This document shows positions 1 to 64,000 of a DNA stretch of 64,000 bases, piece by piece. The stretch spans positions 620,001 to 684,000 of the forward strand of contig BCHU01000012.1 in NCBI GenBank assembly GCA_001599715.1. Reading direction: 5' to 3'. The translations under genes and the position numbers were made by a program. The notes under the pieces are model-generated. The model ran no database searches. It was not told where the DNA came from and saw nothing but the letters and a program-made list of their open reading frames with translations. This DNA is from Phaeotremella fagi (Eukaryota > Basidiomycota > Tremellomycetes > Tremellales > Phaeotremellaceae). The stretch's first letter is position 1. The number at the start of each line of letters is the position of its first letter.

Positions 1-662
1 TTCTACCGTTCCAATAGAGGTCTCATCACGTACCGATGAACGAACCAAATCTCCGAGAAGGTGTAAACCAAATACATCATTCGTTCCACCGAACCGTTCT
101 CAAGCTCCGTATCTTTAATTCAATTTCCGTCGTTATCTTCTTCTACAACAAGAATCCAATAACTCACACTACGTTATCGATATTAGCATACGCGTTTGTT
201 GAATTCAAAAGAGAAGATGACGCAGAGGACGCTTATTATGATATGTAAGTTTTCACTTCGTAATCAACCAATTTACATGGTCATACATCCTTCTCAATTT
301 CCATCTTATTACATGTAAATTCGTTCACTGACTTCTCAACCTACAGGCATGGTCGATCTATAGATGGAAGAAAGATCTCAGTTCAATGGGCTAAACGTCC
401 ACCTAATTCCGGTTGGAGAAATGACGGGTAAGTTTTGCCTTTTTCGTCAAGTGTCCAATATCTTTTCATTCTTGACTGATCATTTCCATACGTCAGTGAT
501 CGGAGAGATGGTCGTAGACGATCACCTCCACCTCCCTTACGATCTCGATCACCTCAGCGGGATCCTCGTCGCTCACGGTCGCCTATCAGAAAACGCAACG
601 ACGACGTAGATGACAACGACAAGCATTCCCCATCAGAAGAACCTCAACATAAGACTACTTGA
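1..662 (+). CDS. SR-type splicing factor (Srp1-like), 3' part
   Basis: This is the C-terminal part of an RNA-binding SR protein acting in pre-mRNA splicing; the 5' end lies outside the window. The second half of an RRM is visible: YAFVEFKREDDAEDAYYDM, then HGRSIDGRKISVQWAKRPP after a splice. This closely follows the fungal Srp1 pattern (AFVE..DAEDAYY..HGR...V.WAK.PP.SG). Introns are at 245-346 and 428-496, both with GTAAGT donors. The last exon is an RS domain (RRRSPPPPLRSRSPQRDPRR) with an acidic tail, and the stop TGA is at 660-662. Exon structure left of about 187 is unclear. It is tail-to-tail with STE12 paralog 1. Confidence 0.8.
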
Positions 663-851
663 GGAAGTGGTTACTGTCGATAGAAGAGAACAGTGGTTGA
701 GTAGATATATTTGAAGGATGGATTAAGATTCTTATCACAGTTCTGCAGTTTCCTGTACAAACTGTGTATGAAATTAGATGACTGGCTTATCTGCAACGGC
801 TGCATTAAACCACGAGATATAATACAAGACCTCAAAGCCCCAGTACCCTTA

Positions 852-3663
852 TCATTTCCAAGTGTTCTCCGAACCATCGTGAGAGTTGACATGATGACTA
901 GTTGCCGCGCTGGCTGACATGATTTGATCTTCAAATTGAGTTGATACACCGTACATCTCAATTGGGACGTATTCCGGGTTTGCAGTAACGACGGGTTGTG
1001 GATATGGAGAATACAATCGTAATTTTTGACTATCGAGCATAGAATATTCGACCCCATTCATCTCCCCAGCTGTCCATTGACTGTTGTACAGATCGGTATT
1101 GACTGGAGGCAGCATAGAAGCTGATGACGGTCTTGCAGTCTGAAACGGTCGACTCGAGCTTGAGCTTTGTAAAGCGTGTCGATGTGGAACGATAACTTCA
1201 TTTTGATGGTATGTAGTACCCAGAGCCCAATCTGGTGGTAGGGTTGTTTGACGGGTTGATCCATGAACCTGAACCAGGGGTACTGAACTTGGTCCTAAAG
1301 ACATTAAACGAAAATTCGATTTCCGCATTGACGTTGTAGAGTCGGATGAAATGATCATTGTACCACGCTCAATGTCTGATCTACGACTATGGGTGACTTA
1401 GTACGAATAAACTTAGAACGATTTCAGTATACGAACGAGACCCACTAATCATCCATTCCAAAAGCAAATTGTTCTTGTCCTGAACCATCATGTACATCGC
1501 CCGAAGGCCAGGTGGTTGATATCGACGGATTTATCGCGTTGTCTTCCCCAATTCTGAGATTGTCTGGTACAGTTTCGATACCATCCAGTCTACTTGGATG
1601 AGAACTCGACACTGATCTTCTCGCAGTATCAATCAACCGATTCGAATGACTTGGCTGTCTAACAAGATTCGACGACACGTTTGAGTGAGAAGAACCTGGA
1701 GCCTCAGTTCTTGGTAGTTCTTCCTTGTGGTGTCGAGCATGTTGTAACAGATTATCTTGACGACTGAAACTCCTAGAACAAATTGGACATTCAAAAGGTT
1801 TCTCTTGTGTATGCGTCCGAAGATGTCGTTTGAGATGTTCCAAACGCTTGAAAGATCTCCTACAGAAATCGTGGATACAAACGAAAACTTTCGTCTCCTT
1901 TTCCCGTTCACCTGAAGGGTTATTGAGTTCAGATATGGGTTGGGGGTTGTTTGGGTCGAGTCGAGCGATAGATGAGGACCTTATTGCTATGATATTTACA
2001 ATCAGATTCATCTCATAGCGTTAGAAAGAACACACCGGAGTAGTCCGTAGATTCACTCATCCCTCGTCTTTTCTTCAACTCAGATCCATGCTCGCCCATC
2101 AAAAATTTGGGGGACATCGCTCTCGCTGGTATTGTTTCCGAATCGCCAGAAATATCATCGTGTTCGCGGTTGGTGTGAGGATTGAATCGTCGCCTTCGTT
2201 TATAACCTGGACTTCCTTCCAGCAAAATAGGTCTGAGAAGTAATCACGGGTCAGGTATCACATCATGCTTAAGTCAGGTCTGACATACGAGTTCTCATGA
2301 TAAGGAGGATACTTCTGTTGACCCTTTCTTTGAGTAGTACTTTGCCAGTCCTTGGATGATGATGCTTGCTCAGAGAGATCTACTGCACTAACAGCACTTT
2401 GGGAACGATAGGGACCTGTATTATCCTAAAGCAAATCAGTATTCTGATACAAAGTGCAATGCTCACCAAAATGGTTGCTGCCATGCCAGGATTAAGACCA
2501 GCAAATTGTTCAAATAACCCGCGTCTAGGATCGTATCTAAGAAGTTTGTCAATTGGCCGGCGAAAGACGAAGGGAGATACTAACTGAAAGCTCTGAGCTG
2601 GTTCACCCGTCACAGACGACGTGCTCTCCTGGCCAGCTTTCTCGCGCTTCAAGTCTCGTTCCAAGGCGTCAAGGAATAAGCGATCGTGAGGAACTGAAAA
2701 CCTTTATATAATATCATTAGGACCTGATCCACGAATATAAAACTCACCAGTAGAAAACCTGATACCAAACAGACGGAATGAGTTAAAACTGTATTTTCCT
2801 CCAATTAATCGCACGCGGAAACATACCTTTTGCTGAAGAGGTGTCAATGGTCAATCTTGAACAGACGTTCGGACAGTTTCTCACCTTTTTCTGAGTTCTA
2901 ATGCAGCCGTTACGAAAGAGGTAATCCAAAAGCGGAGATCTGTTGTTTGTTAGCGAAACAAGATTCCAGTAAACATGCACCTACTTTGGCTCTTCCAAGC
3001 ATGCATCAGTACCAGGCTTCAGGTTTCGGAGATCTGAAAAGACTCCTTCTTCCCATTTTTTGGTAGACGTCACTGGCCGACCAAAAGCCTCAAAACGAAA
3101 TGAGAGCGCTCGGACTGCAAGGTCAGAGTCATCTCACGTTGGAGACCAATGCCATGATGACCTATGAAACTCACCGATATCTGTTCCAGTGATGTAATAC
3201 AAGCCGTTCCATAACACACAGGAGACAAATTCTCCGTCAGGTAGTCGGTATCTTGAGATATCAGGCCCAAGCTGCAGTCGGTCAGCGATATAAAAAGTAA
3301 TCACAAATACTCACAGGTAATTGATCAAATCGTAGGCCAGGTTGAGTCCATTTACTTGGAGCAGTGGCTAAAAACTTTGACGTAGTTTAGTAGTGCTGGA
3401 TCTGAAGAGAGTTAGCTTACGAATTGAAGGCTGCCTTGAATATCAATCAAATGCTGTTCATTGGCGTTTGGAGGTCGAGGGGTGGCTGTACTTGGAAGGG
3501 GCAAGCTACAAAGGTCTAATTGATCGTAATAGCGGGGTCTGAGAATATCAACAATCGTGTCATGATTAGAGTTTAGGGTTACATACCTTTCCATTTGCTT
3601 CGCAGGGGCAGACGATCCCTCTCTCCAATCATCAGACCAAAGATAAGAAGTTTCGGTAGACAT
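852..3663 (-). CDS. STE12: STE12 transcription factor, paralog 1
   Basis: Predicted mating/filamentation transcription factor at the end of the pheromone MAPK pathway, nuclear. The N terminus [16 protein letters not shown] leads into a complete Ste12 DNA-binding domain: [90 protein letters not shown]. Two C2H2 zinc fingers follow (CIHDFC...HLKRHLRTH and CPICSRSF...LLQHARHH), as in Cryptococcus Ste12 and other fungal Ste12 proteins with zinc fingers. The fingers are encoded at about 1720-1890. All exons can be joined in frame, including 6-nt and 11-nt microexons. The last intron (about 1386-1444, donor GTGGGT, branch-like TACTAAG) extends the protein past an apparent stop near 1445 to TGA at 852-854. 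A second complete STE12 lies at 14211-17309, so this is one of two copies. No disabling change was seen. Confidence 0.88.
2748..2832 (-). other. Two consecutive microexons in STE12 paralog 1
   Basis: The Ste12 domain motif QKVFYW is split over two tiny exons. CAAAAG (2827-2832, 6 nt, codons Q-K) has a GTATGT donor and a TTCAG acceptor. The next exon is 11 nt (2748-2758, GTTTTCTACTG) with a GTGAGT donor and a CAG acceptor. Joining them gives TQKK-QK-VFYW-FSVPHDR, the invariant family sequence. Without them the domain would lose core residues. Confidence 0.85.
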
Positions 3664-4388
3664 GTTTTTCTGGAAGATACACGTTGAGTTTTTACCAAAT
3701 GGCAAATGAATACGTATGGGATGAAATGCCGAGGGTTCCAAAGTTGACTCAAATCAACACGAGTGACGAAAAGAAGGGTTTTAAGAAATATTAGCAGTTG
3801 AGAAATTAGACAAAAGACGAAAGAAGTCGGTGAAACTGAACAGAGAGATATGCCCCTGAAACGAGGCTTTAAAGCAACGTAGAGTGAAACCTTCCCAGGA
3901 GTCACGTGTAAGCAATAGATTACATAATATTTAAAAATTATATATGTTTAAATACAGTATATACAACATAGCCATCGCACCTCTCCATTTACACATATCC
4001 TGTGAAGATCCAACAGAGGATGTTCCAGGAGGGCTTTGATTATTCTTTCTGTCGGATGGAATTGCATCCTTGGTGCAGAACCTTTAATATACATTCACGC
4101 TGAGTTCATTTCAAGCTCTGTAACCCAGCAGTTTTGATAGAGAGGTAAACTCAATAATCCCGCTAAGAAAAATTCTTCGCTCCTACCAGCATAGGCTGGC
4201 ATTCGAACCAATAAGTACTTTCCGGTGTTGAGTATTGCAGTGCAGTCTCCAGATCTCCAGTTCCGTGTGTAATCTTCCAGTTGCTGTATTGGCCACGTGC
4301 CACATTTGGGTTGTTGTATTACGTATATGCATGCGTTATAAATATAGCATATAACTTCTAAAGCTACTGATCTATATCGTTGTGCGTC
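3664..4388. promoter_or_regulatory. Divergent promoter region of STE12 paralog 1 and APP1
   Basis: This 725-bp non-coding stretch lies between two divergent start codons. It has CACGTG cores at 3903-3908 and 4294-4299 and AT-rich TATA-like stretches (around 3925-3965 and 4325-4350). No exact ATTGTTC/GAACAAT element was found, unlike the promoters of the pheromone and STE3 genes. Confidence 0.5.
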
Positions 4389-6557
4389 ATGTCCCTTTCA
4401 TCTTACCTCACCTCCAGTTCCAATCTGGCCTCGAAAGCTCGATCGGCTCTTGTATCTGCTGGGTCTTTTGTCACTTCAGCTGCTAGTCAACTTCCAGCCT
4501 CAGACTCACCAGACAAGTCGAAGAAACAATCTTGGGAAGAATGGGCCAGAGAATGGAAGGATGGGAAGCGTACTCCCATCAAAGGTTACGAAAGTCTTCA
4601 TGTTCTTCCAGGATGGGCGATTAAGAAACATAGACCAGTATCTCAGAGCGATGAAAGTGAGTACTGGATAAACCTTTTATCCTGCTCAAACACCGACTTA
4701 CTTATCGTCACAGCAATTCCCTTCGATTTGCATATATCTACCCTAGGATTCTGCACCTTCATTCGAGATCCTCAAAGTGCATCTCGTACTCAAAGAGCAT
4801 TCGCTCGTATCGCTAGAAGTATGTCAAAACTTTAACATGGCTAACTTATAGGCTTCGCTGCACTTCCTAACATAACCAGCGGTAGTTCAATCATTGATCC
4901 ACATCTGGTTGATGAGTTGGATCGACAATCATCGAGTACCAATCCAACAACCCCTCCTCCAATTCTCACCCGTCGACCAACTGTATCGTCTGACATTGCT
5001 TTCTCAGACATCTCTCAACTGTCACTTGCTCATGAATTGCTGGACACACGTTTACGGCCATTTTGGTCTCACGTTCTTCCTTACCGACGTGTAGCTCTTT
5101 CAATCTACGTCATTCCTCAATCTTTCACGAAATCAGAGTCGAATTTGAGCTCGGAAAAAGCTCTGACAGGCGAACCTCTGATGAGGACAACATTCACCAC
5201 CAACGCTCAAGGTCATTTCTCTCACAACATAGTTATTCCCTGGGAGAGATTGTGTACGCATCCACCATCAATACAACTGGCTATGTCGGATGATATGGAT
5301 AGTTCCAAATCCACTTGGCTGTTGGCTATCAGGGCAGAGTTATTGGCCGACCATGGTTCAACTTCAATGCAATCGGTCGCGAGATCTCGTGAGAGCTCCA
5401 GTTCTTCTCTTCCATCTAAATCACCATCGAAACCTCAAGCGTTTTCCAATGACTCTGGTGCCAACGCTTTCTTCTCGTCCGCCGAAATACCGAATCAAAA
5501 TGATGGAGATGGCAAGGAAGAAAAGGGCTTGATGGGATTAGGTAGAACGGAGGTGCAAGATTTGACCATGGTTCCTGTTTCTTCTGCTGGCGGGACGCGT
5601 ATAATCTCCGACTTGGTGAGTCCAAAAAAACAATGTCGATTCTCATCTTTAGGACGATACAGTAAAGCATAGTGATATTCTATCCGGCCCTCGAGAGGTC
5701 TTCAGGTAAGAATACTGCTATTTTCCAGACTACTGACTTCAGAAACGTTTTCTGCCGAAGGTTAGAGGATATGTGTGTCTATGGGGCGGATAGAGTTTAT
5801 CGTAGACTAGCAGAAGCAGGAGCAGCTGGTTTTCACTTTGTGGTGAGTAGTGGCTTCATATCAAGCGCTGACAGATAGTCTAATTCGCCATTCGAATTAT
5901 TCCCCGTCATCAGAGAATTTCTTTCCCTGCATCATTTCCCCGCTTATTTCTCACTGAAGGTGAGCCTCTTCACTGAATAAAACTGATGATTAGCTCAAAT
6001 TTTACGGTGGCCGATCATTATTGACGAGTCTCTTTGAACCTCCTGGAGAACGAAAACGCCCAAGTATCCTCGAGATTCTGGATGCCTTCAATGAATCGAC
6101 CTTCATTCTGTTTGGAGACAGCGGCGAGCAGGACTTGGAACTATACGTGACTATAGCACGCGAACGACCGCAACAGATTTTGGGTATTTTCATTCGGGAT
6201 GTGACTAGTGGCCGGGCTGATCGCTTCAAAACCTTTGACCTCAACGCTTCGAGTCCAACTTCGAGAGATGAAGGAACGCCTGAAGCTCACGATGACGATA
6301 TTGGGTTTGAGGGTAGATCTCAAATGGTAGAAGAAGTGAAAGATGAAGGGTTATCATCTGAAGATCTGGCAGAAGCAACAAAATCACTCAATGATTTAAC
6401 GGCAGCTGAACAGAAGATATTGAAAAGGGCAGCATTATGGGAAACGAGAATGATTAGAGCTCAGCGTGATGTACCGAAGGGAATAACTTTGAAATTCTTC
6501 AAGGAGATTGAAGAGATAGAAGATGAAGCTATTGAGTTGTTAGAGTCAAAGAAATGA
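4389..6557 (+). CDS. APP1: App1-type phosphatidate phosphatase (DUF2183)
   Basis: Predicted Mg-dependent phosphatidate phosphatase of the yeast App1 family, which turns phosphatidic acid into diacylglycerol and is linked to actin patches and endocytosis. The start is ATG at 4389 (MSLSSYLTSSS). The haloacid-dehalogenase-type catalytic motif reads ISDLDDTVKHSDILSG (DxDxT), formed across an intron near 5615-5653. It continues into FHFVSNSPFELFPVIREFL and HHFPA, and then LLTSLFEPPGERKRPSI and FGDSGEQDLELY, all typical of the family. Introns are short, with donors GTGAGT and GTATGT. The C terminus is acidic and helical, possibly coiled coil. It sits between STE12 paralog 1 and UBP6, co-directional with UBP6, and is likely a housekeeping gene inside the P/R segment. 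Confidence 0.88.
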
Positions 6558-6752
6558 TAGGATAGAAATAGACTATCTTGTAGCTGTCAATATACTTAGT
6601 GTAAATGTAGATGTATAGTGATAAGAATTGTACACGTCATTTACCCCGCACTCGTTGTTACGCTTACGACAAGAACTTGAATCAACATTTCAACATTTCA
6701 ACTTCAATTTCAACTTCAACTTTGACATTTATATAATCATTTGAAAGACTAG

Positions 6753-8968
6753 ATGGGCTCAATCATCAATAGTGAGATCATATTTTCATCCTATAACTCA
6801 TACTATTCTTCCAGTTTCTGCAAAACATGCTGGCAAAACATTTCCAATCGATGTAGATACGTCAAAGCCAGGAATTGCTTTGAAGGAGTCTATCCATCAA
6901 GTAACCGGTGTTCCTGTTGGTATGTGATCACATTCCTTGATTCAATGCTAGAAATTTTCACTAAATCGTCGATTCAAACTTTAGACAGAATGAAAGTCAT
7001 GCTTAAAGGTGGAATGCTCAAAGTAGGTTGAGGGATGTAAAACGTTCTAATCTGATGTGCTCAGGATGACACCGATGTTTCCAAACTCAATTTCAAGCCT
7101 GTAAGTACCAATTATCATTGTAGTCAATGCTTACAACACAACAGGGTCAAATGATAACTGTGAGGCCAAATGGTTGCCATATCTTACTTTATTAGGTGAT
7201 CGGTACAGCTGGACAGCTTCCTCAAGCCCCTCCTAAACCAGTCGTTTTTTGTAAGTGTCTCAAAAGTCATATTTACTGATATTAAAGTGGAGGATATGGA
7301 CCAATCTCAGCTTGCTCTAGCTGTAAGTTCACCGTCTCATAGGGTATTGACGATAGACGGGCATTCCTCCTGGTCTCACCAATCTTGGTCAAACTTGTTA
7401 CCTTAATTCGAGCTTGCAAGCTCTACGTACAATCCCGGAGCTATCCACTGCTCTTGCATCGTAAGTATAGCCATGGAATAGAACTGACAGTAGATTTTCA
7501 TCTTCAAATACTTCCAATCCCGAATCACGATTAACAGCTTCGATCAAAAATCTGTTCTCGGACATGTCACAGTCCTCAGAGTCAGCCATACCTCTTTTAC
7601 TACTGAACAATCTACGTGTTCTCGCACCTCAATTTTCTGAAAGAGATAGGACTGGTGGATTCTCACAACAAGGTCAGATAATCATTCATTCAGTGACTTA
7701 CCATCTAGATGCCGACGAAGCATGGACTCAGATCATATCTGCTCTTCGAAACAGCTTATCTAACGGATCTCAAGGTACATTTGTTGACGATTACATGTCT
7801 ATCTCCTTAACTCAGACGTATGTCATTGACATTTTCCGTTTCTGACATTTCTAGTCTATCTTGCTTGGAGGCTCCTGATGAACCTCATACACAGCGAGTG
7901 GAACAGATGTTAAAATTGGAATGTAACATCTCCATTACAACCAACTTCATGATGACCGGGATTTTAGACGTAAGTAACATCGGTTTCACGAGCTAACTAT
8001 CAGAGTCTTGATCAGCAAGTGGAAAAGAACAGCACCACCCTTGATCGTATGGCCACATATCAACAGTAGGTTTGTTTCCATAACGAAGTTGATCCCAGGA
8101 AATCTCGTTTATCTCGAATCCCGGCAAACCTTGCCATCCACATGGTGAGTGGTCTGGTGGCTCTGAACTCACTTCAAGGTCCGATTCTATTGGAGACGCG
8201 ATATTCAGTAAGTGTTCTTATTAGACTTGGACTGAGAGATCAGAAAGAAAGCAAAAATCATGCGGAAAGTCAAATTCCCTTTACAATTCGATGCCCTTGA
8301 CCTTGTGAGTTGTTAATATTGAAATTAAAACTGATAAATAGGTGACCGACGACCTTAGAGCTAAGGTTCAACCTGTCAACGCCGCTGTCAAACGTATCAT
8401 CAAGTCTCGTGACGACCGAATCAAAGCTTTAAAGCAGGTCAGAGACAAATCTGGGTTGACTGAAGTGGAATCTGTCAAACGAGAAGAAGAGCGAGCAGAG
8501 GTAGCAAAACTCATTGAGGAAAATGGATTGACAGAACGTGGGACAAATCCATCAGCGGTTTATGATCTGTGTGGTATGTTACCGTATTGTGCTTTCTATT
8601 AATGAGTTTAGCTCTCATAACTCACAAGGGAGCATCAGCTGACTCAGGTGAGATAAATCGCGCATGGATTAGTTATTGATTCCAGGTCATTATATTGGTT
8701 GGACTCGCAAGGATGACTCAACAGTGGAATCTGGGACTGAAGAATGGTATAAATTTGATGGTGGGTCGATGATATAGCAGCACTAATAATCCCAGATGAC
8801 AAGGTGTCTCTTGTTTCTTCGTGAGTCCAGATAAATGATAATTATTGACAAGTAGTGAGAAAATCCTTCAAATGGATGGCGGAGGTGAAGACTCAGTTGC
8901 GTACATCCTAATTTACAGGTACGTAGTCGAAAATGGGAGAAGCTGATGATAGATCCGTCACTTTGTAA
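6753..8968 (+). CDS. UBP6: Proteasome-associated ubiquitin hydrolase (Ubp6/USP14)
   Basis: Deubiquitinase that docks on the proteasome and removes ubiquitin from substrates. The N-terminal ubiquitin-like domain is spread over small exons: VSAKHAGKTFPIDVDTSK-like start, then DRMKVMLKGGMLKDDTDVS and MITVIGTAG. The USP catalytic core follows: GLTNLGQTCYLNSSLQALR holds the Cys box, with Gln where GNTCY is usual and the oxyanion Asn kept. The His box is GHYIGWTRKDDSTVESG, followed by EWYKFDDDKVS and GGGEDSVAYILIYR, the standard Ubp6/USP14 C terminus. The start is ATG at 6753 with an early intron; the final intron ends just before SVTL and stop TAA 8966-8968. About a dozen short introns are needed. 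The pheromone promoter begins immediately downstream. Confidence 0.88.
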
Positions 8969-9078
8969 AATTTCGCCGCAATCGGCCGGTACTTCTTCTC
9001 TCTTTTGTTCTACTTTTCGATGGCTTCTTTAATTACTTATGCATCTCTTTTGTTTTCTGAGGCACTTGACGGAGTTTT

Positions 9079-9415
9079 ATTGTTCCAATTCGGAGTAAAT
9101 ATTGTAGGCTTATTGTTCGCCACAGAAGCGTTTCATGAACAATGAGATTACATCGAGGGGTAGGACGTTTTCGTGAGAAACGGGTGAGTGAAATATATCC
9201 ACCGGAAGACTTGTCTCTCGAGAACAATGAGAAAATTGAGAAATAACTGAGAACAAAAGAAAATAATGGATGCATCGGGTGAAAATTTATTCGGTGACCA
9301 AGAAATTCTTATTGTTCTCTTTAAAAAAGCTGAATGTGGCATTAGCCGCTGAAACGGTGGCGGTCACATTTTCTATTGTTCTTCCGGCATCTACTTTTCA
9401 TGATCTTTATTGTTC
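9079..9415 (+). promoter_or_regulatory. Cluster of ATTGTTC/GAACAAT elements upstream of the pheromone gene
   Basis: Seven exact copies of the 7-mer lie within 337 bp: ATTGTTC at 9079, 9112, 9311, 9375 and 9409; GAACAAT at 9137 and 9222. Near matches are GAACAAA at 9251 and TTTTGTTC at about 9003. Four of the five forward copies extend to TTATTGTTC. The core ACAAT is the class of site bound by HMG-box proteins. A TATA-like sequence (CATATAAATA, 9441-9450) lies between the cluster and the start codon. Binding by a Mat2-like factor is an inference. Confidence 0.7.
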
Positions 9416-9549
9416 TTCCCGTCGATCTCTGGAGGTCTGACATATAAATACCTCTGTTTCTTTGTCGATATTTCTTTTCCTCAACCAAATCAATCAAACC
9501 TTTCAAACCTTTTAAATCTTTTTAAATCAACTCACTCTAAACCAATACA

Positions 9550-9732
9550 ATGGACGCTTTCACTGCTGCTTTCACCACCTCAACCTCTGCTCCTCAAGAC
9601 TTCGAGGACGGACAATACCGTTCAGGACCAACTGCTCAATGTGTCATCTCTTACACTGCTTCTGAAGTCCTCCGTGACAACGAAGATGGTCAATACCGTT
9701 CCGGTCCTACCGCTCAATGTGTTATTGCTTAA
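9550..9732 (+). CDS. MF: Lipopeptide mating pheromone precursor with two pheromone units
   Basis: A 60-residue single-exon precursor of a farnesylated mating pheromone. The leader MDAFTAAFTTSTSAP resembles that of Cryptococcus MF precursors, and the C terminus is the CaaX box CVIA. Two 16-residue units are present: residues 19-34 (EDGQYRSGPTAQCVIS) and 45-60 (the same but ending CVIA), separated by YTASEVLRDN. Fifteen of 16 residues match, yet nine of those 15 codons differ at synonymous positions. The first CVIS is internal, so it could act as a CaaX box only after proteolytic release. Copy 2 follows Asn44, a residue used for N-terminal cleavage in other fungal lipopeptide pheromones. The promoter has seven ATTGTTC-type elements. 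The product should be secreted and sensed by a Ste3 of the opposite mating type. Confidence 0.92.
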   Translation: MDAFTAAFTTSTSAPQDFEDGQYRSGPTAQCVISYTASEVLRDNEDGQYRSGPTAQCVIA

Positions 9733-9738
9733 ATGTTG

Positions 9739-9791
9739 GTGAGAATTGTTCGTTTTTACCAATCGATCATCTGCTAATCGATTGTTTGTAG
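9739..9791 (+). other. Probable 3'UTR intron of the pheromone gene
   Basis: A GTGAGA donor six bases after the pheromone stop, a CTAAT branch-like sequence (ctgctaat) and a TTTGTAG acceptor define a 53-nt intron of normal size for this genome. It carries another ATTGTTC (9745-9751). An intron after the stop codon could affect transcript stability. Confidence 0.5.
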
Positions 9792-9955
9792 CACGCTGAG
9801 TGTTTCGAAGGGGGTAGGGGTGTTTAAGGTAGCTTTGCTGCTATATATTTAGTTACATAGTTGGGATGAATGCATTATTCATGTCCTTCATGATACACAG
9901 CACTCGTATGGATTCATTTCAAACTAGAAAAAAAAACCTAGAAACGCACACCGTA

Positions 9956-12529
9956 TTAAGTTTTCCGTGTAGGTCTCGCATTCTTTGCACGTCGCTGAGT
10001 TAAAGGTTGTCAGTCACGGTTGACTTCATTGATCAATCACGCTTACCTGATCAGCCTGGATGCGCTGCTTTCGTACATCTTGAGCTGACCGTAATTCACC
10101 AGATTGTTTACCTTGTCGTTTATGACCTGAAAGTCCTTTGGGATCGTTGGAATCATTCTGTTTGGAACCATGTCTGAAGCGTCGAGTTGAAATGGGGCGC
10201 TGACCGGCCAGTTCCACCTCTCCTGATTGTGGTAAACGAATTTTCTTAGACTGTCGCCAACTTTCAAATCGTCCGCTGTCGTAAGTAGCTGGCAGTAAAG
10301 CCCCACTTTCACCACGGATCATCTTCTTATTATCAGCACCGATTCCTTCTCCTTGAACAAATTTTCTTTTCTTTCTGTCCCAACTGAGTTGGCTTGCGCG
10401 TTGAGCACGTTGGGAAGCACCTTCATCTTGCGTTAGATCGAGAGTTGCTGAGCGAACTTGCTCTGCAAAAGACGCCCCGTCGCGAAGTGAATAACTAAAA
10501 GTCGATGTCAGACGTAACTCAATCTTCCGAATCAATGATGTGACAGATGCTACTTACCCTTTCTCGGTTTCAGCTCCCTCTTGATGATGGGACATGAAAA
10601 ATCCAGTCTCTTGGAAAGACTTTTGAGGGCGTATCGAAGGCTGAGCCACATTAACGACACGTAAATTATAAGAAATGTAGTAACTAGGAACTCACAGCAG
10701 GCAATCTTCTATCCGTGGGTTGTTCTACAGCATTATCTGCTGTTGGTTGAGTGGTACGCTTTGCAATTGTTTTTCGTCGTTCCTTCATCAATACTGCACC
10801 TGGAGTTTGACCCCTGCTTCCAACTTCAAATACAGTCTCAGACGGGTTGAAAGACATGACAGCAGCAAGTAGTTGATCTCGAGCTGCAAACTGAGTAGAA
10901 TGACCAAGTTGAGAATAAGATGAGAATGCCGGATGTACAAGTAAATTAGCGATACTGGAACCTGTTCCTTTGTTTAATTCTTTAGCGCGCTTATAACCAT
11001 CGGATGACGCTTTTCCACGAGATCGTTCAAACATCGATTGACCTTTCTTCATGACATCTCGCAAAGAGCGTAGATGAGGATTACGTTCATGTAAGATGGT
11101 AGATATGTGCTCAACCTCTGAGTCGATAGCCTCACGTGGAATGGTACCAAATTGAGATTCTGCACTTTCCATCAAGGGTTTGTTGATAAACCTTTCGAGA
11201 TCGGAGAGAAATGGTAAATCATCGTGAGTAACAAACGTCCAAGCAGAACCTTTCCTTCCAGCTCGAGCAGTTCGACCAACACGATGAATGAAGACTCGAG
11301 CGCCAGTTGGGAAGTCAAAGTTGATGACATTCTCCATTACAGGAATGTCCAGTCCTCTAGCAGCAACGTCGGTGACGACCAAGACTTCGGTAGTTCCATC
11401 ACGGAAGCTCTGCATCTGTCTCTGTCGAGCAACCTGATCCAAGGATCCATAAATATGAGAAACAGAAAACTCTGCAGTCTCCAACAGCGAAAAGATGTAC
11501 TCGACATGATGTTTGGTGGACACAAAAATGATTGCCTGAGGACGTCCGGATTGTCCCGTGACCTGGGAAGTAGGAGTTGGCATCCTGAGAACGTCTTTCA
11601 ATAGTGTCAACAACGCAGCGTCTTTCTCGCTCGGTTTGACAAAAAAGAAAGCCATGTCTAAATCGGAGCTGATTTTCTGTTCTGCATCCAGTCTAACCAG
11701 GACTGGATTTACTAAACCGGCTTTCGTAAATTCGGCGAGAGATGAGGGTAGCGTCGCAGAGAAGAGTAAGTTTTGACGGTTTGGTGGAAGACGATGAAGT
11801 ATTTCTCGAAGTTGCGCATCGAATCCCATTTCAAAGAGTCTACGGGGTAAGATATTCTTCAACTTCTCTTCTCACCTGTCAGCCTCGTCATAGATAACCA
11901 TTTCTACCGTTTTCAAATCCATTTTCATCTCTACCATCAGATGCAGGAACCTTCCTGGTGTTGCGATTATACTATTTTGTTAGCGAAATGGACTCTGAAC
12001 GACTTACATGTCAGGATTGTCAGCCATCGATTGAAATTGTTCATCCAGACCTTCTCCTCCCATGACAATCGCCCATCTCAGCCCTTCCTCATCTTTCGTA
12101 TTGTTTCTGAATGCACCTCTAGCCAGATCTTTTCCTACACGGAGGATTTGCATTGCCAATTCTCTATTTGGACAAAGGATAAGTGCTCGAGGCCCAAATG
12201 ATTTAGAATGCTTTCCTCCTAGTCGTTGCAACAAGGGAATAATATAGGAAAGAGTTTTTCCCGAACCGGTTCGAGCCATACCAAGTAAATCGCGAGGAGG
12301 ATTGGAGGTGGAGCTTGGAATACTTGAACGTTGAATTGGAGTTGGATTTTTGAATCCTCGCAGTTGCAGAGCCTTGGCCAGAGCGGGAACAACACCTTCT
12401 GGTCAACAACGAAAAAATCGAAAAGTACTCACCTAGATTTTGCCATGCTCCACCTTGTACAGTTGATTTAGATGGACCTGGTAAGGATTGAGAGCTACTA
12501 TCAGCCCAATCTGGTTTTGAGCTAGACAT
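9956..12529 (-). CDS. DBP10: DEAD-box RNA helicase Dbp10 (DDX54)
   Basis: Nucleolar ATP-dependent RNA helicase for 60S ribosomal subunit assembly. In order: Q-motif region ([18 protein letters not shown]), motif [23 protein letters not shown], the DEAD motif (VIYDEADR), SAT ([10 protein letters not shown]), [24 protein letters not shown] and [10 protein letters not shown]. The C terminus has the Dbp10-specific block ([18 protein letters not shown]) and a very basic tail ending [12 protein letters not shown] after a last intron; stop TAA is at 9956-9958. The start ATG is at 12527-12529. It is divergent from REI1, another 60S factor, over only 212 bp. Confidence 0.93.
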
Positions 12530-12616
12530 TATTTGAAGTAAAAGTTGAATTGAGGGATAACAATAGGCAGATCAACGACAGTGATAGCAAGTACTACTAC
12601 TGAAATATTTTGACCC

Positions 12617-12626
12617 GTCACGTGAC
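12617..12626. promoter_or_regulatory. Palindromic CACGTG site between DBP10 and REI1
   Basis: GTCACGTGAC is a perfect 10-bp palindrome in the 212-bp gap between the two divergent ribosome-biogenesis genes. The CACGTG core is the classic bHLH (E-box/Cbf1-type) site. Function is inferred from position and symmetry. Confidence 0.5.
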
Positions 12627-12741
12627 CTGCTCACTTAGTCATAATTTAAATTATCACTCAGATTAATGTTACTACGTTCACATTTTGATTATCAACCCCG
12701 TCTTTATCACTTCATCTTTATCCACGTTTATCCAACTCAAA

Positions 12742-14124
12742 ATGTTCACTTGTATCTCATGTAGAGTCGCATTCGACACTGCTGTAGAGCAACGGGCTCA
12801 CTTCTCAACTGATTGGCATCGTTACAACATGAAAAGACGGGTTGCAAATTTGCCTCCCGTCGCTGCGTCAATATTCAACGAGAAAGTAATTGAAAGGAGG
12901 GAGCAGAATGCTGTCAGAACCGATCCTAGAGGTATGATTTGTAACACTTGCAGGTATGTAGCACCATTATGATATCTCTAACCTACTAGCAAAACATTTT
13001 CCACCGAAAACGCATATCGATCTCACGTACAATCTAGGAAACATCGCGATAGAGAAGCTCTACAAGCCAGGACCTCGATGGTAGCCTCAACGTCAGACGT
13101 TATAATCACCCCCAAGCAGGTAGAGACGGAGAGGATAGAAGACGAAAACACTGAATCAGACGAAGAGGAGTCAGATGAAGATATGGCAGATATCGATGGA
13201 AGAATTGCCGCCTCTCGTCGAAAAATTGATCCTACCGATTGTCTATTTTGTACCAATAAATTCCGATCTATCGATGACAACGTCGCTCACATGTCTCGCT
13301 ATCATAGTTTCTTCATTCCAGATCAAGATATTCTCGTCGACTTACCAGGTCTCCTGTCTTATCTCGGTGAAAAGGTTGCGATTGGAAATATCTGCCTGTT
13401 CTGTCCTAATGGCGGTAAAGAATTCGGAACTTTAGAAGCGGTACGAAAACATATGATTGATAAGTCTCATTGTAAACTTGCGTATGATTCCAACGAAGAT
13501 CGAGCGGAACTGGCAGACTTCTACGATTTCCATTTGGTAGAAGGTGGTAATGATGAGGATTGGGAAGATGTCGAGGGAGGTTTGGTCGATGATGAGGATG
13601 TATTGTTTCAAACGGTAAGCATCCGCTGGGAAAGAGCTGATCGCCGTAGGCGGATACCGCTTCGCTCTCTGCAGATGGACTATCATTGGTATTGCCATCT
13701 GGTCGAGTTTTAGGTCATCGTTCTCTTAAAATCTACTACTCGCAACGATTGCGTCACGATACCTCCGATAATAGCTCGAGAGATCTCATAGCTGCTAAAG
13801 TTGCAGCTGTTCGAGAACGACTTGCCGATCCAACTCTCGCTCTGGTACCTGTCTCTGGTGGAAGTGGAGCTTTTGGCAAAGGTTTACAGGTTGTCAAAGC
13901 TCGAAATGCAGGTGAAGCGAGGTGGGCTAGAAGTCAAGGAGGTAGTTTCAGAGATCAAAAGGTACGAGAAGCACACAAAACAAGAGTTGGATTTGTTCAT
14001 AACAGTCAAAAACGTGAGTTCTATTTTTGGTCGAATTATTGCTCATCCATATAGATTTCCGTGATCGTTTGCGTAAGTTGGACCAATCCATGTACGAGCT
14101 CGCTGACCTTTTTCAGTGCAATAA
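12742..14124 (+). CDS. REI1: Cytoplasmic pre-60S zinc-finger factor Rei1
   Basis: Cytoplasmic 60S maturation factor (Rei1/ZNF622 family) that helps release Arx1/Alb1 from pre-60S particles. C2H2 fingers: MFTCISCRVAFDTAVEQRAH at the N terminus, CNTCSKTFSTENAYRSH...RKH across the first intron, CLFCTNKFRSIDDNVAHMSR, and CLFCPNGGKEFGTLEAVRKH. An acidic stretch (EDENTESDEEESDED) lies between the second and third fingers. The C terminus TRVGFVHNSQKHFRDRLLQ, assembled over two short introns, is the family signature and ends at TAA 14122-14124. ATG 12742 starts exactly at the first finger. It is tail-to-tail with STE12 paralog 2 (86-bp gap). Confidence 0.93.
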
Positions 14125-14210
14125 AGAAGTCTGTCAATGTAAAGGTAACAGATCTGGTACTTCTTTCATTACTACTATTCAATGCATATCATCCTGAATT
14201 AAAATACTAC

Positions 14211-17200
14211 TCAATGCCCTTGTTCCCATTCACCAAAGCGCACTTCTAGATCTGACTCCATCGACGTTGAGATTTCCTTGCTTTGATCGATCGTAGAAGA
14301 AACATTACTGTCATTGAACGGCACATGGTCGGTCTGTGTGAGTACATTCGTTCCAGCAAAAGGATACCGTGATGGGTCAAGCATATTTCCCATGTTGGTG
14401 AGGTCTTGATTCGCGGCCATAGAACTATCAGAGCGATTTACAGCCAAAGAAGAGAAAGGGGTCGCTCGATGTTGAAACGATGAGGGATCGAGAGAAGCTG
14501 CTCTAGTCGCTGGAAAGCCTTCATCAGGTACTTCGTTATTTGCCGCATAAGGATGAAAGCGAAAATCCGAAAGTGGTAAGCCTCGGCCGATGTCATGACC
14601 ACCCATACGACTGCTGCCTTGGACGATGTTCGGTGTCATCGAGCGATGTCGTTTGGTGAGAGAGCTGCTTCCAACTGGGTGGTTCATAATACTTGACCAT
14701 GTTCCAGGACTGGTAGTACGGAATTGATTCGAAAAATTCTGGACCTCAGGGTGATAGCGACCAAATTGAATGGGGGAAGGATAAACTTGTTGGTTATGAT
14801 GTGATGGATCCATTTGTGGGTAGGGATGAGGAGCTGAGAGGTTTCACTTGAAGAACAGTTTAGTACAAGAGCGACTTACCCGCTTGGTCACGATGAATGA
14901 CAGGTCTAACACCATACTGATTGAACGAATACTGATCTTCACTGTTAGAACCAAGGTCCCCGTAACCCCAAAATGCCTGATCGTCCTTAGCAGCCATAGC
15001 ATCCACCTGAGCTTCGAGAACTTTCGCTATATCATCATCCTCCGTACTTTCTGAAGCTTCTGTCTTGAACCTTTCTCCTCTGTCCGCTTTCTCGTGAGTT
15101 TTGATGTGCTGTGTCAAGTTGTCACTACGACTAAACCGCTTGGCACAACGAGTGCACTCGTATGGCCGCTCTTGTGTATGAGTTCGAACGTGTCGCTTTA
15201 AATGTTCGAGCCTCTTGAAGACCCGTCCACAAGATAGAAGAGGACAGCTAAAACCTTTGTTGCCTGGTGTTGTCGTACTTTGATTGGAAACGATTGGACC
15301 AACGATTGAGTGAGATCCAGATATAGGCTTTACGGGGTACGGGGAGGACGTTCGTTCCGTAGGAACAGGTAAAGAAGCTGGCTGCCAAGATTGAGACTGA
15401 TAAATTTTCTGAGGATGAATGATAGGATTAATCATCGGTTTGTCCATGTAATTAGGTGACGAACTTTGACCGTCATGTCGAAGAATCTGAGTGGAAGGGA
15501 AAGGGGGAACAGGTGATACACCTCGATAATCGTAGAATGTGGGATTGTGAGTTATGACAGAGAGACCGTATGGTGTTGCTTGGGGATTGAATAAGATCGA
15601 TTGATCATTTGGTGGCACAGCGTCGCTGTCCGAAGCGCTACCTTCATCACCAGTATCATAAGTTGACAAAGCGGTACTTCCGCGCTGCTGACGGTATTTT
15701 TGATCTCGTGAAGACTTCATGCGCCTCTTCTTGTAGGAGGGACTACCCTCAAACAACGAACCGGAAAATAAAACCGAACTGGCGGTAGATGGGCGAGCCA
15801 TACGCTCACCGTCACCATTTTCAGAAGTTGGTGACTGTTCAGTGATCCCCGTTGATGGATCAGTCGATGGATCGAGGTTGTTGCTATGAGGAAAGGGAGA
15901 GACCTGCTCTCCCATCTGCACCAACACTGATCTGTCGATAATACCCTGTTGCTTTCCAGGCATTGGAGGCACAGACGACTCATTCGACGTGGCATTCTTA
16001 ATAATCCCATTAACTCGTGGTACATTTTGGGATTAATGACTTACAGATGAATCTAATCCAGGCTGTTTCCCAGCAAACTGTTCAAATAAACTTCTTTTTG
16101 GATCATATCTAAGTGAAAGTATTAGATACTTCGCTGATCAGGAAAGTTTAGACCTGCCTGAAGCTTCTGGCTGGTTCCCCAACTACTACAGTGGTTGCTT
16201 CTAATCCCACTTTCTCTCTCTTCAAATCTCTTTCCAGTGCGTCAAGAAACAACCGATCATGTGGAACGGAGAACCTTGCAAACTTATCAGCTTTTGGTAG
16301 CCTAGGGATATTAATGTAACTCACCAGTAAAAGACCTGAACAAGGTGTGAAAAATAAGACATATACGTCGTTGCTATACTCACCTTTTGCTATACAGTGA
16401 CAAGGCATCAGCAACTTCCAGCATACCATGAATCGTAACCCACCTTTTTTTGGGTCCTAATACACCCGTTGCGGAAAAGCAGGTCCAAGAATTGAGATCT
16501 GACTGTTTAGCTTATTTTGTACCAAAGACACCTACTTTGGCTCTTCCAAACAAGCATCTGAGCCAGGTTTCAAATTTCGTAAATCAGAAAACACCCCTTC
16601 TTCAAATCTGGAGTGGTGATTAGCTACCGATTCATCGCTGATACCTGATTACTAACTTCTTGATGTTTCGAACTGGTCTAGAGAAAGCTTCAAACCTGAA
16701 GACCAAAGCTCGGACTGAATAAATGGTAAGCGAAAAGCAAACTCTTCCCCTCACCTATGTCCGTTCCAGTTATGTGGTAGAGTCCATTCCAGAAAACGCA
16801 CGCGACGTGTTCACCGTTTGGAAGGAGAAAGCGGTTAAGATTAGGATGGGGAGATGAGAGCGTAGCAGGGGTCATTGATGAATTCTGTGTCAAGTCAGAC
16901 TCGCGCCTATATAAAAACCTTACATTACTGCTCCCGTTCTCCTCTGAATCCATCCATCGAGTGGGTGCAGTTGCAAGAAACTAGCAAGTGGTATCAGTTC
17001 ACAGCCCATAGGAGGCTTAGCTGACCTACGAATTGCAACCGACTGAGATGTTTAACTAGTTGACTTTCTCTCTCTGTCAAAGAGCGAGGTAGTACATCGG
17101 TCGGTTGTGGTAGAGGAGTGGTGGGGGTACCTCCTCCGAATACAGGGGGGGTAGGACTTTTCCAATCAGTGTCATGACACACTACTTTCTTACGATAAAC

Positions 17201-17309
17201 TAGCTCCACTTTTCCAGCTGGGTGTACCACTGGGAGCACTTTGAGCTGAATGTATTGAGCCCAGATTCGCAGTTGAGACCCGTGGATGCGGTTTTGTGAC
17301 GTCGTCCAT
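14211..17309 (-). CDS. STE12: STE12 transcription factor, paralog 2
   Basis: Second complete Ste12 gene. The proposed start is ATG at 17307-17309 ([18 protein letters not shown]), joined over a short intron to [16 protein letters not shown]. The DNA-binding domain includes [59 protein letters not shown] and [20 protein letters not shown]. The tandem C2H2 fingers are [20 protein letters not shown] and [20 protein letters not shown]. The long C-terminal tail is rich in Ser, Asn and Pro and ends EWEQGH. It shares intron positions, including two microexons, with paralog 1, so the pair arose by DNA duplication. It is divergent from STE3 across 724 bp that carries pheromone-promoter-like elements. 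The exact start is less certain than the rest. Confidence 0.88.
16325..16389 (-). other. Two consecutive microexons in STE12 paralog 2
   Basis: The same arrangement as in paralog 1: a 6-nt exon CAAAAG (16384-16389, GTGAGT donor, ATAG acceptor) and an 11-nt exon GTCTTTTACTG (16325-16335, GTGAGT donor, TTCAG acceptor). They encode QK and VFYW of the Ste12 domain. Intron sequences differ from paralog 1, while exon sizes and phases are identical. Confidence 0.85.
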
Positions 17310-18033
17310 TGAAAATTTACCGAATGAATTTGTATCTGTCTTGCTGTTAGACTGAAAATTGCCAAACTTACTATCAATTTTGTTGTGTTGAAAGATATAA
17401 TGTGAGTTCCTTTCTTCTAAGTTGAAAGGATAAATGTCTTTGTTTCATGCCGTGACAATTTGATGAAACGAAAAGCCTGCGTGGCGACTGTGTTTTCACG
17501 TTTCAAGAGCTCGGATGCCTCAGAGGAACAGTAAAGGAACAGCAAAGGCAGAGGAACAGAGGGACGATAACAGATGATCGATCAGAGGAACAATGCGTAC
17601 ATGGGGGATCATTTACTGTCATTAGAAGAGAAAGTCCGCCACAAAGTACCTCTCTGTTACTTCATCTATTCAAGTGCCACTTTTTGTTTTCTGTTTTATC
17701 ATACGGTCAAAATATGATACAATATTTTCACACTGCTTATGATATCATGTTATAATAATACGAAACATAAACCACAACAAGTCACTCACTCAATCTACTT
17801 GTACTGAGCCATTATAGATAAGACCACGAACAATAAACTTGCAGCTAAACTTGAATCCATCAGGCTTATTGTTCGCCACGTGGATTGGTAAAAAATGGCT
17901 TATTGTTCTTTTTGTCTTTATTGTTCTCGATATGACTTTGGATGCACGAAGTCAATGAATGACAGACGTATATAAAGCGGCTGGTCCACAATGATTTCAT
18001 TCTTCTCATCTTTAAATTTCCACTACTTCTAAC
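17310..18033. promoter_or_regulatory. Shared STE12 paralog 2 / STE3 promoter with GAACAAT elements
   Basis: This 724-bp divergent promoter has exact GAACAAT at 17588 and 17828 and ATTGTTC at 17868, 17902 and 17920. Three GGAACAG copies lie between about 17523 and 17560. An 18-bp block AGGCTTATTGTTCGCCAC at 17862-17879 is identical to 9106-9123 in the pheromone promoter. A TATATAAAG box (17969-17977) is about 60 bp before the STE3 ATG. A CACGTG overlaps the end of the shared block (17877-17882). Confidence 0.7.
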
Positions 18034-19330
18034 ATGCACGACGTTGGATTTACTTTCTTCTCTGGTCTCAGTTTTCTATTGGTATTATTACCTCTTCCCC
18101 TTCACTGGCGCGCTCAAAACGCTAGCACTATCTTAACCATATTATGGCTCTCAGTCGGTAGTTTAGTCTACTTCGTAAACTCAATTGTCTGGTGGGATTC
18201 TGCAGAAAATTACGCTCCGATCTGGTGCGACATTTGTAAGTTTCCCAAGCCGATGACCACTGACGAATAGCTGTCAAAATTATTATTGGCATTCAAGCTG
18301 CCATCGCAGGAACTAGTCTTTGCATCAATCGTCGTTTGGCGGTCATAGCGTCATCTCGGACTGTGACCATCGGTCAAAAACAAAAACGAAATGCTTTAAT
18401 CTTTGATCTATTCTTTGGTCTGGGGCTTCCTGCTTTGATTATGGCGGCATCGTATGTCGTTCAACCCCATCGGTTCAACATCATTGAAGGTGTCGGATGC
18501 CAATTTCCCGAGTGGCCGAGCTTAGCTTCAATCTTCCTTGTCCACATTTGGCCCGTAGTTCTGAGTGTAGTATCAGCTGTTTACGGTAGTGAGTAATCCT
18601 TGAATTGTCGGACGACCTTTGCTGACGTGAAGAATCCAGTCATTGCAGTCAAGTTTTTCCTCGGTCAACGAATGCAATTTCAATCCCTGCTCAAATCGTC
18701 GTCAAGTGGTCTCGATGCAAGTCAGTATCTCCGCCTCATGGGTGTTGCCAGTTCAGCTTTGCTCTTTGGATTGCCTTTGAGTCTGTACTGGCTTGTCACA
18801 ACGGTAAACAGTCTCGAACCATGGACAGGATGGTCAACAATACACTTTGATTGGAGTGGAGTCGCTCAATATACGTTCGATGAAGACGAATACGCATTCG
18901 GTACCGAGCTCACAGTCGTCTTACTTCTTCCTCGGTGGCTTGTTCCTCTACTGTCTTTGATATTCTTCCTCAGTTTCGGTGTTGCGGAGGATGCGATGGC
19001 GGAATATTCCAGGTGGATACAGAAGATCGCCGGATGGCTGCATATCACACGATTGAGCGGTGGGCAAACGTGAGTATATCAACATTTCGTCTCTAAGCCA
19101 AAGATTGACAATCTGCAACTTTATTCAGAGAACCAATTTATCATCCTCGACTAGGTACAACAGTTTCAAAGCCCCAGGGTCAAGTCTGGAAAGACGATGG
19201 ATCTGCTAAAGATGAAGAACCTGAATCCCTTCTCCCTACCCTCGCTGTGAATTCCTCCAACCCTGAACCCATCGTCTCAGCTGGAAAATCTGTAAATGTA
19301 GTCGTTCACGTCGAACGTAACATAGTTTAG
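18034..19330 (+). CDS. STE3: Pheromone receptor, Ste3 family (7TM GPCR)
   Basis: Seven-transmembrane receptor for a farnesylated pheromone, coupled to a G protein upstream of the mating MAPK cascade. There are four exons (18034-18235, 18271-18588, 18640-19069, 19129-19330), giving 383 residues. The N terminus is very short, as usual in the family. Hydrophobic segments include FTFFSGLSFLLVLLPLPLHW (TM1), TILTILWLSVGSLVYFVNSI (TM2), IIIGIQAAIAGTSLCINRRL (TM3, with the family CxNRRL), FDLFFGLGLPALIMAASYVV (TM4, then QPHRFNIIEGVGC), a fifth across intron 2, LMGVASSALLFGLPLSLYWL (TM6) and a seventh near residues 285-310. The cytoplasmic tail is about 80 residues. The promoter shares elements with the pheromone gene. 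Mating type (a or alpha) cannot be told without alleles. Confidence 0.95.
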
Positions 19331-19765
19331 AGTGGGAAGATTGAGGAACGGGTGCGGTTTATATTTTATCTCAGACTTTTATACCTATCATCTTGAGAGC
19401 TTTTGCTTCTTTCCCTGTCGCATGTACACTTTTTATTGATTACAATACAAATTCATCGGGATCAGATCATTTATGACCACTTATCACACTGGCTTTCGCA
19501 GGTCAACGAAAGAAGACGCATTGTCATGATGAACTTTCACTAGCACACTTTACTCTTACTGTTCTTTGTCAGCAGTGCCCAGACTGATCATTAATTGACT
19601 CACTGAAGTCTGTCTAAATCGCAGTAAAGGCGCCAAATCCCTAATAGCACAAGCAGTCTGTAAAAACTCGTGCTGAGAGGAGATAAAATCCAGTCGACGT
19701 GACAATTTCAATGCGAAATTAAAATAAATTGCGAATGAGAGTAGTGAGGGAGGAGAAACGGAATG
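19331..19765. other. Intergenic, STE3 and STE20 3' ends
   Basis: 435 bp between two convergent genes. Only AT-rich 3' UTR-like sequence was seen. No small CaaX ORF, tRNA or repeat was recognised here. Confidence 0.5.
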
Positions 19766-22305
19766 TCAGCTCAAGTCTTTATCATCATCGGGATCGAAAT
19801 TAGTCCATGGGAAGGGATTCAATCTCGTTACTTGTTTAACGATATTGGGGATTATCAAGTTCCCTCCCAACTGCAGATGATTTCATGGAGATGAAATTGT
19901 TTTTGAAAACAAAGAGATAACCAATTGAATAGAATCCAAAGCCAAACTCACTTTCAACAATTCCGTGGAAGTAGCCCTGAAAGAAACGTCGACACAAAGA
20001 CAAACGCTCAAGAAATGTTTCAAATCTTGACTGAGTTTCTCTGGAGATTTGAGCGTAGGTGTACCATTCGTAGCGATGAGATATAAAGCTTTAAGAGGTT
20101 CTTCATCCAGATACGGTGGTTCGTTTTCGATCATTTCGATTGCCATGATTCCTAGAGACCAGATATCGACTTTGGCACCGTATTCTTTTTGTTTGACTAC
20201 TTCTGGTGCCATCCAGTATGGTGTTCCTACCATTGTTGCTCTTTTTGATTTTTGATCGGTTAGTTTGGCGCAGAATCCGAAATCGGCTGTGGGTTGTTAG
20301 ACCTTTTCGTGTTGGTGGTGAATTGGCTTACTGATTTTAACTTCTCCTGAAGAGTTCATTAATAAATTATCTGATTTGATATCACGATGAATGATAGACC
20401 TCGAATGAAGATGTTGTAAACCTCTACAAGTCTAATCGAAGCTAATCAGTACGATCCTCATTACTCATGAACATGGACCCACCTCCAAACAAATAGCAGC
20501 AATCTGTTCCTCGGCCAATTTATTATTTTCAATGACATCAGTCAAAGCACCACCTTCCATATACTCCATCACCACCCAAAGTTCGTTACCTCTCAACAAG
20601 AAAGCTTCCAAGAAATTCACGACGTTTGGATGTTGCGATTCCTTCATGACTATGATCTCATTCACTATCAATTCTTTACGTGGTTGTTGAGCTAGATCCA
20701 TTTGTTTGATGGCAACTTTTTTACCGGATGACAGAGTTTTGGCTACGAAGACCATACCGGAAGCACTAATCCAGTTGTCAGTGACTGATAACATTACGAT
20801 ATGGAACGGAACACCTACCCTTGACCGACTTTTTTGATTTTTGAATAAAGCTGAGTTGGATCGTCTTGACTGACGACTGATCTCAATTTCTCCATTATCT
20901 GAGCCTCGTTCATTGAACTGATACGTTTTTCTGGTCGAACAGCAGGTGGAGCAGCTACAGGTGGAGGAGCACGAGGAGGCTCAACAGGTCTGGAAGGTTG
21001 TTGAGGAGCGTCGGCTGCTCTGGAAGGTCCAGCTGGACGTGGGGGTGGTGGAGCTTTTCTTTCGGCAACCAGTTGACGAGGTTTGTCGATTGGTGGCTAG
21101 AGATTTGTCAGTCATGACTATGGGGTTGTTACCTACCTCAGCTCTTGGTGGTTCAGGTTGACGTGAAGGTCGAGGAGCAGTAATAGCAGCCGTAGCTGCT
21201 TGACTCCTTTCTCTCTCTCGTTCACGTTCACGTTCCCTCTCCCTCTGTTCTCTCTGTTCCCTCTCACGTAGTTGTTGTTGCTGTTGTTGCTGAGCTTGCT
21301 GCGTTTGCTGCTGCTGCTGTTGTTGTTGCTGTTGCTGCTGCTGTTGACCGGCGAAACCTATACCTTCAAATCTAGTAGCACTAGCGCCAGTATTGGTACG
21401 AGGTAAAGAAGGCATTGGACTCTGTTGATAATCATTCCCATTACCCAATTGCTGTTGAGTGTAAAATTGTAAAACGTCAAGAACGGCTTCTGGATGTCTA
21501 GCAGCTTCTTCTTTAGTGATAGCAGAAGAAGTGAGTAATTTCGACCATTGAGCTGGGAGACCCTAAAGAGGTAAATCTAGATCAACAACCAATTCCAAAC
21601 ACCAGACAAGACAGGACTTACGGTGAAACCACCTGAGATAGGATCGAAACCGACATGAACCTGATGAACGAAATTGGTAGGTTGCGATACCCCCATCAAC
21701 GGAGATCTAGAATAAATATCTTCCATCCAACCGTAAACCTCTTCATCAGACCTGAAAGCGAAATATAAAAGTTTATCTTTGATCTCAAGTTCGATGCAGA
21801 ACGGTTTCAAATCGACTCTTTGAACGTCGATGACGTCGTTGAGATTGTAATTCGAAGTAGGTGATGATGATTGCTAGAGTGTCATGGTGTTAATCATTAA
21901 AAACTCGTTTCATAACGTGGTGAAATGGAATGATGACCATTGGCTTACTTCATTCTTGAAAATCTGTAATTCATTACCACCAAGTACCAACCATCTCTTA
22001 CTCCACAGAAAGCTCCGTAACCCTTCCTCCTTAACACTAGCCGGACCAGTCCTAACCACCGAATTCCTATTCTCCCGTGTAGTCAACGAAACTGATGAGG
22101 GTGTGGTAGAAGGGAAAGAAGGTGCGTAAGTGGTAGATGAATATGAACTTGGGTTGGTGTTGGTTAGAGTTGATCTTGAACCTGAAGAGGTTGAGGGTGT
22201 TGGTGCTGTTCTTTGGGGTGCGAATGATGAGGTTTGTTGGGATCGTGGTGGGGCTGGGGCTGGTCTTGAAGGGGTTAGGGAGTTTATATTGTTGTTGTAT
22301 GACAT
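19766..22305 (-). CDS. STE20: PAK/Ste20 protein kinase with PH and CRIB domains
   Basis: Cdc42/Rac-activated kinase, upstream of the mating MAPK module and of polarity. The order is MSYNNN start (another ATG lies three codons upstream), a Pro/Ser-rich N terminus, a PH domain ([20 protein letters not shown] ... [20 protein letters not shown]), a CRIB/PBD ([20 protein letters not shown] ... [10 protein letters not shown]), a long poly-Gln tract, a charged Arg/Glu stretch, then the kinase. Kinase motifs are [33 protein letters not shown] and [15 protein letters not shown] domain before CRIB is typical of the Cryptococcus MAT Ste20. After RATSTELLK the usual H(P/E)F motif is missing; the only AG acceptor leads to [11 protein letters not shown] and TGA at 19766. 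The last exon is therefore less certain. Confidence 0.9.
21271..21346 (-). repeat. Poly-glutamine (CAG/CAA) tract in STE20
   Basis: About 76 bp of mixed CAA/CAG codons, read on the minus strand, encode two Gln runs broken by a few Thr/Ala residues, between the CRIB region and the kinase domain. Length is likely polymorphic. An adjacent Arg/Glu repeat (RERERE type) is at about 21205-21265. Confidence 0.85.
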
Positions 22306-22611
22306 TTTAGTCACGAGAGTGGATGTCGGTGTGGTGTTTAAGGTTTCAGTGGTATTGTTTATCCAGTGTTATTGGTGAAGTTGGTGGTGATGTTATCGTT
22401 AAAGTCGTGAATGATGATAAGTATAGGATGGGAATAGATGGTAAGTAATTAAGTGAGAAGAATGAACAAAGAACTGTAAGGAATCGATAGATGAATGGGA
22501 AATGGGGTCACTAGAAGGTTACAGTGCAAGTACAACTTCGTGTCTGTGCGCGTGGCGCGATAAGTATTGTGGTGGTGTGGTGTACGTGACTCTCTCTAAG
22601 ACTGCATGAAA

Positions 22612-22652
22612 GAACAAGAACAAGAACAAGAACAAGACCAGAACAAGAACTA
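22612..22652. repeat. GAACAA hexanucleotide repeat upstream of STE20
   Basis: About six GAACAA/GACCAG-type units in tandem, roughly 310-345 bp upstream of the STE20 start, with a separate GAACAAAG at about 22464. Each unit resembles the GAACAAT element of the pheromone and STE3 promoters. The rest of the 431-bp gap (22306-22736) shows no gene. Confidence 0.6.
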
Positions 22653-22736
22653 AGCTACTGTAATATAACTAAGGTATAACCTATCAATCCAAACAAGTTC
22701 AGTACAACTACAATAAAAACTACAAATCACCATCCT

Positions 22737-25700
22737 CTATCTACTCCTACCAAATTTATGACCACCAATCAAACTTCTATTCTTCCTTCCAGATTTACTC
22801 TGACTATTATCAAGTTTAACAGCTGAGATCGTTGAGATCTGTTGAGCCAAGAATTCTTGTGTGCCTTGTCTAAAATAGTCATCAGCTAAATCCAATGAAT
22901 AAACTCCAAACCCACCTCATTCTCAAAATCCTCATAATCATCTCAGTGTTATTCCCCGCGTTGGTCAAATTCATTTGTTTCTTGGCAGATTTCCTAGCTC
23001 TGATCGTACCAAGATTACGTTGGTTCAAAATTGATTTCGAAGGTTTCAAAGCTTTATATTGTAAAGTACTTTGGAAACCTCTTATACATTCCTATCAAAA
23101 AGATCGTCAACATCAATCAGTCAATCAATGAAATATATTTACTTACCTCCATCAACTCATCCGTTGACCAATCGTGATAAATCCTAATCGACAGAATCTC
23201 ATTGAACTTCGTATTCTGCAAAACATTGATCGGGACACCGGAATCGTCTCCACCGACATAAAAGAAATCTTTCAAGAACTTCAACCATTTAAGTGTAATA
23301 TCCAATTCACCGTCTGTCAAAGATCTCATTGGACTTGGTTTATCACTCAACGGTGGGACGATCAGCGATTCGATAGTCGTTAAAATCTGTTTCCACAGTT
23401 TCGCCATTACCATTTGCATGGATTCTTTGGATAACGTCGTTGATAAAGTATGAATGTTTGTATCGAGATAATCGAATAAGGGATGGATGACAGATTCGAT
23501 TTCCGTATCTGTCGGTCCTTGATTGATTAATAGTTTCCTTTCAGCCGCTGGGAGTGGGATCGAATATTCTGATGGATTAGCTCCAGCTCCTGCATTAGCT
23601 AATGCAGCTTTGATCCTGTTGACAGCATCGTTGTAATCAAGATTCCCTAAGCCGTTAACACCACTACCAGCTGGTTTAAGAACAGATTTAATGGAAGCCC
23701 GAGACAAAGTCGACCGTAAAACCGGTGTCATCTAGGATAACATCAGTAAACATTCAAATAAAAAAACCCTTTAACCCACTTTATCAACGAATATCCTAAC
23801 CATATCACTCTCAGTCCTTTTCAACCATCTGAACGCCCTCCCAAAATGAAATTGAATATCATCCCTCTCACCCTCCATACTCACCCTCAACAAAAGATGA
23901 CCACGCGTATCAAGGGGTAACAACACGTCTTTCGAGATCAAATCTAAATATTGTGAAGGGTCTAATCGTAAATAAGCCCGTCCGAGTAAATCATGGTTAC
24001 CACCTAAAGTTCGATGTTTGATCGTTGCCATGAACCATGCTGATCCTTTCAGTGCAATGTCAAAAGTCTCGTCCCATCTTGGATCCGTTTCGTCGTATAT
24101 CGTCCGTGTTTTCGCGTATCTGTTACCATGTTCGTCGGAAAGTATCACAAAGGCGTCAGGTAGTTTCGTGTTGTTGTTCGATGAATGTGAAGTCGCATCT
24201 AATGATATCCCTTCTGCTAGGATTATTTTGATGGTGAACAGGTATTTTAGTTGATCAGGATGTGGGATAGGTTCGTTCTCGTTAAGTTCGTAAGCCGCCA
24301 AATCGTCAACCCTCATATCTTGATATAAACGATCAAGCTGTTGTCGAGCAGCTTCAATGTTATTCAATTTGACACATGACTAGGGGGGTTTTATCAGTTG
24401 TTGGTGATCACAACACAGCTATTCCACTCACAGCAGCAGTGAAATTGAAGAAAGGTTGTATCTTCTTTTCACCCTGTAAATTCGCAAAAGTAGATTTAGC
24501 TTTTTCAACCCAAGCCTTCTGTTTAGCCGAACTCTGCACACTCTCATGAGATCTCATGTCAAGCATAAAAAGTGATTCCATTTTATTACAGTAATCGTCA
24601 ATCGATAAACTAAAAACCTGTAGACATGTCAGCAGTCAGCCAATTTTGATACTCGTGTTCATTGACATACTTTAGCTAATCTAGTTGCGAATGCTGCTAA
24701 TTGTTTTTCGTCGCCCCATCCTAATTCCATGATGAAGTTGGAGGCGCTTCTGAAAGAATCGAATAAATCTGTGACGGATGATGAAGGTCCTCCTTGTTCG
24801 GTTATTGGGACGAACTGGAGGGGGTTAGTATAGCCTAATGTGGTCTAATATAGCCCATGCTTACAGTATCTTCCGCCAATGCCTGTAATATATGATCAGC
24901 TTAAATAAATTCCACCAGAAGAATACATACATTATCAGCCCATTCTTTAGTCTTGGCAGCAGTCTGATCTAACCATCGATGAACAACGCCCTCGAAAATA
25001 CTTTCCAATGGATAACTCATAGGTTCCCTAAGACACAGAGTCAGTCAAAGTCTCGCATTCCCCGTTTGATACTCACTCGGCATAAGCGTTACCCAAGGTC
25101 ACCAACTTCTGTGCCCTTCTATACAACGTGAACGCCTCTTCAATCTCCCCTTCGGGTCCAAGTGCCAAACTAGGAGCTGTCATGGCATCTTCCAAATCCC
25201 TCATCCAAAGGTTGATCTGCTGTTGAACGACCAAAGGTAGTAAATCAATTTTCCTATCCAGGTAAGCAAATGAAATTAATTTCAAGAACGGTGTCACATG
25301 AACCCAACTCACTCTGTGATCCCATTCCCAAATTTCTTGTCCAACTTTTTAGCACCTTTCTCGATCCACCCTGCCATACCCATGGCGAAACCTCTATTCT
25401 TCCCTCCTTCATGTTCCATTCTCTCTCCAGCTTCAGTGATATAACTCTCGAAAGCTTCCACTCTAATTCTTTCAATGACAATTCCCGTCAAAGTGATTAT
25501 TCCAGGATGTCTTTGGTTTATGGGGACACCTATTGAATGTAGATTTTCCACGGAATCGTAAAACTCTTCCGAGATGTATCCATTTTCCTTCAAGGTGGTA
25601 TCGATCTGTGAAAGAAGATGATATGATAATTGAAGATATGTCCTTTCTAATCCTCGTTGCTAGAGTATCGTTAGTACAAATATACCTTAACCACCTACAT

Positions 25701-27330
25701 CAGGTATCGTCCAAGTATCCAAAGCGATTTCACCCTGAACTTTCCTAACCATACTCAAAGCTTCAAAAACACACGCAGCAGGGACTTCACCGTTCTCCAA
25801 CCTCTCCACCATAGCAGCTAAAAACGCCCAAGATCTAAAAGTCAAAGATAACCTCCAACGCATCGCGCATTCGTTCAATAAACCCAAATGCTCCTGTGTC
25901 AATATCCCTAGAGAAACTTCTTGATCTTCAGGTAACGTTTTCATGGCTTCCAAATCGTAATCCAAGCATTTGTTCAAGAGATGGATATAGGTTTCTCGGG
26001 GGTTGGGTGGGATGTAGGTGAAATTGTTGATTGGTTCGCCGTTGAGCGTTATTCCACTGAAACGACTGGTGATATCGGTAGCTGTTTTGTCGGTGGTCGA
26101 TTGGGAAAGGTTTGGATTGGTTTGCATCATCAACAGCATCATTTGCGATAACGTCGAAACTTCTTTCGAACGATAAGTGGTCCATTGAGCAGAATCAGCG
26201 AAATCGAGTGGTCCAAACGGGAAGGGTGATTCGGTGTTGAGACGTTTGAGACAGGTCTACAGGGGTTAGCTTCTGTCACTGCATTGGAAAAGCTAACTCA
26301 CTTTGAGATCTTCCAACGCAGCCTATATAGAATGTTAACAATGATATTCTACGCCTACTCACCTGCTCCGTACAAATCCCCTGCAGCGACTTCAATTTCT
26401 GCTGTAACGTATCCTCCATCAACCCAAAAAGCGTTCCCACAACAACAGTCGCGACCCCTCTCAACTCATCTCTCGATTTAGCCGACCTCGTAGAAATAAC
26501 ACTTTCAACATCACTCCTGTCCTTCTCAATGACAGGTGGAGGAGGTTGAGGTGGCGTCGCAGGACCTTGAATCCTATTACGATAAGTTTCCAACCGACCA
26601 GCTAATTCAGGTTGAATCGGTCCAACAGCTCTGATACTGTCAGAAATGATATTCAAGAAACTCGTGATTTGAACGTTCAATTCCCATTTCCAAGCTCCTT
26701 CAGGTAGTTCTGGATCTTTCTGGAGTTTCTTGGTTGCTGATGAGATGAAACCGACGAGGAGATCTTCGATTTTACGTGATTCCCGCTGAGTTCTTTGGAA
26801 ATTTGGATCTGACCATGTTTGTCCCCAGAACGCAGCTGCCGTTCGACGAAATCTTTGATCAGAGTATCTGGCGTTTATGATGAGTTTCACGTCCAACTTT
26901 TTTCAAATTTTGAGTGTGTACCTACCTGGCTTCTCTACCCATAGCAATTCTTTGTAAAGTTTCATCCATGACTTTTAACATTCTTTCAGGATATTTTGGT
27001 GATTTCGAAGATTCTTTACCACCTATCAACGAACCTAAATCCAAAGTGAAGAATGAAGGTCCATCGTGACTTTTTCTACCGTTCACAGTGGTGGTGGGGT
27101 TAGAGGATGTAGGTTTATCTGTTGGAGTTTGAGAACGAGGTTTAGGTTGTGCAGCTCTTGTTTCGAATAGAACTTGGAGGCAGCTGTGGGTGAGAGGTGT
27201 TAGTTGGATCGAGGTGTGAGTGGAGATGTTACTTACGCCACCCGAAGTGTGTATCTAAGAAGGGGTCAGTTGGGATGTACAGTAGATGTATGAATTAAAC
27301 TTACTCGAGACATGTTGCCTCTTGATCCAT
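22737..27330 (-). CDS. Munc13/Git1-like C2 and MHD domain protein
   Basis: Large protein of the fungal Git1/Ync13 (UNC13/Munc13-like) family. It has Munc13-homology helices on either side of a C2 domain. S. pombe relatives act in cAMP signalling (Git1) or in exocytosis and cell-wall integrity (Ync13). The proposed start ATG 27328-27330 gives MDQEATCLEYTLRVACLQVL over three small exons, the only choice that keeps frame into FETRAAQPKPRSQTP. The C2 domain is around 24040-24270: FTIKIILAEGISLDAT, PDAFVILSDEHGNRYAKTRT, DPRWDETFDI. MHD2-like sequence follows at 23150-23730 (ESVIHPLFDYLDTNIHTLS). The C terminus is basic, ending GGHKFGRSR. No membrane segment is seen. The function here is inferred from the family. 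Confidence 0.75.
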
Positions 27331-27753
27331 TATTTGAGTAATGGACTACTGTAGCATGAGAGGGGGTGAGGTGGTGGGTGTGGGTGTGGGTATAGTTCAG
27401 TGATCAGTCACTTTCTAGTACTTCACGTCCAGTCAAGTTGCGAGTTAACTTTTAGTTTCAACACGGACACACTATTGTAATGACGATTTGGCTGTGTTGA
27501 TTATTGTTTACGTAAGAAGAGAGTCAAAATGTCAAGCCACGTTAAGAACACGTTTACCACGTGTTCAAAATGGAGCCCCACTCCACTGTAGCGTCGGCTG
27601 TTTACCGGTGATCTAATGTCAGTCATCGCTTAATTGTCAGTAGTTGAGTGGAATAAGTGGAAATTAAGGAAGGGATAAGGAATAAATAAATCTACTTTGC
27701 TTGCTTCCTTCGTTTACACTTCCTGTTAAATACAGTACTCGTACAAAGGTATT
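27331..27753. promoter_or_regulatory. Divergent promoter of the Git1-like and SSADH genes
   Basis: 423 bp between two divergent starts. A CACGTG core (27558-27563) lies in ACCACGTGTTC near a second ACACGT. No ORF or RNA gene was recognised. Confidence 0.4.
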
Positions 27754-30069
27754 ATGTCTTTTGGCTTGATTCATCGTTCTTCTCTAAATTCATCTTTTTC
27801 TTTGACTTCTAATTCAATCAAATCTACTACTTCCCTCTTACGTTCATCAATCACATCACATTGTCGTAACCTCCATTACACCTCTAGACCTTCAATCTCA
27901 ATCTCAACCTCAATCCCTTCTCAATCACCATCACAAATAAGAAAAATGTCAAACTGGCCAAAAACAACTCCAGAGAACCCTGTACGTCTATTTCTTTCCT
28001 TAGATCTAAACTCAACCCACCTTGCTAACACCCACCCCAGCTCGGTCTCGACGACCCAACACTCTTCATCCAAGCTGGTATCCTCAACGGTCAACATGTC
28101 CAAGCTGAAGACGGAGCAACCTTCTCAGTTGACAGTAAGTGATAACCCAACCCTGAAAGTGTTGTTCTTTCTCTAACAACATACAGACCCAGCAACCGGT
28201 GAAATCATCGGTAAATGTCCAGAAATGACAGTCAAAGATACCCAAAAAGCCATTGAAACCGCTGCCAAAGCTTTCAAAACTTTCCGAAACACCCCAGCAG
28301 CCACCAGACAACAATACCTACTTAAACTACACCAAGGGTTCCAAGACAACCTTAAAGATTTGGCTAGATTGATCGTTTGGGAAAACGGTAAATCTTGGTC
28401 GGACGCTTATACAGAAGCTGCTTATGCAGCTTCGTACGTTAGTTGGTATGCTGGTGAAGCTTTACGTACCAATGGTGAAACTATCCCTTGTAGTATGCCT
28501 GGTACTAGGAACATTACTATTAAACAACCAGTCGGTGTTTGTGCTTTACTTGTTCCGTAAGTCAATTAATCAAGCTTGTAATCTTTATTGATATCTCTTG
28601 TAGATGGAATTTCCCTGCTGCGATGATCGCTAGAAAAGTCGCACCAGTCCTCGCAACAGGTTGTACAGCAGTTATCAAAGTACCTTCCGAAACTCCCTTC
28701 ACAAATTTAGCCATCATGGAGGTAGGTCATGATTGTATAACAAACCCTGCTGACTCCAATAGCTCGCTAAACGTGCAGGTGTCCCAGACGGTGTTCTCAA
28801 CGTCATCACCTGTGAAAAGAATCTTCAAGATATCGGTAAAGAATTAACTACCAATCCATTGGTTAAAAAAGTTAGTTTCACCGGTTCGACCAGAGTTGGT
28901 AAAATCTTGGCTGGTCAATCTGCTGGTACACTCAAGAAGATGAGTTTGGAGCTTGGAGGGTGAGTATCTTTTGATTTTATATCAGGGACAAAACTGATAA
29001 GTCGATTTTGTTCAGTAATGCCCCACTTATCGTTTTCGAGGACGCAGATATCCCAACTGCCGTCGCTGGTACTATCGCATCCAAATTCCGTGGTTCAGGT
29101 CAAACTTGTGTTTGTGCCAACAGAATTTACGTTCAGTAGGTTATAATCGATTTTCAAAAGGGTCATCTCAATACTGATTACTTTTAATTGATAGTGCCGA
29201 TATCTACGATAAATTCGCTGAGGCTTTAGTTGAAAAAGTTAAATTGTTCAAAGTTGGAAATGGATTCGATGAGGGAGTGTAAGTGTAGTGCAATGAATGA
29301 TAACTGATGAAAATCACAGTACCCACGGACCACTTATCCATTCCCGTCAAACCGCTAAAGTCGAAGAGGTAAGAATGATCCTTCAGATACGTAACCTAAC
29401 ACGATCGTAGCACGTTGAAAACGCCGTTAAGAACGGTGCCAAGATCCTCGTCGGTGGTAAAAGAGGAAAAGGAACGATCTTTGAACCAACAGTTTTAGCC
29501 AACGTTCCAGATGATTGTGTAGGTTGACTTTCAAGTTTATGAGATGTCTTTACTGATGAGAAATAACAGTTACTCACTACTGAAGAGACTTTCGGTCCTT
29601 TGGCTGCTTTGATTAGATTCACTTCAGAGGAGGATGTCATTGTAAGCTCAAAACTCAATTTTTGTTTCGCTAGTCTAGACTAATATTGTAATTTGTAGAA
29701 ACTCGCCAACGCTTCTGAAGTCGGTTTGGCCGGTTACTTCTTCTCCAAAGACAGTGACAGAATCTGGCGTGTTGCTGAGGCTCTCGATGTCGGTAAGTCA
29801 ACTTTCTCAACTGATTGTGATTGAAAGATTAACATGAAAATTTCTAGGCATGGTCGGAGCGAATACAGGCGCGATTAGTCAAGCTGTCATGTAAGTCCCT
29901 TCACTATCCCTCACGAGAAAGCAAGTCGCTAATCAAACGAAAAAAAAGTCCATTTGGTGGAATCAAAGAATCAGGTTACGGTAAAGAAGGTGGTCATGCC
30001 GGAACCGACGAATATATGGTTACTAAATTGATCGCCATGGGTACTAGTTTGCATAACATTCCCAAGTAG
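27754..30069 (+). CDS. UGA2: Succinate-semialdehyde dehydrogenase (ALDH family)
   Basis: NAD(P)-dependent aldehyde dehydrogenase, best matched to succinate-semialdehyde dehydrogenase, the last step of the GABA shunt. Motifs: [20 protein letters not shown], cofactor-site FTGSTRVGK, catalytic Glu in LELGGNAPLIVF, catalytic Cys in [25 protein letters not shown], and [15 protein letters not shown] near the end. The N terminus from ATG 27754 is rich in Ser/Arg/Leu without acidic residues ([20 protein letters not shown]), a mitochondrial presequence. A second in-frame Met (27946, [12 protein letters not shown]) would give a cytosolic form. There are about ten short introns. The SSADH call over other ALDHs rests on overall pattern. 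Confidence 0.87.
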
Positions 30070-30392
30070 GGGATAGGGATGGGGGTAACATGGGTCTAGT
30101 TTTTTCTTTTGGTTCTGGGTGTGCGATGAAGTTTAGTCTATCCTTTTGGATGAATCTGAATCTTATTCTAAAAAATTGAATTTTGTGGCACTGTACGAGT
30201 ACAAAATACAAGTACAATACTAGTGCGTTGCAGAAGCTTAAGGTTGTACCCGTGTTACCATCCTACTCAAAGACATTAAGTAATGGAAAGAAGCTTTGAC
30301 CGTCTCTCATGAAACATCATTCATCGTGTATAAGCTACAAAACACATAAAACAGTTCTCACGAACAAACACAACCATATTCTCATTCTATGC
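30070..30392. other. Intergenic, convergent 3' ends
   Basis: 323 bp between the SSADH and HVA22-family stop codons. 3' UTR-like sequence only, with a short GTACAAG/GTACAAA-type repetition near 30195-30220. Confidence 0.4.
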
Positions 30393-31370
30393 CTATTCCT
30401 TCTCAACGGTCAACCCAACCCCAGTCCCAGATCCACTAGGAAGAACGACAACAGGGGAAGTTTGGATTGAACTAGAAGTAGTTGGTGGAGTTTGGATCGT
30501 AGTCGTATTACCCCCAGTAGCAGTACCAGTACCGGCAGAAACAGGAGTCTGAACAGAATTCAAAGCAGGTTTCAAAACCATCTCATGGAGTTGGATAGAA
30601 CCTTTCGTCTTTGGATGAAGGAGATAACCCAAGAAAATCAATTTGATCGTGTAATATTGTGCTATTCCTTTGTCAACCACAACAACAACTTTTCCAGGGA
30701 AACCCTGGGGACATACGAATTTTTCTCTCCAAGAATCCAGCTGCTAGACTTTCGAGGAATTGGATGAATCCTAGACAAACGAAATATGATAATAACGATT
30801 TGATTTTGGTTTCCTTTTTATCAGTTTTGTCGTCTTGGGATTCTAGAGTTTCGATGGCTAAGATCGATGGCGGGGCTAGGGTTAGGAAAGTCGTTGTTGG
30901 GAGTGCTAGACCGAAGATGTTGAGTGGGATTAGGATCAGGTATCTGAAACCAATGTTATCAGCTTTTAGTGTTGTAGTCACTTGGATAAGCTGACATACA
31001 GTAACAAACCACCAAACACTAAAATAACTCTATCGACATTACTTCTTTTCTCGATATTCCTAACCGTCTCACTTCTACCTAAGATCTCACGTAAACGGTC
31101 GATCTGACCTATAGCGACTGATTTGACATTCTTGACGGAAGGATGATCGGTAGCTTGATCTATTGATTTGGTGAGATGGTTGACTCGTTGACGAAGACCT
31201 GTTGCTGTGTCTTCAGCTTTCTTTTGGGTTGTGGGGGAGATGATTGGATTCGGTGAGATGGGTTCTGAGACTTTGGGAACGGTCTCTGTTTCGGTTACGA
31301 TTGGACCTTGTTGAGTTTGCAGGTAGGTTTCTACTACTGGATCTACGTGGGCTGGGGTTGTTGGGTCCAT
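30393..31370 (-). CDS. TB2/DP1/HVA22 (Yop1/REEP-like) ER membrane protein
   Basis: Predicted ER membrane-shaping protein. The first exon encodes a hydrophilic N terminus (MDPTTPAHVDPVVETYLQTQ) with a helix ending in the hydrophobic DRVILVFGGLLL. Later exons hold YLILIPLNIFGLALPTTTFL, a LLSYFVCLGFIQFLESLAAG segment, and YYTIKLIFLGYLLHPKTKGS with IQLHEMVLKPAL. The last is the family hallmark (Y..K......L..P.T.G......V..P). The tail is Thr/Ser/Gly-rich. It differs from yeast Yop1 in its longer N terminus and tail, so it may be a divergent family member and not the Yop1 ortholog itself. Confidence 0.75.
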
Positions 31371-31694
31371 GGTGATTTGATTGAGATGGGATAAGTCTGT
31401 TAGATGGAGTGAAAGCCAATGTAATTAAAAGGAAAGAAAGGAAAGAAAAGAAAGAGATAGTTGAGAATCGTCGTCACTTCACTCCATTGTAGATAGTGTA
31501 TGACATCATTACGTCATCAGATTTCATAATACAGTTCAAAGGTAGACTGCCACGTGGGGAAAGGAATCTGACGCGACTTTCTAATGTTGATTTTGATTTT
31601 TGATTTTGGTTTTGCATTTTTGATCTCCCATTTCAGTCCAATTTCTCATCTCAACATCAAATGGTATCATGACCATCTAATACCACTTCACCAA
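31371..31694. promoter_or_regulatory. Divergent promoter with ATF-like and CACGTG sites
   Basis: 324 bp between two divergent starts. TTACGTCA (31509-31516) fits an ATF/CREB-type site and CACGTG is at 31551-31556. An upstream in-frame ATG at 31584 exists on the + strand, but ATG 31695 starts the hydrophilic protein better. Confidence 0.4.
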
Positions 31695-33335
31695 ATGTCC
31701 TCCAAGAATCGTATACCCCTCTCCTCAATCCCAACAACGTTCATCCACAAGAACCCCAACAAGACTCCCAAAATCCATTCATCAACGTTACCAACGAGCT
31801 CCTACCTCGGTCAATCAATCTCACCTGGGTACGATGATAACGACAACATCATGAATCTAGACGTTAGTTCGAGACAACATTCTTCTGGTCCTCCTTCACC
31901 TGCTTCTTTCGTCCATCAAGAAAACGATAAAGATCAAGAGCTCAAGGGTAATCTGGAGAGGATGAAGGAGTTCCCTGGGATTTGGTCGGATTCTGATGAT
32001 GACGATTCGGATAAAGAGAATGAGGTTCTTAGAAGTGGGAGTATTAGGAGTTTAGCTTCTAGCTCAAAGAACAGTAAGTGGAGCCCCTTGATGTTGTCAT
32101 TGTTTCCGTGTCCAGATGTTTCATTTGTACTAAATTTACTTAACACAGAATTGACACATCAACGTCGAACACTCTTCAGTCCCACACCGCACGCATCAGC
32201 TTCAACCTCAACCTCCAAATCACCCTACCTCCTATCAAGCTCCCCTCTACAAACTCAAATTTCCACTCCAACCCTAGCCTCAAATCCAAAAACCACCGCT
32301 CAGACGACACGAGACTTCTCCCCAATCAGCTGGACCCCTTCCCCACCAACAGCACGAAGTCGAAGTAAGAAACGTATCATTCTCAGTGAATCTGAGAACG
32401 ATGAAGAACCAGCTTCTTCGAACCTCAGTCGACCTCGATCTAGTGGTAGAAAGGCTGCTCGTGAAGCTGATCAAAGGAGACGTGAAAGTCTTGCTCAGGT
32501 CGCTACTTTATTCTCGGATGATGAAGGTGGTTATGTTGATCGTGGTGACGAACCTCGTTCTTCTTTCAACAAGGGGAAGGGGAGGGCTATGGATCTAGAT
32601 GAAGAAGGGGAAGAGGAGGAAGATCCGTTTTCTGGAACGGACGCTTTTGATGAAGAAGAATATAATCCAGATGGTGAGGGGGAAGCGGACGGTGACGGCG
32701 ACGACGACGGATTCCCTATATTCGAGGTTGAAGATGAAGAAACTATCGAAAACCTGGCACTCGAAAACTTGGCACCGAAAGAAGAAGAGGAGATTGATTA
32801 TGATGATCAATTTGGTGATATCGACTTGGACGTTCATCTGGATCTAGACAATTTCAACGGTCTCGATAACAGTACTGGGTTCAACAATAAAAACAACGAC
32901 CCGTCAAGTTCAACAATGGTTGAAACACATTTAGATTCATCATCTAACAGCAACAATTACCAAACCACAAATATGAAGAATCCGAATACATCTCAACATC
33001 CATATCAATCTTCATCACTGTTATCGAAATTAGACGATGTCGATTATTTAAATAATTCAGAATCATTTTCCAAAGCTAGTACCAATACCAATACCAATCC
33101 AACTGAACCAGAAGATCCATGTCCGTTAGTCATGCTCTGGGAACTTCCTCCTCATCTACAAGAGTTCTATAGTCAACATTGGAGACGTGGGGCGGATCGA
33201 GAGGGTGACGTTCGAGATACTGTTAGACGAGATGGTGGGAATCAATCCAGAGGTGGTGGTGGCTGGGGTGGGAGGGGACGAGGTAGAGGACGAGGTGGTG
33301 GTGGATATAAGAGAGGTAAGGGGAAGAAGAAATAA
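31695..33335 (+). CDS. Acidic protein with C-terminal RGG tail, function unknown
   Basis: Not recognised as a known family. From ATG 31695 (MSSKNRIPLSSIPTTFIHKN) it is Ser/Pro-rich, then strongly acidic (DLDEEGEEEEDPFSGTDAFD). A short conserved-looking segment, CPLVMLWELPPHLQEFYSQH, follows, and then a Gly/Arg-rich tail (GGWGGRGRGRGRGGGG) ending KRGKGKKK. The tail suggests RNA or DNA binding and nuclear location. One intron, 32074-32148 (75 nt, GTAAGT...CACAG), is a multiple of three and free of stops, so retention would add 25 residues. A nuclear role is an inference only. Confidence 0.7.
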   Translation: MSSKNRIPLSSIPTTFIHKNPNKTPKIHSSTLPTSSYLGQSISPGYDDNDNIMNLDVSSRQHSSGPPSPASFVHQENDKDQELKGNLERMKEFPGIWSDSDDDDSDKENEVLRSGSIRSLASSSKNSKWSPLMLSLFPCPDVSFVLNLLNTELTHQRRTLFSPTPHASASTSTSKSPYLLSSSPLQTQISTPTLASNPKTTAQTTRDFSPISWTPSPPTARSRSKKRIILSESENDEEPASSNLSRPRSSGRKAAREADQRRRESLAQVATLFSDDEGGYVDRGDEPRSSFNKGKGRAMDLDEEGEEEEDPFSGTDAFDEEEYNPDGEGEADGDGDDDGFPIFEVEDEETIENLALENLAPKEEEEIDYDDQFGDIDLDVHLDLDNFNGLDNSTGFNNKNNDPSSSTMVETHLDSSSNSNNYQTTNMKNPNTSQHPYQSSSLLSKLDDVDYLNNSESFSKASTNTNTNPTEPEDPCPLVMLWELPPHLQEFYSQHWRRGADREGDVRDTVRRDGGNQSRGGGGWGGRGRGRGRGGGGYKRGKGKKK

Positions 33336-33730
33336 CGTCGGTGAAGTGACACCAGTGGTTTTGGGTTTATGTTTATCTATTCATTCGATTTTTCTTTTTC
33401 CCAATTTGTACATAGATCTGTTCGTTGGGGTTTTTGCACAGCAAATAGCTCAAGACAGTTTGTATATTACTGTACATAACGAAGAATTTCAGATTCATTT
33501 CACAACCTTATGTTTGTTTGTAGATTATTTCGTTGTTTCTCCCTTTACTTCATCTACCATGTCATCAATCATCAACTCATTATCATTAAACCAATCATGC
33601 ATACTGTACAAAATTAAATGTGAAGGCGAAGAGAATGAAACCAGGCGTAGGATTGAAATGACACTGTATTCCTACATTATAGAATGCAATACAAAAATGG
33701 AGTTACCGAAAAGACAAAAACCAAACAAAG
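33336..33730. other. Intergenic, convergent 3' ends
   Basis: 395 bp between the RGG-protein and YIH1 stops. AT-rich UTR sequence. A + strand ORF runs through it in another frame but has no domain signal and is treated as chance. Confidence 0.4.
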
Positions 33731-35376
33731 CTATCGTCTACCTTTTTTATTCTTCCCAGTCCCACCCCCACCCCCACCCCCAACCTCACCCAAAAACCCA
33801 GCTAATTCCAAGGCATCCCTAGCAGATTGATTGATATGTTTAAACCTATCTGAACCAAGTAAAATCCCACCGTACCATCTCGAAACCACTATCAAAACGT
33901 TTTCAAGTTCCAGGATCTCTAGGAGATGTTTGAGTCGAGCTCCAGCTTGAGATTCACCGTCGTCGTCGTAATCTAAACCAATCTATGAGTTCTAGTCCCT
34001 TGTCCTTGTGTTTTGATTCTCCAACATCAAAGAATTGGATAGAATAAAATTACTTACCAGTATTGAAAACGCTTCCTGGGGCACCACCCAAATCTTTCTT
34101 TATCCTGTAAGCGAAAATCGCCGGATGAGCAGCCTTGGATATCTTCTTATCACTCAGTAATTCGTGAATCACCAATGGGACTTGTCGTTCATCATCGACT
34201 CTGATCGCGTGACCAATAAAAGTAGATTTCCTATCCACGATAGGGCTAGAGGAAACGATTTGTAGACCAGTGTTCAAATTTTGTTTGGGACTAGTCGATT
34301 CGGTACCAGTCTTGGAATAACTGAACGTCGTTCTGGCGGTAGGTCTTTCCAAGAAATTCGAATCCGAGCCAACCCCAGCTTCAGCTGTTGCTGAAGCAGC
34401 CTCCATCTCACTCTCTTCAACCATCTCCCCGTTAATCGTATTCTCCATCGCCCGTCCCAATTTCCCAGATCTTCTCTCCTCCTCACGTAATTTTTCAGAT
34501 TCAAACCCTAATTTCAGATTGTTGAGATACCAACTTTTGACTAGATTCGAGACGTGCTGTAATCCTTCGAAAACGCATACATCGCCTGGAACGAATTTGA
34601 CTCCATTTGACGTTATGTAGGTACGTGTTATGTCGCCGACTGTGAACACGACTCTGTCAATGAGACGAACAGTATGGATAGAGTTCCACTCACATAATCC
34701 AGCGTCTATACTGTAGTTCCCTAGATATCTTCCAAGAAGTTGTAATTGTGGAGCAGAGGAATTCGGATAAGTGGGAGGTAAACTTATCAAAACTCTCATT
34801 TTCGGTATCTCATCTTTCCCAATGTTGAAATCAACGAAATCCAAATCATCGAATTCCCAAACTGGTAAATTGATTTCATATCTGATTCTATCACCTGGAG
34901 TAATAGTGATTTCGTCTTCTTCACTATCTTCGTCGTCAGTGTTTGAATGATGTGGACTACTCCAATCGGTAGATATCGATATCGAAATCGGTGAATTCGT
35001 GTTGGAAGGGATGTTTATTGATGAAGGTCGAGAATTGATAGCTAGTTTAACTGAATTTTCGGAATAGATCGAGAGAAGAGCTTCGATCTCGTATCCTATA
35101 GCAGGTAGATTGGGATTAAATTCAGATTCCTCCGATTCAACTAGATATTGAATGAACTGTTAAAACATTGTCAGTTGATCGCCCCTTGTTCGTACTTACC
35201 TTCAACAATGTTTTATGTGGGTTCTTGGGTTTTAACGGTGGACTTCTCCTTTTATTTCCGGAGTTTGGGTTTGAAGATTCAGACGAGAAAGAGGATGTTG
35301 AAGATGAAGGTTGCATGTCTATTGAGAGATGACTGAGATTATCGATTACAGAGAGTGATTGAGTTGGGATGGTCAT
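33731..35376 (-). CDS. YIH1: IMPACT/Yih1 family protein (RWD + UPF0029)
   Basis: Predicted regulator of the Gcn2/Gcn1 amino-acid starvation response; Yih1 competes with Gcn2 for Gcn1. The N-terminal RWD domain includes FIQYLVESEE, YEIEALLSIYSENSVKL, and MRVLISLPPTYPNSSAPQLQ. A charged linker follows, then the ancient IMPACT domain: DRKSTFIGHAIRVDDE, AAHPAIFAYRI, GSVFNTDYDDDGESQAGARL and VLIVVSRWYGGILLGSDRFK. The split GSVFNT|DYDDDGES joins over an intron at about 33974-34060. The extreme C terminus is GEVGGGGGGTGKNKKGRR, encoded by a CCCCCA repeat (33761-33784). Start ATG 35374-35376 and stop 33731-33733. The RWD is longer than in yeast Yih1. Confidence 0.9.
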
Positions 35377-35935
35377 GATGGTCCAGGTGTGTTGTTATTC
35401 GTTAGATGATATGATGAGTTATAAATACAAGACCGATGGAGCTGTTGAAATTATTTTTAATGTAAGATTTCATCTCTCTCAGCTGAAATTCAGGTAAAGT
35501 TTGGATCACAGGTTATTAACCCGAATTCCCTTTATTCTTTTACGTGAAGTTACGCTGGAACCTGAAATGCGTCATTCCTACATTCCGCAGGAAGAGATAG
35601 AGACAAGGAGCTCAGTCAGAGGGGGGTCATAAGATTCATTCGTTCATCCATTCCATTCGTTTCTATGCTTTCTCATCTCGGCACTCGGCTCCTCCTTCTC
35701 ATCCTCTTCATCCCCATCCCCATCCACCCACTCCACCTCAAAGGTCAACATCGTGTGTGATTTTCTATACAATCATTAGTATCACATCTGTATCATATCT
35801 AGTAACAACCTACAGCTTCGAAATGTAATGTCCAAGAAGACAACAATTTCCTTCTATTAACCTGATCACCGTCCATCCTAATAACCGAATTGGTTTATCA
35901 GTAACCGAGACCCTAACCCAATCATCCAAAGACAC
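35377..35935. other. Intergenic between YIH1 promoter and PMT4 3' end
   Basis: 559 bp holding the YIH1 5' region and the PMT4 3' UTR. A run of AT-rich sequence and a pyrimidine-rich stretch (35640-35740) were seen. No gene was recognised. Confidence 0.4.
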
Positions 35936-38505
35936 CTACGTAATACCATAAGTCAAGGGAGCGATGAACAAGAAAGTACCAATAACGATCAACATCAACA
36001 CAGCAACGACGATCCAAGCCGTTCTACTCATCTGAGCCCTGACAGCAGGTCTCAAACGAGTTTTTGGTCCTAACACCGAAACTGGGAAATTTACAGTTTC
36101 AACAAGAATAAAATTCAATACTGATCCAGCTACCAGTGCAGAAGCTAGATGGGCCGGTAGATAATGATGTAGGAATTTTTGTCGACTCATCAAGTAGAAC
36201 GGGAAATAATGGTATGCCCATGTACCCAAGAAGAATCCCGTGTTACGATATAATCTATTTCTAACGTCTATAACTAGGGTTAGGTTATTCATCTTGGAGA
36301 AGGATAACACCTACTATCCTCAATTGGATCCAATCCTCTTCGACGAGCTAACATGTCCGCACCAATGATTCCAACAAAGATACTCAAAGCGACAGAACAA
36401 GTCCACCAACCTAGCAGATTACCGATCATATAAATCTGTTCGTTTTTATCGTTATCAGTCCAGAAACTGATTCCACTTAAACAGAAAGGCCATTCGACAG
36501 GACCACTGGCATAAGGATGTGAACCAGTTAAACCGGCGTTATGTTGTAACATCAGGATTTGGAGTTGGAAGAATTTTTTGAAGAAATTCATTTTTTTGAT
36601 TTGTTTAGGTTCAACTTGAACTGTTCTATTCCTGAAATCGTGACCTGTTCCATCTGAGATGATATCACTAACGAACCACAATGTCGTTCGATCTCCAGTG
36701 TTTTTGTTACCGTTGATTTCGTTATGACGATGTCCCCATTCTGGTAATACCCCACTGTGCGTCCAGAGATGAACTTTGGTTGACATGTGGGTGAGTCTGA
36801 AATGACCAGACAAGGATCTCCAAGGTTCACCTTCATGAGCGTCTTGAACTTGAACTTGGAAGAATGTATCAGCTCTACGTTCCTCAAGCTCTTCTTGTCC
36901 TACTGTGGTGAATTCTTGATTAGTTGGCATGAGTGGTGAAGCGACGTCGTGAGTTAAAAGTACAGTGTTGGTGTTGACGTGTAAAAGCTGAACAACATCG
37001 TTATGACGGACGACTCTCCCTCTACCAGTTTCTGGGAGTTCCTTGGTGGGTAAAACCTGCCAGTTGTTGTTGGTGTCGTTGTGCGGGTATCCTGTTACTT
37101 GTTGACCTAAAACGTCAGTTGATGTTAAACTTTCACCTCACCTTGACTACTGATTCTACCATCATCATATCGCAAAGGATAGTTTTCCGGATGAGAATGG
37201 AGATACACCTTGGATTCCTTATGACGTATAGAGATGGTGTCGTAATAACGGATTTCTAAAGTGTCAAAACATATTCTCATAACGAGACCTACCTTGAGCG
37301 TTCAACAAAAGTTCATTGCCCATCAAAGTTTCTTGGAACTGCGGACTCATGAAAGAATCACCTGGTCCGGAGTATTTCAGAATTTTGAAATGAACCCAGA
37401 AGAAAGACATGTAGATAACAGCAGGAACCAGTATGAGACCAACGACACGGTAAAAGAAATGTTTATTGAAGTAAGCCTAACATTGTCAATGATATCCGAT
37501 TTTCCTGTTTGTTGTGAACGTACCATCGAATTACCACGTTTGACATCGAGTATACCCCAAAGATCCCAAAGCACCGCAGAACCCACACTCAAAAAAGTGA
37601 ATAATCCAACCATCTTGCAACCCAAGGTACAAGCCAAAGCAGCTCCGGTAGCTAATAGCCAGAACCACCATTCTCTCCCAAATTCCCTATAACGTTGTTG
37701 GTGGAATTTGATGTAACAGAGTAAGGAAAGTGACATGAATAGAACTAGAGCTGCGTCAAGAAGGATAAGTCGAGTCTGAGTGATATGACCGTTATCTAAA
37801 AGTGTCGGCTTGGTTAGGAAGAAGTTGAATCAATATCTTCCGCAGAAAGACCTACCGAAAAGGATTAGAGACGCAGAAAAAAGCGCAATTCCAACTGGAT
37901 AACCTGATTCCCTCATGATAGCATAAACGATAGGGATAGTGATAGAACCCATGATAGCACAGAAACTTCTCATACCGACATAAGGTACCTAAACCATACA
38001 TCAACGAATGATCAAAGAGTTACTAAAGAATTGAATTGAACCTACGTTCGCAGCGGTGTAATTATCACCAATCTGATGAAAACCGAAACCACCATCAAAT
38101 CCAACTAACCAACCACCAAGTGCGTTAAGCAATTTAGCGAATGGGGGATGAACGTCGAAATAATATTCTCTTCTTAGATATTGACCAGCGAAAGCTCCGA
38201 AATGGACTTCATCGAAAACGACTTGATCTGGATGACCGATTCGATAGAATCTAATGATGAACGCTAGTACAGTAAGGAAAGTTGCTGTTCCGTATGAGAT
38301 GAAGAATTCTTTTCTTAGGGCGGTGGAATCTGGACGTGGGATTGGGGAACGTCTCTGAGTTTGGAGTTGGGGTTAGGTAGATCCTTGGTTACGGACGGAA
38401 AGAGTAAACACTCACTTTATCATCTTCACCGCTGACTACACGATTTATACTTTGTGGTAAAGCGGATTCACCACGTCCAGTTCTACGACGTGTACCTAGA
38501 GACAT
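35936..38505 (-). CDS. PMT4: Protein O-mannosyltransferase, PMT4 family
   Basis: ER membrane dolichyl-phosphate-mannose:protein mannosyltransferase (GT39). Start ATG 38503-38505 (MSLGTRRRTGRGESALPQSI). The first luminal loop holds the catalytic DEVHFGAFAGQYL and YYFDVHPPFAKLL. Several hydrophobic segments follow (WWFWLLATGAALACTLGCKM among them). The MIR region includes LLTHDVASP and VWTHSGVLPEWGH-like sequence with EINGNK, typical of PMT4/POMT1. The C-terminal membrane part has SHPYASGPVEWPF, EQIYMIGNLLGWW and YHYFPFYLMSRQKFLHHYLP. The PMT4 assignment, not PMT1/2, rests on the THDVASP and HPYASGPVEW blocks. Stop TAG 35936-35938. There are many introns; acceptor choices near 37260-37460 are approximate. 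Confidence 0.9.
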
Positions 38506-38683
38506 TATGTCTGTGAATGGTGATGGTTGTGTAGATGATGTTTTGTCGAGTAAAAAAGTATAGTTTCAAGGGTGGTGTTGTGAATTTAAACCGTGCAATT
38601 CAATGGACGCGACAACGTGGCGTGGCGCAGCAAGATCAACAACTACATGAACAAAATCAATCGTACAAGACATACATAACCTC

Positions 38684-41600
38684 CTAACCCCTTCGTAATC
38701 TAACAGCAGGTTCACCATATGTACGAGGTCTAGCTCCAGCCTGCCAAACCGTTGGAGTCTGAGCAATAAAATGAACTTCCCAATCATCCTTAATTAATCT
38801 CCTATGTCTCCTAACCTGAGCCCTCTGTCTCACCAATCTCCGTCTCTCCCGTTCCCTCTCAGCACTTCGTAAAGCTCGTTCACGTCTAGGTAAATACATA
38901 TCATTCCTTTTTGCTTCCTTCTCCTCAACATCCCATTCGTCCGCCATCAAATCATCTTCAGAATCGGAATTCGATAAATCGTCTTCGGAGAATTCGTCGG
39001 CTCGTGAAAAACCTCGTCGATGATGATCTAACGGAGGTGGAATAATTTTTCGTCCGTCTTGAGCTGCGTAGACTCTTATACCTCTTGGTGAGAAGAAAGC
39101 GACTGCCCATGAAGCTAGTAACGAATGGACTCCATCCGTTAAGACTGGTTTAGGTCCTTTACCGTGGTCGGATTTTTTGGTGAAATCGTGTTGAGCACCT
39201 GTGATAGCTTCTCTTGAAAGGTCTTCGATGAATCTCATCCTATTTTCAAACTAAATCTAAAGAAAAAATGATGAAACAAAGAGAACTCACCAATCGCTCT
39301 CTTGAACATCGTGAGTAAATAATTCCCGAGGTAAGTGGAGCGTATGAGGATGATTCAAACTTTCAGCAGGAAGTGAGAAAGGTGAAAACGATTCATAACG
39401 ATATTGAGAGTCTTGAGCTGCAGGTGGTCGATCGAAAGCCAACGGTCTAAAAAAGAAAAAATAAAAAAATTCAACAAATTGCATGAAGTATTATCGAGGA
39501 TAATAAGATCTCCATCCGACGTACTGCTCTGGTCTACCTGTACCTTCACTAGCTCCACTTCCACTTCCTGCCAACGTCGTTAATCGCATATCTCTGGTCG
39601 CGGTGTTGACAGCTGGTAGTGGAGCTGGTGGTGGTGCGCCTAATGGATCTAGGGCGTTGGGGTTGGGTGGGATGACTGGTGGGACTGGGACTGCTTGTGG
39701 GATTTGAGCACCTGCTGAAACGATGGGTCGACCCCATCCGTCCCACCCTGTACATTTTTATTAGCCATGTAGACCAGGTTTATTCTACGTTGATGAAATA
39801 CCTTCAGGGAGTGGGGGTGGGACTGAGATTAGCGATTAGTAATCGAACTTGTTCTTAGGATAAATTTTGGAAACCCACTCTGACGTCCATACTGATCAAA
39901 TCCTTCTTGTCCAGGTCTAGCGATGAAGGGTATACCAGCTGGCATCTGTGGTAGAGTCGAAGGATCAGGTGGTCGATAAGGTTGACTATAATTTATCAAC
40001 CAAAGTCGTGTTTCCTTTTCACTGAAGAATAGCCAAAGGACCCTTACCTAGACCCAACACCACCTGGACCAGCGAAATCTAATCAAGTAAAAACATCATG
40101 TTGATAAATTGCAGATCGAAAGTGAAAAGGCAGATGAATAAGAAGGTTCAAACATCAATACATTTTCTCTGCACGAAAGACGAGAAAAAATCAAATTCTA
40201 GAATTACCTCTTCCTAACATATCACGACCGAATCTTCCTGGTAGAGAATTATAGAATCCCATACCGGGCATACCAGGCATTACACCTGGTATAGGAGCTG
40301 CCATGGGTAAAGGCATACCCATAGGTAAACCCATTCCCATGGATGGATAGCCCATCATCCCACCCATACCCATACCCATACCCATCATCATCGGATTCAT
40401 TCCCATCATCGGATTAAACATTGGTGGTCGTGTGGCGAATAGTGGTGGTGGTCTTGGAAATGTTTGGGGGAACGGTTGGGGTCTACAATAAGAGTATAAA
40501 GAATGAAAAATATTAAAAGTTATATGTAGAATGTTAAAATACAATTCATACAATGTATAGAATTTGAAACCCAGTGACCATCACCATCATCATCAAAACA
40601 GGAAATTTAATTTGGTGTTACGGAGCAGTAGTTGAGTTTCAAATGGTAGTAAAGGTAGCAAAGGAACATCAGTCAGTAAAGGAAGCCGCATTCGTCATGA
40701 AATCCACTCCACATCTACAGTCCACCTTCCAAGAAAGCTGGACTCCATTTCCGTACAAGAAAACAAGTAAGAAAACGACCTACCCTCCAAACCCAAAGCC
40801 ACCCCTAAACATACCCGGATTCATCGGACCAGGGATAGGAGCAGGTTGACCACCGTTGAATCGAGCATCGAATCGATTTTTTGCAGCGTTCTCCAAAACC
40901 GTTGGTGCAGGTGGATAAGCGTATCTAATGGTCCCACCGATCTTCAGATTTTTATCTAGTGTATGCATAAGGAAGACTTACCTCTCACTCTCAGGTCCAC
41001 CAACGTATTCTCCAACAATCGATAACCACCTTTAGGAGTTCTCGATGGCGACCGATCCCTATCTTTCCGATGTCTGTGATGATGATGTCGACTTCTACCT
41101 CTTTCCTCGACTACATCCAATCCCTCTCCAACACCTTCTTCGGGATGTTCAATCTCCGTCCTAGTACTCATCGGAGTAGTGATCAATTCACCCTTCCTCC
41201 CCTTTTTAGATTTATATTCATGAACCCTAGCATGAATATGTTCTTTCCCATCTGGATCTTTTTCAATTTCAGCAGTGATAGTCGCAACGGTGACAGGGAC
41301 CGGTGGTGGTGATTTTATCTGAGGGGGTGGTAATGATTTTAATTTCTTCGGGGGGGTATGTTTGATCAATGCTTGATAGTCAACTATGTAGTTTTTGTTA
41401 ATATGTATACGGAATATCACTCGAAAAAAGGAACTTACCTATAGGAATAGGTCTTAATCCACCTTTTGTACCCTCAACACCCGAAGCGATTCCCGGATCA
41501 CCTAAATTGATTTCCCGTTTTCCAACACCTAAAGTAGTAGGATTTCCAATGGTAGTAGCAGCAGTATCGAATTCATTCCCAGAATCACCAGAACCAGGTG

Positions 41601-42948
41601 ATGAATGTTTAGGGAAAATAATAGTTTCAACCGTAGTAGTCTCAATCAACTTTTTATCATCATTCGCAGGTGATTTAAAGATTGAAACCGGTGGTGAATT
41701 AGCTCGACCAATAATTTTCTTGGTAGTTTTTACGACTTTCTCAATATGACCATCAGCGTCTAAAGTTGTCTTCGTTTCTTCTGACATCTCCATACCCCCT
41801 CCGCCTCCGTTTTCATCTTTCTCCTCGACTTCAGTTGGTTTTTCAGATCTACCAAATAATTTAGGTAAGATTTTCATTTTTTTGGAAGTAGATTTTGGCG
41901 CTGGTGTTGGTGTTGAAGGTACCTCTCCTTCTTCAATGATTTGATCAGGTGTTAAAGCAGGTGCAGGGATTGGAGGTGATGATCTGGGTTTCGGTGTGAT
42001 TTGCGTTCCTTTATTCGAAGGAGGTGTCGTAACCACCGGAACGGAGGTTGGGGTCGGTTGAGCTGGAGCTGGAGCTTGGGGTTGAAGTAGAATTTCCGCT
42101 GGTGGTGGTGGTGGGGGCAGGACGACTGGTTGTACAGCTACCGGAACAGGTATAGGTGCAGCTTGTGGTGGTTGGATATACCCAGGTGGAATGGTTACGT
42201 TGACAACTACCTCTGGACGTCTGTCCCTGTCCCTGTCCCTACTTCGATGAGAGTGATGTGAATGATGCGAATGGTTTGAATGATGAGAAGCGATAGAATG
42301 GATCGAAGGAGCAGGTGAACCTTTCGAATGAGCTGATGTCACCGTCGCCGCTGGAACTGGAACTGGAGGCGTATCGTTCTCAACGAAATAAATAGGTTCG
42401 ACGACCGAACCTTGGACTTGGGGTTGAGCTTCTTCTGGAACCTCTTCAACAGCTACAACCGTCGGAGGTGAAACGATCGAAGCCGCTTTATTCTTTTTGG
42501 ATTTACCTTTCCTACCCCCACCCCCTCCCGCGCCACCATCCCCAGAAGACTTGATCTTGATATCAGTCTCAACGATCTTAGTATGTTCCTCCCTAACCGT
42601 CCTCCCACCAGCTGACCCCGACCCAACAACCGACCCGGGGGGAGTCACTTTGACGACTGAAATCTTGTCTTCGATCGGAGGTTTAGATTGAGATTGAGAT
42701 TTTTCACTGAGAGCTTTGATCGTATGTACTGAATCTATATCTGAATCAGATTCAGAATCAGATTCAGACCTGGCGTAATGTGAATGATGATGTTGATGTT
42801 GGTGTTGGTGTTGATGAATATGTTTTTGAGTTTTCACCGATGGTGCTGGTGCAGGTTGGATTGTTGAAGGTGGAACAACGGAATATAAAGATGTAGTTCT
42901 AGATGAAGGTAATGGGATTGGAGTTGGGTTATTTACTGTTTTAGTCAT
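38684..42948 (-). CDS. Large low-complexity Pro/Ser/Met/His-rich protein, function unknown
   Basis: Not recognised. One gene model joins exons in frame from MTKTVNNPTPIPLPSSRTTS (42948) to GEPAVRLRRG (38684). N-terminal 500 residues: His/Gln run (HIHQHQHQHQHHHSHY), Ser/Glu/Asp and Pro-rich blocks, HSNHSHHSHHSHRSRDRDRD. The middle has KGGYRLLENTLVDLRVR, then a Pro/Gly/Met region (FNPMMGMNPMMMGMGMGMGG). The C-terminal part looks folded: YVGWRSYYPRRPLAFDRPPA, HLPRELFTHDVQESDWMRF, IEDLSREAITGAQ, GVHSLLASWAVAFFSPRGIR, WEVHFIAQTPTVWQAGARPR. Acidic and Arg/Glu-rich segments lie between. The mix suggests a condensate-forming or RNA-associated protein, an inference only. The model could be two genes, but splice phases agree at each joint examined. 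Confidence 0.65.
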
Positions 42949-43390
42949 TTTGGTGAGGACTCGGACTCGTGTTTCAGAAGCAGAAAGAAAACGTTTAGTT
43001 TAGTCGTCAAGACGACGACGACGGTTGTCGGTTTCTTGGTGATTCTACTAGGACTTTTGACTGTTTCGACAAGACACTGTACTAGACTCAACGATCTGCA
43101 TAACTTATATATATCATATATGCAAGTATGAGCTCAAAGGCTGGACTTGATATCGACCGGATGCGGCGTTGACTGTATGCATTTAAGTGGTAGGTGCTGT
43201 GTGCTGTGTGTTGTTGTGTGTATTAGGTTATCAAAGGTGTGTTTCATTGAATTCACCATCACTCATTGTTTCGTTGAATCGCCACGCCACACCTGTCAGT
43301 CAAGATCCAAACTCGCATTCAAGAAGATACAAAACACCTATGAACATAATACAACAATCAACAAACATACCCCAACCCCACCGTCCCACT
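42949..43390. other. Intergenic upstream of the low-complexity gene
   Basis: 442 bp with a GAC trinucleotide run (about 43006-43022), an AT palindrome-like tract (TATATATCATATAT, about 43107-43121) and a GT-rich stretch (43193-43222). No gene was recognised; the ATG7 stop follows. Confidence 0.4.
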
Positions 43391-45962
43391 TTACAACTCC
43401 CCCTCACTCCCCTCTTCCCAATCAACATCCTCCAAAGCCGCTTCCCCCTCTTCATAAAGTTTATCCAAACCCGTGAACCGTTCCAAGAAATCCGATTCGT
43501 TGAAAGCTTTCAACAACAGATCCCATCCTTGAGATTTATATCCATCGACGATCTGGTCGAAGATTCAAATCAGTTCCACCTCCCTGTCTCAATAGAGATA
43601 GATGCAACTTACAGTTTTACTACATCCTGTACATTTGTCATAAGCCGCTCCTTCTATTAACATCGTTCTCCATTGTCCCAGGATACCTCTTAATTGATGA
43701 GGGACAAGTCCTAATGGTGATCCCGGCTCTGGTTCTTTGGGGGTGACAGTTTGTTTACTACCCGTACCAGGTGCGAGTTCAGCTGGGGCGTTGATTCTAA
43801 TGAAAGTTTCCAATCAGTCATATCCAGGTTGACCAAAACCCAATCCTGTACATACCCTTTGGGATGTTGGATCAAAGAAACAAGGAGTTCAACAGCCGTC
43901 GCCGATGCTATAGGTGCAATACCAGGTCTAGTGACTGTACACATTTGATCCAAAGTTCTATCCGTAAGCGACTAATCAAAATCAGTCGTCATCCCATCCT
44001 AATAACCAAAAAACTTACATCAGCTGGTGCAACGATATCGTTACAATAGTAACAACCCAGTCGACCGGTGTTATCATCACCAGGCGATGCTCCATGTCTC
44101 ATGACTAGATAACTATCGAATCCCAACGCTGCGTTGATAACGATTTTATTTTTAGCGGAACAGATGACGGTAGGTAACCATCTTGATTCTCTTGAATCCA
44201 TTAATAGAAAGACGACATCATGCTCGTCAATAAGTTGTTCGAGTTTTTGAACTTCCTTCTGAGTTTGTTCGATTGATGTTGGGGGTATAGGATGACCTGG
44301 CATTGGGATCATGAATGAATGAGCTGAAGCGTTCTGCCGGTGGTTTTAGGTTTATGTCATATCTGAAAGTACACAGATGAATCAACTCACGACACCAGGA
44401 AAGATCTTCTTCAATTTATCAGCAGCACATTGAGCTTTTGGTTTCCCACCATCCAAACAATCTTCGAAATCGAATAACGGTTGTCTGACAGGATTCGAAT
44501 AAGAGACTTTTGCAGAATCGACAAACGTTATCGTCCTAATACCCCAACCCTATGATCAAGCGTCAACAAAATTGTCACAGGTAAGAAACATCTACTCACC
44601 ATTAAAGCTCTGGCCACATAACAACCCAAAGTTCCAGCACCCAACAACAAACATTTTGTCGAAGAAATCTTCTCAAGTTCTAGAGCGGGCATGATCCTCC
44701 ATCTCATAAGTTTAAGATTCAAATCGACAGCTTGATCAGCGAGTCTAAAAGATTGAATTAGTCACTCAGTATGGATGATCAAATTGGATATCAAACTCAC
44801 TTTGTTGGATCCATCATAGGTCCCAAATCAGCGATTCGACTAGCAAGTTTTCCATTCTTATTACGTTCCCACCCAACAGCTTGAGGTCGATCCTCTAAGC
44901 CTACACTTTCAGAAACAGAATCAGGTATACTGATATGACCGATTCTACTCGCTGAACCTGCTCGGAGACATGCAACATTGATGGATCTGATATCATGTTG
45001 TTTATGGAGATAATAGAGGATGTTTCGGAGTGGCCAACCTGGATTTTGGGGTAATGATGATGGATCGTGGAAGACTATTGTTCTCTGTGGGGGTTTTGAT
45101 CAGGTCAGAACTGAGTAATTTGGGGGAAACGATTTGACTTACTTCTGATTCTGGAGTTTCATGGAAAAAAGCAGTTGCCTCTGAAAGATTGGTAATACTC
45201 CTCTGACCTTTAACGCCCTTCAACAAAAACCCTTCAGTCTTGTTTGATAGACCGTTCTCAAGTGAACGAATCTCTTCAACATCCTATACAATCTCGTTCA
45301 GTACCGTCACGAATATCTGTGTAAGTAAATAGATCGACTCACAACATCATCCAAAACATTCCATCCAAGCTCATCAATCTCCCAACCAGGTTTAGCGACC
45401 AAAGCAGGGAAAGCGAACCAATAATGATAACTGTATTTCTTCAGATCTGCAAAAGTGACCAATAGAAAAGGGTTGAAGACAGGTGAAGAAGTTTTGAATG
45501 ATTCCAGGATCTATCCCAACATAAGTATTTCTGATTATGATTGGGGGGGTTGGGATTGAACTCACGGTATCAACGACTTGATTGAATAACTCCTTCTTCG
45601 GTTCAGTAGATTTAAATTCTTCTATAGTGTTGAAATTCTTGAAAACCCCTTTAAATGGTATACTATCTCGAGGTGGTCTAAATAACACACACACAACTCA
45701 ACCCATGAATCAGTGTAAATGAAGGCACGAACCTCTCAAAATCATCACCGAAACTACCACCTCCAACTCCAAGACTCCCATCTACCCCAACGTTTTCACC
45801 TGCGTTATCTCTGTCTGAGATTTCTCGACCTTCTTCGAGCCAACCTAGGATTGGTTGTTGGGTATCGTCGAGTTTGAGTTTATCGAGTTTGAGGGTCGTT
45901 ACGGCTGACCAGAAGGAGGGGGTAGGTTGGGATGACAGGGGTTGAAATTGGAGGGGTGGCAT
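43391..45962 (-). CDS. ATG7: Autophagy E1-like enzyme Atg7
   Basis: E1-like activating enzyme for Atg8 and Atg12 in autophagy, cytosolic. The N-terminal domain starts [20 protein letters not shown]. The adenylation domain shows the nucleotide motif [36 protein letters not shown] sequence, [16 protein letters not shown], and [15 protein letters not shown]. The catalytic Cys is in [21 protein letters not shown] zinc-site [10 protein letters not shown] precedes it. The C terminus after the last intron ([20 protein letters not shown]) includes the region that binds Atg3/Atg8 and ends in an acidic tail, stop TAA 43391-43393. About eight short introns. Length and order are normal for the family. 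Confidence 0.93.
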
Positions 45963-46219
45963 GGGGGGTTGGTGTCAGTGGGAAGGTTGGTGTTGGATGT
46001 AGAACTTAGTTGTGGTAGAAGTCTATGTATGAGAGTGGAATGAATGATTGAATAGTTGAACGGTGAGTGATGTTTAAAGTGCGCTTAACCTGCGTTTCAG
46101 GTTGAAACTACGGTGCATTATTGGTTTTCTTAAATGATCCATTCATCTAAGTACCTAAGTGCCAGTATGCTGCATTTGATAGTATAAGAAGTATATAATA
46201 CAAGGCCTAATCCCACACT

Positions 46220-47172
46220 CTACTCTTCCTCCTCAAGCTTCCTCAATTTCTCATCAATCTCTTGTATATAAGCATTCAATTCCTAGTCAAAAGAAAGTAA
46301 ACATGCCATTCCTTTGTCAAAGGTTAAAGACATACCTTATCATTAGGTTCAAACTGTAACCCATCGATAATAGCATCTCTAGCTTCCTCGAATCTGTTTA
46401 ATCCAACTAACGCTCGTGATTTTCTAATGTCATCAAGTGTCAGTTAAATGTAACGGAACCCCCGTCTATAACTGACCTGAAATGCCCCTTTGTCCAAGGT
46501 CTTTTGAGGGTGACGACAGCTTCTGCGTCTGCTAATGCGTTTGGCCTGTTTTGTTAGTATGTATGTTGTAATAGGTTAGACTTACCAAGCACCAGCTTGA
46601 GCGAACGCTGCTGATCTGTTACATAGTGCAATACAAGTTTCATCACGACCTAGAGCAGCTAATTCCCATGGTGGTCTTGAGAGAGCCATATCTGCAGATT
46701 TCGAATAATGTTGAATAGCAACTGGGTAGTTTTGAGATTTGAACGCGAGCTATGTAAGTGATGATGAGCAATTAAATCGAATAGTAAACAAAGATCAACT
46801 CACGTTACCAGCTTCCTTAGCACCTTTGATATGTTCAGCTCGTTGAGGAGGAGGAGCCATATTAGGTGGTGGAGGGATAGCCTCAGCCGGAGAAGATTTC
46901 AAGAACTGATGCATATAATTTAAACCGTTGAAATCGACGTTACAGAGTTCACAGAGAGAGACTTTATGTGTTGGACAGACTACTATGGGGTTTATCTGAG
47001 GTGGATTGGTGTTGGGGATATGTTGGGTTGCTATGGTGAAGGGGACGTTGGTGTGCGGTAGGGAATCTAGGAGTTCTTGGAGAGCTGGATTTATTTGCAT
47101 TGGTGGTTGTGGTTGAGGTGGGTGGGGGTGTGGGTGAGGGTGAGCATGTTGTGGAGGGGCTATTGCTGCCAT
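46220..47172 (-). CDS. SEC72: TPR protein, Sec72-like translocation subunit
   Basis: Tetratricopeptide protein resembling fungal Sec72, a subunit of the Sec62/Sec63 post-translational ER translocon on the cytosolic face. The N terminus is His/Pro-rich (MAAIAPPQHAHPHPHPHPPQ). The conserved block CPTHKVSLCELCNVDFNGLN is followed by FLKSSP. TPR helices run HIKGAKEAGNLAFKSQNYPV, AIQHYSKSADMAL, ETCIALCNRSAAFAQAGAWP, RPWTKGHFRKSRALVGLNRF. The C-terminal helix is acidic (IDEKLRKLEEEE). Several TPR co-chaperones look similar; the Cys-rich CPTHK...CELC segment favours Sec72. Confidence 0.7.
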
Positions 47173-47420
47173 TTTGAGTCGGGTTGAGATGGTGTTGGTG
47201 ATTGTGCTTCCAGAGTTGTGGTTGAATAGTCCTATACGTGTAACGTTGAATTTAACGGGATCAAATTCAATGACTTGGATTTAAGTATTTAATTAAACCC
47301 CCCATTTACCCAGATGTAAACAAACCAAGCCAGCACCCCGCCACTCCACAAAAGTCAACAACAACCAACAACCATCTACCATCTATCATATCCTATTGAT
47401 AATCATACCATTCATACACA

Positions 47421-48829
47421 ATGTCGTAAGTTATCCACCCCCCTCTATTCATTACAACTCACATACCCACCCCCAATTCCCAGGTCCAGTCCTTTCGCAG
47501 GTTCTCTAATCAACAAACGTAAAGGTGATCTCGTAGAAATCGCAGAATCCCTAGGAATCTCAGATCCAGAAGCCAACATGTTAAAATTGAGACAAAAGAT
47601 TCAAGCGTTCCTCGATGAGAACTACGATAAACTATCTATAGATCCTCAATACAAAGGTTTATTCTTTAGAAGAAAACCTACAAAGTATGTTTTTGTCATT
47701 TCATCGTTCCAAACTTAGAAGAAAGGAACTAACGTGATCGATAGTGAAACTGAATCTGTTTCACCTGCTTCTCCAGTTTCTGATATCAAGAATACCGTCG
47801 AGGATGTCGTCAAGGAAACCGTTAAGAAAAGTCGTAAATCGCTTAATAAAGTTTTGGAGAAGGTTCAAACTATCGACGCTGCTAGTATCCCATTACCAGA
47901 GAGTCCAATGTCAGTTCGATAGTTCGATATCAATGATCGATACAACTAACAACAATTTTAGGAGTAAAATACAAGAAGCTACTCAAGAAGTTGTCAACAA
48001 CTCTCTCGTACTTGTTCATCAGAACGTTCCTTCTTCTCGTCAACTTACTGTTCGAGCTAAGGAGTATTCGAAAGCTCTTATCAAATATACTGGTGAAGGT
48101 CAACAAAGGGTTGAACATGTTGTTGGTGTTTTGAGATCGGTTGGTTCTTTTACTCTTGCAGGAGTATGTCACAAACTAACATACCGTAGTATCTGTCCAA
48201 ACCTGAACATTTGGTGATTTCAGCTACAGCAGTTGAATTACTTTTCCTAATCGGAAACGTTGTTCAATCATATAACCACACCGTAAGTTGCGAATCCCCA
48301 TTAAAACCAAAGACTAATATACTTTATGATAAAGATTACTTTCCCACCACCACCGGGGGAGAAAGGAACGATAAACGCTCTCCTTCACACCACATTCTTC
48401 TGGTTCCCAACGGTATCGTTCACCCTTCGATCACCCGAATCTAAAGGTTTCTTCCCAACGTCAGACCTTTGGCCAGCATTATCATGGTGGTAAGTAGTCC
48501 CAATAATCGATCAATCGTAAACTAACAATGAAATTAGGTTCTTCACAACGATCCTCCCACCATTGGCATTATCAACCATTATCTCCTTAGCACCAAAAAC
48601 TGCTTCACCAGCCTCAAGAACCAGATCTCACGATCACGACAATCAAAAGATTAAAATCGATACTTTGACCTATACGTTGATTCGATTAGCGATTTTGATT
48701 TTCCCATTGACATCAGCCGCCCCTTCAAGTTTAGTCGAATCTCTATCTTTGAGCGGTGATGCCCAAGCTAGAGCTCTTGGTGCTGGTTTAATCGCTGCTT
48801 TGATTTTGGGAGAGAGGTTGAGTCATTAG
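47421..48829 (+). CDS. Membrane protein with SAP-like N terminus, function unknown
   Basis: Not recognised by name. ATG 47421 is followed two bases later by an intron donor (GTAAGT), then SSPFAGSLINKRKGDLVEIA, a SAP/LEM-like two-helix motif (GDLVEIAESLGI...NMLKLRQKIQAFLDE). A Lys/Ser-rich linker, a helix (STRQ-type QLTVRAKEYSKALIKYTGEG) and then hydrophobic segments follow: [16 protein letters not shown], a WPALSWWFFTTILPPLALST segment and LIRLAILIFPLTSAAPSSLV. The C terminus is GLIAALILGERLSH. The arrangement fits an integral protein of the ER or inner nuclear membrane with a nucleoplasmic or cytosolic head, which is an inference. Stop TAG 48827-48829. Confidence 0.7.
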
Positions 48830-49144
48830 GTTGCTACTGTATAGTGTACTTTGGAGGGCGGTACGAGAGTTGTTTGGAAGACGTGGTGGATGGTAGTTTG
48901 GCTTCACTTTGCTTTTATCTTGGTGAACACGAGAATTCTTTGATAATCAAGATATCAGATTAAATCAATTTTCGATTCGATGTTAACTAAATTCTGTCTT
49001 TTGTTACTTATTCTACTTTAATCTTAATCTAATTATATATCAAATATCGAATGTGAAACGAGTCATCGCAAGACGATGCATGTAACCTAAACCAAGATAC
49101 AACCACCAATCTAACCAACAACAAAACACAACCCAATCCTAATC
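48830..49144. other. Intergenic, convergent 3' ends
   Basis: 315 bp between convergent genes. AT-rich UTR sequence only; nothing else recognised. Confidence 0.4.
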
Positions 49145-52107
49145 CTAAGGTTCCCTCCCCCGTTCCAAAACCTCCAATAAAGACTCACAAGCCAATTTAA
49201 CATCCACACTCAAAGTGTTCTCACTCAAACCCCGTAACCTGGATTTCAACTGATAAGGATAAAGCAGATCAACAACGTTCTGTCGAGGTCTTTGGTGAGG
49301 TTTCGGATTTTCGATCAAATGTTTGAGAGTTCTCAGAGCTGGGATTTTTAATTCATCTTGTTTCGCGTTCTGTGGTTTATAATCGTTAGAGCTAGCACTG
49401 GAGGGGACGGGAGGTGGGGGTGGCTTACAATATTCTCTGAGAGAGTTTCGAGGAATTCTAGTCGACTTGATATTTGTTGTCGGAGTTTATCAGATCCTAG
49501 AGCTACGTTCGCCAAGACGTATAGTGCCTACCAAAGACGATAAGTTAGTGAGCAAATGCAATGTAGAAGTTTTGTTAGACCCACAGCTATTCTCAGTTTA
49601 AAATGTGATTTGACGTTACAGCATTCCTGTAACACTTGAAATAAATTGTTTTCATCCAGATTCTCGACATGTCGATTGATCTCTGTTGGTGTACCGTCTG
49701 CCAACAAGTTTTGAACGATTTCTAAAGCTTGAATACGAAGATTCAATTTTGCGGTCGATGAGAGGAAACTGTATCGTTATTCAGTTTATCTCATTTGTTT
49801 TATTCGAACAAGGAGATTGAGATTGACGTACCTGTTCAAAAGATCGTATGTGAATACACTCATAATGTTCACTTTCAATTTATCCGGTGAATGATATAAC
49901 ACATTCTTGATTGCCCACAACGCGTTCTCCGCCAACGGCTCATGATAGATTTTGGATAATTGAATCAAAACCGCCAAACCTCCAGAATCGATCAACGTCT
50001 AAAACAAATCGTCAGTCAAGTCTCTTCCTAAACACCAAATATACCTACCTGTTTCAACGGAGAGAAATCAGCAATCATATTACAGATAGTTCCCGTAGCT
50101 GCAATCTGAACCGTCCAAGATCGTTCAGAAATTTCATCTTCCTCGTCTCCTACTCCTAAATTTTGGTTTTCACTAGTCAAGTATTCTAAAGAATTTTGAC
50201 TTTCTTTCTTCATGACTGAGATTATTTCTTCGCCTATACCAGAGTCTACTAGACTTGTACGTAGGATTGCAACGGATCTTGAGAGGGCTCTTGATAATTG
50301 ACATGCGGCTGCTCTTACACCGTACGAAGGGTTTTGTAAGGCTTTCTTGATTATTGGTAAGAACGGTGGATCGTATTCACAGATTGTCATTCGAGTCGGT
50401 TCGTGTTGGAACGATAATGATGCTAGCGCTAGTATGGCAGACTAACATTTGTTCATACTTAATTCAGATCATTTGAAGAAAAGAATAGACTCACCTCTTT
50501 GAATCGAGATGCCAAGTCTGATCCAATTTCACCGTTTTCTTCCTCATTGTCCAATTTCAACAGATGTCCAACCAGAAGTTCGACGCAACCTTCATCTGCA
50601 GCACTCTTTTGAAGATGAGTATCGTCTGACACAAGCGCAGCTACAGTCGTTGTTAGCATCAGCAACAGATCGATGATTCAGACTACACTTACCAAGTATG
50701 AAGCACAATCGTACCCTCTCATCTGCTCCTTCCCCCTTTAACAATTTCACAACCATATCCAAAAGTTGCAAATTGACGACAGTCGATCTAACACGTTCCG
50801 ACAATCTACTTTTATCGGCTTTCATAATATTGGTCAAACTACGCAGAAAATTCAGTCATGAACGTAGACAAATATCCAACACACTTACCAACTGGCAGCA
50901 GCTATTCTGACCCCAGTTGGACCTTCAGACAGCATCCCCACAAGGAGTAAAATGAATTCAGGTCCACCAGGATCTCTCTCATCATTATAAACCTCTTCGT
51001 AATCATCTTCATCGTCAATGATAGTCTCAGACGTCCAAGATTTGATCAAACCAGCTAAATTCTGTTGACCTTTGACTAAAGCAGCTAAAAGGTCTAGAGC
51101 AGCTTCGAGGAGTTTTTGATTTGGTCGCATTCCGGTGGAATTGCTGAATCTTGAATATTTAGATGTGGAGAGTGCGATGGTTTTCATTAGATGATTCAAG
51201 ACGTAAGAGCTTTCCGAGTTGTCTGTAGATGAACCAGGTTCTTTGATATCCGGTATCCAAGATGATAAGGCTTCGCGATGACTTGGGAGAACGACCAGAC
51301 TAGCTAAAAGTTGATAGAGGGGTAAAAGGATTTGAGGATCTGGACGAAGTTGTAAAAGTGATAATAGGATTGATAGATTACCGGACTAAAGATGATTTCG
51401 TTTCTCAGCAAGGATCCCGAATTGAACAAAAGTCGCCTACCTCAAAAACCAAACTCAGAGCAGTTTTCGCTTCTTGCTGATAAACGTTAACCCTCTCAAC
51501 CTCCTTCCCCTTCCCATTAGAAGGACTATCGGTCATAACGACAGTCTCCATGCCAACCAATCCAGTTCCAACTACCCTCTTCTCAACCCCAACACCCCAC
51601 ATATGACCCCAAGCAACTTCAGCCGTTGAGACCAAGATATTTCTTAGAGCTCTCAACAACAATGGTAGAAGTTTGGATAAAGTGGTGGGATTCGATGGTT
51701 TGGTGGATATCAGATCTTTTATTAGTTCGACTAATTTTGATGGGGTTGAGGAGATTAATAGTGGTTTCAAGGTTAATGATCCAACTGAGGAGTAGGGTTA
51801 GGGTTATTCTGAATAGGTCCAGGTGCTACTTACCGTTAGCTAATGCACCGAAAATGACAGCTGTTTCTGTTAAAATTTCTACACTTGTCTTGTCATTTCC
51901 CGGTACTCTCAATAACGATAGTAATCTGTCTTATTAGATCGAGTTTATTGGCAAATGAATAAACTGGACCTACAGATCTAAAACTTGTTGATCTTGAACT
52001 ATCTCGACTTTCTTCCAAGTATTTCCTATGACTGAATTTTTCAAATCTTTCAAGGCTGTTAGAAGATCTTGTTGTGTTTGCGCCGTAGTTACTGGAGAGG
52101 AGGTCAT
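49145..52107 (-). CDS. GID5: Armadillo-repeat GID/CTLH subunit (Gid5/ARMC8)
   Basis: Armadillo-repeat scaffold of the GID/CTLH ubiquitin ligase, which degrades gluconeogenic enzymes in yeast; ARMC8/Vid28/Gid5 holds the substrate receptor. Start ATG 52105-52107 (MTSSPVTTAQTQQDLLTALK). Helical ARM units include YGVRAAACQLSRALSRSVAI, ATGTICNMIADFSPLKQ, and LAENALWAIKNVLYHSPDKL followed by VNIMSVFTYDLL. This last block aligns well with human ARMC8 (WALMN.AF....IKADI). The C-terminal stretch is NVVDLLYPYQLKSRLRGLSE and stop TAG 49145-49147. About ten short introns. The ARM fold is clear; the exact subunit name rests on the C-terminal blocks. Confidence 0.8.
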
Positions 52108-52407
52108 TTTGACCGGTGTTATGATATGGTATATGACAATTAGTTGTACAATAAGTTGCTAAGTTATAGCAGTAATCGTATATATAGTCAGGCGTCTCCT
52201 TCTCTCGTTGACGGTTAACCTAAACCGAAGTGCTTTAATTCATCCTCTCATTTATAATCTGCATATACTCAAGTGTAAAAAGAATATAATTAATGCCATA
52301 AAAAACAATGTAAAATGTCCACTATCCATACCCGGATACGAAGATGTTCTGTTTGATAATATATATATCTATGTATAATACTATAAAAAGAATAGAAGAA
52401 AGAAAGA

Positions 52408-55400
52408 CTAGAACTGGAAAAGTAGAACTAAAAGAGGATGTCAGTAGTGCACTGGTTGTCAACAGATGCCACTTACGCCAAGGATTCAATACGATAGGAT
52501 ATAAGAAATGACAACCTGCTTGAACCATGATAGGTAGAATACAAGTGAAATTGGAACTGGTCGTTGTCAGTATTTTCCTATCCATTTCTTTCTATGTTGA
52601 CGCTGACTCACATTCTATAACCTTCTGGTACAGCTGGCGAAGCCATGACGGCAACTGCAGCCATGATGACCCAAGATAGAATCCAAACGTCCCAGAAACG
52701 TTTCCACATTGCTGGCCATTCTTTGAAGAAATGTGATACCTCAACTTCTTTAACTGTCGATGACCATTGCATGTTATACCCAACCAAATGAGCAACCCTT
52801 CAAATCAAGTCAGCCCACGATATCGCTAAAAGTAGTAAGAAGCTGTACTCACAAAGCGTTAGACAAATGCCATGACATCCCACAGAAAAAGAAGAAGAAG
52901 AATAAGATCCATTTGAAATTCTGGACTAGAGCGTTACCCAATGAATTGGTGTTTAGTCTATATTGGAAAATCGCTGAGGAGACATTTGAAAGACCACAGA
53001 AAATGACGATACAAGTTAAGAACACTTGCCAAGATTCCAGATAGAAGAGATCCAATGAATCAGAGAATAAACCGACTAAAATCCAATTGAGGAGTGAGAG
53101 AGCCATAGCACAGGAGATGGCGTAGTAGGATGAGATGTAAGCCAAAACTGAGATTTTGGAATGTAGAGGAATGTTATCTGCCCAGACGAATGTGTGGAAT
53201 AATCTCGTGATTGGACCGTGTCTGAACCATTTACTGAATGGATTGAATAACAATTCCGAACATCCATAACCGTATTTCTGCCATCTGTTGAGTTCATCAT
53301 CACAAGTCAAAGATACACCTTCTTGGAAACCACCGTTTGAATAAGATGCCCAACGAAGAGACCAACCTTTCATCTGAAGTCTGAGTGATTGATCGAAATC
53401 TTCAGAAACATGAGTTTCAGACCATTGTTTAGTTAATCCATCATCTGGATCGACAAAGGCAGCATCCTGAATAGCTTTCCAACGAAGGAAAGCGTTGTGT
53501 CCGACGAAAGGTGCTACTTCTCCGTTAGCAGCACAGAAAGAAATAGCTGAATTGATACGAGTCGTGAATGATGTGATACCGTTTTCGAAATAATGACCGA
53601 CAACCTGCATGACAGCAGATTCATGTTGGATGATAGCTATATCAGGTGAATTGAACATTTCACTGGCGGCGTCGAGGAAACAATCTTCTGGTACACGGGT
53701 GTCGGAATCGATGATCAAGATGATTTCACCGATACGAATATTACCGGCGGCCCACGCTATACCATTAGTTTCTTCGACTGCTCTTTGAAGAGCTTCATCG
53801 TAGATTTCATTTTCGTCTTCACCTGTCCAAGTCCATTGAGCCATTGCGTCAAGATCATCAAGTGGTGGTAGAGGTCTGATTTCATCCATTATCTCTTCAA
53901 CACGTAACGAGATTCTGTTGGCGAAATTCATGTTGGAAGCTTTCTTGAAACGTCCCTTTCTGATGAATCCGTCTTTACCATGTTTAGGTCTTGCCGTCCA
54001 TCCGATATTGTTACGATCGTAATAGGCTTTACGAACTTCTGCTTCTTCAGCATCCCAAAGCTGCATACCGTCGTCACAGATGAAAATGTTGACGGAACCA
54101 CCTTGACGTTCGTATGTTGTAATTGCCTTTTTCAAAGATTCGACAGTTGGAATGATGACACCTTCCAATCCTTCTTTGTAGACTGGCATTTGGATAGTGA
54201 TGTGGGGTAGACGACCTTTCATTCTAGTAGGTGCTTTACCGGAATAATAAGAACTGTTTTCGTGACAGTGGGCGATTGGTCCAAAAGCTTGCCATAAATT
54301 ACCGATAATACAGATACAGAAGAACTGAAAAGGTTAGATTTTCTGCGTGAATTCGTTTACTCACAATACCAAGACAATAACCGAATGGTGAGGTTGCCAT
54401 GAGAGCGAAACGAGCGTAACTGCCATCGAGTAAAACTTCTTTGGTCAAATTACGAAGACCAGAACCGATGAATAAGAAACAGAGCATGATAGCCAAACCT
54501 GAAATGAGAGGTGCGAAAAGGACGACAGGACGTTTATCTCTTCGTTCCCATTCACCAGCTTTAGCACCAACAGCATCTTCTTCTTCTTCGTTAGCTTCGT
54601 CCTCAGCTTTCTCTCTTTCAGCATCTCGGTTCGACCATCCTTCCTTCTCATCTTCATCACCTTCAATGACTGCTAGATCTTTATGACGACCTGACCAAAC
54701 GTAACTTATCATTCTTTGTTCGAGCGCTTCAGCAGATGGAATCAGTGTTTCCACTTCATCGGCCCAGACTACTAGACAGGACTCTTGGCGACAGAATGCT
54801 GCGAATTGATGTTTACGAGCACCGGCCAGATGACTGAGTTCGTCGAGAATCTGGATACGTGTGTTGGTGTCCAACGAGATTTCGATAGCTTCAGGTGGAC
54901 TTTGATTGGTGGTCAGCTCAGTGCTAAAGAACCATCACTTACGTTCTTGCCATGATGGCTTGGACTACTTTACTGGTAATCTTCATTGCCACTTCAGGAT
55001 TAAGCGTTCCCACAGCTGAATCCCATTCTTGAATCTTGTACTGAAGATCTTTGAAACCTCGTTTACCCTTGACCGGCTGAGGGTAAGTACGTAGGTTACG
55101 TTTTTTGATTCTATCTCGATCAGTAAACGGTTCTAGAGCCCCCAAACATACCTGATGGAAACCAGTCCATCGAATTCAGCGTCCCTAAACCACCCTTGCC
55201 TTTCAGCAACCTGCCAGAGATGGGTGGTCATCATATCGAAACGATCCTTTTTAACAAACTCTTCATCTGAATCATCCCCACTTCCACTATCGCTACTTTC
55301 GAAACTTGCTCTCCCTTCCGAATCTGAATCTGAATCTGAACCAGATGAACCTGATCTCACAGAGGAGGTTTCTGATAATTCCCATGAAGCCCTTGAGACG

Positions 55401-55543
55401 TTTTCTCCGTATTCATCAAAATCTTCTAACGGATGTCCATTGAATGTTTCCCTTGCTAATCTTGGTACATGAGATGGATTCGTTCCACTGGAATTTGGGA
55501 TGTTTGGTAGAACAGCTTCTGAAAGCCTTCTGAGGAAACCCAT
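52408..55543 (-). CDS. Membrane glycosyltransferase family 2, copy A
   Basis: Processive-type GT2 transferase of a fungal cellulose-synthase/chitin-synthase-like group. Start ATG 55541-55543 (MGFLRRLSEAVLPNIPNSSG). The N-terminal half has an acidic Ser/Asp stretch and a conserved module (DTNTRIQILDELSHLAGARK, CLVVWADEVETLIPSAEALE), then two membrane segments near 54340-54520. The catalytic loop has HITIQMPVYKEG, ICDDGMQLW, LIIDSDTRVPEDCF, VAPFVGHNAFLRW, SETHVSEDF and NRWQKYGYGCSELLFNPFSK (the QxxRW-like site). Four or five membrane segments follow, ending NPWLLLFQF. The exon from about 54325 to 52850 is intron-free, unlike copy B. Substrate is unknown; a cell-wall or capsule-related polysaccharide is only a guess. 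Confidence 0.85.
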
Positions 55544-56716
55544 TTTTGGTTAATGGGGGCGGAAGAGTTGGGAGGAGAGTTGGGAGTTGGTTGTAGATGA
55601 TTGAAGAAGGAATGATATCAAATCGATGTTGTAGGAGAATATTGTTTGTACCAGACAAAAAGTGTGTTGTATCGACTACACAACAGTAAGCTATCAAAGC
55701 TACCCAGTAAAGTCGATGGAAACGGAGGTCGATTGAATTCAATATAATTGATTGATCAACGAATCGTAACTCATCGACATGGGCTTGTGTTGTACGATAT
55801 CAAGCAGAAAGGTAAAGATAAAAACTAAAAGAGAGTGAATGTAAAATCAAAGAGTGTGAATTGCAAGTCAACCGGAATCGGACTATGCTAGAGGAAGTAG
55901 GATGATTTAATGGATTGAAGGATTGAAAATAAACGAAATGATTAGTGAGACATCGAAAATGGTGTAAAATGATTTTTTATGACGTTACATTGATTTTTAC
56001 TTTCTAGACCATTGTTCGATCAACTTTATCGAAATGAGACAAAGATGGCGTTTCCCTTCATGCATTCTTTTGATACGTTTCTTGGATAGAATACTCTGAC
56101 TTTCCACTTGAACTGTGGTTAATTGAAATGCCACTATGGATAAGCCACTTTACGAAATCCTGGGATCGTCCGTGGCGATTTCCCTTAAAAATGAATATTA
56201 CCTATCTTATCTTTCCATTTCCGGTCAGTTTAATGGTCGATTGGATTAGACTTTAGATTTTCGGTTCAAAATATGATAAAATAACACTTATCTAATTCAA
56301 CGAGATCCTACAGCGGTTGCTTATGCTCGAAGACTTACAGGGCATGTGTCAGCCACCATTCAAATGTTCTTTTCATGGTGTAATCGAATCTTTCCAGCTC
56401 CTTCCTATCGAGATTCAACCCAAATGCAGTTTGCCGTATCGGCTATCTCATTCAGTTTAGTTTAGTTACCATTTTTTCTCAAGTTCGGTTTGTAGAGATA
56501 GATTCTTTCAAACGTTCACTCCTTTCAACCTTCTCGATAGCACTGTGGAGAGAAACAACAAAAACCTTAGTCGTTGATCGACACAGGTGTTATTCGCTGT
56601 TTGATACATGCGGTAGTTTAGTCACTCTTTTAACTTTTCCTATACTACATCTCTTTTCAACTGTCAAATCACAAAACCTACAACTCCCTTCACCTCGACT
56701 ATAGACAACGTCGAAG
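55544..56716. promoter_or_regulatory. Large divergent intergenic region of the GT2 pair
   Basis: 1173 bp between the two divergent GT2 starts, the longest gene-free stretch in the window. Mostly AT-rich and without a convincing ORF or RNA gene. No CACGTG was noticed. It probably holds the promoters and 5' UTRs of both genes. Confidence 0.5.
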
Positions 56717-59700
56717 ATGTTCGGATTCTTCAACAGAGGAGCCAAACCGGCATTCTCAAATCCAGAACTGCCCCTGGCGAATATCCCAACGAATCGACGT
56801 CAATCAATTCTGAACACTGTGTTTAGATCACCTCAACTTGGTACTGGTACCGAGGATGATTCAGATTACGGAGAAGAAGACGACGTAGTTTATGATCCAG
56901 CAACCAACCTTCCTGCTCACTCCGCCTCCACCCAAATGACATTTCTTGGTCGTAAACTGAGTTCAGCTGTTGTACCAGCTTTCGCAAGGAAGGCTACTTT
57001 AACGGCAGCACGACGGGATACGAATCCAAAACATTTACGATTAGGTGAATCGAATCCTCAAGATGAGAAGGAGATGAACGATGTTTTCTTTAAAGCGAAA
57101 TTGGAGCTTGACGCTCCTGACGAAGATGAGGAATACGAATATCAGAATCAAGCTTATTTACCGACTAAGAATGATAGAGGTAAATCTCGACTTGATAGTT
57201 TACTTGGTTGGATGGCACCACCACCTAAAGGACGACCTGTCAGTCGACATAGTAGCAAAAATTCAAAGAATAAACGTAGGAGACATAGGGATAAGAGAGT
57301 GATGAGAGAACTAGACGATGATCTCGATACTTTCAACGCCTTCACTGGAAACGGTTTAGTTCCTACAGCATACTCTCGACCGGTCAGTATAAGAGGTAGA
57401 TCAAATTCAGCAAGTACTCTACCGTCCTTAAGATCTATCCCTGTTATCCATACACATGGAGAAACAGAGGGTGAAGTTTATCACGTAGCTGAAGAAGATG
57501 AATTCAGGGCTGTTCCTGTTGGTGATGGTTTCGACGCTTTGGACGTCATGGCAGATCACATCTTCAGGATTGGTGTCCAAAAGAAGAAATGGTTCAAAGC
57601 TCCTAAAGTCGGACGTGATAATCATATCGCGACTGGTCTCACTTTACGTGCCAAGACTGGTTTATATCGAACTTTCCCAGTCAATTATGAAGCTCTTCAA
57701 CCTTTCGAGAACGCTATCAGAAGATTGAATCCTGAGGTGAGTTCAATGCGTAGTCAAAATCTTGCTAACCGTATTGTAGGTCGCTATAAAAATGCGTTCG
57801 GATATTGCAAGAACAGTCATTAAAACCTATATCAACCCATCACCTTCAATGTCGGAATTGATCATCGATGAAAACACCCGTATCCAGATTCTAGACACCG
57901 TAGAACATCTAGGAAGAGCGAGAAAACATCAATATGCGGCTTTCATCCGTTCCGAAGAAGTTCTAGTCGTCTGGGCAGATCATGTCGAAAACGTCATCCC
58001 AGCAGCTGAAGCACTTGAAGAAGCTCTGATCCAATTTATCTGGAGAGGTGAAGAGGAGAACTACAAGATGAATCAAGTCATCGCTGTCGACGTACAGGAA
58101 TCAACGGCACTTGAACATAGAGGTTCGATAGCGCTAGCGGAAGATTTAGATCCTGAAGATACTGAGATGAGGAGATTGAAGAAATCATGGAGAGAACGTC
58201 CGGTCATGCTTTATGCTCCTTTGGCTGATGGTCTCGCTATCATGTGTACCATGGCTTTAATTGCTATGGGTCTCAGAACTTTGATATACGAATGGGCCCT
58301 GGATGGACAAATCGGTAGATTCTTCTTATTCGCTTTCGCCCCAGGTTTGTTCTGTATCGCTTCTTTCGCTTGTATGTGTGTTGTTGGTAGTATAGTAAGT
58401 TTGTTTCATTGGAGTTGAGTTGGGTGCTGACTGGAGATAGTTCCAAACTCTTGGACCTGTTCGACAGATTACACAGAAATCTTATTATTTCAGCGGTATC
58501 GCTCCTAAACGTACGATGGGAGAGTTATCTCATGTAACCGTCCAATTACCTGTTTACAAGGTTAGTAACATGGTTTGATCTGTACTTACATCACCACAGG
58601 AATCACTAGAAGAAGTTATCATGCCTACGGTCGAATCTATCAAGAAAGCTATTACCACCTACGAAAGACAAGGTGGTAGTGTAGGAATTCTAATCTGTGA
58701 CGATGGTCTTCAACTGCTACCTAAAAAAGAAGCCGATCGAAGAAGAAAATTCTATTACGACAATAACATCGCCTATGTCGCTAGACCCGGTCATGGTGTT
58801 GATGGATTCATCAGAAAGGGAAGATTCAAGAAAGCTGGTAATATGAACTACGCCAATTCAGTCTCACTCCGTGTCGAGGAGGTTATGGATGAAAGAAGAC
58901 ATTTGGCTCAAGGTGCTAAAGGATTAGATGATCCTTGGACGGATATCGACGAAAACGCTTTATACGATGTCTGTTTGAAACAGGTTCTTCAGGAATATGA
59001 TGGGAAAGCTTGGGCTGAGGGGAATATCAGAATGTATGTGGATTATGTTTTAGGGGTGGGCAGAACTGATAAGACTTTTTATAGCGGTTCAATCATTCTT
59101 ATTATCGATTCCGATACTCGTGTCCCAGAAGATTGTTTCGCAGATGCCGTTTCTGAAATGGCAGAATCTCCAGAAGTCGCTATCATGTAAGTTAACCCAT
59201 CAATTCAGGTATCAGAGTTTTACTAACACATCTTTAGTCAACATATGTCAGGTGTTATGCAAGTAGCTCATCATTTCTTCGAGAACGGAGTCGCACACTT
59301 TACTAGAGGTATTCAAACGGCAATTTCATATTGTTGCTCCAGTGGAGAAGTTGCACCCTTTGTCGGTCATAACGCTTTCATCAGATGGTCTGCACTTCAG
59401 GAATGTATGTTTACAGATCCGGATGACGGGAAAAGAAAAATTTGGTCCGAAGATCATGTTTCTGAGGATTTCGCTATCGCCGTCACTTTACAAATCAAGG
59501 TAGGTTGTTACTTTAGTTGGTATTTTGGAACGAAAAATTGACTTTTCTAGGGATACGTCGTTAGATGGGCAACATATTCTGGTGGTGAATTCGAAGAAGG
59601 TGTCTCACTTACCTGTGATGATGAATTGAATCGTTGGCAGAAATACGCTTTTGGATGTTCAGAACTTTTGTTCCAACCTTTCAGTAAATGGTTCTATAAA

Positions 59701-60512
59701 GGTCCAATCACACCTTTATTCTATCGTTTCCTTTGGTCAAACATCCCTGTTCATTCAAAATACACTATCTGCGGTTACATCTTTTCATATTATGCCATAG
59801 CTGTCTCTTGGTTCATGACGGTTGCTAATTACTTCATTATCGGTTTCAATAGTGAGTCATTTGTTTTCAGATTGGATACAATATTGATTCAATTCCTTTA
59901 GTCGACGTCGATGGATATTACCTTCCTTCTTGGGAAATCACCGTCGTTTGTATTTGTCTTTTCATCGGTCTTTGTAACGTTGCCTTCATCGTGCTTCGTT
60001 ATCGATTGAAGATTCCGGATTGTTCGAATTTAGCAGTCAGTCAAATAATGTGGATCCGTGAGTAATCTCATACTTCAAACAATCCGCCGTAACCTAACAA
60101 CAAAAATCCTTATACAGCCTTCTTCAGTATCTTCTTTACTGGAATGTCATTACCTATGTCAGCAGCTCTAGCAAGTCATTTAGTAGGATACAACATGACA
60201 TGGTCGTCTACGGTGAAAACCGTAGAAAAATCAAATTTCTTTTTACAGATTCCAATCATCTGGAAAAGATTCTGGCCACAATTGACCTTTTTCATTTTAT
60301 CCATCGCGGCTGTGGTGGTTACTTCATCGACGTTCATGCCGGCTGGATATAGGGTTAATGATATCACGGTATATATCCCGATGGGGTTGGTTGCTGGTAG
60401 TCATATCCTATGGCCTTTGGTGTTGAATCCTTGGTTCTTGAGTTTCACTGTGAGTTCATTTTATTGCTCTTGTCGTGATTTGGTACTGATATTTATCCTA
60501 TTTTAGTTCTAG
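56717..60512 (+). CDS. Membrane glycosyltransferase family 2, copy B
   Basis: Paralog of copy A on the opposite strand. Start ATG 56717 (MFGFFNRGAKPAFSNPELPL). The N-terminal half differs most (basic/acidic linker, SRHSSKNSKNKRRRHRDKRV). The shared module follows: DENTRIQILDTVEHLGRARK, EVLVVWADHVENVIPAAEAL, and two membrane segments near 58210-58400. Catalytic motifs: ICDDGLQLL, FIRKGRFKKAGNMNYAN, LIIDSDTRVPEDCF, VAPFVGHNAFIRW, SEDHVSEDF and NRWQKYAFGCSELLFQPFSK. It ends with membrane segments and NPWFLSFTF (stop TAG 60510-60512). At least six short introns interrupt the catalytic and membrane part (near 58561, 59033, 59189, 59502, 59851, 60059), most of them absent from copy A. Confidence 0.85.
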
Positions 60513-60873
60513 ATTGTTTGGGAATTTATGTTATTTCTTGTTGTGTATTTCTTGATCTTTGGATGTTGGGTTTGGAGCTGGGCGTACTTGCTTCAATTCT
60601 TGATACATTTATAATTTTACTCAATTATTTCGCACGTATGGACAATGCAAATGCAGGAAATGCCACATTCAACTTACTACAAGTGAATTTTGATTTTTTG
60701 ATTTTTCCTAAAGAGGCAATTCTTGTATAAAGTAAACACGCGAGTGAGAGATGGTCAACAACAATCAACAACCTAGCATCTAACATTTAACATATACATT
60801 TATATATTGACTTATCACTGTTCATACATCAACCCATAGCATTCACGACCACGATCACAACCCTCACACCACA
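60513..60873. other. Intergenic between GT2 copy B and NDC80
   Basis: 361 bp holding the GT2 3' UTR and NDC80 promoter. A 70-codon ORF (60518-60730) runs through it but starts inside the GT2 3' UTR and has no recognisable domain, so it is not called. Confidence 0.4.
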
Positions 60874-63260
60874 ATGAACCCCAATGCGCGTCGTCGTACA
60901 CTAATGGAGGGTCCAGCAGGGAACGCCAACCCCGCTCCCCCTCAATCAGCAATGAAGAAAACAACAAAAATGCAACAAAGAATGTCAATGCTACCTACTC
61001 ATTCCAATTCAAATCTCAACACTGCTTTTAACGCTGGTAGAGGTCCTTCGATGGGAGCTAATACCAACGGTAATGGAGCTCTTGGAGTCAGTCATAACTC
61101 GTCTCAGGATGGTGTGGTTGGAAATGGATTACGAACTTCCATGGCTAATCCTTTGAGTGGGAATCGAGGTGATGGTGGTATTTATGGTAAAACTCCTCAG
61201 GCGGGTAGAGTCGTACCTAACAGGTAAGTCAGAAGCTCAAGCGAAAGTTATCGATCTGATGAAATGTAATCAAAAGTGCACGTCGAAGTTCAGTTTATCC
61301 AGGTGGTCGACCTTCATTAGCCCCAGGAGCTTTCAACATGGTCAACGCCAAAGATAACCGTCCAATCAGAGACAAGAACTTCCAACTCCATTGTCAACAA
61401 AACATTCAGGAATATCTCAATCACGCTCGTTTCCCTTTACCGATCAACACCAAAACTTTGGTTTCACCAACCCAAAAAGAATTTCAAGCCATTTTCAGAT
61501 TTTTAATCGTTGAATTCGTTGATCCGGGTTATGTTTGGGGTAAGAAATTTGAAGATGATTGTATTGCTGTTATGAAGGATATTAAATATCCGGCGATGGA
61601 TACTTTGGGGAAAACTGCGCTGGTTGCCCCTGGTACCCCTCATACTTGGCCTGCTCTTTTGGCTATGATCAATTGGTTGGTTGAGCTATGTAAAGTAAGT
61701 ACGGGTTTATGGAATAGATACGTTCAAAGCTGATTCAATTTAGGCTCACGACAATTGGATGACACCAGAGATAGTCTCAGATCCACTTTTGACACCTGCA
61801 AATTTACTTCCATTGGATCATCCTAATTTAGAAGATCGATTGTTGTGGGACTTTTGTGCGAAAACTTATCGAGCTTGGTTCGAGGAAGGTGCTGAAGAAT
61901 TCCCTGAGATCCAAAGAGAACTTGAAGAGGCTTATGGTGGGTTCATCCCATGTGATCATGGTACACTGCTGACTTCATTCTAGATCGTATCGCCGAGAAT
62001 GGATTCAAGGAATCGGAGAAACTCGAGACGGAATTATCAAAGAAACAGGTAGAATTGCAACAACTTCAAACTCAGGAGGTGGGTTTTATTTCTTTTCTTG
62101 AAGATTTTCGACTGATTGTTTCTAGCCTCCACTCAAAAAACTCGAAGGGGATTATGTTCAACTTATGAGTGACAAGACGAAATTTATCGCTTTCATCGAT
62201 TTACATAAACAAAAAGCTGAGAAGATTAAAGTCGGGAATTCAAGAGCTCGTATTGCAATCGCAGACAATGGTAGGTGTTCACCGTGAGAACACAGCGACT
62301 GATCTTTCAGAAAAATCTATCGAATCTCGTCGTGCCGAGTTGGCTCAAATCGAAGCTGCGGTCGCTGCTCAAAATCTTTCACCTGACGAGGTCAATCGTA
62401 TGAATCACGAACGTGAAACACTCAGTCGTAACCTTGATGAATTCAGGACAAAGATTGCTGAAGCTTCTCAACAATCTTATGATCAAGAGATGGCTGTTAC
62501 GAAATCAATGGATCGATTCGAGCAGTTACTCTCGGATTACACATCACTCGCTCATCAAATCGGTGTGATCCCAAGTCCAGACGGTGTAGATTACACGTTA
62601 GAGTTGGATCTTGGTGTTAGCGATCTTGGTGAGATTCAACAAGCAGGAAAAAAGATGCGACAAGTTATTCGAGGTGGTTTACAGAGTTATGGTGAGAAAT
62701 TCAGGAGGGAAGCTCTGGAATTATCGAACAGGATGATTGGACTGGAAGATGAATTTGATCGTTTGGCTCAAGGTGTGGAGAGACAGCGTGAGGAAGTTGG
62801 GAATCAGGAAGTTAAATTGAGGGTCGTTCATAATCAAGCTGAGGATGCTAAGAATGTGAGTTGGATTAATGATTATGTGGTTATGAGTGATGTTTGCTGA
62901 ATCTGTGACGTTAGAATTTACAAAACGATACTCAAGATACGAATAAGAAGATTGCGACTCTTGAAGAAGAAGTTAATATCATGTCGACGAATAGTCAACA
63001 AGGTATTTTAGCTGCAGAATCTCAATTGGAGAGTACGAGGATAGCGTGAGTGGTTTGGTTCTGTTCAATGCCATTATTGGAATGCGTGAGACTGATTGCT
63101 TGTTTGTCTGAACAGATTTAAAGAACTTCGTCATAGAACTGGGTTACTTCAGGATACTATCGTTGCTGATATCATGAGTCATATTAGTATCATTGCGAAG
63201 GCCAAGGAACATACTGCTAATAGTTTGAAGGGAGTTAAGACTTTTGCACTATCGCAGTAG
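60874..63260 (+). CDS. NDC80: Kinetochore protein Ndc80/Hec1
   Basis: Outer-kinetochore subunit that binds microtubules during chromosome segregation. The N-terminal tail is basic and Asn/Ser-rich (MNPNARRRTLMEGPAGNANP), ending in RRSSVYPGGRPSLAPGAF over the first intron. The calponin-homology domain follows: RDKNFQLHCQQNIQEYL, FPLPINTKTLVSPTQKEFQA, FLIVEFVDPGYVWGKKFEDD, HTWPALLAMINWLVELC. Then a long coiled coil (ESRRAELAQIEAAVAAQNLS, LSDYTSLAHQIGVIPSPDGV, RQREEVGNQEVKLRVVHNQA). The C terminus is DIMSHISIIAKAKEHTANSL and GVKTFALSQ, stop TAG 63258-63260. The Spc24/25-binding end is therefore intact. Confidence 0.93.
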
Positions 63261-63654
63261 AGGGGGGGTAGAATGTAGTAGTGATAGTGGTAGATGGTTG
63301 TCTTGTTATGCTTGTTTCTGGGAACATATTATATCTTTTTCGTTTACTTTTCTTTGAACAGATATCGTTCATGTACATGTAATACATTTAATCAGCAAGA
63401 ACAACAACTTGTGCCAGCTGCCACTCCCCACGCGTCGTCGCGTTTCAGCTGCCAGTTGTAGTACGCTCGGACACTCACACTCACACTACTCACACAACTT
63501 AGATTCAATTCATACAAATACATTCAATTTCATTCATTCTTATCTACTTATTTGTCTCCTACTCTCATTCATCTCATCTCATCAACCATAACCAACAATC
63601 ACTACTCAACACTGTAGTCGATTCACCACTCCCACTCCAACTCCCACACGCCCA
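63261..63654. promoter_or_regulatory. NDC80 3' UTR and MYO2 promoter
   Basis: 394 bp with two CAGCTGCCA repeats (about 63417-63424 and 63448-63456) flanking a CpG-rich ACGCGTCGTCGCG stretch. A pyrimidine-rich leader (TCACACTCACAC type) precedes the MYO2 ATG. Confidence 0.4.
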
Positions 63655-64000
63655 ATGTCAGCATATTCAAAAGGCACAAGAGTCTGGCTCCCAGATCCAA
63701 CAACAGGTTGGATCCCAGCAACAGTAACCTCCATAACCATCCCCGCAGACCCTCAACCAACATCAGAAGTAATCCTAGAAGTAACATACGACGAAGGAAC
63801 TTCAGATGAATCTTCCAAATCTTTAAGATTCCCTTATTCAGTCTTAGTGTCAGCTACATCAGATGGGGCTGCTGTAGGTAACGTCCATCCTACAACTCCT
63901 CCACCCGGTCAGGACGCTTTACCCCCTTTGAGGAATCCACCTTTGTTAGAGAGTTCAGAGGATTTGGCAGGTTTGAGTAATTTGAATGAACCTTCTGGTA
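63655..64000 (+). CDS. MYO2: Class V myosin heavy chain, N-terminal end
   Basis: First 115 residues of a class V myosin; the rest lies beyond the window. The N-terminal SH3-like domain reads MSAYSKGTRVWLPDPTTGWI with EVTYDEGTSDESSKSLRFPY, followed by the motor entry LRNPPLLESSEDLAGLSNLN, the standard myosin V sequence before EP(A/S)VL. It moves secretory vesicles and organelles on actin cables. MYO2 is part of, or next to, the MAT locus in Cryptococcus, fitting the P/R context of the window. Confidence 0.93.
   Translation, partial: MSAYSKGTRVWLPDPTTGWIPATVTSITIPADPQPTSEVILEVTYDEGTSDESSKSLRFPYSVLVSATSDGAAVGNVHPTTPPPGQDALPPLRNPPLLESSEDLAGLSNLNEPSG

Follow-up and report, generated by a model that had tools for sequence, protein, structure and literature searches.

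Introduction

What becomes of the inner half of a pheromone precursor in which two near-identical peptide units are each followed by a CaaX-like box? This question is raised by a short reading frame in the 64-kb stretch of DNA analysed here (C12:620001-684000, hereafter the window), part of a genome of 22.6 Mb in 24 contigs. Multi-unit precursors as such are established, as the earlier note on this DNA had stated for red yeasts of the Sporidiobolales (PMC3068285, PMC3236058); Microbotryum, the rusts and a hybrid type in Trichoderma belong to the same kind.

The precursor gene and its layout

The gene and its parts are as follows.

9550 to 9732, plus strand: coding sequence of the MF pheromone precursor, 60 aa, no intron recognised within it
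9550 to 9603, plus strand: leader, residues 1-18 (MDAFTAAFTTSTSAPQDF), delimited by the start of the peptide repeat
9604 to 9651, plus strand: unit 1, residues 19-34, EDGQYRSGPTAQC followed by VIS, with the inner CaaX-like box at 9640-9651
9652 to 9681, plus strand: spacer, residues 35-44 (YTASEVLRDN), without a dibasic (Kex2) site
9682 to 9729, plus strand: unit 2, residues 45-60, EDGQYRSGPTAQC followed by VIA, with the C-terminal CaaX box at 9718-9729

The open reading frame, found with the same coordinates, frame and translation in the earlier note, reads MDAFTAAFTTSTSAPQDF-EDGQYRSGPTAQCVIS-YTASEVLRDN-EDGQYRSGPTAQCVIA, the division by hyphens being our own. It has the shortness and the C-terminal CaaX box (CVIA) of MF/MFA precursors and, with two near-identical units and a CaaX-like box after each, also the organisation of multi-unit precursors of the rhodotorucine type. 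Seven short reading frames in the window end in a CaaX box, and MF is the only pheromone-like one among them. The Pfam profile 'Pheromone' (PF08015) matches residues 40-59 of the precursor with 17.3 bits (cut-off 22; E 0.01), and the search of the genome with this profile did not report the gene. Automatic detection usually misses short pheromone genes (PMC8545103), and the threshold of a profile is no defining biological feature of MF precursors.

Position in a P/R mating-type region

Downstream of the precursor gene, the window holds these genes.

10026 to 11871, minus strand: DBP10, partial, with Helicase_C and DBP10CT domains
12982 to 13713, plus strand: REI1-like zinc-finger gene, partial, with a zf-C2H2_2 domain; named by resemblance
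14211 to 16839, minus strand: STE12-like gene, encoding a STE domain and C2H2 fingers, adjoining STE3 and transcribed divergently from it
18034 to 19330, plus strand: STE3, the pheromone receptor of 383 aa, assembled by eye from four exons
20465 to 22368, minus strand: STE20-like kinase, partial, with Pkinase matched on 20465-20980; named by position and resemblance
23771 to 24379, minus strand: reading frame with a C2 domain, compare C2prot of Kwoniella P/R loci
44812 to 45953, minus strand: ATG7
61263 to 62900, plus strand: NDC80, by domain

Downstream of the MF precursor, STE3 follows at a distance of 8.3 kb, which is the association of pheromone and receptor genes that characterises a P/R locus. 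MF, STE3, STE20, STE12, DBP10, REI1, ATG7, C2prot and NDC80 are common to the P/R loci of Kwoniella (Coelho et al. 2025, PMC12510652), and all nine are present in the window, REI1, STE20 and C2prot being named by domain and resemblance; positions 21910-22368 of the STE20-like region gave no Pfam match. The best reading is that the MF gene belongs to the P/R mating-type region of a Tremellales yeast with the Kwoniella P/R gene set. The nine genes span 53 kb here, against the 24.3-34.4 kb published for the P/R loci of Kwoniella (PMC12510652), and with a span beyond that range some of them may sit outside the non-recombining part.

The receptor shows similar identity, 45-48%, to its counterparts in C. 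gattii, two Kwoniella and Saitozyma. A tree calculated for it and 16 of the 17 hits places it outside the group of C. gattii and Kwoniella. Such a position would be expected for the other mating-type class as well as for another genus than Kwoniella, and could reflect either. The homeobox profile PF05920 has a single hit in the genome, which lies on another contig, C1, at a distance of 57 kb from its start; this agrees with P/R and HD loci that are not linked.

Besides the STE12-like gene at 14211-16839 (minus strand), the window contains a second one at 852-3259 (minus strand), both with STE-domain and zinc-finger stretches; between them, two stretches of the STE domain are 72% identical as DNA, and the fingers are 60% identical over 57 residues. 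Truncated STE12 fragments have been reported in Kwoniella a2 alleles (PMC12510652). Two further genes, at 52849-54934 (minus strand) and 56705-59190 (plus strand), are divergent, lie about 1.8 kb apart and have reading frames that look alike on inspection; the former carries a glycosyltransferase domain.

Promoter elements of MF and STE3

Upstream of both the precursor and the receptor gene, a short motif is clustered.

9077 to 9415: cluster of TTATTGTTC and ATTGTTC in the MF promoter, putative pheromone-response elements
9442 to 9449, plus strand: TATA-like box ATATAAAT, recognised by eye
17828 to 17926: cluster of TTATTGTTC in the STE3 promoter, at 17828 (minus) and at 17866, 17900 and 17918 (plus)

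All eight copies of TTATTGTTC in the window are found there, four upstream of MF (9077, 9110, 9309 and 9407, all plus) and four upstream of STE3. Of the 21 copies of the looser ATTGTTC in the window, seven are upstream of MF, including further cores at 9375 (plus), 9137 (minus) and 9222 (minus), and five upstream of STE3. Across the 22.6-Mb genome, TTATTGTTC is found 333 times, compared with 212 for the reversed control pattern, and 0.01 copies are expected per 650 bp. The element AGGCTTATTGTTCGCCAC is common to the two promoters, with 18 identical bases (17862-17879 equal to 9106-9123). We take the ATTGTTC/TTATTGTTC core to resemble an HMG-box site. The HMG factor Mat2 of C. neoformans works downstream of the pheromone MAPK pathway (PMC2869318), and the TTATTGTTC sites may be targets of a factor of the Mat2 type; together with the shared 18-bp element, they are a good candidate for a pheromone-response element.

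As far as the sequence tells, its position in the P/R region and its promoter elements make the MF gene appear placed and equipped like a functional pheromone gene. The identity as a pheromone precursor, proposed in the earlier note, is supported by the surrounding P/R genes and the promoter elements held in common with STE3.

Divergence and constraint of the two units

At the DNA level, the two units form part of a 56-nt direct repeat (9598-9653 and 9676-9731) with a spacing of 78 bp and 79% identity. As peptides, the units at residues 19-34 and 45-60, which had been described as near-identical, match at 15 of 16 positions and end in CVIS and CVIA; the codon counts given previously are exact as well, with nine of the 15 shared codons differing and every change synonymous. 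The sixteenth codon, for the X residue of the CaaX box, encodes Ser (TCT) in the inner and Ala (GCT) in the outer unit. According to the method of Nei and Gojobori, the comparison of unit 1 with unit 2 yields nine changes on 11.7 synonymous sites, which amounts to saturation, and one change on 36.3 nonsynonymous sites (dN 0.028). When ten random substitutions were placed in one unit, at most one residue was changed in 0 to 10 of 200,000 trials per run, over eight runs with kappa 1, 2, 4 and 8 starting from either unit.

Saturated synonymous sites next to almost untouched nonsynonymous ones argue that the peptide of both units was held constant as their DNA drifted apart. That purifying selection acts on each unit, as the earlier note had suggested, is supported by these counts and by the substitution trials, the two units being compared with each other only; decay of the inner unit, which had also been considered, is contradicted by the same pattern. 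The five residues directly preceding each unit agree at one of five positions. The codon usage of the units, set against nine reading frames of the window, gave no clear pattern between units. The two-unit repeat is likely old; slippage can remove identical repeats, and selection disfavouring them could be a further cause of rapid synonymous change.

The inner box shows this constraint more weakly than the units as a whole seem to do. Its Val and Ile are retained despite synonymous changes in both codons, and its X remains a small residue. Under neutrality, the four first and second positions of these two codons would be found unchanged with a P that ranges from 0.004, if synonymous sites are taken as saturated, to 0.095, if dS is set to its lower 95% bound. 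A Val and Ile kept through synonymous change are expected if the inner CaaX box is used; comprising two codons and being weakly significant, this is a modest argument, and the best that the sequence offers, for use of the inner box.

Proposed maturation and alternatives

We consider it probable, though well short of certain, that both units are released as one and the same 13-residue lipopeptide from a rhodotorucine-like two-unit precursor. The precursor would then be a polyprotein consisting of the leader, unit 1 with CVIS, a 10-residue spacer and unit 2, which closes the chain with CVIA. By the known pathway, unit 2 would most likely be farnesylated at Cys57, trimmed of VIA and carboxyl-methylated, and a cut before Glu45 (DN/E) would yield the 13-residue EDGQYRSGPTAQC lipopeptide. 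In a-factor, the N-terminal cut falls after Asn, and the Asn before Glu45 recalls it. The mature start at Glu follows the analogy with tremerogen a-13 that was drawn for Cryptococcus, where the pheromones of C. heveanensis were proposed to begin at Glu (PMC2873909). Unit 1 would most likely be cut after Ser34, by which CVIS becomes a free CaaX end, and prenylation and a cut before Glu19 would follow, so that the identical pheromone is obtained once more; the protease that frees the inner CaaX end and the inner prenylation are steps that we infer. Up to two pheromone molecules per precursor would result, a gain in dosage comparable to that of the MF duplications of Cryptococcus, but intragenic.

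The residue before the Glu of the unit is Phe18 in unit 1 versus Asn44 in unit 2, and the N-terminal cut may thus differ in efficiency between the two. No protease site that would free CVIS is recognisable in the precursor, which contains no dibasic site and no Lys; with the dibasic site missing, Kex2 is no obvious candidate for the cut. In a domain search, the genome was found to encode M48_N (STE24-like) and ICMT domains, but since M48_N also has matches in one and ICMT in five of 14 control genomes, this is weak evidence for a CaaX pathway. A precedent for the preferred reading is rhodotorucine A, the precursor of which holds tandem units with CaaX-like spacers that are processed to several mature peptides by enzymes not known (PMC3068285).

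Among the alternatives, it is rather unlikely, yet to be taken seriously, that only unit 2 is lipidated, while unit 1 is freed as an unprenylated peptide of weak activity at the receptor, or has the function of a leader or chaperone segment. Farnesyltransferase requires a free C-terminal CaaX box, and unit 1 is internal, with no protease site recognisable after Ser34; moreover, the DN/E context that resembles the a-factor cut after Asn belongs to unit 2 alone. An unprenylated unit 1 would, however, not need its Val and Ile kept through synonymous changes, with the probabilities under neutrality given above. Doubtful to a similar degree is a composite proposal, according to which either an endoprotease exposes the inner CaaX box before prenylation, or a bivalent lipopeptide is exported, the duplication within the gene would be old and stand in place of the MF duplications of Cryptococcus, and the synonymous divergence would guard it against loss by hindering slippage and recombination between the repeats. 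Proteolysis would in its first version precede the lipid, the reverse of the order in a-factor.

It is highly improbable that the units stay joined, which would give an extended bivalent lipopeptide (roughly residues 19-57) that has two segments for receptor binding but one farnesyl group, at its end; the missing dibasic site between the units and the constraint on both would suit such a product, but the fungal lipopeptide pheromones described in the works cited here are short, such as the 11-residue alpha pheromone of C. deneoformans that was used as a synthetic peptide (PMC6772093).

Two further explanations can be practically dismissed. Repeats can originate by slippage, but a second copy that is neutral, as a recent or tolerated duplication without function whose identity is due to its youth, is rejected by the DNA identity of 79%, the nine synonymous changes with one nonsynonymous change and the at most 10 of 200,000 random trials. 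The last one concerns splicing, and a candidate intron is indeed present.

9739 to 9791, plus strand: candidate 3'-UTR intron (GTGAGA...CTAAT...TAG, 53 nt), directly past the MF stop, its acceptor recognised by eye

Although Tremellomycete genes are rich in introns and STE3, as joined by eye, requires three of them, a precursor spliced to leave one translated unit is rejected, as both units are constrained as protein and the MF coding sequence, with ten bare GT and five bare AG pairs, contains neither a GT[AG]NG donor nor a CT[AG]AY branch site. With consensus sites absent from the coding sequence and the candidate intron past the stop, splicing that removes unit 1, raised as a possibility in the earlier note, is not indicated and unlikely from the sequence. 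RNA folding of 9740-9800 gave no signal (z 0.57).

Search for further pheromone genes and relatives

No second MF-like gene was found in the genome by these searches, which would miss an MF that has diverged in both leader and peptide. The sole other genome hit (on C7, E 0.12) covers 35 residues of a 182-residue frame, is proline-rich on visual inspection and was judged to be due to chance. The profile PF08015 has matches on C1 and C8 that stay under its cut-off, 3000 of the 3171 bases of the C1 locus having been inspected. A protein search with the precursor returned three candidates, none at E <= 10, the comparison with solved structures gave no match, and of nine pattern matches in viral contigs none was confirmed.

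A cluster of about three STE3-like receptor genes lies outside the mating-type region at C3:584238-591226. No pheromone gene is recognisable beside them in 20 kb (two 10-kb loci, L018 and L019), and four short CaaX-ending reading frames nearby, all in L018, are not pheromone-like by eye.

Comparison with known precursors

Precursors of rhodotorucine A hold three to five units, and the peptide is presumably unrelated in sequence to the EDGQYRSGPTAQC pheromone. Those of Rhodosporidium toruloides (RHA) and other red yeasts likewise carry tandem peptides per precursor with CaaX-like spacers (PMC3068285, PMC3236058), but belong to the Pucciniomycotina, whereas here two units are combined with a C-terminal CVIA as in Cryptococcus. 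Strains of S. salmonicolor and S. johnsonii were seen to differ in RHA2.A1 by synonymous change only (PMC3068285, PMC3236058). Repeated pheromone peptides per precursor are also described for MFA1 of the cereal rusts (Puccinia) and, as cited there, for Microbotryum; the rust MFA1 contains three similar repeats, the second of which is species-specific, in contrast to the two identical mature units proposed here (PMC10977897). In the ascomycete Trichoderma reesei, HPP1 has three (L/I)GC(S/T)VM motifs, one of them C-terminal as the CaaX box, so that the use of the inner motifs poses the same question; HPP1, however, has two Kex2 sites and a repeat that is a 6-residue motif (PMC3068285).

Within the Tremellales, Mfa1 of C. 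heveanensis shares the C-terminal CVIA and the position in the P/R locus (PMC2873909). The MFA1/2 precursors of C. heveanensis have 39 aa and end in CVIA or CIIA (PMC2873909), and the MF of C. depauperatus has 37 aa (PMC9296135); they are thus 21-23 residues shorter than the 60-aa precursor. For Kwoniella, every species analysed is described as having one MF gene, with a CAAX at the C terminus; the main text of that work contains neither 'tandem' nor 'pheromone precursor', and its sections 8 and 19 no internal units, but its authors may have noticed a two-unit precursor (PMC12510652). Among the matches listed in full-text searches, judged by title and beginning of abstract and with subscription papers outside their reach, no report of a multi-unit precursor in Tremellomycetes was found, which carries little weight. 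As the multi-unit kind itself is established elsewhere, and no relative or second MF was found, what appears new in this group is the layout, that is, a Cryptococcus/Kwoniella-type MF gene that carries two units in the rhodotorucine-like manner.

Meaning

In heterothallic Cryptococcus species, a mating type has several MF genes, four at most, and Kwoniella has one, for a reason described as uncertain (PMC12510652). Additional pheromone repeats in a precursor raise output and mating success in budding yeast, with gains that diminish (PMC5850478). A two-unit precursor in a P/R region of the Kwoniella type suggests that dosage may have been raised inside one gene instead. The question of how an inner CaaX box is matured would thereby enter the Tremellales, in the vicinity of genetically tractable species, and become testable in this group.
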